This document shows, in pieces, positions 1-64,000 of a stretch of 64,000 bases of DNA. Positions within the stretch are counted from its first letter, which is position 1. Each line of letters opens with the position of its first letter. The stretch comes from Heliocidaris erythrogramma (Eukaryota; Echinodermata; Echinoidea; Camarodonta; Echinometridae), in the NCBI GenBank assembly GCA_025617745.1, contig CM046858.1, forward strand, positions 47,505,197-47,569,196. The letters are read 5' to 3'. The translations under genes were made by a program, and so were the position numbers. The notes under the pieces were generated by a model. That model saw nothing but the letters and a program-made list of their open reading frames with translations, was not told the origin of the DNA and made no database searches.

Positions 1-147
1 TAGACGTGGGTTCATGGGTAGGCAAGGCACACAGAGCAGTGGTAGCCATGTCCTTGAGAACATCATCAATACGACACTCCAGAAGGTCACATACCTGCTT
101 GGTCTGGTGCTGCAGGAAGTGGATGTCTTGGTAGGTATTGCTGATGT
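1..147 (-). CDS. DNAH5/DNAH8: Dynein heavy chain exon 19 (runs off the window)
   Basis: Residues 868-916: [20 protein letters not shown], aligned with the DNAH5 'LIEFRIDAILEEMSST' block. Open to the window edge, so its 3' end is unknown. Confidence 0.93.
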
Positions 148-3100
148 CTGGAGATAGTACAAAGACACAACTGTTTGAACTCTGACATTCTATGGGGGCA
201 ATATCCATCAACCAAGACCAAATACACAATAATTATATCTAGATATACACTTTACAGTTTACACTTAATATGTCTGATGTCTGTTCAGTGAACAAAATGT
301 TTACTCTATGAAATGCTATGAAATTCCTATCAACAAAGATGAAACACACAATAATCAAATCAAGGCATAGATATTACAATGGATGTGTTGCTAATGTTTC
401 CAGGGGAAAAAAGTTTTATTCTATGAAATACAATGAAAGAAATCGCATCAACAAGACCAAACAGAAAATGATAAAATCTAGATGCATATATTACAATGTA
501 TGTGTTGCTGATGTCTGTTCAGGGTAAAAAAAAATATGTAACTTTTTGAAATATTACAGAAGTAATTCCTATCAAAACACATAACACATAAATGTTTAGA
601 TGTGGAACATCTGACCTTCAGCAACAAAGAGGTTTACCTAACCCATGGCTTAAACCTCCATAAGCGTAGTATGCGCATATCCTCACGTCCAATGGAAGGA
701 TAGTAAGGCGCTTAAATAGGCTTATTACGTTTAATTCAGTCCATGGCGGAAGTTTAAACCATGTTTTAGACTATGGTTTAAGATAAATCTCTTTTGTGAA
801 TTCAGGCCAAACAGTGATGAAGTCATGACCCCTTGTGTTCTTGGGGGTTTTTTTATGTAGATATCTCTGGGATCTTCCTGTCCGAGACACAATGCTAAAT
901 GAAATTTTTCGGCCAAGTCTAGGTCTTAAGACACATTCTTGCCTACATAATTGACTGCAAGTAAGTATTTTGTGATTCTATTTCCACATCATGGGGTTTC
1001 TGACTCAAAAAACAAGAATTCTTGTGAAAATTGATCTGTATATTATGTTTATCCCTCCTCTGTCATAAATAGCTATTAGCCTTATATTAAAATAGCAGTT
1101 TGGGGAGCGAACTCAGGGGAATTGCAGAATTCTGTTTTTCACTATTACAATGCCACTCACATTGGTCAAGGCTGAGCGAAGTCCAGTTAAGACTGGTCAA
1201 TCCTGGTTGTAAGGCTTCCTCCACACGCTCCCTGAATGGAGTCATCAGAGGCAGCAGAATGTTGGGGATGGTGCTGACGATGCGGTCATACTCGTTTAGC
1301 ATCTCCACCAGACTATCATAAGGAAAATAGATCAGGATTCATGGGTTAATGCATAATGAGCACAAAGGCATGGTTGGTCTTTCAAGATTTCAAGCTAACA
1401 AGTGGCAAACTGTGTGAATTGTGACTTAATGTGATTAGTTAGGAAGGGGTGGGGCTAAGGTCCCAAATGCATAGAATTTTCATTTGGGTATCCCTTCTAA
1501 ACACCCTTAAATTCATCAGCAAGAGATATGAAGGATAAACATTAGAGATGTGAATTGATCAGCAATGAATCGTTAATGCTATATATGTAAATGTATGGTG
1601 TAATATGGAGATTTAGCAAAAAATTATAGGAGACAAAGACTTACAAATTTGCAGAAGAGCATTAAAATAATGTGGAAAGACTTACGGTTCACTATGTGGT
1701 TAGTCCTGAAAAATAAAATGGAGTCTTCTCCACTCTCAGCCTTCTCATCTGGTTTCAGGACTTCACACTTTCAAGAAAGATTACTTCTACATTCTCTGAA
1801 ATATCTATCTCGCCTTTCCATTTCTTCTCCTCTCAACTTTTCTCCACTTTCTTCTCCTTACTGAACAGTCCTTTTCAGGACTAACCACATGGTGAACCGT
1901 AAGCCTTCTCCACGTTACCACCATGCAAACCTCTATCTTCAAAGATCACCAGCGTTAAAATAGTCGACTTACCCAACATAGCTGCCCTTGATTTCATTCT
2001 CCCTGAGGACCAGCACACCAGCAGCCTCTGGGATCTCTAGACCAAGCTTGCCCATGTACTTGGCCTCAGCAATCAGCTCCAAGACCTGGGGGTCAAAGTT
2101 CACGTAGAGCACCTTGGTCTCTGGGTGGCGGACTAGAAGGGAGGCCTGGAGTCCTGAACGGATGTTGTCTACCGCACGATACCAGCCACGGTGGTACAGA
2201 ACCTACAGAAGGGATAATCATACATGCATGGAAAATCTCAAGAGATGAGTATTTACCACATACCATCAATTTTGACAAAAAAGCCTACAACAAAACCAAT
2301 TCTACTGACTGTTATAATGATCATATTCTAAATAATGGCAAAAGCTATACATTACAACACTTTAAAAGGCATAGATATCACCTGCAAAGAGTTAGAAGGG
2401 CATTAACTCAATCTATTCTACAGAGATTTAGTGCCCTTTTGGTTTTCAACAGATGATATATCTAGGTAAATGCACATACTCTAATCTGCAAAGTATTGTA
2501 TCAATGTGAAATTTCACTTTACCTCATACTCAAGAAGAACAGTGGCCATCTTGTTGTAGTTGCGGATCAACTTCTTGGCCTCGTTTGTCTGTAGGAAAAA
2601 AAATCCAGATAAAATTAAAATGACAAATATATGAATAAATGAAAGGATTTTGTCAACAAATTTGACCATAATGCAGTAAATATTGAAATAGCTACAGTGT
2701 ACCAGTCCTTACACATTTTCTCTCTTTCAAATCCGTCAGGAGGACGCTCTGTAACATGCAATTCTGATTGGTTTATTCCCACATTATCTACGGCCTAATT
2801 TTCGGTAGGTTAAAAAAAAGTTTTTGCAAATACTCCTTGATACACACATATTATCAACAGATTCACATTTTTGTGATAAAATAGGAAATTCTTCACTAAA
2901 GATGAGATATAGAATGCATTGAGAATTGTACAAGACTCACCTTCAAGATCTCAGGCTTAGCCTTGAAAGCCTTCATGGGCTGTTCTATCTTCCTGTACAG
3001 CTGTCTAGCCCAAACAATCTTGCCTGCAATGGGAGGGATGTTCCTCATGGTCGGTGGGTCTTCCTTGCCCTTCTGGTAGAGCTTACGCACCATCTCCTGG

Positions 3101-6100
3101 TCACGGCCGTAGTTAGCCAACACACGCATGTACTTCTCATTCAGGTTCAGCTGTGCGCCCTTGATCTTCTCGAACTTAGAGAGCAGCACCAAGGCTTGAT
3201 CAGTCTGTAAGTCAGAGGGAAAAGATGGAAATAATCAAGGATACTGGTATCCAAATGAACTGGGGAGCGTTTCATCAAGTGTTGTGTCAGTGATTATTAC
3301 CGACAACTGTTTTAAGCTACTGAAATCCTTGCATCTGATTGGCTGAGAGCAAATTTGTCGGTCAAAATCACTGACAAAACACTTGATGAAACGCTGCCCA
3401 GGAGTCCATTATTTGTATTCAGGCTTCTTCTTCATACAAAATGCACTCTTTACAATACAGGGGCCCGTTGCACAGAACTTGCATTAAATTGCAACTCCTA
3501 AAAATCAAACACAAGTCCTTAATGTGGACTTCTGATTGGCTGAAAATAAAGTTGCGTTTGATTTTCCTGAGTTGCGTTCAAACGCAAGTTTTGTGCAACA
3601 GGCCCCAGGTCAATTCGAATGTCGAGTGTCGTAATGACCATAGCATGGTACAGCGGAAACTCACTATATCAAGGACCTTAGGACCATGAAAATAACCTTC
3701 TTATATCATGAATCTCCTTATATCAGAGTGAAAAAAACAAAAGAACAGAAAACCTGGTACTGGCAAAATTACCTTGTTATATCAGGAATCTTATATCGGA
3801 GCTCTTTATAACCAGTTTCCACTGTACATGTAAGTCAACTTTGTAAGTTCAAATTCAAGTTGGCTTCTTTGTAAGAGTCATTTTAAGGAAATTTCTCTTT
3901 TAAATTGTAGAACAATCATTCAAGAGTTATATTGAGTTTTCGAGGGCTATTTGCCCCCAAGACAGGTAATGGAGTCAATCTCTAGTATTGTAAAGTTAGA
4001 AACTATGGAGGGATTCTGGAGGAGACCTTACCGTAAGAGGCTTTTCAAACCAGCTGTCTACAAAGTTCTGCAGGGCACTATGAAGACTGTCAATCTGAGA
4101 GCGGAAGTCCATGTAATCCTGATCAAACTGCATTTACAAGGAAGGAATTAATTCCGGATTTGTGTCATTGATTAATCACGCAAACCTCATAAAATTTACA
4201 CAACTACAATCGGTCATTCTGTCCAATTCCCTTGAATATATGCCAATTGAGCAAAATACTTTGTACCATCAACACACAGATTCTTTCAATATGATGAAAT
4301 ATATGTTTATTGGATATTTTGAAAACATGCAATTATTTTCATAGTTGGAAGTACATCTTACTTCTTCTCAAATAACAAAAGCACTGAATGATATTGTTTG
4401 TGTATTTTACACATACATGTATTATCATCTTGGTTATGAGAGTCATGCTTACATATGATGTGTGAACCATAAGCGAACTACCAGAAGCAGTGTAAATATT
4501 ATTTCCTATTGTCTGTAGAAAATGATTTTTTTTTTCATTATTATTATTATTATTTATTTTTTTTTTTTAAATTTATTTATTTATTTTTATTCATTTATTT
4601 ATTTTTTTTTTTATTTTTTTTTATTTATTTTTTTTTTTGGGGGGGGGGGGGGGAGTGAGCATACTAAAACTAAGTTGCTCACTCTCTCTCTCTCTGCTCC
4701 AAAGTATTCCTTTTCACTACCATAAGGATTCTGGGTAGAGTAAGCCATAGAGCAAACTCGAACATCTACCGGTAGTCATATTTGTGTGGTCAGCAAAATT
4801 CCTCATGTGAGGTCACCAAAAGGGCATGTGGTAAATATAATCCTACAAAGGGCAATAATATCATATCCTCCTACCTCTCCCTTGCGATGGTCCAGGATGT
4901 CATAGTTCTTCTTCTTGTGTGTTGCTACAATGCCCTGGAACCTGATGAACAGGGAGTCAATGCCTTCAATCTTGACATCGGCAAGACCGCTCAGACTCTC
5001 CATCGTGTTGACAAGGTCAGCGATTCGGTTCAGACGGCGGCAGAAAGTGTCAAACTTTCCAAAGATGTAGTTCTCACTGTCCAGTAGAAAAATATGTACA
5101 AGTTGGTTGATGGTTTGTTAGTTTTATTTCACCTAACTGCAAGGAAAGCATGTGTATGCTTGTAAGTAAGCAACTAGGGGACCAACAGCATTTAAGTCCT
5201 CTCTGAGGGACTTGGTAATGAGGATTAATGCCTTACCAAAGGGCACTAGTGCATCGGCTTGATTTCAAACGACTGCTCTACCACTAAACCATTGCGCACT
5301 TTATTGATCATCCTATATCCACCGTGTTATTAATAGCCTATTCATAATCTGAAATCTGCTGTATTTCAGCATATTACATCTCATAAAATTAGATGTGTAC
5401 AGGGGAGTTTGGATTCACAACAAACAAAAGTGTGCTTTTCTTTAGTTTGACTTGCAAAGAAAGTGTCCACCTAAAGACTGATCTTGCATTATAACATATA
5501 CATGGCATTTGAGAGAACATACAAAACTTTATAGAACAAAGAATATGGAACATTTCATAGCAAGCATTATTGAATCGTGTTGCAGCCATGATAAGATCAA
5601 ACTATGGGTATGAAGAATTGCATTGCTGCAGGCCTAAACAACCCAACAAGTCACTATGAAGATATATGATGAGCAAGGACAATATTAGTAGATGACACAA
5701 CTTGCCCCCAACTTGCAGTCCTAATGCAGCACCTGACATACACATGGTCCACTTAGGACAGATCAACTCCACTCATCATTGATTTGAATTAATTATGTAG
5801 TCATTTTCTCACCTGAACTCAAATTGCCTTTCCTCAGGGGTTTCCTTCAGTCTTTCCTTGGTGCGATGGAAGCTCTTCTGGTACTCATCGTTGAGTTTGA
5901 TGCAGTCATTGAGACGCTTCAGCAACTCGGGCCTGACAGATATGAAGGGAAAAAACAAAAGATAGTTGGAAAAGCTTTAGCCTATCTTCTATGAGAGTCT
6001 TTGCTGGATATAATCCTGTTGGATCTGCAATCTCAAAGATATATTTAAAACAGGGTACCCACAGAAATTTAAGAACCAAATTCCACGATTTTCCATGACC

Positions 6101-9100
6101 CATTTTTACCATTTTTCCACAACTAGATAAGGACCATTTTGGTACAATTTGCGGCATTCAATTATTTCACGTTTGTGATGGAAGGCTACAATAGTCACAC
6201 ACGCCCTACACCCACGATTAATTTCCATGACTTGGGCCATTTTTTTTTTCATTTTCCGTGACTTTTCATGACTTTCCATGTTTTTCCATGACCGTGTGAA
6301 CCCTGTTAAAGGGAATTGAGAGTAACACCAGAAAAACAGAAAATACCCAATCATATCTAAACAACATTGATCTACACTTGCACAGGCCTACATCACAAAA
6401 TATGTGAACTTTTACGTTTTCAGTTATTTCCTGAACACATTCTCTGGTACAATGCAACCTTAGAGCGTACTGGTCAAAAGCCCTTCTCAAAGCTAAGAGA
6501 ACCTGACAAGGATATTCACTGCCACCCAGCCTATTTCTAGAGGTAAATCTCTATTCCTAAAGACATTCATTCATAGAATACATACTATCTATATAGAGGA
6601 TACCTAACATTTACCCCCAATGGAGAGTTTCATTTTCAATTAAAGGGATACGCCACCCGGCTGCCGTGGGGAAAGTCGGGTTTGCGTAAGCCCCATTCAG
6701 TCGTACACAAAATTTGTGCGTTGGACGAAGTGAGATCACATTTCGACTGCACGAAGCCGACAGAATCTCGCACGAGAGCTCAAGCTCAGGCGGAGCGTGC
6801 TTGTTGTGCGGCGACCAGTCTATCCGAAGTTTGAGCCCCGCGGGGCAACGGCATGATCAGGTAACGACCATGGTGCCCTCTCGCGGCATAAAAACGTCCA
6901 CAATCTGCGGTTGAGTATACCTTTAACATGCATTTCAATTAGATTTTTCACCTCAAGTTATCTTGAAGGAGTCCTTATTTGGAGTTTACCTTTCATGATC
7001 CCATATCTTGGAGACATCTCTCTTGATGTATGCCTTGCATGTAGTAATCATCTGATTGGTGACCTTGACAAAGAGAGAGGTCATACGCTCCGAGGTGTTG
7101 TAGTAGCGTGAGATACTATGGATCATACGGATGGCATTCATCAGGCTGGGAATGTGCTCAATCATGGCACTCTGAGAGAAAAAGCAAACATCAGAATTCA
7201 ATAAACAATGCTGATATAAACGTTGATTCTATATAGATACAGATCAGGGATGCCACTTAGAATTGATAAAAGAGTAGGAAAAATCATCTAGAATGGGCCC
7301 TTGTCTACATAAAAAGTGGTTTTCTAGGCTAAAAATATGTTGAAAAAGTAGGAATCCCTACTTTTGTCTGAAAAGTGGCATCCCTGTACAGATGTAAATG
7401 CACCTTTTCAATATACCGTATACACCATAAATTTTCGCAAAAAGGGACTAGTCAGACTATTTCACGAGGGGTTGAATTGAGATCGGGAAAGTATTACATC
7501 TTCAAACAGCAATCATGATGTACTTTCGAAAAGCTAAGCGGTTAATTTGTAACCAGGAGACAACAAATTTAACTTACTACTTATGTTGGGAATATTATAG
7601 CTTGTTGTTAAATTCACGACCTAATCGCGATTTGCGAAATTCGTAAAAATTAAACCCCTGCAAAATATATGGTGTATAGAGTAGTTGGATTATTAACTGC
7701 ATTGCTCCCAATACATGAATTATCCTTCTCCACAGAAGCATGAAACTTGAAGCTTAAAAGAAGTATTACTCAATTTTAATCAGACAATTTGAATGTCACT
7801 TTTATATTGTAATAAAATGGCTTAAACTTAACAATCAAATGGCTCAAACTAGTCATTATCAAGATCTATTCCAATATCATTTCCTGGTCTGAAGGTTGGT
7901 ACCAAAATTGTCTACACTTTCAGGCTCTTCTCTATACTTGGGATCCTACCAACTTCTCGATGAAAATAGTTTCTATTAATATAGGGGTACTTGGTTAAGC
8001 TCACTCAGAAGTCAAAGTGATATACTGGACCTACATGTAGCTGTTGAACAAATAGAAATTTAACCAAATGGAAGACAGTGTGAAAGAATGATTTACTCAC
8101 AGGGTCACACTTGACAAGAGGGCCAAAGAATTTATCCAAGGTGTAGAGATACTTGACATTATCCTTCGCCTCATTGGCAGCATCAGTGATACGACGGTCC
8201 TGACAAACAAACAGACAAATTATAAAGATATTACAGTCCTGATATCATTAATAGTTTCACATTTTCATAATCACTATCATCTGCTTGATGCATCTATCAT
8301 CTACTTGATGCATACATGGTTTGCTAAATATGCTCAGGCACCTTCGTGATATACACTGAATCCTTTGGAACATTGTACAACATATTAAGTCTACAGGGGC
8401 CATGTTAATGCGCTGTCACATTGCCATACATGGAAATACTTTAATCTTTATCAGTACAATTACATACCTATCTTGCACAGTAACCTCAAATAAATCTTGT
8501 CTTGTGTGTTTAAATTTATGATTACATTAGGAGTACAAGTTGAAGGTATGAGAAGGTAGAATGAAATTTTCAAACAAGTTTGTATATCACCACAGAAACT
8601 GTCAATTGTTCATTTTTTGAGATTGGGGTACCCGTTATCTGCTATGGTCAGGAAGTCCTGAAAAACATCCCTCCTGATGTATCAACAAAAGTTATCTCCA
8701 AAGACTGTGAAACACTGTTCAAGGGATCTTACCAGTTCTTTCCATTGCTTGAGGACTTTTGACTTGGCAGCAATCAGTACACCAACCACCGCCTTGCATC
8801 TTGGACTCTTGATCTGATCTAGCAGACTGTTGAACTTTGACATGCGTTTCTTCCAGTGGTCAAGTTCTGCAGCAGGACCGATGTCATCAGCCTCCTTGCG
8901 CATCTGTTCACTCTCAGTCAACACCTGGACGATCTGCTTGAGCCACATAAGACTCAGCTCCTCCAGCTTCTCCACAGTGTCAGGGACAGAGGCTATGAGA
9001 AAAAATGGAATGGTTAGTTCATGAACACGGAGAGAAATAGTGTGCTAAAAAAAAATTAAATGCAGAGGTATACATGAAGGTAGGTCATAGAATTACTTAT

Positions 9101-12100
9101 GTGAGAAGGCGTGTACAGTTATTGAACACTGAAATAAAATGTGTGCTCAAACAAAATATTATTTGCAGGGATCAACATCTCGGTATATGTTTGCAAGGCC
9201 CCACACCACACTTTTTTTGTTCTGTAGGGTGTCCGGATTTTAATTTTCAGGGTCTGCATGTTGAGTATTAGTGTCGAGGTCTGACTGGTAGGCCACAGAA
9301 TTACCTATCAAATTCTTGGATGGCTCTGAACTTTCATATAATGTACAGATAATTGAACACAGTTATTGATTAAAGAATCAATAAATGATAACTTAGGACA
9401 AGAAGTTATATCAATATGAGCTAGTAATCAAAATGTCATGAATATAAGTGTCAATTTTGGCTAAAGGAAAACTACAAAATTATGCAACTATTGGGAACTC
9501 TCACTATGAACATGACAGACAAAGAGAGTGGACTAAACAACCCCTCATTTTCCCTTTCACAATGGTTCTAGTATATTAAATACATGGTTGGGAGTGCGTT
9601 GATGTGATCTGGCAACACAAAGGTTTTAATCGTGGTGTACTATACGTACGAGGCGCAAGCCGAGTGTGTTTGACACAACGATAAAAACCTGCGTGTTGCC
9701 AGATCCCACTGACACACGAACTCACAACCATGTATTAATAGTTTTATAAAACGGGTCGGCAATATGATTATGAAGTCTATAAAAATGAGTTACGAACCCC
9801 ATAGAAACGCCAAGAGTCGCACAGTCATGGAGGCTGCCATTTGCTTTCCTGGATGATATCACAGAAGCGCAGCCAACAAAAGTCATGCGCGTTTCAGTGC
9901 ACGCATGTAATTCCTGCGCTAAAATGACAATTAAACTACGCGATTTCATAGCGTTTTAAGTTGGCACGCACCAGAGGTACGCGCAGCTCATCCGTGGTTT
10001 AGAGCCTTTTTGCCGTATGTTACCACTTTTTTTTTGCACGGTCACATGGTGTTATTTGACTAATCAGGATGGCTACATTCTTGAACCCGTTTTATAATAG
10101 ACAAAAGCACATCCCTTCACTGCTATTACGTAAAATTATGTAGAACAGGTGTCACATGCATGTTCACCTGTTCCACTTAACCCATTGCCTACGGGAACCG
10201 GATGGTCCCTGTATTAAGCCTTTAAAGACAACTGACCACATTTTGTGGTTTGGCTCAATAACTTTGGATTCAGAGCTCTAAAAAATATACTAGATGCATG
10301 AGCAGAAAGAGCAAAAATTTCTGCACACTGTGTCCAGTTTTGTTGCATGACCATATTGTGTTTGATACTAGGAATTTTAAAAACAAGAATAAGGTTTCAA
10401 ATCCTTAAATTGGCAACACAATGAGAGGTTCAAAATCATTATTTTTCATAAAAATTGGCAATTTTTTCAACTTTTCAAAAAAAATTCATAACCATGTATA
10501 TATTTTCAAAGACATTACCCATTATTCGAACCATGTAGCACTAAAAGAAATGTAATATTGTTGCCAATTTGAAGAACATGTGATAAAATTAGCCCTTCAA
10601 TAATTCCTGTCCTAAAAGGGTTAAGCCTATTGGAATTAGAGAATTCAGTAGTCAGCAGGTTAATCTACATAATGAAGGGATTTTCTTTTGTCTACTACTA
10701 TTGTGGAGGGTAGAATGAAGAGTTGTTTATTTTGTCCACTCTCTTTGACCACCAGCTGGGGATTTATGACAAATAGAGCATGATTTGCTTACCAGCAGCT
10801 GTAAAGTCTGCAGCTGTCTTGAGTGAATCTAACACAGTCTCCAGGTACTCATGCTCACAGAGCTGCACCCTACCATCCATGTTAGATGTAGCAGTCCCAA
10901 GGCTACCAACAAACTTCTCTAGCTGCTCAAAGAAATCAGATACCTGACTCTCGTCCTTGATCTCTCCCCAGTTCTATAACAGAAGAGAAAAGGCATAAAC
11001 CAGTACTCGTTTTTCTAGGGGGGGTTGTTTCATAGTTCCAAAATGATATAGGGTTCATAATTCTGAACATTTGATACATTATTCCGAAGGTACATTATTC
11101 CAAAGGTTCATAATTCCGGAAATTAAATAGGTTTCGTAATTCTGAAAATGAAAATGGGTTCATAATTCCGAACGTTTGTAATTCTGAAAATGAAATAGAG
11201 CCCTACATAACTTTTCGGATTTATGAACCTTTGGGAATATGAACCCTTTTTATTTTCAGAATTATGAACCCTATTTCATTTTCAGAATTACGAATTGTCG
11301 GAGCAACAAACCTTCAAAAATACGAACCTTCAGAATTATGATCTTTTGGAAAAACAACATATAACCCCTAACATCATGCTGAAGAGCTCTGACATATCTC
11401 AGAGAGAGAAATATTTCTTTAACCCTGAAAAATTGAAATTGTCCCATTGGTTGTCATCAGTAAAAAAAGCTACACTAGTATAAAAGATGAATCATCAGTA
11501 CTGTCTCATCTCTCTAAAAAGTTCTGATAACCAAAGCTAAATGTCAAGTGTCTGCGACACTGTCGGAATCGTCTGAAGCTTTTACCTCCTGGAGTTTAAG
11601 AGCAGGCATCATGATCTTATCCAGCATCATCTTAAATCCTTGGAGGATCTTTCCATTGGTGCAGTCCATCATACCAAAGTTGACCTCTGCAGCGATGTTA
11701 GCTGTTGTGATGGCCTTGTTGGTAGAGCGCAGGAAGAAATAGCACATACCATTCAGTCCTTCAGATGTACCTGCAAACAGGAGATAGAAATAGTAATTCA
11801 AGAGAAATATTGGGGGTGATGGATTTGTTAGTAGAGTGCAGGAAGAAATAGCATACATAGGTTATAGGAATCTTGGATACAGAATGGGAAATACGCAACA
11901 CTTGTAGGAAAGAATGCCCTGAATGCTGACATGGTTGTAATGGCTTTGAGTGTAAACCACTTGGTGGATATGAGAACTACACAAAAAATTGAATCTATCA
12001 TCATCGGTGCTTTCTGTTAAACTTTTTGTAAGGTGGCCAGCAGGACTACTTGAGCATGAGATTCTCAGGTGGCCCGGATGCTACATTTTATCTATTTGTA

Positions 12101-15100
12101 TCTTACCCTATATTGTTTGGGTGGCCAGCCGGGACACTGGTCCAACAGTTTCAGGTGGCCCGACGCCATGTCAGGTGGCCAACATTAAAGTCAAGCCCTG
12201 ATCTGTATTCGTATCATATTTACCATTCTTGTAATTACTATGATTACCATCATCCTCATCATTATTGTCACATTAAACTAGCTGATGTATCATTTATTAT
12301 ATAAAAATTGGAATGATTCTGAGAGTCGCACCATAAAGTGATACCGACATCACCTGTGACTGACTCTGAAAATGTCTATTTAAATTGCACAACCGAGAAG
12401 ATGAAAGAATATCAATGCAAGAAACCCATAATTGGAGACAAGACAGAACTTCTGCTGAATATGACATCATACCTGTGGTAAGGAAGAGCTTCTTCTGAGT
12501 GGGTTGGGTGATGACACTGGACGTGTCTGTCCTGGAATACAAGGTTTCCCGACTAGCTGCCTCCTGGTAGAAGAACATCAGTTTACGTGGTCCATCCTGG
12601 GCAAAGAACTCACCAATCATATCAAACTTGTCATCTCCAAGCAAGAAATCTTCAACCTGGGAAAGCTCCACGTTCAACGCCTCAGCAAGCTAGAAATGTC
12701 AAGATTGAATTACTGATAGTTACGTTGTAAAAAAGAATGATAGGCATACATTTTTTTACCATATCAAATTAGATAATCATCTTTAATCCACTGAATATGA
12801 TTCGATTTTGGTATAAAACCAAAATCACTTTAATAAAGGGAAGAATAAGGATATAGACAGATGCTATAAAATGCACAATATAGCTCTTTCAAAATGCTTT
12901 TGAACAGATATGTTTTCAAGACTGTATTAACTAAGATATTGTGGATGAATCCTTCAACAGTTTAGCCACATACTCTACATAAAAGTGATGAAAAAAGAGG
13001 GAATGGAATACAACGAGAGAACAGTCAGTGATTAAGATATAAACTCATCTGTAACTTGTAATCTTTAACAAATATTTTATCAGTGATGATAAACTTGTAC
13101 TTTTCCGATGATTTAATAATAAATGATTGAAATATATATGCCATTCCATATTTTCAGAGGGATTGGTCAATACTTACACTTGAGAACATGAAGGCATGTC
13201 TACTATCCATCTACAGGGGATGAAAGCAAAATAGATAAATATTATCATTTTCATTGATGTCACTTATCTTGAGATAAAAGTGAGAGTACTTCATACATTC
13301 TCTTTTTAGAAAACAAAAACAAAAACAAACTTTGCACAGGTTTAGTAGACATCCTGTAGATACTTCCTATGAAATTTCAAGGTCACCATTTCTATAACTC
13401 CTTTGGTAAGAAATGAAAATCTTGCTTTCAGGAATCAACGCAAGTACATGTACTAGTAACAGTAAAAAATCATATTTAAAGATTTTTTGCAAGTCGAAAA
13501 AATAATGTACAGTGTATTACCAAATTGCTATCACTTACAATTTGTACTTAAAAGCGAATTATAATCCTTTTTGCATCTGCCCAAGTTTTTCAATTATAAT
13601 TCTTTTGTAATTTATCTCATACGAACCCAACTTCAAATTTAGGGCTGCAAAAGGAATGAAGTACAGTTGTACCTTTAAATTGGCCATAAAACAGATTCCA
13701 AGGAAATAAGCTTCACAATACCTATTTCTGGTGAAGGAAAACAACCTAGACACTGTTCAACACTCCATTTCTCAGGCAGGATAAAGAAACTAACTCCTAT
13801 GGCACAAAAAGGGTTAACCATTTAATTTGTGAAAAAAGGTTTAGTTGTCTTACCGCTGTCTTTCTCTCATCTCTGTTAGCTTTAGCCTGTTTGGCCATCT
13901 CCTTCATTGCCTCTGATGACATCACTACATTCTTCTTGACCATCGACTGTAATCAAATAATACAATCAAAATGATAAGTCAACCTGGTATAGACAAAAAA
14001 AAATGGGGGCACCAAATTAGCAGATATACTATAATGGTATGATTTATGAATAACAAAATGTTGGATCAAAATCTGCAATCTGAAATCCTTGAATGTAAGT
14101 CTAAGATGCACTCAAGATTGCAATGTAAGAGCTAACCCATCAGTGATCAAAATATTCTTTAACAATTAAGATTGATTTTGTCCCCCATCTCAAGTAAGAT
14201 CTTTTATTTCATTCAAAAAGATCAGCAGTCCAATATGGAATATATTAAATGATTGTTATTAAATATGGTACAAAGATGGTTTGAAGACATTCATAAAAGA
14301 CATTTTTTTTTTAATGTTTCATCTTCTCATTGAATCTTATGTGAGCAAATATGAAGTTTTAGGAATACATCAGGAATCTGCTTCTATATTATCATTTTGA
14401 TGAAATATCCCTAATACAACACAATTAAGAGCATTGCTCAAGAGCGAGTCTAAATGCTTCAAATCAATGAAGTCAGCTTTTCATCTCAAAATTAAAAAAA
14501 AGAGAGGTGCAAAGAGAAAAAACAAAGACACCCAAACAAGAATTCAAAAGTGGGGGGGGGGGGGGGGGTAGGGTGGGGGTAGGGGGAGGTGGGGGAAGTC
14601 ACACTGCAAACAGGTTTCAGTGCCAATACAGTGAACACAGTGCTGTGAAATTCAAAAGTACCCAAATTACAACACAAATAATAACACAAATCAGAAACCT
14701 TGGAGTAAAATGGACAATTTTGAACATAAGCAACAGATATTGCAACAACAACAAAAAAAGACATTTAAAAAAATTGCAGAGAATTTTCAGTAATTAAAAG
14801 TGAGATTTTGCCTTCAACCTGCATGTATACAAGGAACATTACAACACAATATCAATACAATACATACAATTCAACATTACTGTAACATTTCATGAATACA
14901 TACATGCACATATATATAAGCAATGCAATGTAATTGATGTGGCCTAAAACAACAAATCAGGGTTTGGGTTTTTACGTGTGCATGTATTCCTATTTATTTT
15001 TTTAAAGTGTACCAATCACCTGAAAAAATAATTTGTGTACTGCTAGAAAGTATAAAATTAACCTCAAAGAACTTTATCTGACATTCTATAGGTTAACAGT

Positions 15101-18100
15101 TTAGGAGTATGAAGGAAATAAGGATAACATGGAGGTGCGCACCAAACTACCAAACTCCCAGTTAGGTTACGCGCAAGCCCTTATCTTGGAGAGCGCGTAC
15201 TGGTGCATCGAGTAGTCTACTCACGAGTCGCTTTTACGCTTATAGAGAGTGTAATTAAACTTGCAATACCTCTTTATAAAAGTAATATTTGAAGCCCATA
15301 TTTTGAATATAATGACATGGAACCTCTAACATACAGAGCAAAATATTTTTTATATATATTTTAATCTTTTTCTACGTCTCCCTTTTATTCTCTTTCTACA
15401 TAATACACGACTCAAGATTCAACTACAGTGTCTATGCAGTCCACTTTCTAGTCTAAAAGATGAACGATGTACATGCAGACTAGTAATATAAAGTAAATAA
15501 GCACACTACAAATGGATCTAAGTATGAAAGTGATTTCTATGAAGGCCTCTATAAATGCCCCTCTGACGTGTTATTGTAATAGCATTTTACTTGTCCTGTT
15601 TGTACAGTATGAGATATTTTAATAAAACGAAGGAGTCTTTAATATTCCTTGTCATTTTCTTTTTGCAGCTCTAAACAAGTGTTCCTTAATCTGGGAAACA
15701 CATATCTAATTACATGTGATAACCCAATACTACAGTGATATATGAAGAGAGAGAGTCAGTATAATAGCACCTGCTATTTCCTGAACTATCTTTCCAAACA
15801 CTGTACTATTCACACATCTTCATGAGACGCATGCAAGCAGTGTCATTTATACACTTCTGCCAGCTGGAAGCTTGTGTTGCTAAGGAAGCCTATCTGGTTG
15901 CTATGGATGCAATGATACTAAAGTACCTAGCATTTCAATTGACCTTATAAGTGCATAGTATACAGGGTGCTTTTAAGAGGGAGATGAACAAATCTGGTAA
16001 TGCACTGGCTACACTCACTATCAGGTTCATGCTTTTTACAAACTATATATCTAATCTATCTGGTGCAAGTCTCTCATCAAGTTATTCCTGCTGCTGTACA
16101 CTTGTGTCTTCAGCTTCTTTGCAAATATGGACAAGATACACTTTTTCCATTTAAGTTTATAAATTTCATGAATTATCCAAAAGAAGTTTCAACTTTTTTA
16201 GGAATTTGAACACTTTCCTTTAAATTTCATCCAAAGAAATCAATATTAAAGAACATACATAAGCTAAGACCCTTCATACAGTGTACATGAACTTATATTG
16301 CACAATTTGACACTTTGTATGGGGCTGTCTCAAATTCATATCATAATTGATGAATATGCTAAGGGTATACACATACATGTATTATGTCCATGTCAATGAA
16401 AATAGGCCTCATGAGAAACGATAAGTGAAATTAGCTATTAAGAAAATGGGCATAAAGAGCAGTGATGAATTCCTCGCCCATTAAAATGTGAATGAAAATA
16501 ATTAATAATTGAATGCCATGAAAGGGTTATTTCTTTCGAGTCCATTAATATAGCCAAGCTCTATTAAACAAATACGGTTGGTTGACATTTGGATAATAGC
16601 ATAAAGTATGGGGAAAAAGCTAATCATACTGGGTGTTAAAGAGTATAAAAAATATAGCTGAACACTTGGAATATAATGTGTTTTATTTCTTTTTGCATGC
16701 ATGCATTAAGCAATGCAATGACTAGTAGAGAGTAGAACATACATGACGTCTGTTTCTGACATGATCACTAGTGTGCGTGTGTTGGTCTCCTGGCTGGAGT
16801 GATATAGAGACACGACCAGCTCTTTGTGCCCCTTGACCCTGCATGACAGGGGTGAAAGGTCAGTACATTCGGGAGAACTACATAACAAGATTCACTAATA
16901 TCTAGCATCCATATAATGACACTGGGGCACAAAATATTACATTATTGACACAATGTTTCAAAATGACACAAAGAAAAAAATATGCAACAAGCAACATCTA
17001 TAATATGGTATAGAAAATAACTCTTTTTTTTTAATACAATGTACATGTAGTATGTTGTAATTAACAAAAAAGAGGGGATTAACATGTTTAAGGGGGCTAC
17101 AATGTACAATTTCTGTCTGTAGTATTCCTAATGCTAGGAACAGTTACGATGAAACCTTTTGGAAATTGCAGTGGATCTGAAAAGCAATAGAGAAGTCAAT
17201 ATTCTCAAAGTAATATAATTTTCCTACTAAATTAAGTTCCCTATAATCCACTTAAAACAACAAGTATATTAACAATTTTGGGATATCAGATCAGTTTGGA
17301 AGTACAGTTTGGAGACTGCTCAAATATTGACTGTCTTAATAATAAAAGACCCACTGCTTGTATCAATCAGTTAATGGTTGCCAAATGAAAAATGTCTATT
17401 GACTATAAAGTCTACAGTACATGTAACCGTACACCTTGGGGGGCCAAACAATGGTGCCAAACAATGGTGTCTAACAAACAGGTCAATATTTGAACCTTGA
17501 TCAAGTCTGAAAAGTAACCAATACAAAAAAGATTTCTTGGATGTGCAACAGATACATTGTACATGAACATGTAAATAGACCCTCGTCCTTTGACAATTTG
17601 AGAACTGAAATAAGAGGCACGATATATCCCCCCCCAAAAAAAAAAAAAACAAACAAACAAACAAACTTCCCAATCTTTCTCTCTCTCTCTCCCCCTTCTC
17701 CCCCTTCTCTTTTGCTACTCCCACCTCACCCTTTCTTCATCTTCATATCTCTAAATCCCTTTACTTTCTATACTTCTTCAATATGACCAATACTCAAAGG
17801 TTTTGGGGGTCTTTTTTCAGGACAATATGAGGTCGAGGGGGTCCATTTCTCCCCACCACTCTTCAATTCAGAATATTAAAATTGGTACTGTAGGTATTGA
17901 TTCCATTACTCTCTTCTTTTTTTTTTTTTAAACAGTACATGGACATCACAAACAAGAATGCACTAAAACAAAGCAAACAATGCAAATACAAATACATTGA
18001 ATCATCAGTAACATTATTTTCACATTCTCTGTATCTACATGTACATGTAAATTGTTAGATCGGAAAAAAAAAGGGGGGTGACGCAAACAAACAAGTGCCC

Positions 18101-20250
18101 AACCTTGACTGTGAGAGGATTCAACTTACCGGCCCTTTATTGGCATGCTGATAGCAAACGAAACACAAGAATTAATAATTATGTACATTTATCATAATTT
18201 TCTTTCATGTACATGTACATGTAGGGCCTACCGCTAAAAAGTGGCCTACTGCAATTTAAAAAAACAACATGAATGTAGCTTGAAATATTAAATGATACCA
18301 TTATTAAAAATAGTCATTCGGATAAGTGACCTACAAAAATAGTTTGACTCTTTTGCTCAAGTAGAATATATATTGCATCAAATGTCTACAAGATGTCTTA
18401 TGACTTATACATGTAAATGTTCAATATCGTCTGCTGAAAGTTTGGTAAAACTAAAACAAGTTAAACTTTTGCAAAAAGTCAATGCCACTGTGGATATCAA
18501 AAGGCAATAAAGGCTATATTCCAAACTGTTAAGAATAAAGTAATAAATAATAAATAAAGAAACAAAGTTTAGTTTTTGTTTGTTTTTGTTTTTTGTTTTC
18601 CTACCATACTCACAGGTGGTCCTGCTCCCCTGCGTGCTGGAGCTGCACCAGGCTTCTTTTTATCCTGCTTAGTGTCTGCATCTTTCTCAGCTGTGGCAAA
18701 AATAAAGATAATTCTAACGTTAGTCAGTAGAATTTGCTTGAACTCTTTTTATCACAAAATTAAGAACAGTTATATACTCTATTATTACTTTGCATTGTTC
18801 TTCATAATAAATTTTAAATATATTTCAGATCAACCTCTTTTCCTAGAACCAAATGGGACCACTCCATTAAGTTATTCACTAACATCCCCCCCCCCCCCAT
18901 AATGCAGAGTGAAATGTTAGATCTAACTTAACATTTGCTGCAAGGAAATTGTCACAAAAATCTGATATCTAGGAAAGTAGTTGTATTTTTGTAATGTAGC
19001 TTATTGATAAAGATTTTAATTTTTCACTGGTAAAAGTTAAAAGTTATATTTCCACCAGTCAAAATTTACAAGGTGTAACTGTTATTAAGAGTTAAGTTAT
19101 ATTTTTCAATCAAAGACGAAGACCCAAGTCAAGACATCACAAATCCAAAAACAGCAATCAACTGTGAACATTAAAAAGATTAAGTTACAATGTCATCAGA
19201 CATCAACTCAAATTAACACTACAGCTGACATTTCTGTCATCAGAAACTTTAACTTTGATATACAGCCCTGGAAAAAATGATTAGACCAAGCTTCTGTAAT
19301 AAGGGTACCGATCAGGGGCGGATCCAGGATTTAGTATGGGGGGGGGGGGGGCACACAAATGCAGTAGTTTTGGAAAAGGTAGGCCTAGACCCATATTTTT
19401 GGGGTCTTGACAGCTTCTCCAAAAGTCGCTCAGCTGCGGGGAGGGTCACAATCGAGAAAATGGCGGATCATCTATGTGTACCCCTCCCCCCGGATCCGCC
19501 AATGGTAATATGCATACAAAATTATAAAACTGATTTGTCTTTGTATTGCAATGAATGAATACCAAATTCCTGCAATTATATGATGGGGGGACCTAAAGCT
19601 ACGCACTTTGTTTTCAGCAGCTAAAAGGTCACAAATCACTGGCTTGTCACCAATTTCATTCCATATCCTGATTCTGGATATTCTAAAGTTGATTTGTGGA
19701 GAAAATTACGATGGGTGAATGTCAATAATGCACGTTTTCAGGTCGATATCAATGCCGATGTCAAATTTTGTTCTTAAAAATGAAGGGGTCCTAAAGCTAC
19801 GCACACGCAATAAATGAATGCAAATCTTGATATTCAATTGACTGTGTGTATCGCGTGTGTGTTTTAGCCCGATTTGAACGCGTTGCATTGCGCGTGTATG
19901 TGATTTGTATGGTGCGTAGCTTTAGGACCCGCGTAGCTTTAGGACCCCTTGCCATACCATTCTTCCCCCAATAATGAAATCTAAAGACTTATTTCTATCA
20001 TCTATGATCTTTCGCCAAATATAATGACTCTGGTCTCTGTACAGACTAGATCTATCTCGCTTTTATTTCACCTCCATGAATATTATTGCCTTTTACAATG
20101 GGGTTAACTTGTATTCTACTCACGTTTAGTAGTGGTAATCAGAGGAGGCGCAACTTCTTGGTCTGGTTTGGGAGAATCAGCCTTATTTGCCTCCTTTTCA
20201 CTCGGCCCTCCATCTGCGGCAGTAGTAGCCGCCTGTTCGGTGTCTGCCAT
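1..20250 (-). CDS. DNAH5/DNAH8: Axonemal outer-arm dynein heavy chain (DNAH5/DNAH8 type), N-terminal part, 19 exons
   Basis: Motor heavy chain of ciliary and flagellar outer dynein arms; only the tail-encoding 5' part is in the window. Coding exons on the minus strand: 20124-20250, 18614-18690, 18130-18147, 13854-13946, 13178-13210, 12473-12689, 11586-11770, 10793-10973, 8733-8992, 8101-8199, 6990-7171, 5813-5932, 4875-5076, 4032-4127, 2941-3204, 2523-2588, 1973-2202, 1161-1312 and 1-147. All have AG/GT borders and compatible phases, giving about 916 residues without a stop. The product aligns by eye with human DNAH5 through the DHC_N1 tail: [63 protein letters not shown] and [16 protein letters not shown]. 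The AAA motor, about 3,700 residues in the family, lies beyond position 1. The first ~105 residues are a charged Glu/Lys/Ala/Pro-rich extension, more like DNAH8 than DNAH5 in style. DNAH5 versus DNAH8 cannot be settled here. Confidence 0.93.
622..808. repeat. Inverted-repeat MITE, family A copy 1
   Basis: Begins AAAGAGGTTTA followed by TTAAACCTCCATAAGCG and ends TTTTGTGAATTCAGGCC. It shares its ends and body layout with the better copy at 25296-25507. Lies in a dynein intron. Confidence 0.55.
1161..1312 (-). CDS. DNAH5/DNAH8: Dynein heavy chain exon 18
   Basis: Residues 817-867, including [20 protein letters not shown], conserved across axonemal heavy chains. Donor GTGAGT. Confidence 0.95.
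1672..1913. repeat. Inverted-repeat element, ~35-bp arms
   Basis: The left arm has CTTACGGTTCACTATGTGG and GTTAGTCCTGAAAA. The right arm is its reverse complement (TTTTCAGGACTAACCACATG). A non-coding C/T-rich stretch lies between; no transposase. Confidence 0.65.
1973..2202 (-). CDS. DNAH5/DNAH8: Dynein heavy chain exon 17
   Basis: Residues 741-816: [20 protein letters not shown] and [16 protein letters not shown]. Donor GTAAGT, phase 2 out. Confidence 0.95.
2523..2588 (-). CDS. DNAH5/DNAH8: Dynein heavy chain exon 16
   Basis: Residues 719-740, [15 protein letters not shown], equivalent to DNAH5 'IRSYNRMAKVLLEFE'. Too short to be obvious without its neighbours. Confidence 0.93.
2941..3204 (-). 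CDS. DNAH5/DNAH8: Dynein heavy chain exon 15
   Basis: Residues 631-718. Contains [20 protein letters not shown], a hallmark of axonemal dynein tails. Confidence 0.96.
3262..3400. repeat. MITE family B copy 1 (GGGGAGCGTTTCATCAAG ends)
   Basis: About 139-bp palindromic element: GGGGAGCGTTTCATCAAG at one end, CTTGATGAAACGCT at the other, with ATTGGCTGAGAGCAAATTTG inside. Other copies: 34612-34750, 38536-38675, 38737-38875, 41363-41500. Confidence 0.8.
3461..3606. repeat. Palindromic MITE (GGCCCGTTGCACA ends)
   Basis: GGGCCCGTTGCACAGAACTT at the left pairs with GCAAGTTTTGTGCAACAGGC at the right. The interior also folds back (AATCAAACACAAG / GTTTGATTTTCC). Non-autonomous. Confidence 0.65.
3648..3828. 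repeat. MITE with GTACAGCGGAAACT ends
   Basis: GTACAGCGGAAACTCACTAT at the left is matched by AGTTTCCACTGTAC at the right; the interior repeats TTATATCA-type words. Dynein intron. Confidence 0.55.
4032..4127 (-). CDS. DNAH5/DNAH8: Dynein heavy chain exon 14
   Basis: Residues 599-630, starting [16 protein letters not shown]. Phase 0 on both sides; donor GTAAGG. Confidence 0.93.
4514..4655. repeat. T/A-rich simple repeat ending in a G run
   Basis: ATT and TTTA microsatellite stretches, then about 15 G in a row, in a dynein intron. No coding content. Confidence 0.8.
4875..5076 (-). CDS. DNAH5/DNAH8: Dynein heavy chain exon 13
   Basis: Residues 531-598, with [15 protein letters not shown] and [20 protein letters not shown], conserved in the DNAH5/8 tail. 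Confidence 0.95.
5150..5302 (-). repeat. tRNA-derived SINE remnant
   Basis: On the minus strand an RNA polymerase III A-box-like TGGTTTAGTGGTAGAGCA is followed by a decayed B-box-like GTTTGAAATC and a body with GGCATTAATCCTCATTACC. The A-B spacing is too short, which suggests that the anticodon arm was deleted. Sea urchins carry tRNA-derived SINEs (SURF1), but membership cannot be confirmed here. The 3' end is uncertain. Confidence 0.5.
5813..5932 (-). CDS. DNAH5/DNAH8: Dynein heavy chain exon 12
   Basis: Residues 491-530. [18 protein letters not shown] corresponds to the DNAH5 'KQEYQLCFHKTKQKLK' stretch. Donor GTGAGA. Confidence 0.93.
6050..6306. repeat. MITE with CAGGGT ends
   Basis: CAGGGTACCCACAG at the left and GTGTGAACCCTG at the right, enclosing decayed repeats of TTTCCATGACTT. 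CAG...CTG ends are common for hAT-type elements; the family is inferred only. Confidence 0.55.
6640..6926. repeat. TTAA-bounded element, family C copy 1
   Basis: Starts TTAAAGGGATACGCCA and ends TATACCTTTAA. A related copy in inverse orientation is at 57068-57368. TTAA at both borders fits a TTAA target duplication (piggyBac or Kolobok type); the interior is non-coding. Confidence 0.7.
6990..7171 (-). CDS. DNAH5/DNAH8: Dynein heavy chain exon 11
   Basis: Residues 431-490. [18 protein letters not shown] is nearly identical to DNAH5. The donor, GTAAAC, is non-consensus after +4. Confidence 0.95.
7245..7386. repeat. MITE with CAGGGATGCCACTT ends
   Basis: Perfect terminal inverted repeat CAGGGATGCCACTT / AAGTGGCATCCCTG around a 110-bp A/T-rich middle. 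Dynein intron. Confidence 0.75.
7418..7679. repeat. MITE with TATACACCATA ends
   Basis: TATACACCATAAATTTTCGC at the left matches TTTGCGAAA and TATATGGTGTATA at the right. Non-coding interior. Confidence 0.6.
8101..8199 (-). CDS. DNAH5/DNAH8: Dynein heavy chain exon 10
   Basis: Residues 398-430. [20 protein letters not shown] matches the DNAH5 '[19 protein letters not shown]' region. Phase 0 on both sides. Confidence 0.95.
8733..8992 (-). CDS. DNAH5/DNAH8: Dynein heavy chain exon 9
   Basis: Residues 311-397 with the strongly conserved [18 protein letters not shown] and [13 protein letters not shown] blocks of the DHC_N1 domain. Confidence 0.95.
9579..9736. repeat. Palindromic MITE (AATACATGGTTG ends)
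   Basis: AATACATGGTTGGGAGTGCG ... CGAACTCACAACCATGTATT, with an inner palindrome TCTGGCAACACAAAGGTTTT / AAAACCTGCGTGTTGCCAGA. Confidence 0.7.
9741..10097. repeat. MITE with GTTTTATAAAACGGGT ends
   Basis: GTTTTATAAAACGGGTC at the left is mirrored by GAACCCGTTTTATAA at the right, immediately adjacent to the preceding MITE. Confidence 0.55.
10177..10662. repeat. MITE with TTAACCCATTGCCTACGGG end
   Basis: Starts TTAACCCATTGCCTACGGGA and ends AATTCAGTAGTCAGCAGGTTAA. An internally deleted 86-bp version with the same ends is at 63734-63819. Confidence 0.6.
10793..10973 (-). CDS. DNAH5/DNAH8: Dynein heavy chain exon 8
   Basis: Residues 251-310, from [15 protein letters not shown] to [13 protein letters not shown]1 tail; donor GTAAGC, phase 1 out. 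Confidence 0.92.
11016..11370. repeat. Fold-back array of a TTCATAATTCCGAA motif, copy 1
   Basis: Many degenerate copies of GGTTCATAATTCCGAA in one orientation, then the complementary motif TTCGGAATTATGAACC in the other. Related arrays are at 22046-22645 and 23385-23525. Confidence 0.7.
11586..11770 (-). CDS. DNAH5/DNAH8: Dynein heavy chain exon 7
   Basis: Residues 189-250, including [17 protein letters not shown] and [12 protein letters not shown], matching the DNAH5 block around 'FFIRTDPSKAITPDNI'. The donor, GTAAAA, is weak. Confidence 0.92.
12015..12200. repeat. GTGGCC-containing dispersed repeat fragment
   Basis: AGGTGGCC is repeated several times, and the stretch ends AAGTCAAGCCCTG. 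A partial copy with GCCACTTGAGCATGAGAT is at 62345-62406. Boundaries uncertain. Confidence 0.35.
12473..12689 (-). CDS. DNAH5/DNAH8: Dynein heavy chain exon 6
   Basis: Residues 117-188. Contains [20 protein letters not shown], the conserved N-terminal block of DNAH5/8 tails. Ends in phase 1 with donor GTATGA. Confidence 0.9.
13178..13210 (-). CDS. DNAH5/DNAH8: Dynein heavy chain exon 5 (33 nt)
   Basis: Residues 106-116, [11 protein letters not shown]. They correspond to the 'ARHNYLF' stretch near the start of human DNAH5. Phase 0 on both sides, donor GTAAGT. Confidence 0.8.
13854..13946 (-). CDS. DNAH5/DNAH8: Dynein heavy chain exon 4
   Basis: Residues 75-105 form a charged, probably helical segment rich in Lys, Glu, Met and Ala that ends RDERKTA. 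Phase 0 on both sides; donor GTAAGA. Confidence 0.8.
14550..14596 (+). repeat. G-rich tract, possible G-quadruplex
   Basis: A run of about 18 G, then TAGGGTGGGGGTAGGGGGAG and GTGGGGGA on the plus strand. Several G-tracts separated by 1-2 bases fit the quadruplex pattern; structure is inferred. Confidence 0.6.
15001..15352. repeat. Non-autonomous element, family D, uninterrupted copy
   Basis: Begins AAAGTGTACCAATCACCTG. It resembles along its length the two flanks 32909-33177 and 35405-35508. The stretch GCAATACCTCTTTATA is the empty-site equivalent of the insertion there. The right end is diverged. Confidence 0.7.
18130..18147 (-). CDS. DNAH5/DNAH8: Dynein heavy chain exon 3 (18-nt microexon)
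   Basis: Eighteen bases encoding HANKGP between a good acceptor (TATCAG) and a consensus donor (GTAAGT). Phase 0 on both sides, so including or skipping it keeps the frame. Support is from splice signals only. Confidence 0.5.
18614..18690 (-). CDS. DNAH5/DNAH8: Dynein heavy chain exon 2
   Basis: Residues 43-68: a Lys/Asp-rich stretch, then [11 protein letters not shown]. Acceptor CAG and donor GTGAGT; phases 1 in, 0 out. Confidence 0.75.
19315..19505. repeat. GGCGGATCC-ended repeat with G run
   Basis: GGGGCGGATCCAGGATTTAG at the left and CCCCGGATCCGCCAATG at the right, with a 12-G run. Related ends occur near 56507 and 59227. hAT-like by end sequence only. Confidence 0.5.
19785..19949. repeat. 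MITE with GGGGTCCTAAAGCTACGCAC ends
   Basis: GGGGTCCTAAAGCTACGCAC at the left is mirrored by GTGCGTAGCTTTAGGACCC at the right, with an extra GCGTAGCTTTAGGACCCC end. A partial copy of the same word is at 19588. Confidence 0.65.
20124..20250 (-). CDS. DNAH5/DNAH8: Dynein heavy chain exon 1 (start codon)
   Basis: ATG at 20250 begins [15 protein letters not shown]; residues 1-42 plus one base, donor GTGAGT. It is the first ATG of an acidic, low-complexity Glu/Lys/Pro-rich N-terminus, and its phase (1) joins exon 2. The start is inferred because this extension is poorly conserved in the family. Confidence 0.75.
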
Positions 20251-20420
20251 ACTTGACAAACTTACAAAATCTAGCTATAGGTACCTAAACTAACGCATGA
20301 AAATGCATTATGTGTCTAAAAATATTGATCACAACTTCTTCCACTGTACTGCGATACGTTTCACAGATTCCAATGTTGTGTTAATGTTGACCTACGGTAA
20401 TTCGACAAAGTCCTCGCCTG
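20251..20420 (-). promoter_or_regulatory. Upstream region of the dynein gene (5' UTR/promoter)
   Basis: Directly upstream of the dynein ATG. No clear TATA box is visible. On the plus strand GTTGACCTACGGTAAT near 20386 is a poor match to the RFX X-box typical of ciliary genes (imperfect right half, 4-base spacing). Confidence 0.35.
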
Positions 20421-20984
20421 TGCGGTCGGCCCCGGGTTACGCCGCAGACCGGTAGCTCACACGGCTAGCTAGCTGGAGCTATTATGCAAATTGATTGGGT
20501 CGATCAATCAAACTCGTAGATTCTTCCGCAGAACTTCGCACAATCTTTGACATTCAAATCTTGAAGGAGGATATTTTGATTTGCATAAATTTAAAAAATG
20601 GCTTTTAAATTGTATGTAAACACACTTTATAACAATTTTTATGGCTTTGTTTCATTAATCGAAAAGTTTTTTAAATATTAATTCAGTGTTATATTTTGCG
20701 CGTAGTACTCGAATTGACGAAGCAATGTATTATTCCGCAGAAAGTTGTCGGTCGTCATGGTTGCGAAGTACGCCAAGCGGCATGCGAGCTCGTAACAGGT
20801 GTAGCGGGATCGGACGGCACAACATTTTGTTCGACGGCGTTTAGTTGTAAGGTGCGTGCAGGGGCGGCAGAACCTTATTTTTTTCTTTTTCTTATTAATC
20901 TGACGAGGGGAAAAATTATAGGGGCACTTTTGTGAAAAGAACTGAAAGAGTGATGAGATCTTGAAAACCAATACCGTATACAGT
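20421..20984. other. Intergenic stretch upstream of dynein, no gene seen
   Basis: GC-rich to about 20470, then AT-rich. Short open frames here have no recognisable motif or splice context. Confidence 0.5.
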
Positions 20985-21570
20985 TCTTATTCATTCATTC
21001 ATTCTATTCTATTCTATTAATTCTATATTTCTTTCTTTTATTGATCCATTCATTTTCAAAATAATCATACAAAACCCGATATACATTGAAGATACATTTC
21101 TGATATGACGTATATGATAGGAGTGTATCGAGGGACAAGTTCTGAAAGATATGAAGGGGCAAATCCATGATAAGTCTTAAATGTAAGAAGAAGAATTTTG
21201 TAGGTGATGCGAGAAGAGATAGGAAGCCAGTGGATTTCTCGAAGAATAGGGGTGATATGAGAGGAACGAGGAACACAGGAAACAAGACGAGCGGCTGTAT
21301 TTTGGGCACGCTGAAGTTTCAAAGTCACTTTTTGAGGAAGGCCAAATAAAAGGGAATTACAAGAATCTAGCCTAGATGTAACAAAAGCATGAATAAGACG
21401 ATGGGCTGAATTCTGATCAAGAAACCTACGAGTTTGACCAATAATATTTTCCTAATAAATATAGGCAGATCTACAAATGGAATCAACATTCTGACACAAA
21501 CTTAACGAAGAATCCATGATAACTCCAAGATTGCGAGCTGTATTGATATATTCGAAATGGTTAACATTTC
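20985..21570 (-). pseudogene. LINE 3' fragment (CR1/L2-like), reverse transcriptase C-terminal region
   Basis: On the minus strand the fragment reads NLGVIMDSSLSLCQNVDSIC, a stop, then RRFLDQNSAHRLIHAFVTSR and LQRAQNTAARLV...HITPILREIHWLP...YKILLLTF. This is the post-polymerase region of CR1/L2/Rex-type LINEs. It is 5'-truncated, has an in-frame stop after AYIY, and the last coding part (usual WNSLP block) is deleted. It ends in a GAATA/GAAT microsatellite at 20985-21020, a typical LINE 3' tail. Not functional. Confidence 0.8.
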
Positions 21571-22045
21571 AGAACTACATGTATCAGAAATAAGAATACA
21601 TGTACAATGTATAGGTCTATATTATGAACAGAAGATACGGCATGTGGTAAATGACGTGGAGCGTACTGACTACCGGGGGGGGGGGGGGGCGGGGGGGGGG
21701 GGGTATAAATTAAAAAAGATGGGGTGGCCCGTGAGCGAGAGTCGGGTGTGTAATTTTTTTCGGGGGGAGGGGGTGGGGGTTGCAAGTATTGTACATTAGC
21801 ATTTGCTCTTCTCATTTTCCAAAGGAAAGGCATTTTATTTTTCACTAGTACCACATCTCAAAGGAATTGATGTCATAATATAATTACATATTGACATTCT
21901 ATAGTTCGGTATAGTTGTCAACAATGACAGCATATAGGTCTCACAAATAGATATATTTTGCATATTAACAGCACCTGTCTTTCTTGTCTTATTTCTTCAT
22001 TTATAGAGACACTAACGCATGTGCATCGTATATGCGCTCTAAGCG

Positions 22046-22645
22046 CTTTCGGAATTATGAATTCTTTTGCATTTTCGGAATTATATATTGTGTAGTATGC
22101 AACCTATCACATTTTTAGAACCGCTGCCACGCGGGGGGGGGGGGTATCGTTTTCCCAAAGATTCGTTTTTCGGAAGGTTCGTAATTCCGAAACACAAATT
22201 GGGGTTAAGGGGTAACTCCCCTTAGTATCATTTGAGAAATATCAATTAAGCAACATGATGTATTCATCCAGTCTTTAAAAATAATTCCGAAACACAAATT
22301 TCCCATAGCAGGGGGTTCATAATTCCGAAAATGACATATAGGGTTCATAATTCCGAATATATTTTGATGCATTACTCCGAAGGTTCGCAATTTCCGAAAA
22401 TGAAATACATGACTTGTATATAGGGTTCTTAACACCGAAAATGAAAAAGGGTTCATAATTCCGAAGGTTCGTAATTCCGGAAATGAAATAGAGCCCTAAA
22501 TTACTTTTCGGAATTAAAAACCTTGTAAAAATATGAATTCTTTTCAATTTTCGGAATTACGAACCGTCGGAGTAATGAACCTTCGGAAAAATGATCATTC
22601 GCCATTATGAACCTTCGTATGTCGTTTTTACAAAAACGACATGTA
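22046..22645. repeat. Fold-back array of a TTCATAATTCCGAA motif, copy 2
   Basis: At least ten degenerate copies of GGTTCATAATTCCGAAAATG, followed by inverted copies (TTTCGGAATTACGAACC). Largest of the three arrays. Confidence 0.75.
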
Positions 22646-23384
22646 ACCTGCCACGCAATCCTGCCTTCATTCATACTTAGGCCTATTCCATCCACTTTTA
22701 TTTTATTTCTTGTCAAATGAGGGACTTCCATAGGCTGGTCTTTAAATATATACTCTTTTCCACGGGCGTAATTATGCCAGATTTTTTTTCAACTGGGGGG
22801 GGGGGATGACCATTTATGGAGAACAAAGCCCCCCCCCCCTCCCCTAACGAAAAGAAGGAATGCACGGATCTACGCCAATGACTTTTTCCCCAAGAGACTG
22901 AAATGACACAGTAAAGAAAGAGAGTCAGAAAATATTACATGGAAAGAGATGTATGTCGGTATAATAAGGAGAGAGAGAGGGGGGAGTGGGATGCGAGAGA
23001 GCAAATAAAGAGGGAATAGAAATACAGAGATTGTTAAAGAGGGACAGAGCAATAAGAAAAGTCAGAGCCAGAGACAAATAAATATAGGCAAAGCAAGCAA
23101 AGATTCTAATATTAACACAACAAAAAAGTACCCTCCCCCTTAATCAAAATGGCGTAACTTTTTAACGAAAAGGTTTTGAGCAAAATAACTTGGCAAGAGT
23201 GTTCCTACACTAATATTGACTAATTTTTCTGTGAAAATGAGATTGATCCACTGAGTCATGCATGAGTGAGCAAACATTTAAGGCAAAATTGTCACTTTTC
23301 AAAAGTCGCATGGGTCATTTGGGGGATTCTGTGAAACGAGATTTTACCGAATTCGGTTTCTGGTGCATATTTATGTGTTGTTGT

Positions 23385-23525
23385 TGTTGTTTATTACCCA
23401 TCGGAATCATGAACCCCATTTGTTTTTCGGAATTATGAACCCCATTTTATTTTTGGAATCACGAACCTTCAGAAAAACTAATCGTCAAAAATACGAAGCT
23501 TCGGAAAAACGACATGTAACCAATA
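23385..23525. repeat. Fold-back array fragment, copy 3
   Basis: Inverted-orientation copies only: TTTTTCGGAATTATGAACCC, then TTTTTGGAATCACGAACC, ending AAAACGACATGTAACC like the ends of the other two arrays. Confidence 0.65.
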
Positions 23526-24907
23526 AAAGAAATAAGGCAAAGACAACTGCTCATGTTCTATCTCTCTCTTTAATTGATAAAACAATTTCCTTGTGTTCTG
23601 GGTAGACAAATCAATACATACATACAAAGCAATCATTCACAACTGTCATAAAATAATTTATTTTCTTTCATTATTATTATAATTTAATTTCTATACCCTG
23701 ATTCATGTAGAAGAAAAAGCCTGAACTCAGGCATACTCAAATGCATTAGTATTTGATGCATCATCAGTATTCTCAAAAGAAAAATAAATATAACTCGCTT
23801 GTTTTCCTCAACAATTATCAGAAGAATGATAAAGGTACTTTTGAAAAACATATATCGAATATAAATCTTGAGGATTTAACAAAAAAATACTCTTTTAGTC
23901 ATGATAATATCTATAATTTTAGTGTTACTGTATATGAAGAGTAGTACCAAAAAATTTTTTATCACTCATAAATATGTAAAATGGATACTAATATTTCCCT
24001 TCCTAGACATTCTTCATTAAAAAAAAACCCCTAACCTATTAGGGATGCTTTTTTCTCCTTACATTTTAGGCCAAATTGAAAAAAACAAAAACAATTTGAA
24101 GTAATCAAATTAGCATGTTAAAATATTAATATATCACATTCTGTATTATACATGTAATTGATTGCATTTTCGGATTATACTCGAGTTGTCCAGGGTGTTG
24201 GGTCGAGTTGTCTTGGGTCGGGCTGTCTGGTGGTTGGGTTGTCCGGACCCCGCCCACCACCTTATATCCCTGCCTCTATCTTAACCCTATCAACCCCCAA
24301 TCCTACCACCTTATTATATCCCTACCTCTCTCTTAACCCTATTCATACTGTCATCTGTAGAAATAATGATATCTAGGTAGAGGATCTATCTGTCCTTTGG
24401 AGATTTCAAACACAAACAACAATATCAGCAGAACAGAATAAAAAGAATCCATTACATAAATATTTTAAACAATGCACAGAATGTCACCATGTAGTAAAGC
24501 CCGATCAGTTAGTCACGGACGGACATTTGATAAATTTTGAAGATTTAAAGGCTTGTAGAAAATAAGTATTAAATTGAAGAGAGCTATTTTATGTTTCGTT
24601 GTGAAGACCATCACTGAAGGAGTTGAAATTTGGTTGCCATGGTCCACTACTAAAATTATAATCCATATAATAATTAATGTCATGGACAGACAAAATGCCA
24701 ACTCTCAACGGATCAGGCTTAGTACAGAAATCTCTGCATCAGAATACAAGCCTAAAGATGTGATCAATACATGATTACAAAAAACATAAGGCCCTGACAC
24801 CTGATTTGTATTTCCTGGCCTGGGGAAAAAAAATGATTTTCAAAGTTAAGGCTACATTATTTCAACAGGCACTTCGCTCTGATATATCTTCCAATATAAA
24901 AAACGGG

Positions 24908-25130
24908 GTAACCTCGCTAGTCATAAGGACCGTTAGTCATAAGGACCGTTATTCATAAGGACCACTTATTCATAAGTACCGCTATCCATAACGCGTGACT
25001 AAATGAATAGCGGTCCTTATGAATAGCGAGCGAACCATAGACATATTACCTCGCTATTCAACTATGGGACCGCTATTCATAACGCGTGTTAAATGAATAG
25101 CGGTCCTTATGAATAGTGAGCGGACCTGTA
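24908..25130. repeat. Fold-back array of GGACCGCTATTCATAA motif
   Basis: Repeated TAGTCATAAGGACCGTTA and GGACCGCTATTCATAACGCG, interleaved with the reverse complement AATAGCGGTCCTTATGAATA. Two large hairpin units, each centred on ACGCGTG. Confidence 0.8.
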
Positions 25131-27427
25131 AAAAACAATGCCTCTAATAACATGTCCTCGATACAAAATCATTCAACCACTTAAGAGAAACACATTATGT
25201 ATCAATTACCCTGAGAATTAGGAATTTGTAACTCTATATACCTGATTAGTTCTGATTTACTTAAAAAACATATCATACCAGAGAATATACATGGAGGCCC
25301 GAATTCACAAAGGAGGTTTAAACCATGGGTAAGGTTTAAACCTCCATAAGCGTACTAAAATGAGCGTAAATAAGCGCACATTGCCCATGCGCGCGCTCAA
25401 AGAAAATATATGACTGTATCGGATTCCGTGCGCACGTACGCTTAAAAAAAACCTAGGAGGGGGTTTAAACCATCGTTTGAACCAAACCTCCTTTGTGAAT
25501 TCGGGCCGGAGAGTTATACAACGCATGTAAATACACTGAAATATACACAAACCGGTAATACTCTGTCACCTGTGTAACTCTGGCTTTGCAGTAATCATGT
25601 AACAATAATCTCAATTCTTTCTAAAACAAATATATGAAATTTAAAATGTTCTGCCAGCCCGATTAGGTGATCAAAATATGTAACTGCTTTACCTTTGGCA
25701 AATTTAGCTTCATATGGACAAACAGTCAATTAAACAATTTGCAGGGCTAGAATCATACAATATCTTGAAGAAATGCAGTAGAGAATGGAAGTGATTATAA
25801 AGGTGGCAGTATACACCAAGGCAAAAATAATCAAGTACCAAAGAATATCGGTCCTATTTCTTTCTATGAATTATGTCCACATAGTAAAAGGGAAATAAGA
25901 AACTTCAATAGTCTGCATACAAGTTGCTGTAACAAATTCTCAACTAATCTTTTCATTTGCATAATTAACAAGTGCTGATGAATACTTATATCACACACAG
26001 GATTTCTTTTTATTTATGCTTTTGAAAGAACAAATATCATTTGACAAAATGAACACATATAAAATTACATGTGGGCTATCTAGCCATTCACTATTTTCAT
26101 GATTTCATACATACCAACTTAAAATTAGGTGTTTTATGTTTTGTAAAGTGTTTTATGTTGTGACTTTGTAAATAAATACAATACAATATCTGATAATCAA
26201 AATGCTTTTGTTTACATTGTAGGCGAATTGGTCTGTTATATATTCAAAGTAAAGGAACATTTCGCCTATTGATAGTCAGAAGGGCGTTAACTCTGTGTTA
26301 AAGTATAGGAGTTAATGCCCTTCTGGCTCCAAACAGACGAATTGACAATCTTATTCCCTCTTAGAGTAAAAAATCATTATACAGTTTCTTGACTGTTTAT
26401 AAAAATAAAGAAGTAATAAAAATCATTTAAGTGTTACACGTTAAAAAGGAAAGCATTGAAAGCAACACCGATACCATAAATAAAAACAGATCACTATGAC
26501 AAATACTTTGAAATAAATAAGGTCTTTGAAACAAATATTTGCAGCAGAGGGCAAGAAATCAATAAAATAAAATGAGAATGTTAAAATCATCTTATATTAT
26601 ATATATCTTTTATCTTTTGTTATTAAAAAATTTCCAATTAACAGTAGAAGCATACATCCACAGAAATGATCAGTTTTCTCATATTTTGATTGTAAAACTA
26701 TGTTATCCAAGATTAATATCTCAAATTGAGTAAATTAAAAAAAAAAGTAATTGTACAGCTTGAACTCAACAATTTTCACTTCTTTCATATATGTTATTTA
26801 TCAAGCAATATTTTTGCTTTCATCTATTCATTTATTCTGACTTATGTTTCCACTTCTTGCATGCAACATATAAAGATAAATTCAACATACCAATAAATGT
26901 ATTTCAGGTAGCTTAAACATTTTCATTAAAAAGAAAAAAAAAGAAAGCACTGGTCTCACAAAACTTTTATTGATCTAAAAAGTGAGAACGATCTCAAAAG
27001 GAAGCTTATATCACCCTCATGTAGTCACAAGCTGTGATATTTGAGACTGAATTACATGAAAATATTTACTGCCCTTCATCTTGGCCTTTTAAAAATTGAA
27101 TATTACACAACCTGGCTCTGCTCAGTGCTAAATATACAAAATGAGTACAATTCCCTAATTTTCGCTTTTTTCCAATCAAAAATCAATGCAAGTAGACATG
27201 ATCATATAAATTTTCATATGCCTAGAATCACATGTACAACATATAATTTGAATATATTAATTTAATTTTCAAACTTTAAATAGGTTTGCTGATGACGAAA
27301 GATTAAATAACTATTGCTGTACTAGCTTTCCATACTTTGTAGTTCAAACTCAGAATTACTACCAAATGAGTACAATGCCAATCTCATTTTGGTACATTAT
27401 TAGAAAATAATTCCACTATATAATGTA
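25131..27427. other. AT-rich intergenic DNA, no gene seen
   Basis: Apart from the MITE at 25296-25507 and a short hairpin at 26266-26332 (AGAAGGGCGTTAAC / GTTAATGCCCTTCT), only AT-rich unique-looking sequence. Confidence 0.55.
25296..25507. repeat. Inverted-repeat MITE, family A copy 2
   Basis: GGCCCGAATTCACAAAGGAG at the left, CTCCTTTGTGAATTCGGGCC at the right: a perfect 20-bp terminal inverted repeat. Inner GGTTTAAACCATGG words are shared with the copy at 622-808. Confidence 0.8.
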
Positions 27428-27460
27428 CAAACAGACGATTGGTACTACAAAACTTAAAGA

Positions 27461-27747
27461 TAACATTTAACAAATTCATAGTGACGAAGCTTTTCGACCT
27501 GCACTCATCGGGTCACAACGCAGGAATGAGAGAATACAAGAAAATACAAAAGTCAAGGAAGGGTGTGTATAGCGACCCGGGTAGGATCCGGGCACGCTAG
27601 AATAATCGAAGCGCTTGTACAAACTCCTTTTGTCGGCACAATAGCGGATCTCTCGACTGAATGAACAACGCTTCTAAGAAGCGAAGATGTTGAAAGCTGC
27701 GTGCTCGGCAACAATAGTGAACTGAGCCGGGTTATACGCCTTGGGCC
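27461..27747 (-). repeat. Inverted copy of the Penelope 3' end (left arm)
   Basis: Reverse complement of 28694-28980, including the ORF's last ~50 codons, its stop, and the hammerhead-like motif. One base is missing relative to the right arm (CTCGGCAAC versus CTCGGGCAAC). Confidence 0.88.
27481..27516 (-). ncRNA. Hammerhead-ribozyme-like motif (left arm), core variant
   Basis: Minus-strand copy of the motif at 28924-28959, same sequence and same U4-to-C core change. See that entry. Confidence 0.5.
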
Positions 27748-27762
27748 CCGTTATACGCCGTT

Positions 27763-28843
27763 GGGCCCCGTGCTTGCTAATATCTTTGTTGGCTTTCATG
27801 AAGCCCGCCTTCATGAAAACATCACTGATCCTAGCCTTACCCCGCTCACCTACTTTCGTTACGTTGATGATACCTTTGCTATGTTTGATTCAAGCGCTGC
27901 GTGCAAGGACTTTCTTACACAACTCAACTCGCTTCATCCGGCGCTTCGGTTTACATGTGAGATGGAGCAGTCTAACGCGCTTCCATTTTTGGATGTACTG
28001 GTTGAGAAGAGTGACGGCAAACTTCTCACGTCCGTATATCGTAAACCTACGTTTACGGGCCAGTACACGCGATGGGATTCGTACAGTGCTACATCGTATA
28101 AAACTGGTTTGATTAATAGCTTAGTGTGTCGCGCCTTGCAAATTTGTTCTCCGTGTAAGCTCAACCCTGAGCTTCTTCGCATCAAGCAAATCCTACGAGA
28201 CAATGGCTATCCGGAGCTTGTCATTGATCGCGTTGTGCAGCGTACTATTGATTCGCGGACTCGCCCTGTGTATGGGCCCAATAAATGCCCGGTCTACCTC
28301 AAATTACCTTGGCGAGGTAAAGTGTCTGATAAGTATGCGCGCGATATTAAGCATACAGTGTCGCGCTGTTACTTTGCCGTGGCTACGCGTGTCGTGTTCT
28401 CTACTAATAGAATGCTACCCGCAGTTCGCAAGGATGTACTGCCTTCCCCCCAAATGAGCAATGTCGTTTATCAGTATCATTGTCGGTGTGAAGCCGTCTA
28501 CGTTGGCCGTACATCTCAGCGTCTAGCGGACCGCATTAAACAGCACGTACCCTCCGTGGTACGACAGACATCAGCTGGTAGCCGAGCACAGCCGAAGCGT
28601 AACTGCAAAACCGCTGCTAGCGTCGCTAATGTTCAATGCCGAAGTCACAGCGACTCTGCTATTGGTCAGCACTTGCTAAATAGTCCGGCTTGTTCCAAGG
28701 CGTATAACCCGGCTCAGTTCACTATTGTTGCCCGAGCACGCAGCTTTCAACATCTTCGCTTCTTAGAAGCGTTGTTCATTCAGTCGAGAGATCTGCTATT
28801 GTGCCGACAAAAGGAGTTTGTACAAGCGCTTCAATTATTCTAG
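27763..28843 (+). CDS. Penelope-like element ORF: reverse transcriptase (partial) plus GIY-YIG endonuclease
   Basis: Encodes the C-terminal part of a Penelope-like polyprotein. The homologous region begins at LGPVLANIF (end of the RT 'SPLGP' block). The open frame runs upstream to 27701 only because it reads into the inverted arm. Counting from the ATG at 27701: catalytic YVDD at 54-57, the Penelope signature YRKPTFTGQYTRWDS at 113-127, and a GIY-YIG-type core VVYQYHCRCEAVYVGR at 255-270, followed by the His/Cys-containing C-terminus to residue 380. No internal stop after the truncation. Full family proteins are about twice as long, so RT motifs upstream of the SPLGP block are missing. Enzymatic activity from this copy is unlikely. 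Confidence 0.9.
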
Positions 28844-28923
28844 CGTGCCCGGATCCTACCCGGGTCGCTATACACACCCTTCCTTGACTTTTGTATTTTC
28901 TTGTATTCTCTCATTCCTGCGTT

Positions 28924-28959
28924 GTGACCCGATGAGTGCAGGTCGAAAAGCTTCGTCAC
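28924..28959 (+). ncRNA. Hammerhead-ribozyme-like motif in Penelope 3' end, core variant
   Basis: Stem I arms GTGAC and GTCAC pair perfectly. Between them are CCGATGA (core CUGAUGA with U4 changed to C), a weak stem II (GTGCAGGTC), GAAA, a tiny stem III (AAGCTT) and C at the cleavage position. Type I hammerheads with minimal stem III are known in Penelope-like elements. The core change and poor stem II suggest reduced or lost activity in this copy. Confidence 0.6.
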
Positions 28960-29700
28960 TATAAATTTGTTTAATGTTAACTATATAATGTATTATAACA
29001 CAGGTATAATTGGTACAACCTATGCACAGATAAGTTTAATGGTCTTTTCTTTATCCTTATTATTCCATCAATTTATAGACAATCACAAATGCAACTTTAA
29101 TGAGACAAGTTTTCAATCTTAATTCCCGTTTTAAATGTCCATCTTGATACAACATTATTCCAGTGAAATCAAATTAACCACATAACATTCCTTGACATGT
29201 TTTCATTTTCAAAAAGAAAAAAAAAGGCTTTCTTTGGTCAAAACATTAAATATAATCCTGAGTTTGGGGTGGTTTGAACTGCCTATGACACTGAAATAGT
29301 TTTTAAAACTAACATTTAAAAAAAACACCAAAAAAATTGTCACTTTCTGATTTAATTATGCAACCAATAAAATAAAACATCTCTTGGGGATCTTGGAGTT
29401 TAAAAAAAAAGAGACAATTTCCCCCAAATCACTGACTTTCTGATATAGGCAATTAGTCATAAAACCAAGAAGTTAAAAATCTCTAAACAATAAGTATCAA
29501 ACGTGAAAATTATTAAAAGTATCATCACACTACATGTTTGTAACAATTGCAATATCATTTCTTTGAAATATTCTGGAGCATTTGCTCAAGATGCTTTTTA
29601 TATTACAGGATGTATAGACCAAGATCATAGAATCCAATTAAAAACAACAATAAAATCAATTACTAAGACGTCTTCTGTTAGAAATGCCACATGATTCCTT

Positions 29701-29840
29701 TGACATAATCATCAATATCTAACTTGTTTGGCATAATCATCAATATCTAACTTGTTTGGCATAATCATCAATATCTAACTTGTTTGGCATAATCATCAAT
29801 ATCTAACTTGTTTGGCATAATCATCAATATCTAACTTGCT
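29701..29840. repeat. Tandem repeat, 28 bp x 5
   Basis: Five head-to-tail copies of a 28-bp unit containing CATAATCATCAATATCTAAC; differences are confined to the first and last copies. Confidence 0.95.
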
Positions 29841-30070
29841 GAAAATGAATCAAAGTTTGGTAAGAAATGTTTTCTTTCCCAAAGAGAACAATAATACGGC
29901 ACACAGTATACATTATGAAAGAAACCACATATATAATATAGACATACTCAAATGATTCCTTTGCAAATATTTGTTAGTCAAATATTAAGTTCTCAACTTT
30001 TCACGAAGTCACTCGGAGACTACCATGGCACAATGGTAAAGGCAACAATGAACACAACATTCAGATTTCT

Positions 30071-30490
30071 AAAGGCCACCGCACACCTTACGATCGGTCT
30101 GCGATCCGATTTGTGAAATAAATCGCTATGGCATTAAATATTGGCATTTTAACAAATGAAATCTACCCTATTCAGGTTCTGAAAAGTAATATGAATACTA
30201 AACATAGGGTTTGGGTGAGCTGTCAGCTTTCTACGGTGAATAAGGGCAAAATTAGTTTCAAATCGTAGGCAGTCGTACGATTTTTGTGACGTCACTACGA
30301 CTCGGAGCCGATTTAGCCATTCCATCGACTAGAAAACTCGGCAAAGGCCGTATTATCGATTTTACTATCTGTATGACTATTCAGACCCTCAATCAAAAAT
30401 ATTTTTCTTTTTTTAATGATTTGTCAAATGATATTACATTGTCTTCTGAAATCGGATCGCATACTGATCGTAAGGTGTGCGGTGGCCTTA
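30071..30490. repeat. MITE with AAGGCCACCGCACACC ends
   Basis: AAAGGCCACCGCACACCTTA at the left and TAAGGTGTGCGGTGGCCTTA at the right, with CGATC words adjacent on both sides of the arms. About 420 bp, non-coding. Confidence 0.8.
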
Positions 30491-31343
30491 ATGCATTTAT
30501 CTGGTATGCTGCCTTCTTAAATATAAAACTTTCTCTCTGCTCAGTTTTTCATGCAAACTTTCATCAACATATATCCTAGAAACACCTAGTCCTGACGAAA
30601 TAACCAGCACACAATACTATGAACAAAGATTAATTGATTAAAAAACACTTGATTGAGATTTATGCCCAGATGAATGGAATGCGGTATATTCAGGTGGTTT
30701 AGAAGACTACGGTAATCGTTAATGCATTCAGGAGGCACATGGTGTGTGTGCATATATATATATAATATGGCACAACCATATATTATCATGTCACAGAGAC
30801 CACAAACTTTATACTTTATGAAATATTAGTTAAATATATCTCTGAGCATATATCCTTTGCATGAAATATATAGGAAAGGAAAGAGTACTGAAATAGGAAA
30901 TATTATACATCACAAATTAAAGACCATAAATGACTGCTTTTGCACCAATGGTCAATTTCTTGCAGAAAGTTTATATCTTCACTATGTACAAAAAATATGA
31001 CATTTGCTGCAAATTATATATTGTAATAAAATGAATAATAATGAATAATAAAGTTGAATAATTCTTCTTATAATGGAACACTTTCATAATAATGAAAGAA
31101 CTTGACACAAGCTAAGAAAATAAAATAATATCAAATATTAGTATGGAATGTGATAAGGGCAAACACAAATTTTAAGGAAAAGAAATGAACAATAACATTA
31201 ACGACAATTTGCCATTTCTGAAGGCTCAGCACAACTAAAATAGAAAAACAATATTGTACATTGTTAGAACTCAAAATATTGCAAAACAAACATTAAAATA
31301 ATTTTGTTCTTTATGTCCACTACAATTTAAGTCATAAACTTAA

Positions 31344-32326
31344 TTAAAGGGAAATCCAACCTTATTTTTTTCTATTGATGTTATATGAAGCGTAACTTGC
31401 TGGTTAATTTGATACCAAATTTAGCAGAATTGGACAGCTATGAAGAAAGTTATAGAATGATGATCCCCCAAACACGTCTTTCGCCCGTCGTCTGCTGCAC
31501 ATGCATGGGGGCCGCCATTTTCTATGTTTGCTGTGGACTTAGTCCACGAATGACGTATCTGTGGACAATTCCTAGCCTAGATTCTATCTTTTTTCTTTTT
31601 TTTTAAATTTGGTTTATTCCCCTATGCTGCTCTTTCTCTACACGCATATCCCACACAGAGCGCGACTCTGTGTGTATAAGTAATTAATTCAGAACACAAC
31701 AATTGCCATTGTGTTTTGCAGCTGTCGTTTCTCCCAACCTTTTGCGGTCCAGTGTCATTAATGATTCATGACTCTGGGTTAAAAAGGTGTTCTGGAATTT
31801 CAACTGCAACACACAATGGCAATTGTGCTCTGAATTAATTACTGGTTTGTGGCCTCGCTTTTTTAAAAAGTGAACAATGTAATTAAATATTCAGAGCAAT
31901 ATTTAAAGAACAAGTATTCAGAGAAACTTAATAGAACTTGCGTCTCCGTATCGCGCGATCCGAACAATAAGAGTCCTTTGCAATTCCACCCAATTTTGGG
32001 GATTGCGCGATTACTGGAGAGTTGCGCCCTGTGTGGGATATGCATGTAGAGAAAGAGCAGGGTAGGGGAATAAACCAAATAAAAGAATATAAAAAATGAC
32101 ACAATCTAGACTTGCCAGTTGTCCACAGATACGTCATTCGTGCAAAATGGCGGCCCCCATGTGCAGCAGACGACGGGTGAAAGAAGTGTTTGGTGAGATC
32201 TAAAACATTATTTCTGTAACTTTCGTCATAGCTGTACAATTTTGGTAAAATTGGTATCAAATTAATCAGCAAGTTACGCTTCATAGAATATCAATAGAAA
32301 AAAATCAAGGTTGGATTTCCCTTTAA
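31344..32326. mobile_element. TTAA-bounded long inverted-repeat element, ~1 kb
   Basis: Starts TTAAAGGGAAATCCAACCTT and ends AAGGTTGGATTTCCCTTTAA. Arms of roughly 300 bp mirror each other (for example GATACGTCATTCGTG against ACGAATGACGTATC). A second palindrome (31680-31842, AATTCAGAACACAACAATTG ends) lies in the middle and may be a separate insertion. No transposase; TTAA borders suggest a Kolobok- or piggyBac-type origin. Confidence 0.75.
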
Positions 32327-32453
32327 ATATAAATCATGATACATTCTGAACCATTTAGAATACCCTTTTGAACCCCCCCCCCCCCAAAAAAAAATCATAT
32401 TGATATATTGCTATCAAAGCAAAATATGCTGTAACCATCAAATAATTCTGTTT

Positions 32454-32459
32454 TTTATT
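32454..32459 (-). promoter_or_regulatory. Candidate poly(A) signal of the NOX gene
   Basis: AATAAA on the minus strand, about 130 bases after the NOX stop codon at 32588-32590. It is the first canonical hexamer noticed; AT-rich DNA makes chance occurrence possible. Confidence 0.4.
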
Positions 32460-32587
32460 GTATTTTCATATAAAAAATACAATAAGAACGACTGACAAAT
32501 AACACAAAGAATCCCAATCTCAGGAAGCATCCATCTATAAAATTATAAAAATACAAAACTAATTTACCATTGCATCATTCCTGGCAC

Positions 32588-32714
32588 CTAGAAGTTTTCC
32601 TTGTAGTAGACAAAGCGAGTACCATCAGAATCATCGGAGGTGTATCTGTTACAACTCTGATGTAGGATGGTGGAGAGGCTCTTAGGCCCACAGAAAAACA
32701 CTCCAATAGTGGCA
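32588..32714 (-). CDS. NOX2: NOX exon 14 (stop codon)
   Basis: Residues 531-572 and [22 protein letters not shown] ... FVYYKENF, with the invariant CGP and the C-terminal phenylalanine of NOX enzymes. Confidence 0.97.
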
Positions 32715-35700
32715 CTATGAGGACAAATAGAGAGGGTATTTTAAGGTACAAATATAAAACCATGACATGAATAAATTGACAGAAATCACAAGCAAAGATA
32801 AAGAGAAGGATAATACAAATGATTAAAGAGCAGATGATAATTAGGAGAAAATAATGAGGAAGGTAAAAAAGGAATAGAAAGAAAAGAAGATAAAGATTAT
32901 TTCATATTGCACCATTTGCCAATCACCTAAAAAATAATTTGTTAACAGCTAGAGTGTATAAAATCAACCTCAAAACACTTTACCTGACATTCATTGGGTT
33001 AAAAATTACGGAGCAAGAAGAAAATAAAGGAAAACATGAAACCCCCTCCCGCGGAACCCAACTCCGAGTTCGGTTAGCGCGGGCATTTATTCTATGCGAG
33101 CACATACAGGTCCGTCGACTAGTCTCCTCACAAGTCGCTGTAATGTTTATTGGGAGAGTGTATTTCAACTAGCAATACCGTATTTTCCGGAATATAAACC
33201 GCGGGTTTTTCCTTCTGGAAAATCTCCCAAAAAGGAGGGGCGGTTAGTACACGGATATAAGGAAATTAATCATTACAAAACCCAACATTTTGACCAGATT
33301 TCTCAGTCTAACGATTGTCAATCATTTTTTAATGTCGTCTCTACTTGTCTTTGTCAAGATGATGAAATAAAACTCACTTTTTTGCATCATGTATCTCTCT
33401 TTGTCGTCGTTATTTTTCGCGTTATGCTTCAACAGAATCAGCGCGAGTAGCGGGCACACAGTCAGTGTCTCCGCCGCAGCAGCCGCATAGAAGAAGGCTG
33501 GGGTACCGGCCGGTAATCACAACATTTTGCGTGCAAAATTTACGCCCCCTGACCTTACAAAGCCGCTGTGATTTTGTCCCTTTCATTATTAAAACAGCGA
33601 GACAATACCCATGCCTATAGTTCTTAAAAAACAAGTATTGTTTGCTGACCCAGATTTGGTCCCACTGGTAACTTACGTAACTTCACAGCTTGAACAATAC
33701 TCAATAGGAAGCTTAGTAACTGAGCTGATGACCCAGACATTGAATAGGAGCCCTCTATTGTGCCCTAGCTTACAGCCAATTGAATAGAAAATCAATATTT
33801 AAAGCCTTGGAGGATATTTTTTAGGCTGTGTATTTATTGAGTCACTTCGTATCCGTGTATGAGCATTGTCTGATTTTTGTACTTTTGTTGGATGACAAGA
33901 TGTCTTTGATGATGCCGTTATGGCCAAGCTAGGATATAAAAAGTTATTTGACCCCCCCCCCCCCCCCCCTCCCTATGAACATATCGATGAATTTCAAGAA
34001 ATCACACATGAAACAGAATTCATTATTTATTTATTTATTTATTTATCTATTTCTGAATGGTTCATCAATTACATAGTACATTGAAATAACTCCTCTTTAT
34101 TTTGTTGTTACTCTTTTTCTCTGTCACTCTTTTTCTCTGTCTTTCTTCTCTTATTTGCCCCCTCCCTATGAACATATATCGATGAATTTCAAGAAATCAC
34201 ACATGTAACAGAAATTCATAATTCCTTTGATTCCTTTTTTTCTTCTTCACTCACATCTCTCGTTTTCACATTTAGAACCAAGTTAATAAATGGTAGTCCT
34301 CCCCTTTAAATATCAGGCTATAAGACCATAAATTTCCTCTGCATCCAATAATTTAACACAATTTATATTTAATATCAAGCTAACTCGCCCCTTTAAATTC
34401 CTCCTTAGAAGACCAGTGTTTGAAGATTTACGACACTCGTAAATTACACAATGGCCACTATAGTTGACCTCGAGAAAGAGAGGGAGAGAGCATGGGAGAG
34501 AGTGCCAGACTCATGACCAGAGTAAACAAACACGAGGTCACTGTAGGGCATGCAGGCCACGTGTGTTTATCTCATGCATGAACTGGGTCACAACATGACG
34601 CCTCCAGGGCCGGGGAGCATTTCACCATGTGTCTTGTCAGTGATTTTTACGGACAACTGTTATAAGCTACTGCAATCCTTGCATCTGATTGGCTGAGAAC
34701 AAATTTGTGGATAAAAATCACTGACAAAACACTTGATGAAACGCTCCCTTGGTCTATTGTTCCCCCTCTCTCTCTCTCTTCCCTCTCTCCCTTCTAAGAA
34801 TACGCGCGCGCGGTTGTAATTGGGTACGCTCGATAAAAGGAGGCCAGGGAGGGAAACAAAATTCCAACTTTTCTAGTGACCATTGATCGGGCCGTTGATT
34901 CTCTTAAAAGTACTGTAAATTCTGTGGCATTTATTGGATATAAATAAAGAATATTTTCGGCGTATTTTCTACAGAAAACTGTAAATTGACACAAACAGGT
35001 ACTTGGTCTGTTTTGTAATTTTTCAGACATTTTGTAGTTGACTGAGATACGAGTATGATCGTGTCATGAGTTCTGCTATTACATGTAGCTGGCTGTATGA
35101 CCAAGCCAGGAATACCTCCTTGGTATCAATGGTATGACACTATGTTTGTGTGTGTGTGCGACGTGATTAGGAAGAATGTGAGGATTGGTTTCTTTCCCTA
35201 AATTAAAAATTACAATTTATTTCTCTCGCTCCTTTTTCATGGAGCATTATCAAACAAAGCTGGCAAACTCTAGAAATCAGCGTGCAGTTGAAATCATTGT
35301 CTTAAATCTGCTTGTATTTTTTTCTTCTTTTTTTTCTCAATCAAGTGTCAAAAGTTGGGGGTGCGGTTTATAATCGGCCGCGGTTTATAATGCGGAAAAT
35401 ACGGTATCTCTTTATAGAATCAATATTTGAAGCTCATATTTTGAATATACAGCTTAAAATGCCCAACATACAGAACAAAATATTTGTTGTTGATTGGTAC
35501 ACTTTAAAAGCAATAATTATACACATAGTTGTTGAGATACAATAATGCTGAAGATGGAAAAAATAACAGAATAAGATATAGAAAAAGAAGAGAAAAAAGA
35601 AAATATCAATAATAATAAGAAGATGATGAAGAAAAAAAAAAAAACAGAAACAAAAAAACAAGAAAGGTAAGGTAAGGAAAAAAGAGGACATGGAGAAAAA

Positions 35701-38700
35701 GAAGAAGAACAGCAAGAAGAAGAAGAAAAAAAAGGAGAAGAAGAAGAAGAAGAAGAAGAAGAAGCAGAGGAAGCAGAGGAAGAGGAAGAGGAAGAGGAAG
35801 AAGAAAAAAGAAGAGGAAGAGGAAGAGGAGGAGGAGGAGGAGGAAGAAGGTTAAGATAAGAAGAAACAATAACTTCCAACTGTCATGCTTACCCTTGGTT
35901 CTGTTCAGCAATATAAGAGAAATTTGAATCCCATTTGGGTCTGCCATAATGGGTCTTCTGTCTCAATCCTGTCACTGCATCGATCTCTCTGTTTTCCTGC
36001 ATGTAAATATTCTTAGCCTGAAATCAAAATATAAGATAAAATTGATAAGAATTATATCATCACAGTCTTGTACCATAGGGAACCTTCGAGGAAAATTTTG
36101 TAAAAAACAATCTATGATAAAATGCATGCAGAATATGCTATTGCTGTGTTATTGAAAGACAGGTTGCAACAAAAGATTTGTTACATACGACGGGATATAA
36201 TGATATCATGATATTACTTCAAAAAATATATTAACAGCATATCATATGTACTACTAATCTACAATACTTTGAAAAGCATGACATAATCCTAGTACCAGTG
36301 AAATAAATAACATGGGAGTGGTGATGGAATTAGCTTTGGAAAGCTTCCAAATAGCTCTGGCCAAAAAAAAAAAAAAAAAATAAAAATCATGGTAAGAAAA
36401 TGTCAAATCCAAAAAGAGCTCTGCTGAAGAAATATCATACTGTTAAGCACTATGAAACTAATTTTTCCCCCTTCCCCTTCTTCTTGGGGAAGGGGGCTGA
36501 TTGATCCCTTCAATCAATTGTTCATACCTGTGTGTAGTCCCATCCTCTTGTCAGATAGATGGAGTAGCTGAGAAGATGTTCTCTACCGATCCGTCTCAGG
36601 GTGCCTTCCAGAGATGAGAGAAGATCAACAAACCATTCAAAGGCATGGGTGTCACGACAGATCCAGTAGAAATACATCTTCTTCACGTGCAGAGTGTCGT
36701 CCCCGGCTTGTAATCTGTAGCTGAGAGCAAATGGAAAGAGAAAAACCTTTACCATTTACAACGTTTGGCCGTTATGGAATGAATACATTGTAACCAAAGC
36801 AATTGTGTTTTACACATTTTACTTCACTTTGATTAATATATTTTCCTCAGGAATTTTTTTGTTCAATTTTGAAAATTGATGACATGAATATCATAGTATT
36901 ATGACATACATGTATGTACCAGCCAGTGTAAAGTTGAACTACCAGAATATGCAAATTTATCATATACATATTTTACTGCATTTGATCACAAAAAGGAATG
37001 TCATGTAGCCTTGATAACATAACAGTCCTGTTCAATTTCAGAGATTTTTATTTATCCGCATATAAATTTAGTCTATTTACATGTTACTTTCCATTTTGAT
37101 AAAAAAAAATTCAAGGGATTGGGGTGTATAGCTTTTATTCTTATTTTTCTTTTTGAGGTCTTCCATGCCTGGGGCCTGTAACATAAAGAGATACAATCAA
37201 TCTTACGATCAATTGTAACTCTTCAGTACATGGTTTGCCATAGACTTACAGTTAATATCAATCGTAAGACTGATCGTATCTCTTTATGTTACAGGCCCCT
37301 GGTATGATAAGCAATCATGTTACCGGTACATATTCACAAGAATTCTAGTATACAGTGAGAAGTGCATTACATACCATATGGACTTGAGTGTGGAGGCATA
37401 TGGGGTAACACCAATACCAGCGCCGACACACATCACCACATCATAGTCAAAGATGTCAGTACATGAAGTACCAAATGGTCCATCAACTTGAACTCTGTAG
37501 ATAAAAAAATTATCACTGTGATTTGTCAATTAAAATTAACACAGTGTATTGTTTATAATGCTGATTTTTTATTTGCCTATACTTGTCAGGATCCACTTCA
37601 TAAGATCTTATTTTAAAGTGGGGGAACATTTTTTTCTTTTGTAATTGGATAAATTGGTTCAGTTGGGGGATTTTCTTACATGGATTACACTTTTAGATGC
37701 TATATGCATTATTCAATAGCACTCCATTACCCCTTGTTAATTATCTTTCTCTCAATCTAAGTGCCATGTGTACAGATTTGAGTTTTCAAGCCATGACACA
37801 TGACACACCTCTCAGTTTTAAGCTTTTCCCCAACTAAGCATTTATACAGTCTGGCCTTTTACCACCTCTCTCCACCCATTGTTTCTTCACATTTCACACC
37901 CAAAGCCCTCTTCTTCCCCCCCCCCCCCCTTTCTCCTCTTCCCTCAATCTTTCCATTCAATACTAAACCTACTGCGGTCACATTTCTAAGCTTCCATTAA
38001 GTCTGTATCTATATGATATGAACACAACCACCAGTGTCTGACCTTGGTAGCTGTGTGATGGGTAGTGGTTCTGATTGGTCAGCTCCCATCTTGATGGCTA
38101 GTTCATCTGTCCAGTCTCCTACTCGCCTGATATGCAGGGAGAAATGCTCCTCCTCAGGGGCCTAACAAAAGAAAATTCAGAAAACGAGAACGTTATCAAG
38201 CAATTCAGCTGAATAACTAGTTAGAGTAGAAGTGTCATGGTAGTCCTAGCTAGCATTATCGTACTTTTGGTGACAATAAATAGTGTCTTGCAATGATAAA
38301 ATGATGCATACAGAAGTCAAAAGTTTATAACACTTCTAACCCTTCTTTGCTATACCAATAAAACATCTGGCTTCAATAGGAAAGCAGAAAGAGAAGGCCA
38401 CGGAGAGTGTTGGGGTTAGTGCTTATGAATAAAATTTTGGGTAAAAGGAACACTGAAAGATCTTGTAACTAATTAAGCCAGGGATCATGAAATGCAGGAA
38501 AGACGTTATCCCTGCATATCCCATCATGAATATCAGGGGAGCATTTAATCAAGCGTTTTGTCAGTGATTTTTACCGACAACTGTTATAAGCTACTGAAAT
38601 CCTTGCATCTGATTGGCTGAGAGCAAATTTGTCAGTAAAAATCACTGACAAAACACTTGATGAAAAGCTCCCCTGAATTGATGTTACTTTTTGCAGACTT

Positions 38701-41700
38701 TAGGAATCTGATATTCAGGATAATTTCTTTCTATCTGGGGAGCGTTTCATCAAGTGTTTTGTCAGTCATTTTTACTGACAACAGTTATAAGCTACTGAAA
38801 TCCTTGCATATGATTGGCTGAGAGCAAATCTGTCAGTAAAAATCACTGACAAAACGCTTGATGAAATGCTCCCCAGAGCTTACCGATGTCAATGTGAAGG
38901 GATGCCACTGGACCTTAGAGATTGGTGAGCATTTGAGGAAGATATATTGGCCTGGTAGCATCTTAAATCCTTGTTTCTTCATCTTTATCTCTATCACCTT
39001 AGACTGGTGCTGGATAACCTATATCATATGTGATACATATCAATTCTTCTTAACTCTTTTAGTGCTGATGGCATGTATATGTGACAGATAGACTTGTCAT
39101 TTTCATTCACCAATTGCTCGACCACAGGAAAGGTATATGGTGGTCAATGTATATCAAAAATTTTAGCATAAATCAAGCATTCTAAATATATGATTATAAT
39201 TATATGCCACCATATTTCTTAAAAGATATTTCCTTATTTCAACATTAAAAAATAATAAATGAGAAACCAAAAAATAATGGACAAAAAAGAAACTCAAAAG
39301 TAATTTTCAATGATTCTTATGCATAAAGTTGGGTAAAGTAATGTTTGGTATCATAAGAATGGTATTAAATTTCCTATAAGTTATGTACACAATATTTTGT
39401 GAAATAATAGTTAATGAAGTGGAGACATTTGAAAAGTAAGCATTGGTCACATTTTGGTAAAATTTTGAATAGAGCTAAAACCCTTGGCACAGTAAGAGTT
39501 AACACATGCCACGGTAAGCCACCAAGTAAAACCGTCACTGAAAAAAAAAATTGGACATGAAAATGAATGGGAAGTGGGGTTTCAAACAATGGTCACCACA
39601 TGCAATAATGGCCCCTGCATTGACCCTGTGATTGGTGGGTCTTGAAGATAAAGCTGAGTTCTGGTCATGAGATTGAATCGTGAAAGAAACTGTTTATAAA
39701 AGCAATTGGGAAAGGTTGATTACATAGCGCATAAGAATTGGTGTATGCTGTAAGGTTTTGGAATCCTGCTGAGAGTTACACACATAAATGTGTATATGGG
39801 ACTACACAAAAAATGCTCGGCCCGGACATTTCAGCCGTTTCTTATCATATTTTGAATGTGAGAGCGTTTGAAGAGCAATCCTTTGCAGGGGCCATTTCTA
39901 CTACTCGGCCAGGACATTGCAGCCGTTTCTTATTATATTTTGAATGTGAGAGCGTTTGAAGAGCAATCCTTTGCAGGGGCCATTTCTACTACAATAATCT
40001 TCCAAACTAACATAACGGGAATGAGAAAGCTCACAAATTATTTTGTACCTTTCCCAGAACTCAACTTCCTCTTTATCATAGAGATTTGTGATGCACATCA
40101 TGCTTATGCGATTCCATTGTGCTGCAGCATTTTTTTTTAGGCACTACCTCTCCCTTTTTTCCTTTTTTTTTTTGTGTGTCTTCTTTTCATCACAACATGT
40201 GACCCCCCCTCCCTATTCTGTCGGTAAGCCACTGCCATCACATCTGAAATAAAAATGACAAGTTACGTACCTGAACTATAGTGACATCTGGCCATGTTCT
40301 AGCCATCCGGAGGATCCTCTCTAGGAAGTACACACACAGAGGAGCAACACACCACTTCCAACTCTGCAAAGAAAAGAACATTACATACCCATAAATTGGT
40401 ATTTTGCTTGCATTTTGGTACTGGCACTGACAAGGAATAGTAGATGGGGCTGTGGGTTAAAAGAAGATTAAAAATCAATTACAGAGAGTATTCCCCCCCC
40501 CCCCCGGAAAAAAACCCAGAGAGTTCTCAGCAGTCCATAAATCACTGATGCTAATACAGTGAAACCTGCATATGCAGACCCTCAAATGAGACAAGAAAAG
40601 CAGTCTTTATGAGTAGGTGGTCTGTAAAGTACAGGTTTTTCTAACGCACGTTTCAATGAGAAACATTTTTCAAGGGAAACGAAAACTGTGGTCTTTACAG
40701 ACAGGTGGTCTTTCTATACAGGTGGTTGCTAAAGGTTTGACTGTACATGCATGGGGGGGCTTCAGGAAAAAAAAAAACACAAGAGGAAATTCTCTGTGGT
40801 AAGTGTACCAGCAAAGGGTAATGAATACCTATGTGGAATTGTGGATGCATTCTTTAAACTCACAAAATTGCTTTGATCCTCCCAAACCACCCCTGGGGAA
40901 GCTATAAGATATTTCACTCAATTTGGATCAACGAGAACACTGGTAAATATATGGCAAATGGGAAGCATTTACTCATTTATTCTTATGTGCTATATAATGA
41001 ACCTTTCCCAATTGCTTTGAGACAGTTTCTTTCACAACTCAATCTTGTGACCAGAACTCAACTTTATCTTTAAATAGAGCATTTTTTTCAAAGACATATC
41101 CTTGGAGAAGTATTTACTTACAGCTCCAGGTGTAGAAGCAAACTCTGGTGGTTGAACAATCACACACTGATCAAATGTTTCTGCATCTACACTGCATTCT
41201 ACAGGATCATGTTCATCAATGTTGGTTTGGTACTTCACCACTCCCCTATCAAATACAAACACCATTTTAAACAAGAGGTGTTAAATCACTTTAAAAAAGC
41301 ACAACCACAAGTTAAAAATGAGGCGACATAGTGCGCTTCACATTGCTGTGTTTTATAATACAGGGGAGCGTTTCCTCAAGCGTTTTGTCAGTGATTTTTA
41401 CTGACAAATTTGCTCTCAGCCAATCAGTTGCAAGGATTTCAGTAGCTTATACCAGTCGTCGGTAAAAAACACTGACAAAACGCTTGATGAAACGCTCCCC
41501 TAGTCACCGAGTATACATAGTGGGCCTTATTGCATGCTGCAAAGTTGTTGTTTCTTTACCTCGTTAAATTATTGCTTCTTGCCATTAATTTTTACGTAAA
41601 GTTTTGAACGGTGATCTTTTTTGAGGTAGTACATCGCATCGTGTCTGAACTAGGCTTTGCAAATTGGCAAGATACAAATCACCAAAATGTAAAAAATAAA

Positions 41701-44700
41701 TAAGAATTTCCTCCAATAGCAACTGAAATAGCACTACTTCTGAGTAAACTTTTGACATAAAAATTTCAACAGTACCTACACCCCCCTCCCACCATCCTGA
41801 ACATATTTGGAAGGTTGACGGACGGGAACCTTAAACTGAGCCTTTTACCTTGTACATATATGTAAATCATCTACCAACTGGTCAATTATTATCCTATTAT
41901 AAATTATTGACAAATGATTTGAGGATAATAAAGTGCCATTAATAGAAATTGATATAGATACTAGTCTATGAATAGGACAGTCCATTAAAAGTTCGGAATA
42001 TCAAGTTAGCAAAGTTAGCAAAACAGATAAAATTATATCAGTAAGTAAAACTTACCCCATGCCATGTGCCAATAGCATTGCATAATAGATCACAAAGAGG
42101 TGATGGGTCAACCAGAAAGTCTCAAAGTAATATCTCCTGCAAGCCAATCAATAAAAGAAAAAAAACATTGTCATTGGGGGGCTACATCACCATGTTTTCA
42201 CCTGTCGGACAACAGTGAAGAGGCACCTTAACAAGCACATATTTTGCATAACAATTTTTGAATTAGGGAAGCAGAATCAAGGGGCAAAAGTGAGCAGATT
42301 TACGCTCTCAAAACAATTCCATTTAGCAAATGGCCTACAAATTTCTTTTCGTCATGTTGCTAAACTTTTTCCAAGACAATGCATGACAAGGGCTCTAACA
42401 GACTGGTTACAATTCCAGGAGATAGTCTGGTTTGCAGCAGTGGTGTAGATATGCATACACCATCCATGGAATTGAAGGTGGATGACGAATAGATCATTCC
42501 CCACCTAACAAAAGATAATTATGTATGTCTATGCAATTAATATACTGGACAAAGGTAGCAGAGGTGAACAATCGTTTGGAGTCCCTCCCAGTAATCACAC
42601 TACATGGATCCATATATTTCAAACAAAAGAAGTTGACAGAGATTAATAAAGTATACAAGACATAAAACATAACTAAATTCCACCTCTATCTTGCACAGGC
42701 AGCAACTAACCCATGGATTTGATTTATATCAACAGAGTGTGGCACATGATTTCATTGAGTCATGATGACTTAAAGTGACAGTAAATTGAAGCTCCTCATG
42801 GCGCCATCTTTCAACTGTGCCTCTCATTTACCCATCATGCCCCATTCTAGTTTGTAGATGCGTAGAATATATCTGTACGCAATTTTCCACATGTGCAACG
42901 TCGAAAATAATAGTTTGAAACATAAAATGTACCTATTTACCAAACAGCTGTTTGTCGAAATTCAAAATAAAATGCAATTAATTTTCAAATTATAATCTCA
43001 ATTTAGCAGTTACTGTAAGGTGGCGCTGTTCAAGTTTTGCCAGTTTAATGCCATTTTAATACCTAATGAATTCTGTAGCAGAGGAGAACATGAGAATATA
43101 AGATACAGACAGTACTGCTCCAGTCCAACCTGCAAGTAGAGATAGGCCTGGTCCTATTACTCCTAGTCCACTTACATCACTCTGTCCAATCAAAACAAAA
43201 TCAGATGCATTTCTAAATTTTGACAATTCAGACGTGAAGTGGGTCAAACATTAACAGGTCCAGAGGCACTAATGGAACACAACCAAATGTTTGAAGTTTT
43301 TTTAAATTGTACATTATTTGACCCTTTTTCTTATATATAAGAGTGGAGCTGTGTATTCTGTGTCAGCTTTTTCTCAATTTTATACACATCCTCTCTTCCC
43401 TTCATTCATATGAAAATTCACACTCACAAAACGCAATGTACTTACTATCAAGATCCCAATTTGTGTAATGATCCCTCAACTCACTTTAACCTTTTTTGAA
43501 GCACATTCCTGCAATTTTGGATGTCTTGTTGCCACTTTGTATAATAAGTTATGTTACTGATTCTCTCATTGTCATTAATGATACAGCTTTCGATACTATG
43601 GATTTGGAACATGATAAAATACTGTGTTATTATCCACACAACGCATGATAATATACGACGAATGTCTCCCACTACAGAAAGAAATTGGAAATAAAAGATA
43701 CCCTACTCAACGACTGCATACCGAACGAATGGACTTGAAGGGATTCAGATCAAAAGCAGGTTGACTCAATCTATTAGCCAGCCAGTCATCTTCACTCGTT
43801 GCCTTCCTTGCATTGTAAAGATTCTGTAAGTTGAAGCAGTGAGCCACCACATGGATAATGATGAAGAATCCAATGGCGTAGGCCAAAAGCTTGTGGAAGG
43901 TGATATTCTTGTCCAGCTGACGTCGTAGATTGCGTCTGTAAAACTGAGCATGAGAAAGTAAGGTAAAATTACAGTCTATGTCTTGGTCTTTTTATGCTGG
44001 AATCTAGAGCATTAAAAAACAACATCATGCCAGGCAACCTACACAACAATATCATCATCAATTATGTAAATACTTCCATGAATAAATAATAGTTAGGTAA
44101 GTGGTTATGTTGTAATCTAGATAAGACTACAGCACAGCACCATGGTACCTAATGCTTAAATGTCTAAGATTTATTTTTGATTATCAGAATACCTTCATGA
44201 ATGAATAATTGTAAGTATGTCTGTGGTTGTGTAGCTGAATTGAGAAATGTGTTTCCTTATCCTTATCAAGAATGCTCGGTAGAAAGAATTTCCTTGAATG
44301 TTTGAGGACATTCTCAGGGTAGCTCAGCTAGGCCTAGGTAGAATCCTGTGCTTTGTATCGTGAATTGAGAAAAAGCACTCTATCCATTCAACCATTATTC
44401 TTATTATTGATATCATACGACAAAATTGTCAGGCAGCCAATCAAAACCCGTTTTATATTTCGCGCGCTTTGTCCCTTTAGTTTCCGGTTATATGTTTTTG
44501 ATTTCAGCTTTCTGTTCATTCTTGCGGTATACTCTGATGAGTGCAAGACGAAAAGCTTCAGTATGTCTCTCTTCAACGCCATTATTCAAATTTTTAGAAG
44601 TTTTCTTTTCCAGATCATGAATATATATTCATTGCTCACATGTTTTTACACAAAACCTAAATGAAACAAATCTATTCCTTTATCAGAAACTAAGAAAATG

Positions 44701-47700
44701 ATAATTTATGAAATTTCTTGTAAGTGAGCAAATGGGAGAGGAGCTCCCAAGATACATGTACATCACGGAGTTGCCAATTTACTTTTTATTGATTACAACT
44801 TACGAACACCTTTATGAAACACCCCCCTGGACTTTGTTTCATAAAGCTGTTCTTTACGAACGACTGGAACATGTTCTTGGGTGCTATACTAATCAGATTC
44901 TCAACCATTTAGCACAAGAACTGATCACCGGTCGTGCATAAAGTCGTGCGTAACTTACGAACAGCTTTATGAAACACCCCCGGTCTTGCTAGAAAGGAAC
45001 GTACCTTCTTGGATTCACATGATCCTCTGAGATAAGAAATCATATTCCTGCAAACTGGGAAGAGAATCAGCATGCTATTGAAGTTGAGACATGCAGCACT
45101 TGCTCTGGCAACAGGCAGACCATTCTGTATACAAAAATGTAGACAAAGGTCAAAACATCTGTTGAGAGCCAGAAGGGCTGACGAATATGCGTTAACACCC
45201 TTCTGGCTCTAAACAAATTACATATTCACAAACACTGATTTAACAATGAACAAAAATTATCCTTTGTTATCGTTGTTATTCATTGGGCAATATCATGATT
45301 TTCCTTGAAAAAGAGAAAGGGAAGAAAGAAAATCAAACTACCGGTAAAGGTAAATTTTTACAGTCCTGAAGTTTCTTCTCCCCTTATATTATGACTACTC
45401 AGAATATCCAGCAGTGCTAGTGTACCAGGTTATAAGTTTTTGTTTATACTGCTACCAGTAATAAACAAATAAGAATTTGAAGATGATAAAAAAGGAGATA
45501 AATGGTATAATCAAAAGAAATAGAGGGGGAAGCTCTGTCTGTAGGTAACATATACTTACTTTCATCAGATACTTGGTGTACATATAAGGTATGTTATCCA
45601 TGTACTTGAAGAATGTCACCAGCCATATGATCAGGTTCACGATAGCCCATGCTGCCTACATGTACATGAAATAGAGAAAAGATAGAGAAAAGATGGAGAA
45701 AAGATGGAGAAAAGATAGAGAATAAACAGTGTAAGCCTTATCTCCATACAGACTGAACAACTTCAGGACAACAGACCTGAGAGCAAATTTGGAAAGTCCC
45801 TGAATCAAGTCATTCAGGAACTGTAAGAAAGTTTGACCCTCCTTTTATATTGATGTTCTTTTTCTATCTTTTTTTTCCTTTTCTTACTACATGTAGGGAA
45901 TCAGTGATTGTTAGTAACCATAAGACCATAATTCCACATGGGCATACATGTAAATGTGAGTAACTCGAAACTAATTCTACACCCTCTATATTAATAATAA
46001 TATAATGATATTGAATATATAGGAGCGCAAAAAAACTGAAAGTATCATGGCACTTACAAGAGTAAATTATAATTAAATCAAATTAAAGGGAAAGTCCAGC
46101 CTTAAAAATAAGTTGGTTTCATTAAAAGCAGAAAACGCAGAAAAACTTATCAAAGTTACTCTGAGGAAAATCTGGAAAACGAATAAGAGAGTTATTATTT
46201 TAATCAATCAATCATTTTAGTTATTAAATTATTTTCAGGAAATTCAGGGTGGACTTCCCCTTTAACATGTCTTAAGTAGAATTTATGTACTTACACAAAC
46301 TCCACTCTCGAATTATTTCATCAGGTAATGAAATGCAGTTCTTAAACACAGTACACAGTCATAAGAACACAGTTAACTCTCACACTAATATTGCACAACA
46401 GGAAGGACAGGTAGACTAGTTTTTAAAAATCAATTTGATAATTGAAATGTCAAAGTTAAGCACGCATTAGAAACAATGTGAAATGTTAAAGTCTACATGT
46501 ACCTATCTACATTTATCTCCTTCCATGCCACTAGATTTTTGAGCAAACATCAATAATGAACTTTCAAGAGTTAAATATTAACTTTCAATTAGGTTTTTTT
46601 CTTGAGCAAACTGGGCAAAACTAAATTACATAGGAATGAATATTATATTAAAGGCACAGGTTGCTGAGCCTCAACGAACTGGTCAACACTCAAATTTTTT
46701 GGCAGGATTTGCTGCCCATGGCATGGTAGGGGTTAAGCTTATTATCATCATCGTCATCCATCATCATCAATATTAATCATCAAAATCGTCACCATCATCA
46801 TCTGTGACCCGTCACGTCAAAATGAGACAGAAGTATTTTTTTCAAATTTGATTTCATTATTAATTATTATTTTTCATTTCATAAGCTTTAATTTGATATA
46901 AACTTATACTCTAGAGAATGTGTATTAGGGGAGATAATAGATTTTGAAACTCAAGAATAGTGGGGCTCTGGAAAAGTATTTGTTCGAGAAAGACGCTTTT
47001 GAAGTTTGACTTTCGTTTTGTCTTCATGCACCATTTTTTCATCTTTAATGCCTAGATTTTTTCAAAGTCTGTAGTAACCTTTTATCAATTTGAATGTAGT
47101 TCTTACGTATCTTTTTTCATGAAAACATGAGTTTTAATTTCTAATGGGTAGGCAAGCAAGTAGTTTCAAGGCACGGAAATGACCCGGGCACGCTAGAATA
47201 ATCGAAGCGCTTGTACAAACTCCTTTTGTCGGCACAATAGCGGATCTCTCGACTGAATGAACAACGCTTCTAAGAAGCGAAGATGTTGAAAGCTGCGTGC
47301 TCGGGCAACAATAGTGAACTGAGCCAGGTTATACGCCTTGGAACAAGCCAGACTATTTAGCAAGTGCTGACCAATATTGACCACTACGAATACAATATAC
47401 AAAAATAGTTGGTATTTTCTGTCACGTGTAGTAAAGGTATGGGGAGAGAAATAAGATAAATATTTTAAATACTTGCTTTCAAATTCAGCCCTTAAAGATC
47501 TCACTCCTACCTCAAATGGCCGTTAGGAGGAACTTTTGATATTTTCAGCAAAATCCAAAGTCAAAATCTTGTCCAAAACCGGAGAAATCCCCGCCGATTT
47601 GTTTCGCGATCTTCTTCTTCTTCTTCCAGTCTGGTACAGACCGCCGCTGGCATATTATCGTACCTTGTGCTTGTCGAGTGCCGAGCGTACAGTGCAATTT

Positions 47701-50700
47701 AAAATTGCTCTACAAAAAGTACAATCAAACTATGTGCAGCTAAAAAACAGTCCTGAAGCTCAACGGAGCTTCACATGTTGCACCTTCTGCTTGAAGAGCT
47801 CCAAGGAGGTGCAGTTGACGACAGCAGGTGGCAGGGAATTCCACAGTCTGATAGCGTCTGGGTAGAACGTTGTTTGGTACAGGTGAGTTCTAGCAAAGGG
47901 AACCCTGAACTTATGTGGGTTCCCGCGGGTCTGTGGGCCAGCAACTGGGATGAAGTTGGTGACAGGGAGATCAACCAAACCATGAAGAATGCTGTAGACC
48001 ATGTACACTTTCTGTTGCGCCCCGATAGTCACCCAGGACAGAGCGGGCATATCGACATTGAACCATTTCCATCTTTCTAATGTTCTCTTGGGTAGATGGG
48101 TCCCATACCGTTGCAGAATACTCCATCACAGGGCGTACCAAGGTCTTGTAGAGTAATGCCTTTGTCTTCGGAGGGCAGGCTCTCACGTTTCTCTGCAGGA
48201 AGCCTCGAACTGAGTTGGCTTTCTTGGTTGTCACATGTACATGGTGATTCCATTTCAGGTTACTCTGTATGTTGACACCCAAGTATTTTACAGAATCTGT
48301 TTCTTGTAGCTGCTCTCCGTGGATGAAGTAAGGAAAGGATGTCTGAGACATTTTCCTTTTGTTAGAGACATGCATGATGTGGCATTTCTGCGGGTGGAAG
48401 TGCATCAGCCAGTCTTTTTCCCATTCCTGGAGGTTGTCTAGGTCTTTTTGAAGGCTCTGGGCATCTTCCTCACTCTTCACCGTCCTGTACAGGATGCAGT
48501 CGTCTGCGAACAATCTTGCCGTGGACTTGGGTGATATGCAGTCAGGAAGATCGTTGATGAAGAGAAGGAAGAGAAGAGGTCCGACGACGCTGCCTTGCGG
48601 AATGCCCGAGAGGACAGGAGAGGTGTGAGAAGTGCAACCATTGAGTAGAACCCTTTGAGAGCGACCAGTGAGGAAATCCTTAATCCAGTTATGGGCTTTA
48701 CCACGGACTCCATAGTAGTGGATTTTATGCAAGAGTCTTCCATGCGGGACCTTATCAAAAGCCTTTGATAGGTCTAACAGAATAACATCAATCTGGTCCT
48801 TTGAGTCGACACTGCTAGTGAGATCTTGGATGGTGAGAAGGAGTTGAGATGTGCAGGATCTTCTCTTGCGGAAACCATGCTGAGCATCTGACAGAATGTG
48901 GTGATCATCAAGATGCTCATGGATGCTTGTGCAGACAATATGCTCCAGAGTCTTGCAGACGATTGATGTCAGCGACACAGGCCTGTAGTTGACCGCCTTG
49001 CATCTCTCACCCTTCTTGAAGATAGGGACAACATCTGCATTCTTCCAGTCCATGGGAACCACGCCCTGATGTAGTGAGGCCTGGAAGAGCATAGTCAACA
49101 CTGGTGTTATCTCCAATGACAGCGCCTTGAGAAGTTGTGCAGGAAGTCTGTCTGGTCCGGTAGCCTTGTGGATCTCAAGAGCAGACAGTAGCTTGTGTAC
49201 CCCAGCTGGGGAGATCACGATGTCATCCATACCAGGAAATGGACTGGGTCGCTTATCCTTCAATGTTGACATGTCTTCATCCCTGTTGAATACTGATGTA
49301 AACTGCTGATTCAGGATATCGGCCTTCTCTTTGCTGTCTGAGTGTGTCTTCCCATTGATGTCTTTCAGTGGAGATACTCCAGTGTTATCATTCCTCTTAC
49401 TGTTGATAAAGCTCCAGAATCGTTTTGGGTTTGTAGTGGAGTCAGGGCTGATGATATTGCTGATGTACTCATTGTACGCCTGCTTGCAGGTTGCCTGTGA
49501 TGACCTCTGAAGCTGATGGTATTTGCTGAAATCCTGAGGTCTGCCAGATGCTCCAGCGCGATTGAAGGCCCGCTTTTTCCTTCTCGAGAGCCGTTTCACA
49601 GACCTTGTGATCGCGTGTTGTTTACATACTGCCGATGTCTTAGACTAAAATCGGCCAATAAAATTTTTGTCCACGAAAAACTCGGGATCGCAAGCGCACA
49701 TCGATCTTTACGATTGCGCCATATAGGGACCAAATTTTTAAGGACAAAACTCTTTTGGGGAGATGTCAGCGCCCGCGGCGACAAGGAAATGTACACAATG
49801 ACTCCGATAGCTCGTTTCGCGAGAATCAACAGTAAATTACGGATTTCATTTTTGGAAATATATTTTCCAACATCGGTGAGTTGAATTTATTGTATTTCTT
49901 GAATATTTTGGGGTCGGTTTTTGTAAATTAAATGCCGATTTTGAGTGAATGTTGGTGTCTTTTGTGCAGTGGTGTTTTAAAAAGTTGAGGTGTATGACTG
50001 CCTACATTATACACACGAAGTATAGGAATGTAGCTATGAGTATGAGTGAATATGACCACTAATCTATTCGTTATGATTCGTGGTGTGCCAATCATCATCA
50101 ATCATCACCATGATCACCATCACATCAGCAAGCAATGGTCATATTGACCATTAGAATCATATACATGTGTGTATACTGGGTATTGGGGATACAGATGTAA
50201 TTTTGTTTGAAATTGATGTTTTTGTGGGCAAACTGATACTTAAGTATCATTCTTTAGATTTTAAGTTATCAGTTCGTTAAGATACAAAATGTAGAAAGTT
50301 ATAAAAACTTACATTTACAGCCCTCTTTTTGGTACTTGTTACCCACATCTCCATACGGATCACGACTGCTCTCAATAATGTTGCGCACTAGTGAGGCCGC
50401 TCTACATGGTTACGCACCGTAGATACGTACGCAGAATGTTACGCACACAAGCTATTCTACGAAGACCTGGAAGGGCCAAACTGACAACGTAAAAAATAAA
50501 AAATATTACGTACGTACGTAGTAATTATTACGTACGTACGTAATATTTTTTATTTTTTTACGTCGTCAGTTTGGCCCTTTCAGGTCTTCGTAGGAGATCG
50601 ACGAACCCATCGCGCCGGTACTACTACGAGCGCTGAGGGCTCCCTTCATCATAATCGTGAAAAATACAAACTGGATGCTGACGGGACAGTCTCGATAGCA

Positions 50701-53700
50701 GTTATCGACAAAAAGGACCCAAAATTTCAGGAAACCCTCTTCAAAGGTCACAAAACAACCTGGTAAGTTTTAATCATCTATTATTCAATATAATTCTTTG
50801 GATGTAAGTAAACTGCAATATATGATATTCAATTAAATATAGCCAAAAATGCACAGTGATGCAGTTTAGGTATGGGATGTGTGTTGGCTGCACTCATAGC
50901 TACATTCCTATACTTCGTGTGTATAATGTAGGCAGTCATACACCTCATCTTTTTAAAACACCACTGCACAAAAGTCACCAATATTCACTCAAAATCGGCA
51001 TTTAATTTTCAAAAACCGACCCCAAAATATCCAAGAAATACAATAAATTCAACTCACCAATGTTGGAAAAGATATTTCCAAAAATGAAATCCGTAATTTA
51101 CTGTTGATTCTCGCGAAACGAGCTATCGGAGTCATTGTGTACATTTCCTGGTCGCCGCGGGCGCTGACATCTCCCCAAAAGAGTTTTGTCCTCAAAAATT
51201 CGGTCCCTATGGGGTACACGGAAAAGTTTCGATTTTCTGTGTGCGCGATCGTAAAGATCGATGTGCCCTTGCGATCCCGAGTTTCTTCGTGGACAAAAAA
51301 TATATTGGCCGATTTTAGTCTAAGACATCGGCAGTTTGTAAACAACACGCGATCGCGAAACAAATCGGCGGGGATTTCTCCGGTTTTGGACAAGATTTTG
51401 ACTTTGGATTTTGCTGTAAATATCAAAAGTTCTTCCTAACGGCCATTTGAGGTAGGAGTGAGATTTTTAAGGGCTGAATTTGAAAGCAAGTATTTAAAAT
51501 ATTTATCTTATTTTCCCCCCCCATACCTTTAGTACATGCGACAGAAAATACCAACTATTTTACAGTAATGTACCCGTGAGTGGTTGGCTGCGTTACTACA
51601 CAGTCGGCAATGGCGTGTACCTAGGTATGTGCAAATGCAACGGTACCGCGAGCGCCGAGTACGGCGAGAAGGCTTGTTCACATTCTGTTCGCAAGTGACA
51701 TCGCCTCTGCATACATCCCAATTGAAAATCAGCTCTCTCGAGCGAGCGCAAATCGGCGCAACTTTCTCGAGGCCGTATTTGAGTAGCCCAGATTCTGCAC
51801 TTTCGATACATGTAAGTTTCAATGTGGACATCCACCATCCAGAAATTGATATCATCGCTTGAAATTTTAGAAAAGTTTTGGCCGTTTTCATCATCAAATT
51901 TCATCAGTAAAATGAGTAAAATATTTATTAAAACAGTGAACATAACTTTTGTTAATTATCAAAGTATAAAATGATTCATTTTTACTAGATTCTAGACATG
52001 CGCCAGCTTTCAAATAGGTCACGCAGGAAACTCTTGCACAGCGGGTCTGTCAGAAGCCAGGCCGCCGGTAACTCAAAGGAGCTCCAACGCGCAGCGTTGG
52101 AGCTCCAGGTACAACTATCCAAAGTCGACCTAGCCCATTTTATGGCTAATTGCATCGCTTAATTTCGGCAGGTAAGATAGAAATTTGTACTTACACTTTA
52201 AGAGAATTACTGTAACTATGTAGCAGGCTCTTTGATTTTACGATTTAACGATTGTTTCGATGAAAAAAATGGAATTTCCTCGCCGAGCTGATCTTTTCCC
52301 CGTACTGTACCGTCGATTCAAATGACTCCATCGCACTGTGTGTAATGTACCGTATATACGTCGCTGACTCGATCACACAGTGAGATCGAGTCATTTGAAT
52401 CGACCGTACAGTACAGGGAAAAGATCGGCTCTACGAGGAAATTCCATTTTTTCATCGAAACAATCGTTAAATCGTAAAATGAAGGAGCCTGCTACATAGT
52501 TACAGTAATTTTCTTGAAGTGTAAGTACAAATTTCTATCTTACCTGCCGAAATTAAGCGATGCAATTAGCCATAAAATGGGCGAGGTCGACTTTGGATAG
52601 TTGTACCTGGAGTTAGGCCGCCGGGTGCGCCGGGCCAAGAGCTGGCGCTCGGTCGATGATACCCCGCCAGTGGTCTGGCTTCTGACAGACCGCTGGACGT
52701 GGTGGGCGCGGCAGAGATGGCGCATCTGACACTGGTCAAATGTTTTTGTCGTGAATTATGATTTATGAATCAAACATATCCGCATTTCTATGAATTTGAC
52801 TGTCATTATACTTTCTTTTCAAATATGATTATGTAATTCTTGGGGGAAAAAAATTTTCAACTTTCTCTTCAATCTGAATTCAATTGATTAAAAATCAAAT
52901 TGATGAATATTTTTATTAATTATTCTAATTTAAAATTAAATTTTTTTAAAAATTATTTTCAGCTTTTATTTTGTGTTTGTTAAATCATTATAAATTAAAA
53001 GGCACCCTGAATCAAACTCTATTTTAATGTGTTTTTTTATACATAATATTCTTCGTTTTCTACAAATACAATTGTAACAAATATTTTCCATATTTTGCAT
53101 AACATAAGTTAATTAGCATAAATCAATATACTTACTGACTATTACTGTTAAGAAAGTAACTAATTAGTAGCTGCTCCAGGCTCAATTTCAGCTTTCCATT
53201 GATACCTAGATCACTTCAAAAGTCTCAGAAATAGAGAAGTTATGCGTGTGTTTATAGTGTGACATGAAATTCCCTCCATATTGGTCACACATTTTTTCAT
53301 GCCCTCCATTGGTTTTACATTAAGACAGTGGCCGGAAATATGGTTGAAATGACAGGACTTAAATTATCATAACTTTTTAGTTACTTGACCAATTTGAAAG
53401 TTGTTAGTGTCATTGGAAAGGTCTCTTAAAGAGCTTTCCTATGATACTATTTGTATCAAGATGTATGCAGTTTAATTTTTTTTGTCACATAGCTACTACG
53501 AGTCACTCCCGGGTACATTTCTGTAAAATAGTTGGTATTTTCTGTCGCATGTACTAAAGGTATGGGGGGGGAAAATAAGATAAATATTTTAAATACTTGC
53601 TTTCAAATTCAGCCCTTAAAAATCTCACTCCTACCTCAAATGGCCGTTAGGAAGAACTTTTGATATTTACAGCAAAATCCAAAGTCAAAATCTTGTCCAA

Positions 53701-54489
53701 AACCGGAGAAATCCCCGCCGATTTGTTTCGCGATCGCGTGTTGTTTACAAACTGCCGATGTCTTAGACTAAAATCGGCCAATATAATTTTTGTCCACGAA
53801 GAAACTCGGGATCGCAAGGGCACATCGATCTTTACGATCGCGCACACAGAAAATCGGAACTTTTCCGTGTACGCCATAGGGACCGATTTTTTGAGGACAA
53901 AACTCTTTTGGGGAGATGTCAGCGCCCGCGGCGACCAGGAAATGTACACAATGACTCCGATAGCTCGTTTCGCGAGAATCAACAGTAAATTGCGGATTTC
54001 ATTTTTGTAAATATCTTTTCCAACATTGGTGAGTTGAATTTATTGTATTTCTTGGATATTTTGGGGTCGGTTTTTGAAAATTAAATGCCGATTTTGAGTG
54101 AATATTGGTGACTTTTGTGCAGTGGTGTTTTAAAAAGATGAGGTGTATGACTGCCTACATTATAGTACACACGAAGTATAGGAATGTACCTATGAGTGCT
54201 ATGAGTGATCACCATCAATATCAAGACATCACCACCATCATCATCATCATCATCGTTATTATTACCGAAGGTCAGACTACTGACTTGTCACTAACTGTTA
54301 CGATATTCTAACTTTAGTTTTAGTTTTACTTTTACTTAGAGTTCTAAGTTAGACTTCATTAAACATGTTAAATTAAATCAAACGAACGTGACATCGAATG
54401 TAACAGTTGGGACCATGGCATTAATTTAATCTTACCAACACCGCCCATCTAACGAAGTCGTTCACAAGTCTTCCACCGAAGTTACGCAT
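32588..54489 (-). CDS. NOX2: NADPH oxidase, NOX1-3/NOX2-like catalytic subunit, complete, 14 coding exons
   Basis: Membrane flavocytochrome that passes electrons from NADPH through FAD and two haems to oxygen, making superoxide. Exons (minus): 54436-54489, 45560-45655, 45005-45124, 43722-43943, 43063-43181, 42056-42136, 41122-41245, 40271-40363, 38884-39009, 38043-38161, 37375-37494, 36528-36720, 35893-36017, 32588-32714. All junctions are GT-AG with matching phases. The product is 572 residues (human NOX2 is 570). Haem ligands His107/His121 and His215/His228 keep the NOX2 13-14 residue spacing. Other motifs: polybasic B-loop [11 protein letters not shown] (93-103), FAD site HPFTLTS (339-345), NADPH motifs GPFG (390-393), GAGIGVTP (409-416) and CGP (539-541), and C-terminal KENF. 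There are no EF-hands or peroxidase domain, which excludes NOX5 and DUOX. The in-frame TAG upstream of the ATG supports the start. Orthology within NOX1-3 is inferred. Confidence 0.95.
33178..35404. mobile_element. TA-duplicating DNA transposon, non-autonomous, 2.2 kb
   Basis: Ends CCGTATTTTCCGGAATATAA and TTATAATGCGGAAAATACGG are inverted repeats, with further CCGCGGTTTATA pairing. TA flanks both sides. Comparison with the uninterrupted copy (GCAATACCTCTTTATA at 15270-15290) shows the empty site. No transposase frame. Contains a family B MITE and a direct duplication around AACATATCGATGAATTTCAA (33975 and 34164). Confidence 0.75.
34612..34750. repeat. MITE family B copy 2, nested in the 2.2-kb element
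   Basis: GGGGAGCATTTCACCATG to TTGATGAAACGCTCCC with the same interior as other copies; the left end is slightly diverged. Confidence 0.75.
35553..35852 (+). repeat. Long purine tract (GAA/GAG)n in NOX intron 13
   Basis: Nearly uninterrupted A/G on the plus strand, rich in GAA and GAG units; it is C/U-rich in the NOX pre-mRNA, starting about 40 bases after the exon 13 donor. The Ser/Leu/Phe-rich open frames in it are low complexity. Confidence 0.9.
35893..36017 (-). CDS. NOX2: NOX exon 13
   Basis: Residues 490-530: [20 protein letters not shown], equivalent to NOX2 'ITGLKQKTLYGRPNWDNEF'. Followed in the intron by a long C/T-only tract. Confidence 0.96.
36528..36720 (-). CDS. NOX2: NOX exon 12
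   Basis: Residues 425-489: [18 protein letters not shown], a NOX signature for NADPH binding, then [13 protein letters not shown]. Confidence 0.97.
37171..37300. repeat. Palindromic MITE (GGGCCTGTAACATAAAGAG ends)
   Basis: GGGCCTGTAACATAAAGAGA at the left and CTCTTTATGTTACAGGCCCC at the right; inner ATCTTACGATCAATTG / ATCAATCGTAAGAC also folds. NOX intron 11. Confidence 0.8.
37375..37494 (-). CDS. NOX2: NOX exon 11
   Basis: Residues 385-424: [19 protein letters not shown] and [17 protein letters not shown], the NADPH-ribose site. The exon 11/12 junction codon is Cys425, where NOX2 has Trp. Confidence 0.97.
38043..38161 (-). CDS. NOX2: NOX exon 10
   Basis: Residues 346-384, [20 protein letters not shown], matching NOX2 'APEEDFFSIHIRIVGDWTE'. 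The donor, GTCAGA, is weaker than usual but the phase fits. Confidence 0.95.
38536..38675. repeat. MITE family B copy 3
   Basis: AGGGGAGCATTTAATCAAGC to CTTGATGAAAAGCTCCCC in NOX intron 9. Confidence 0.85.
38737..38875. repeat. MITE family B copy 4, beside NOX exon 9 donor
   Basis: GGGGAGCGTTTCATCAAGTG to CTTGATGAAATGCTCCCC. Its edge is 8 bases from the 3' edge of exon 9; a second copy lies 60 bp further into the same intron. Confidence 0.85.
38884..39009 (-). CDS. NOX2: NOX exon 9
   Basis: Residues 304-345: [19 protein letters not shown] and the FAD-binding WHPFTLTS. A family B MITE ends 8 bases beyond the splice donor. Confidence 0.96.
40271..40363 (-). CDS. NOX2: NOX exon 8
   Basis: Residues 273-303, sixth helix ([19 protein letters not shown]), equivalent to NOX2 'TWKWIVGPMFLYLCERLVR'. 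Confidence 0.95.
40555..40746. repeat. MITE-like repeat (ACAGTGAAACCTGC end)
   Basis: ACAGTGAAACCTGCATATGC at the left, GGTGGTTGCTAAAGGTTTGA and CTGTAC at the right, with repeated GGTGGTCTTTA words. Typical of 'CAGTNAAACC' dispersed repeats. Confidence 0.5.
41122..41245 (-). CDS. NOX2: NOX exon 7
   Basis: Residues 231-272, the extracellular loop between helices 5 and 6; weakly conserved in the family, so support comes from phase and position. Confidence 0.88.
41363..41500. repeat. MITE family B copy 5
   Basis: GGGGAGCGTTTCCTCAAGCG to CGCTTGATGAAACGCTCCCC; the interior is in the opposite orientation to copies 1-4. NOX intron 6. Confidence 0.85.
42056..42136 (-). CDS. NOX2: NOX exon 6
   Basis: Residues 204-230, fifth helix with haem ligands His215 and His228 ([16 protein letters not shown]). 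Confidence 0.96.
43063..43181 (-). CDS. NOX2: NOX exon 5
   Basis: Residues 165-203, fourth helix ([20 protein letters not shown]). Ends in phase 2 inside the Arg204 codon. Confidence 0.93.
43722..43943 (-). CDS. NOX2: NOX exon 4
   Basis: Residues 91-164: polybasic B-loop, then third helix with haem ligands His107 (TFHK) and His121 (IIIHVVAH). Confidence 0.96.
44440..44570 (+). mobile_element. Penelope-like 3'-end relic carrying the hammerhead motif
   Basis: TCTGTTCATTCTTGCGG followed by GATGAGTGCAAGACGAAAAG parallels the 28905-28955 terminal region of the intact element (TCTCATTCCTGCG ... GATGAGTGCAGGTCGAAAAG). No coding part could be recognised upstream, so only the end, or an independent hammerhead-bearing element, is left. 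Boundaries approximate. Confidence 0.5.
44526..44567 (+). ncRNA. Candidate type I hammerhead ribozyme with full core
   Basis: Stem I GGTATACT pairs with AGTATGTC (8 bp, two wobble). The core is exactly CTGATGA (44534-44540), then stem II GTGCAAGAC (2 bp), GAAA (44550-44553), minimal stem III AAGCTT (44553-44558) and C44559 at the cleavage site. It has the hallmark of the minimal type I hammerheads of Penelope-like retroelements. Lies in NOX intron 3, antisense to NOX. The weak stems II and III leave activity open. Confidence 0.7.
44808..44982. repeat. Repeat built of TTTATGAAACACCCC words
   Basis: ACGAACACCTTTATGAAACA and ACGAACAGCTTTATGAAACA are direct copies at the two ends, with an inverted TTTCATAAAGCTGTTC between them. 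MITE-derived fold-back; NOX intron 3. Confidence 0.55.
45005..45124 (-). CDS. NOX2: NOX exon 3
   Basis: Residues 51-90. [20 protein letters not shown] and [10 protein letters not shown] are almost identical to the NOX2 second helix region. Confidence 0.95.
45560..45655 (-). CDS. NOX2: NOX exon 2
   Basis: Residues 19-50, first transmembrane helix ([16 protein letters not shown]). Acceptor TAG, donor GTAAGT, phase 0 on both sides. Confidence 0.9.
45670..45722. repeat. 11-bp tandem repeat (GATAGAGAAAA)
   Basis: About five copies of GATAGAGAAAA / GATGGAGAAAA immediately upstream of NOX exon 2's acceptor. Confidence 0.85.
46083..46265. repeat. TTAA-bounded short element
   Basis: TTAAAGGGAAAGTCCAGCCTT at the left is mirrored by AGGGTGGACTTCCCCTTTAA at the right: same end style as 31344-32326 and the family C elements. 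183 bp, NOX intron 1. Confidence 0.7.
47181..47376 (-). pseudogene. Penelope-like element 3' fragment
   Basis: Minus strand encodes the last ~60 residues of the same ORF as 27763-28843 ([20 protein letters not shown] ... [14 protein letters not shown] end). The 5' side is truncated at the GTCAGCAC position; the 3' side lacks an 11-bp stretch and everything beyond GACCCGG, including the hammerhead-like motif. It abuts repeat copy A at 47377. Confidence 0.88.
47612..49608 (-). mobile_element. 5'-truncated LINE (CR1/L2/Jockey-type) inserted in repeat E
   Basis: About 2.0 kb, flanked by a 4-bp duplication GATC (47608-47611 and 49609-49612). The 3' end at the low coordinate carries a (GAA)n tail, seen as TTCTTCTTCTTCTTC on the plus strand. 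The 5' end is cut in the linker before the reverse transcriptase; no endonuclease domain remains. The intact site is visible in copies B and C (TTTCGCGATCGCGTG). Confidence 0.92.
47760..49599 (-). pseudogene. LINE reverse transcriptase ORF, truncated and frameshifted
   Basis: The main frame runs from 49599 to 47971 (542 codons). RT motifs, numbered from the ATG at 49599: [19 protein letters not shown] (204-222), [11 protein letters not shown] (239-249), [13 protein letters not shown] (274-286), [12 protein letters not shown] (332-343), catalytic FADD (364-367), then [15 protein letters not shown]. Around 48040 the frame breaks: the conserved block after '[11 protein letters not shown]' is deleted, and the C-terminus ([18 protein letters not shown]) continues in another frame to a stop at 47760. 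The catalytic motifs look intact but the C-terminus and 5' half are damaged. The clade is inferred from motif style only. Confidence 0.9.
50043..50890. other. Spacer between repeat E copies A and B in NOX intron 1
   Basis: Holds CAT/ATC microsatellite at 50090-50130, the palindrome at 50459-50592 and a candidate orphan exon (50583-50762, see findings). No gene identified. Confidence 0.5.
50459..50592. repeat. Near-perfect 134-bp palindrome with ACGT core
   Basis: CGAAGACCTGGAAGGGCCAA at the left and TTGGCCCTTTCAGGTCTTCG at the right, ~62-bp arms, centre of TACGTACGTACG repeats around GTAATTAT. MITE-like; would form a long hairpin. Confidence 0.85.
50891..51583 (-). repeat. Long repeat E, copy B (left arm)
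   Basis: Starts ACTCATAGCTACATTCCTAT; inner end ...TTTACAGTAATGTACCC. Uninterrupted equivalent of copy A at the LINE site. Open frames of 111-125 codons on both strands probably reflect low divergence, not selection. Confidence 0.9.
52102..52613. repeat. Inner palindrome, ~240-bp arms
   Basis: CTCCAGGTACAACTATCC at 52102 is mirrored at 52613. Each arm carries TTTCGGCAGGTAAGATAG, a consensus-like splice donor pointing to the centre. A perfect 13-bp hairpin GGAGCTCCAACGC sits just outside the left arm. Confidence 0.85.
53502..54198 (+). repeat. Long repeat E, copy C (right arm)
   Basis: Reverse complement of copy B, ends GGAATGTACCTATGAGTGC followed by a partial duplication ATGAGTG. Located ~240 bp from the NOX exon 1 donor. 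Confidence 0.9.
54436..54489 (-). CDS. NOX2: NOX exon 1 (start codon, 18 codons)
   Basis: [18 protein letters not shown], then donor GTAAGA, phase 0. It fits the N-terminal segment before the first helix of NOX2, and an in-frame stop lies 15 bases upstream of the ATG. Short, and 8.8 kb from exon 2. Confidence 0.78.
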
Positions 54490-57000
54490 TCTTTGAAATT
54501 CTTGCGGCAATGAATTCTAATAAACTCTTGCCCTTAGGTGTGATTATAACTTCTTCCACGGTCAATGACGGTACTTTGAAGTTTGAGGATGAAAGATCTC
54601 GCTCTCCGCTGAAGTTTGGCATTTTCCGTTTCGTGAGTTACTTTTTTTTTATCAATATTTTGGCATTGCCGTGCTGCCGCGGTGATATATAATAAATGTT
54701 ATTAAAAACATATATAACCTTTAAAATTTATGTCATATAGTTCAGATTATTTAAAATGTAATTTAGTGTTTGAATGTTTATATTTATTAAATAAATTTAG
54801 AATTAAACTGGTTATTGAGAATCAAATTGACAATTATCAACTTGGCAATGCGCACTACTAGTATACCAAGTCGTGAAAAGGGCCCTTTTCACGATCTTGT
54901 GACTATACTAGTGACCAAAGAGTTTAAATACGAAGAGTGCCCAGTCCCCATATAAAACACGCGCATATATTGTGGTACATGTAGTAGTATTAGTATTTAT
55001 TTATCTTTCTTCAGTAGCATTGTACAATACAGATCATACAATTGTACATTACATTTTATAAATAGCAGGAAAAGAGAAGAGAGATGAGGTGACCAGGAGA
55101 AGCAGAGCTTGTAAATTGGGTCCCTCAGAAGAATATAGCAAATTACTTTGTATAAAAAAAGTGACTTAATCGGCCGAGAGAAGGAAAGGTTATAGTCTTT
55201 ATCAAGATGTTTCAGGTACATTTATATTTTCTTTATTTTTTCTTCCTTTTCTGTACATCGCTTTTGGTAAAGCCGTAAAAGGGCATAATCTTGTCCCTTC
55301 AAATACAAACGTATACCCCAAAACAGATAGGAATCAACTCTAACTGCACCAGGGAGGAGAGTGAGAGAGATAGAGAGTTGGGAGGGGAGCTAGGAGAGAT
55401 GTTTGTATTTTTGTTATTTGCTGTGAAATTTCTATTAATATTTATGTTCCCTGATACTGATAGCTCTCTATATGACCAAACACTGCGATATCTGACGGGA
55501 ATGTCGAGAAAAGTTATTTTTGAAAAATAATAAAATGCTATCTTTATTTTTCTATTAAATCAGAATATTTAATTTGATATGACTTATGGAAATTATAGGG
55601 ACTATAGACCTATAATGTAAATTTATTGGCCTATTCTGTTAAAAGTCAAGACAGAAAAGACTTTAACAAAAAAAAGATTGCGTGCGAGCAATTCCTTATA
55701 TGAATATAAAGAATAAATTAAGAGTGGCGTATCCAAGATTATCTTATTTTTATTGGTAGCGTATCCAGGAATGCACGTGCCCCTATGTGCCAGCCAAAAC
55801 CACATCTGACATATCTTAGTTACACATCGAATGAAAGGAAATAATGTGTACCCCCCCCCCCCCCCTCCCCCGGCACAGAAAGAATCTGAAAAATGTGATA
55901 ACTTTTTCTCTTTGCTTGTCCTAATATTCAAAATAGAATGTATCTGACGACTTTTTGTTCGTCAGGCGTGAGCCCCCCCCCCCCCCTGCATTCCTGGATA
56001 CGCCACTAATATAAATAACTTGCGGTAAATTATTTGTAATATTCTGCTGTGGCAATCTGAGACGACAGGTGAAGAAAACAGTATAGGGGCTTGCTCCGAA
56101 GCCCTCACCAACGCAATATGCATGGCCTAATTGCTACCTATTTTATACGAAAGGGGGGGGGGGATGGCCTCCGTGTTTTGAATTGAATTAACTAGTAACC
56201 AACAATAGCAGCTGATGATATATTACCAGTCATATTCTGTCTTTGTAGGAATATCCCATTGCAAGTTTGCCCCCTCCCCCAGCTCTCTTTGTCTCTCTCT
56301 CTCTCTTTCTCCTTTCCCTCCCCCTCTCACAGGCTTTCATTTTCTCATGCTCTTACTCTCTCTTGCAACCGATCTGTAAAAATGACTCCAATTGAGATGA
56401 GGACAAAATAATGATCTCTAATTGTGTTTTGTCCAATCTTTCAATTTAATGAGATCGACCACCAACACTATGGAGTCCTATTCTTCACATCCATGACAGA
56501 ATAGCAGAGGCGGATCCAGGGGGGGGGGGGGTGGCGAATCGGCCGCGGCCCCCTTTTTGAAACCCAATTGGCATACGGGCTCTTGCCTAAAGTGTGAATA
56601 AAACCGGATCGAGCACCAAATTTAGTTTGGGAGCCCACGAGGCTCCGAGAAAACCCACCCCGCAAGACTGACGTGGCGGTCCGGGCATGGATCAGATTTA
56701 GGGGGCTTTTTTATTGTCCCCCCTTTTAGAACTGATAACTTTTTTTTTTTGCTTGTCAGAGTATTATGGAGGAAAACTGGACCCCATAAAATATGATACC
56801 CCATCCCTCCACTGAGCGACTTGGAGGGCTGGCGAGAAGAAAAAAAAATCTTGCCTCGGGCAGACGTACGTCTGCTACATGGTCGTCTGCTAGCGCACGA
56901 TCTCATTGGATGTCGTCGATCTCACGTGATCGGTACACGCCCACATTAGGTCATCAATAACAAACTTCGGAATTCATGTGTAATAGAGCAAATCATTTTT
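54490..57000. other. NOX 5' UTR and upstream DNA, no further gene
   Basis: Immediately above 54490 is NOX 5' leader and promoter DNA without an obvious TATA box. Beyond it are AT-rich DNA, C runs at 55852-55865 and 55973-55986, a MITE at 55755-56009 and G runs at 56152 and 56519. Confidence 0.5.
55755..56009. repeat. MITE with AGCGTATCCAGGAATGCA ends
   Basis: TAGCGTATCCAGGAATGCAC at the left, TGCATTCCTGGATACGCCAC at the right; two poly(C) runs inside. Confidence 0.7.
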
Positions 57001-57012
57001 TTTTTTTTGGTC

Positions 57013-58330
57013 AAAAGCATGCATATTCCCGGGGGATTTGTGCGGTCTTTATTGGGCCCATCGAGCCTTAAAGGGATACTCAACCGCAGATTGTGGACGT
57101 TTCAATGCCGCGAGAGGGCACCGTGATCGTTACCTGATCATGCCGTTGCCCCGCGGCGCGCAAACCTCGGATAGACTGGTCGCCGCACAAACATGCACGC
57201 TCCGCCTGAGCTCGAGCTCTCGTGCGAGATTCGGTCGGCTTCGTGCAGTCGAAATGTAATCCCACTTAGTACAACGGACGCGTTCGACGCACAAACTTTG
57301 TGTACAAGTGAATGGGGCTTACGCAATCCTGACTTTCCCCACGGCCGCCCGGTGGCGTATCCCTTTAATTATACCCTTTCGGAGCTTTAATGCAAATCAC
57401 ATTTTTCATAATTTCAAATAAATAGGGGAATTAAAATCATTTCAAAATCCCTCTTTTCATGTGTTACTCTATATGGGAGCTGGTAGGCCAAAAGCATGCA
57501 TATTCCCGGGCATTTATGGGGGGTTTACTGGACTCATCGAGCCTTAATTATACCATTTCAGAGCTTTAAATTTCATGTAAATTAAATTTTTCACAATTTC
57601 AAATAAATAGGGGAATTAAAATTATTTCAAAATCCCTCTTTTCATGTGTTACTCTATATGGGAGCTGGTATATAGGCCAAAAGCATGCATATTCCCGGGG
57701 ATTTATGCGCGGGTTTACTGGAGTCATCAAGCCTAATTATACCTTTTCAGAGCTTTAAATTTCATGTAAATCACATTTTTACATTTTCAAATAAAGACAA
57801 AGGGAATTATAATCATCCTAAAATTCCTTGTTTTCGCGTGTATACCTATATGGCAGGACAGGCGAGACATTTTTGGTCAAAAGCATGCATATTCCCGGGG
57901 ATTTATGGGGGGGGGGGGGGTCTTTTCAAAAGTGAGCCTTCGCTAAGCTTTTTCAAAGCCTCAAATTACATGTTAATCACATTTTTTATATTATCAAATA
58001 ACAATTATGGGAATTATAATCATCCTATAAAAATTCCTTGTTTTCCTGTGTAAACCTATATATGGCAGGCGACACTTTTTGGGGGGTCACAAAGCATGCA
58101 TATTCCGGGGCATTTATGCGGGTCCCTTCCACTGTTTGAGCCTTCATTGAGCTTTTTCAGAGTCTCAAATTACTTATAAGCCACATTTGCACTACATTCA
58201 AGGTAATACTAGAGGAATTATCATTCTTAAAATCCATGTTTTCACGTGTTAAGGGTTAACCCTAGGGCAGATGACTCTGTCAAAATACAGGCATGATCCC
58301 GGGGATTCATAGGCATAGCAGCATTTATTG
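57013..58330. repeat. Tandem array, ~190-210-bp unit, about six copies
   Basis: The landmark AAGCATGCATATTCCCGGGG recurs at about 57013, 57487, 57676, 57876, 58087 and (decayed) 58280. Each unit also has ATTATACC...TCAGAGCTTTAA and a CCTTGTTTTC/CCTCTTTTCA word. The first unit is interrupted by a TTAA element. Confidence 0.85.
57068..57368. mobile_element. TTAA-bounded element, family C copy 2, inside the tandem array
   Basis: TTAAAGGGATACTCAACCGC at the left, GGTGGCGTATCCCTTTAA at the right. Reverse-complement relative of 6640-6926. Confidence 0.8.
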
Positions 58331-58531
58331 ACAATAGAGGTTCAAGAAATGTTTTTTGAACTATCCATCCTTTCTCTCGTGCAAAAATCAGACTTGAAAA
58401 AGATAGAGTAAGATATGAAATATTAAGAAAAATGTACTACGGAAGTAGGTGCGAGTAATCTGTCTTGATACTATTAAAAGTCTTTGCTGGCGACCTTACA
58501 ACATACTGTGTAGACGTACGTACGTATACGG

Positions 58532-58539
58532 TATATATA
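58532..58539 (+). promoter_or_regulatory. TATA box of candidate plus-strand gene
   Basis: TATATATA about 30 bases upstream of a plausible start region (58560s), preceding the signal-peptide exon at 58687. Confidence 0.4.
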
Positions 58540-58686
58540 GGTAGCGGTAGTGCAGTTCCCAAATTAGCGCTAAGCAGCACAGAAATTTGAAGAGTCGATT
58601 GATATATCATAAGGACTGTAACGTGTGATATCATCAATTAAGTTACTATTTATTTTTCTACGGAATACGTATCAAAAGCTGACAGG

Positions 58687-58735
58687 ATGGGTCTGAGATC
58701 GTTATTTTTTGCTTCTTCTTTGATGCTTGTTTTGG
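58687..58735 (+). CDS. Candidate first exon of a secreted or membrane protein gene
   Basis: ATG opens MGLRSLFFASSLMLVL, a basic-then-hydrophobic segment like a signal peptide, and stops at a consensus donor GTGAGT in phase 1. Phase-1 introns right after signal peptides are common. A TATA box lies ~150 bp upstream. No following exon was recognised before 64000, so the gene's identity is unknown. Confidence 0.45.
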
Positions 58736-59225
58736 GTGAGTATAGCCTTTGGAGCTGCAGTGACTCGTAGTCGTATCATGGTGCTGCGCTGCATTGCGCC
58801 TTGGCCAGCCCGCCCGGGCTGGGAATATGGGGGAAGCAGCGCAAGAGAGGAGGCAGTCGTGAATCGAGTCGTCACTCAATCAGAGCAGTAGGTCCATGCT
58901 AATATAAGACTAAGAGTCAGATGCTAGATGCAGCACTGCACTGCAAAGCTACACTGCAAAGCTACAACATGAAACTGTTATTGTTGTGTTGTTGTTTTTG
59001 TCAGTTTAGTCTTTACAGTGCACTTGTTATCGCAAAATGAGGGAAAAGAATTAATTCACAAGTAAAGTCATGAAAGTAGGCCTAACTGCGCTGACAAAAA
59101 GTTGGAAAAGAAAAGGTGTATTTTTGTTTTTTATTTTCATATTTTGCCTTTTTTTGATGAACATTATTAATTCTTTTCTTGGTAAAATCAAGTGAATTGC
59201 GATGGGGTTAACATGATTACTATTG

Positions 59226-59393
59226 CAGTGGTGGATCTACATAGGCCTAGGGGGAAAACCGGCCCGTGCCCCCTCTTTTGAAACCCAACTGGCATACCTT
59301 ACAGTAAGTACACAATTACAAAAAAATACCCCCTTAATTGTGCACTTTTCCGGCTCTATGCCCCCTATTTTACAAAATCCTGGATCCCCCCTG
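59226..59393. repeat. GTGGATCTAC/GGATCC-ended MITE
   Basis: CAGTGGTGGATCTACATAGG at the left, CTGGATCCCCCCTGC at the right; CCCTCTTTTGAAACCCAA is shared with the repeat at 56507-56580. Confidence 0.55.
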
Positions 59394-59959
59394 CTATTGA
59401 ATTATAAAAAAAAAATTATCCATCTTATCCATATTGCACTGTTTGCAGTATTATTAACACATGAAGCCATGATAATTGATATGAGCTTCTTTTTTTTCTC
59501 GCTATTGTCGAATTGTCTTGATGAGTGAGTAACGAAGATACACCAACAACAAGGCGGAATGTACTTCAACTTCAAGAGAAGGAGAAGGAGAAGAAGAGTG
59601 TTTCATGGACATAGGCCTACTACGGTCACATTTTCAGGAGGGGGGCGGGGCATGACACCTCTTACCCAAATTCCAAACAATGAATGAGTGAAGTGAGCAA
59701 GAAAAAAAACACTTTTTGTCTTTATTTATAGTAAAAATGTTATTTTGTCTGCACGGTACACTACGTAAGACGTAAGAATTATATGTGTGTGGCACCTTAA
59801 GCACTGCCCAATTTTAGGCATTTCACTGCTCAAGACCATCTTTTTTCTAAATTTTACAATTTTACTCGCTGCCCAAATATTCAGTCGAGGCACCACTGCA
59901 CTCTACCCGAATATGAGGTGAAGTGTGCCAGAATCACGGGCGTAGACACGCATAATTGT

Positions 59960-60580
59960 ATCCCCCGAACTAGTGTTCGGGGATACTATGGATTTGGCAT
60001 CGTCGCGCCGCGTCCGCATCCGCCGCAGAGATTTTCTTGTGAGCGCTCTACTGGCTGCAGTTTTTGTCGGATCACCTTCAAATTTCACATGGAGGTGCAT
60101 TATGGTAAGATGAAGATGCCTATTGTTTTTGGTGTGGGTGGAGTCATCGTTGCCATGGTAACCATATTTTTAAAAGAAATAGTAAAGATTTTCTTGTGAG
60201 CGCTCTACCGGCTGCAGTTCTTGTCGGATCATCTTCATATTTCGCATGGTGGTGCATTATGGTAAGATGAAGATGCCTATTGTTTTTGGTGTGGGTGGAG
60301 TCATCGTTGCCATGGTAACCATATTTTTAAAAGAAATAGTAAAGAATTTCTTGTGAGCGCTCTACCGGCTGCAGTTTATGTCGGATCACCTTCAATTTCA
60401 AAACAACTAAAAAATGACAAAAGTACAAAAAGGTCAAATTTGTCAGCAGTGATACCCGAGGTCCCAAACTGCCACTTTATCCATTTCAGTCACAACATTG
60501 ATTCAAATGGGGGATGGGTAACGGGTTCGGGGGATACATGTACTCGGACTGGTCCCCCCCTCCGAGTGCTCTAGTTATCC
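59960..60580. repeat. Repeat element with ~165-bp tandem duplication and X-box motif
   Basis: Bounded by GAACTAGTGTTCGGGGATAC and GGGTTCGGGGGATACATG. Inside, a ~165-bp unit starting TTTCTTGTGAGCGCTCTAC is present twice plus a partial third copy. Each full unit contains GTTGCCATGGTAAC, a perfect RFX X-box-type palindrome. Confidence 0.8.
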
Positions 60581-61189
60581 ATTGTTAGTGGGGGGATGAT
60601 CGATTCATCATCCCCCCCCCCCCCCACTAACAATAGAAAGTGTGTTCGTATCTACGCCACTGGCCAGAATATAAGAAATCTAAAACTTATCTACAATATA
60701 AGGAATCAGAAAGACCGCCTCCTGCTCACGTTTGAGAGACATAGAGAATACTTGTATTCCTAAGACGCCCTCGAATTGCACCTCGAGCGGGCTTGTCAGG
60801 ATAACGTTGTAAAATCAGGGCAGGAGTGGCGGTCCTGCATGGTATCCTGGAATCTGTACTTTTCTAACTAAAAGTTATACCCACGGATCAACAAATACCG
60901 GTAAAGTATAACTGAAAAGAGCAATTTAGCAAGGCAATAATAGTCAAAATTGACTAGTTTGCCTATTTTAAAACAACAACAACAACATCTCGCAGGGGGG
61001 GGGGGGGGGGGGGGGGGGGGGGAGGGATTTTATACTAAATGAAAAGCAAGTGAGTTGTCCAACAAACTAACAAATACTCCTATCAATAATAAGCATACCG
61101 TACTAGTTATAAGATACAGAAATGTGACTGACGCATGCTATGCCTCTGTCATTTTATTCTGCCGCTAGGTGGTTTTCATTTAGGTGGTG

Positions 61190-62115
61190 AACTGCATCTT
61201 GTATGAAAGTAAGCCTGAGTCAAATCGATTGGTTAGCCGGTGTTCGATCGAAGACATCGAATCCCGATTTCGTTTTGGCAAAACCGGTGCATCGATTTGT
61301 AGTCCGCCAGATTTTTTACTACCGTAGCCACCATGAAAAAAGCAAATAAAAAAAGAAACTCCGTAACATACAGCATACTAGCAGAGAACGTGAAGGCGAC
61401 TTCAAACTGTTGGCTAACTTTCGCTAATTCGCTCGCGGAGGACGTCGCGCTTTACCTGTGCTTTCTCTATGGAAAAATCGTTTTGTCGTTACGAACTGAA
61501 GTTTACGATAATATTCTTGCACTCTCTCTGCATTGTCAATTTGACAATTGTATAATTGAACATGATAAATACGGGCATGAGTACGAGTGTACGCAATAAC
61601 TAATATCACACTCTCATCAAATTGGCAATTACTTCTTGGAAATGATCTGAAGCTGAATGAAGTCGAGTCATGAGCGACGAAAAGTTTATTTCGTATTGTT
61701 GTTTTTTTTTGCATCGAACAAACGTGTTCCATTCAGCTCTCCAAAGACAAAGTAAGATTATTAATTCTTTGAATTTGAATCATTGTTGGATGTGTCGACA
61801 ATGAGCATCGCTTCGTGCGACACTAGAGTGATATTTTGGCTAGCCATACGGACTAGAAACTTGAGCTTTTGGCTCGTCCGCTGTGATTTTTACTAGCCAT
61901 TGGCTAGCGGGCTATCGTTAATGTCGAGCAGCGAGAGCCCATACATATGCCCGCGATGCCAGCGGACCGGTCACCGGTGCATGGTGCATGCACTGCGTGC
62001 AACTCTGTTTTCACCGCCCATCATTTATCGATGCACCGGTATTCGATCGAATCAAAGCCGTCGAATCCCGGATTATGAAATATTCGATATGACTCAGGCT
62101 TATATGAAAGAGGCT
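61190..62115. repeat. Diverged inverted repeat pair, ~0.9 kb apart
   Basis: GAAAGTAAGCCTGAGTC and AAACCGGTGCATCGAT at 61205-61297 are mirrored by ATCGATGCACCGGT and GACTCAGGCTTATATGAAAG at 62026-62112. Probably the ends of a non-autonomous transposon. Confidence 0.55.
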
Positions 62116-62665
62116 TATGAGACTCTGAAATATTGGTGGGTGGATGTCAGAAGGAGCATCCTCCTCCAAGGCTACAACTTTAATGTTCTCAAGGAAAATA
62201 ATATAAGAAAGTTATTTTTCATTTGACTTCCATTCCATATATATTTCTTTAGTGAATCTTATGTTTGATATTACATTATGATACTTTATCATATTACATG
62301 TACATAGTGGCAGATCCAGGATTATGTAAGGGCACTTTTCTGACAAATTCAGGGCTTGCCCGTAACTTTTTTTAAGTGGCCAACAGGGCCACTTGAGCAT
62401 GAGATCCAGGGCCCGTGTTCTATAAACTACTTAAGAACTTTTCTCATCTTTCTTAAGAAAAATCTTAATCAAAATGCATATTTGGGTTAAGAATTTTGCC
62501 CCAAGTTTAAGTAATTTTTCTAATATTTTTTTCTAAACAAAAAGTTCTTAAATAGGGTTTGGTATTCAATAAAATTCAGAAATAAAAGATTAATAAGAAT
62601 TCTACCCTATATTTAAGCATCGTAGGGAGGATGTTTAAATGGTCTGCCGGGCTAATGCAGCACTG

Positions 62666-62735
62666 CAGCTTTAGATGGAATGAAAACATAAGGATGCGTA
62701 CGGCGTACCGCAGGTTTTAAGTTGACGTATTATAT
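62666..62735. repeat. 70-bp exact direct repeat, copy 1
   Basis: Begins CAGCTTTAGATGGAATG and contains GATGCGTACGGCGTACCGCA; identical to 62885-62954. Confidence 0.92.
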
Positions 62736-62884
62736 CTATATTAAATGAAAAACTGGCCACCGACATTATGATTGACATTGACAATGTTATGACAAGGGGA
62801 CAAGACTTGGAAATTGTGAATTAACAACAAACATACCTCTAACTTTATAGTTTTGTGTCCTTCTCTATTCTGTCCAGTTATATT

Positions 62885-62954
62885 CAGCTTTAGATGGAAT
62901 GAAAACATAAGGATGCGTACGGCGTACCGCAGGTTTTAAGTTGACGTATTATAT
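62885..62954. repeat. 70-bp exact direct repeat, copy 2
   Basis: Identical to 62666-62735, 219 bp downstream. Confidence 0.92.
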
Positions 62955-63733
62955 TCAGTTATATTCAGCTTCCAAATGTCAGAGTTATGTATATTTTTAA
63001 ACTGGTCTCTTCAACTTAAATGTACCCTTTGGCAAGCAAAACTAAGATTTGATAACAAATGTTATAAAATCTTTGTTTTAATTAAAGCTAGGTAAATGTA
63101 AGATATCATAATGAGCATTATACTTTGAGAGGTAATGAGGTCATGTTTTGAAAAAAAAAGAAAAGAAGTATTGTAATTTGTGATGAATTAAGAAGAAGTA
63201 CCGGTAACCGTGTCAAACCAAATAATGAAACTGAAAAGCACATGTCTAAAAATTAAAAAAGGTTGATTGAAACCTTTGTTGTAGGACCCTTATTACAGTA
63301 CATGTCTCATTTGAAAGGTACTGGAAAGTCTAACAAATTATTGTCCTGTATTGAGGGTTCTCCAACATATCATGTAGGCATTATACATGTACAGTACATG
63401 CACCCGGTAGGTACCGGTAACTACCGGGTAATTTAAATTAACAGGAAAGTTCATTTATAGAAATCTCCCTGGAAGACAATCTTGAACATAACCCACTTTC
63501 ATTTTCTTGCGTCACTGCATCAATAGTCTTATTCAGGCTTTTACCAATATAGCCGAAGTGTAAATATTTGATTAACAGCCTACATAAATCTAGTGCTAGA
63601 ATTATGCACAGTATATGCATTCTATAAGATGTGTGTGATACAGATAGCGTTTTGGCTTGACATTTAGAAATATGAAAGCAGTATGAGTGCAAACACTTGA
63701 GCTGTTGTACAACCATGTCAGAAAGTGAAACCC

Positions 63734-63819
63734 TTTAACCCATTGCCTACGGGAACCGGGTAGCTCCTGGTATTAAGCCTATGGGATTGAGAAAAAATTC
63801 AGTAGTCAACGGGGGTTAA
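63734..63819. repeat. Short version of the TTAACCCATTGCCTACGGG MITE
   Basis: Same two ends as 10177-10662 with most of the interior missing (86 bp versus ~486 bp). Confidence 0.6.
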
Positions 63820-64000
63820 TTTATGAATGTGTAGGGCAAAGGTTGAGATAAAAAGATGGAGGAGAAACAGAGAGAGAGAGAGAAAGAAAGACAGAGAAAG
63901 AGAGAGGGGAGACAATGTTCCCATTCTGATAATATCATTATTGTAAGTATGATTATAATGCTACTGGGAATTGCAAGTTTGGGAAAGAACTTGACTTTTA

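Follow-up and report, generated by a model that had tools for sequence, protein, structure and literature searches.

The window analysed here is a stretch of 64,000 nucleotides of the Heliocidaris erythrogramma genome, in which a first-pass annotation had proposed a full-core hammerhead ribozyme candidate lying antisense within a NOX intron. The motif was confirmed as real at 44526-44567 of the forward strand, where all conserved core bases are present, namely C3 U4 G5 A6 N7 G8 A9, G12 A13 A14, the A15.1-U16.1 pair and a C at H17. Cleavage is predicted to occur 3' of C44559. The stem dimensions given in that annotation agree with the sequence, in that stem I comprises 8 bp (two G-U wobbles included), stem II amounts to approximately one base pair, and the stem III stretch AAGCTT could form 1 to 2 bp at most within a single molecule. 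The motif is located between a NOX2-like exon and an open frame which harbors the probable next NOX exon (Table 1), and the hammerhead strand is, as annotated, antisense to this NOX2-like gene. No Penelope coding sequence adjoins the motif, again in agreement with the earlier reading, the nearest convincing piece being situated at 47196-47375.

Table 1. Features of the hammerhead locus and of the related Penelope element, in window coordinates
Feature	Position	Strand	Details
PLE-1 hammerhead, left inverted end	27474-27531	-	Core CCGAUGA
PLE-1 coding remnant	27665-28843	+	392 aa open, RT end to C-terminus; RVT_1 E 0.016
PLE-1 hammerhead, right end	28909-28966	+	Core CCGAUGA, ~85 nt past ORF stop
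Open frame with probable next NOX exon, other intron flank	43707-43991	-	Read by eye
PLE-2 5'-truncated end: pseudo-LTR 3' part, hammerhead, first ~7 ORF codons	~44429-44583	+	Edges ~+/- 7 nt
Proposed pseudoknot, 5' strand	44520-44525	+	UCUUGC; 6 bp with 44543-44548; covaries between families
Stem I, 5' strand	44526-44533	+	DNA GGTATACT; RNA GGUAUACU
Hammerhead core (C3-A9)	44534-44540	+	CTGATGA / CUGAUGA; sequence
Stem II (G44541-C44549) and loop II	44541-44549	+	DNA GTGCAAGAC
Proposed pseudoknot, 3' strand, within loop II	44543-44548	+	GCAAGA; covariation between families
Core GAA (G12 A13 A14)	44550-44552	+	Sequence
Stem III stretch	44553-44558	+	AAGCTT / AAGCUU, palindrome; 6 bp possible with second copy's stretch
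C17	44559	+	Predicted cut between 44559 and 44560; sequence only
Stem I, 3' strand	44560-44567	+	DNA AGTATGTC; RNA AGUAUGUC
PLE-2 reading frame start	44563-44583	+	MSLFNAI, ATG at +4 after cut; ended by insertion end
NOX2-like exon flanking intron	45013-45133	-	gp91phox (NOX2), chain 8kei_B residues 43-78, E 6.6e-11

Three Penelope families and their hammerheads

The genome of the species itself (1.06 Gb, 26 contigs) was searched with window positions 44300-44800, yielding at least 53 matches, of which one is the window itself, 40 are others over 44429-44579, 10 are partial and 2 lie elsewhere in the query. The 40 other full-span matches display 87-94% identity over at least 44429-44579, a copy count which is a lower bound, as the best 40 of 3324 first-look candidates were scored. 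The repeat was present in 26 of the 27 other loci fetched, the exception (L019) representing a match to another query stretch, and the main matches in these 26 loci start at 44422-44429, which forms the basis of the left edge given in Table 1. A near-intact motif fits at least one copy in 20 of the 26. Penelope coding was detected by tblastn in seven of the 26 loci, and in five (L003, L004, L008, L009 and L014) it is located directly upstream with the same orientation. The ORF of L009 terminates in EFVRTLVLF and a stop, as read by eye, and is succeeded by an untranslated stretch and then by the hammerhead.

Because the longer copies run into Penelope coding, specifically into the C-terminal part of a Penelope-type ORF (the fetched ORFs of this family being incomplete), the repeat belongs to a second Penelope family, PLE-2, of which it forms the end. 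The window copy, which tracks the family for 24 nt beyond C44559, is a 5'-truncated insertion of this end; no convincing target-site duplication was apparent by eye. As judged from its sequence, the motif is a hammerhead ribozyme of the known Penelope kind, for which cutting is predicted, and its earlier description as a full-core minimal type I hammerhead of the type found in Penelope elements is upheld.

The Penelope element at 27.4-29.0 kb of the window (PLE-1), whose likeness to the flank of the motif had been pointed out, indeed matches that flank with 68% identity over 85 nt and 80% over 44 nt. In Pfam, its frame returned only RVT_1, at the E value given in Table 1, and GIY-YIG was not called. 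When the same genome was searched at the protein level with this frame, at least 107 matches resulted, 105 out of 7871 candidates having been scored. Many of them show 96-99% identity and represent PLE-1, others reach 85-93%, and a further group, designated PLE-3, lies at 69-70%. Open frames of PLE-3 extend up to 802 aa, and 32 listed PLE-3 matches are without internal stop and score within 566-572 bits; PLE-3 therefore appears to be at least as recent as PLE-1. Part of the PLE-3 frame specifies RT (1e-8) followed by GIY-YIG (4.9e-4; 20.8 bits, just under the curated 22.6), which is the canonical Penelope domain order. Three families were thus reached, with copy numbers that are lower bounds.

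A search motif unconstrained at positions 3 and 4 retrieved 39 hammerheads from 27 of 30 PLE-1 loci, the window copy included, the exceptions being L060 (CCUAUGA), L045 (disrupted) and L065 (none found; outside the model search). Eight of nine fetched PLE-3 3' ends carry a hammerhead, the ninth (L076) harboring a deletion, and the PLE-1 form is present at four further ends, L079-L082, which belong to the 85-93% group. A pseudo-LTR arrangement is evident from the tandem locus L072, from L044, in which two hammerheads lie 2.58 kb apart, and from the inverted ends of PLE-1 in the window. All four PLE-3 copies examined possess inverted C-terminal coding at their 5' side; a sense hammerhead directly before the ORF was observed in none of the four PLE-3 copies with long open frames, and, among the loci inspected, only L072 presented a hammerhead, an ATG and a long frame in succession. 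Viral contigs yielded no hit to patterns with 23 and 18 fixed bases, 11 hits (approximately the chance number by a rough estimate) to a pattern with 17, and no Penelope relative in a protein search. Minimal type I Penelope hammerheads have been described (Cervera & de la Pena 2014; Lunse, Weinberg & Breaker 2017, via excerpts of PMC7761336, PMC6155905 and PMC6466107), and, as summarized there, they share with the window motif the type I order, a very short stem III and the pseudo-LTR position, dimer activity having been reported or suggested for them.

Covariation of stem I and the loop II helix

The stem I sequences of the three families are all distinct yet paired, being GGUAUACU/AGUAUGUC in the PLE-2 window copy and GUUGUGAC/GUCACUAU (with one mismatch) and GUGAUAAC/GUUAUCAU in the others. 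Stem I pairing, on the retention of which in homologous copies the first-pass annotation had made its candidate depend, is thus kept across three families while the sequence changes. In each family, moreover, the stretch directly 5' of stem I is complementary to loop II, with the potential to form a helix of 5-6 bp: UCUUGC/GCAAGA in PLE-2, CCUGC/GCAGG in PLE-1, where a U-U mismatch occupies the outer pair, and ACCUGC/GCAGGU in PLE-3. Two of the six pairs of this helix are invariant.

Covariation was assessed in an alignment of 14 hand-chosen rows out of 55 model matches, representing the three families. Across these rows, 93.3% of cells pair, and 37 cells carry changes at both positions, compared with 15.3 for shuffled rows. 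The covariation score of 0.455 exceeds both that of the shuffles (0.221) and the maximum reached when partners are slid (0.128). For stem I, 93.8% of cells are paired and both-side changes occur in six of the eight pairs. Neither the number of pairs with both-side changes (8, reached by 287 of 500 shuffles) nor that of further pair types (13, reached by 497 of 500) rises above the shuffled alignments, and the covariation rests on few independent changes, since only three families contribute. Since the 5' strands are situated ahead of the frame, a constraint on the protein does not account for the concordant changes. Stem II, a single invariant G-C pair, is uninformative in this respect. The pairing of stem I and of loop II covaries between families, and the helix between loop II and the 5' flank would constitute a tertiary contact in the form of a pseudoknot.

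Other hammerheads are known in which stems I and II contact each other through helices (PMC10085705 and PMC6155905, in part). In type II and other hammerheads, it is the loops of stems I and II which pair in Watson-Crick fashion, whereas the partner here is a single strand 5' of an open stem I. Minimal Penelope hammerheads are characterized in excerpts of PMC7761336 and PMC6155905 as being without helix III and/or the characteristic tertiary interactions, unlike the present motif, whose loop II pairs with the 5' flank. Excerpts of PMC10085705 and PMC7761336 do not describe a loop II/5'-flank helix in Penelope hammerheads.

Start codon, copy ends and core changes

The ATG of the reading frame is located at +7 after the cut site in PLE-1 and PLE-3 and at +4 in PLE-2, thereby placing the predicted cut 3-6 nt before the start codon. 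In the tandem PLE-3 locus L072, an ATG at +7 follows the hammerhead and starts a frame which is still open after 177 codons, where the fetched piece ends (MSLFRAILKFCSTKKLF...); the frames of PLE-1 and of PLE-2 locus L010 start, as read by eye, with MNLLNVIFKFCST and MSLFNAIFRFCST, respectively. A further AUG lies within the core, but in 38 of 39 PLE-1 motifs the frame which it opens runs for only 10 codons before a stop, and in L072 for 17. A comparable arrangement is reported, in excerpts of PMC11167929, for the Anolis Penelope/Poseidon element PAc, whose hammerhead likewise overlaps the ORF start and whose copies end in a short optional tail inside the ORF; its start codon, however, is located at stem II and its cut 26 bp inside the ORF, whereas the frames described here start at +4/+7 after the cut.

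Copies of all three families extend beyond the cut site. PLE-2 family sequence continues for 22-33 nt in 17 copies, 40 nt in 2 and 48-54 nt in 13 among 32 copies (window included) which were selected by similarity over that stretch, 54 nt being the end of the comparison yardstick. In the protein-selected PLE-1 set, 38 of 39 motifs are followed by 17-20 nt which differ from a sister copy at two positions or fewer, while the 39th (L066) has an altered start and the same later sequence; the eight protein-selected PLE-3 motifs extend at least ~9 nt past the cut, as seen by eye. Since copies run past the cut site, their templates were either uncut there or cut and rejoined. By analogy, the two end classes with an optional tail would fit the two internal RT start sites of the Anolis element, as these are given in excerpts of PMC11167929.

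U4 forms part of the hammerhead conserved core, and it is at this position that the families differ. The change to CCGAUGA is fixed in PLE-1 (39 of 39 motifs found), while all eight PLE-3 motifs possess CUGAUGA. Among 33 PLE-2 copies (window included), a sample biased towards the window copy because the best 40 of 3324 candidates were scored, CTGATGA is present in 24, CCGATGA in 6 and other forms in 3; position 4 carries T in 26 copies, as against C in the other 7. The mirror product CCA was found in none of the 33, for which reason CTG appears to be a real state, and its derivation from CCG by deamination of methyl-C was rejected. According to excerpts of PMC11167929, the Anolis Penelope element retains insertion in vitro when its ribozyme is mutated, and this ribozyme depends on protein for cutting; it is therefore not paradoxical that a successful family such as PLE-1 should have a weakened core. 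PLE-3, with its frames intact, retains the canonical core, which points in the opposite direction to the PLE-1 change. The loop II/5'-flank pairing, the start codon beside the cut and the CCGATGA core of the 27.4-29.0 kb element were all absent from the first-pass annotation.

Proposed mechanism and alternative explanations

The locus is very probably a dead-on-arrival, 5'-truncated PLE-2 insertion which carries the complete Penelope hammerhead of its family, with the fold, the dimer and the cutting being predicted features of that family's RNA. The proposed insertion of ~155 bp would lie in sense orientation on the plus strand and antisense in the NOX intron. In the transcript of an element, stem I and the one-base-pair stem II would be complemented by a pseudoknot, in which loop II pairs with the nucleotides immediately preceding stem I, and stem III would be supplied by two copies through the palindrome AAGCUU, either by two pseudo-LTRs of one transcript or by two transcripts. 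The cut would then be made 3' of C17, with 3-6 nt separating it from the ORF start codon, and tandem transcripts would thereby yield unit-length RNA whose 5'-OH end adjoins the AUG. Dimer formation, cutting and the role of the ribozyme are proposed on this basis, and dimer cutting of Penelope hammerheads has been reported or suggested (PMC6466107 and PMC7761336, in part).

AAGCUU is the main stem III form in all three families, being too short for one molecule and self-complementary between two, where its duplex comprises 6 bp with an energy of -4.3 kcal/mol. The loop II helix is assigned -5.5 to -6.0 kcal/mol, and stem I alone is weak (-1.9 to -3.0 kcal/mol, -1.9 in the window copy). We infer from the type I order that, in a double hammerhead, stem I too would be formed between copies, and families should therefore not help each other; the stem I duplex amounts to -3.3 and -6.0 kcal/mol within families versus -0.7 and -0.5 across them. 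A heterodimer of the window copy with PLE-1 was rejected, since the cross-family stem I hardly fits. The window copy, having no adjacent partner copy, requiring antisense transcription and possessing a stem I which does not fit that of the PLE-1 copies in the window, is probably silent, and it is probably an inactive relic. The PLE-1 core change, the weak fold of the lone strand, the lack of recognition by Rfam and the copies running past the cut sit less easily with the reading of the locus as a PLE-2 insertion with a complete hammerhead.

It is possible, though on balance doubtful, that the families described here represent a distinct Penelope form, in which a one-base-pair stem II is replaced by a pseudoknot of 5-6 bp, stem III is formed between copies and the cut precedes the RT start, generating leaderless 5'-OH mRNAs or RNA circles. 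If so, the cutting of tandem transcripts would give rise to such mRNAs or, after ligation, to unit-length RNA circles, and reverse transcription through the rejoined ribozyme would explain the presence in copies of an intact hammerhead with a short tail. The combination of a loop II/5'-flank helix with a one-base-pair stem II, a cut beside the start codon and a family with a fixed U4C change may be new. The activity and role of Penelope hammerheads have been described in a review as still a mystery (PMC7761336, in part), and three families in one genome render cutting, the need for two copies and a role in mobility directly testable, the fixed U4-to-C change of PLE-1 beside the canonical core of PLE-3 representing a natural test of the need of cutting for mobility.

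A different view of the same RNA is that it serves as a control hairpin or protein-binding site at the start codon, its hammerhead likeness being a by-product and cutting playing no part, an explanation which we consider unlikely. The single strand folds no better than shuffles (z 0.61), and its unpseudoknotted energy minimum is a hairpin via UCUUGC/GCAAGA which keeps the loop II helix and encloses, thus sequestering, the core; as modeled, this minimum would be either a competing inactive fold or the very basis of such a start-codon hairpin. The occurrence of CCGAUGA in every PLE-1 motif found and the insertion in vitro of Anolis ribozyme mutants (PMC11167929, in part) also speak for it. A hairpin of this kind does not, however, need stem I, which nonetheless covaries, and GAA, A15.1-U16.1, C17 and other positions are kept in the main PLE-2 and PLE-3 forms; moreover, the same excerpts report cutting by the Anolis ribozyme in the presence of added protein.

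The first-pass annotation had also raised the possibility of an independent hammerhead-bearing retroelement end, here understood as a non-autonomous element of the metazoan retrozyme type as opposed to a piece of Penelope. The absence of a Penelope coding match within the 1.5-2.5 kb flanks of 19 of the 26 loci and the tandem or inverted repeat pairs in L004, L008, L009, L011, L012, L016, L018, L026 and L027 would be compatible with such an element, and metazoan retrozymes, as outlined in excerpts of PMC7229834, share with the window repeat a type I hammerhead in a small dispersed repeat. Those retrozymes are, however, non-coding tandem repeats of 150-450 bp, whereas the window repeat is the end of a coding element, and the definition of a retrozyme as a non-coding tandem repeat with a canonical type I hammerhead does not describe it. 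Longer copies extend into Penelope coding, no long tandem array occurs in the fetched loci, and the 3' ends fall just inside the Penelope frame start in two main classes, like the Penelope tails outlined in excerpts of PMC11167929. Given the continuity into Penelope coding, an independent retrozyme is judged highly improbable, and the suggestion finds no support in a repeat which is the end of a second Penelope family.

That the motif is a chance resemblance within a repeat can be given hardly any credence, even though bare core words (CTGANGA...GAAA) occur at chance frequency in the window (8 found versus 5.4 expected, 18 of 100 shuffles reaching 8) and Rfam is silent. A strict descriptor, which supplements the core words with A15.1-U16.1, H17 and a minimum stem I length of 5 bp, gave a total of eight hits in 150 Markov sequences, each of 128 kb, or 0.05 per window when both strands are counted; a stem I of at least 8 bp was present in a single one of these hits, and none was equally compact; in the 64-kb window, 44526-44567 is the single site so identified, and with C permitted at position 4, the scan also picks up both ends of the PLE-1 element. 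The covariance-model search which had been advised at the outset produced no curated hammerhead match above threshold: the whole window yielded none at gathering score, and on 44350-44750, with E up to 10, the sole hammerhead model was RAGATH-1 (RF03152), at a non-significant 15.2 bits (cut-off 56.3; E 6.6). RAGATH-1 resembles the window motif in its one-base-pair stem II and, in the consensus, a 7-nt loop, but its model has a stem III of 9 bp. Searches of the same genome with RF03152 and with RF02277 (Hammerhead_HH10) returned no match, with only 58 and 43 candidates scored, respectively, and silent controls; HH9 (RF02275) and HH10 are the names given to minimal hammerheads of this Penelope kind. 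As the Rfam test was negative, homology and covariation were used to decide instead, and a chance hit is contradicted by homologous motifs with compensatory changes in three families and was rejected on this covariation, despite the chance-level bare core and a fold no better than shuffles.

A domesticated intronic hammerhead acting on the NOX transcript, as might be considered from the intronic location, the intact core and the known hammerheads in introns of host genes (RECK and CTCL; PMC6155905, in part), has a negligible probability, because the motif is antisense to NOX, such that the pre-mRNA contains only the complement of the ribozyme, and is one among many dispersed copies at 87-94% identity.

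PLE-1 and PLE-3 copies

The hammerhead core change CCGAUGA, in which C replaces U at position 4 of the canonical CUGAUGA, was common to all PLE-1 hammerheads found (39/39). In the window, the terminal copies of PLE-1, a Penelope-like element, are inverted, span approximately 285 to 291 bp, and are 98% identical. An additional short PLE-1 fragment, which matches parts of 27585-27744 and 28660-28855, contained no hammerhead in either strict or relaxed scans.

In the sister family PLE-3, inverted C-terminal coding sequence was located at the 5' side of each of four copies with long open frames (L084 to L087), and its junction with a 5'-truncated ORF was visible in L084, L085, and L087.

Other repeats and the LINE-type frame

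The window harbors five copies, inside 40 kb, of a partly self-complementary ~140-bp repeat, which are ~75 to 93% identical in the alignments listed. An inverted pair of ~695 bp (98% identity) has related pieces elsewhere in the window, and a LINE-type reverse transcriptase is encoded by an open frame of 557 codons (RVT_1, 9.2e-38). Adjoining the NOX2-like exon, a 30-base word, approximately TTACGAACAGCTTTATGAAACACCCCC, is repeated and partly inverted, perhaps representing a small inverted-repeat element.

Coordinates of repeat-associated features in the window
Feature	Position	Strand
PLE-1 element	27455-28985	
PLE-1 fragment	47181-47376	
~140-bp repeat	3260-3400, 34612-34748, 38536-38673, 38735-38876, 41360-41504	
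~695-bp inverted pair	50890-51582, 53504-54199	
Pieces related to inverted pair	47402-47611, 49609-50049	
LINE-type reverse transcriptase	47974-49644	-
30-base word repeat	44797-44981
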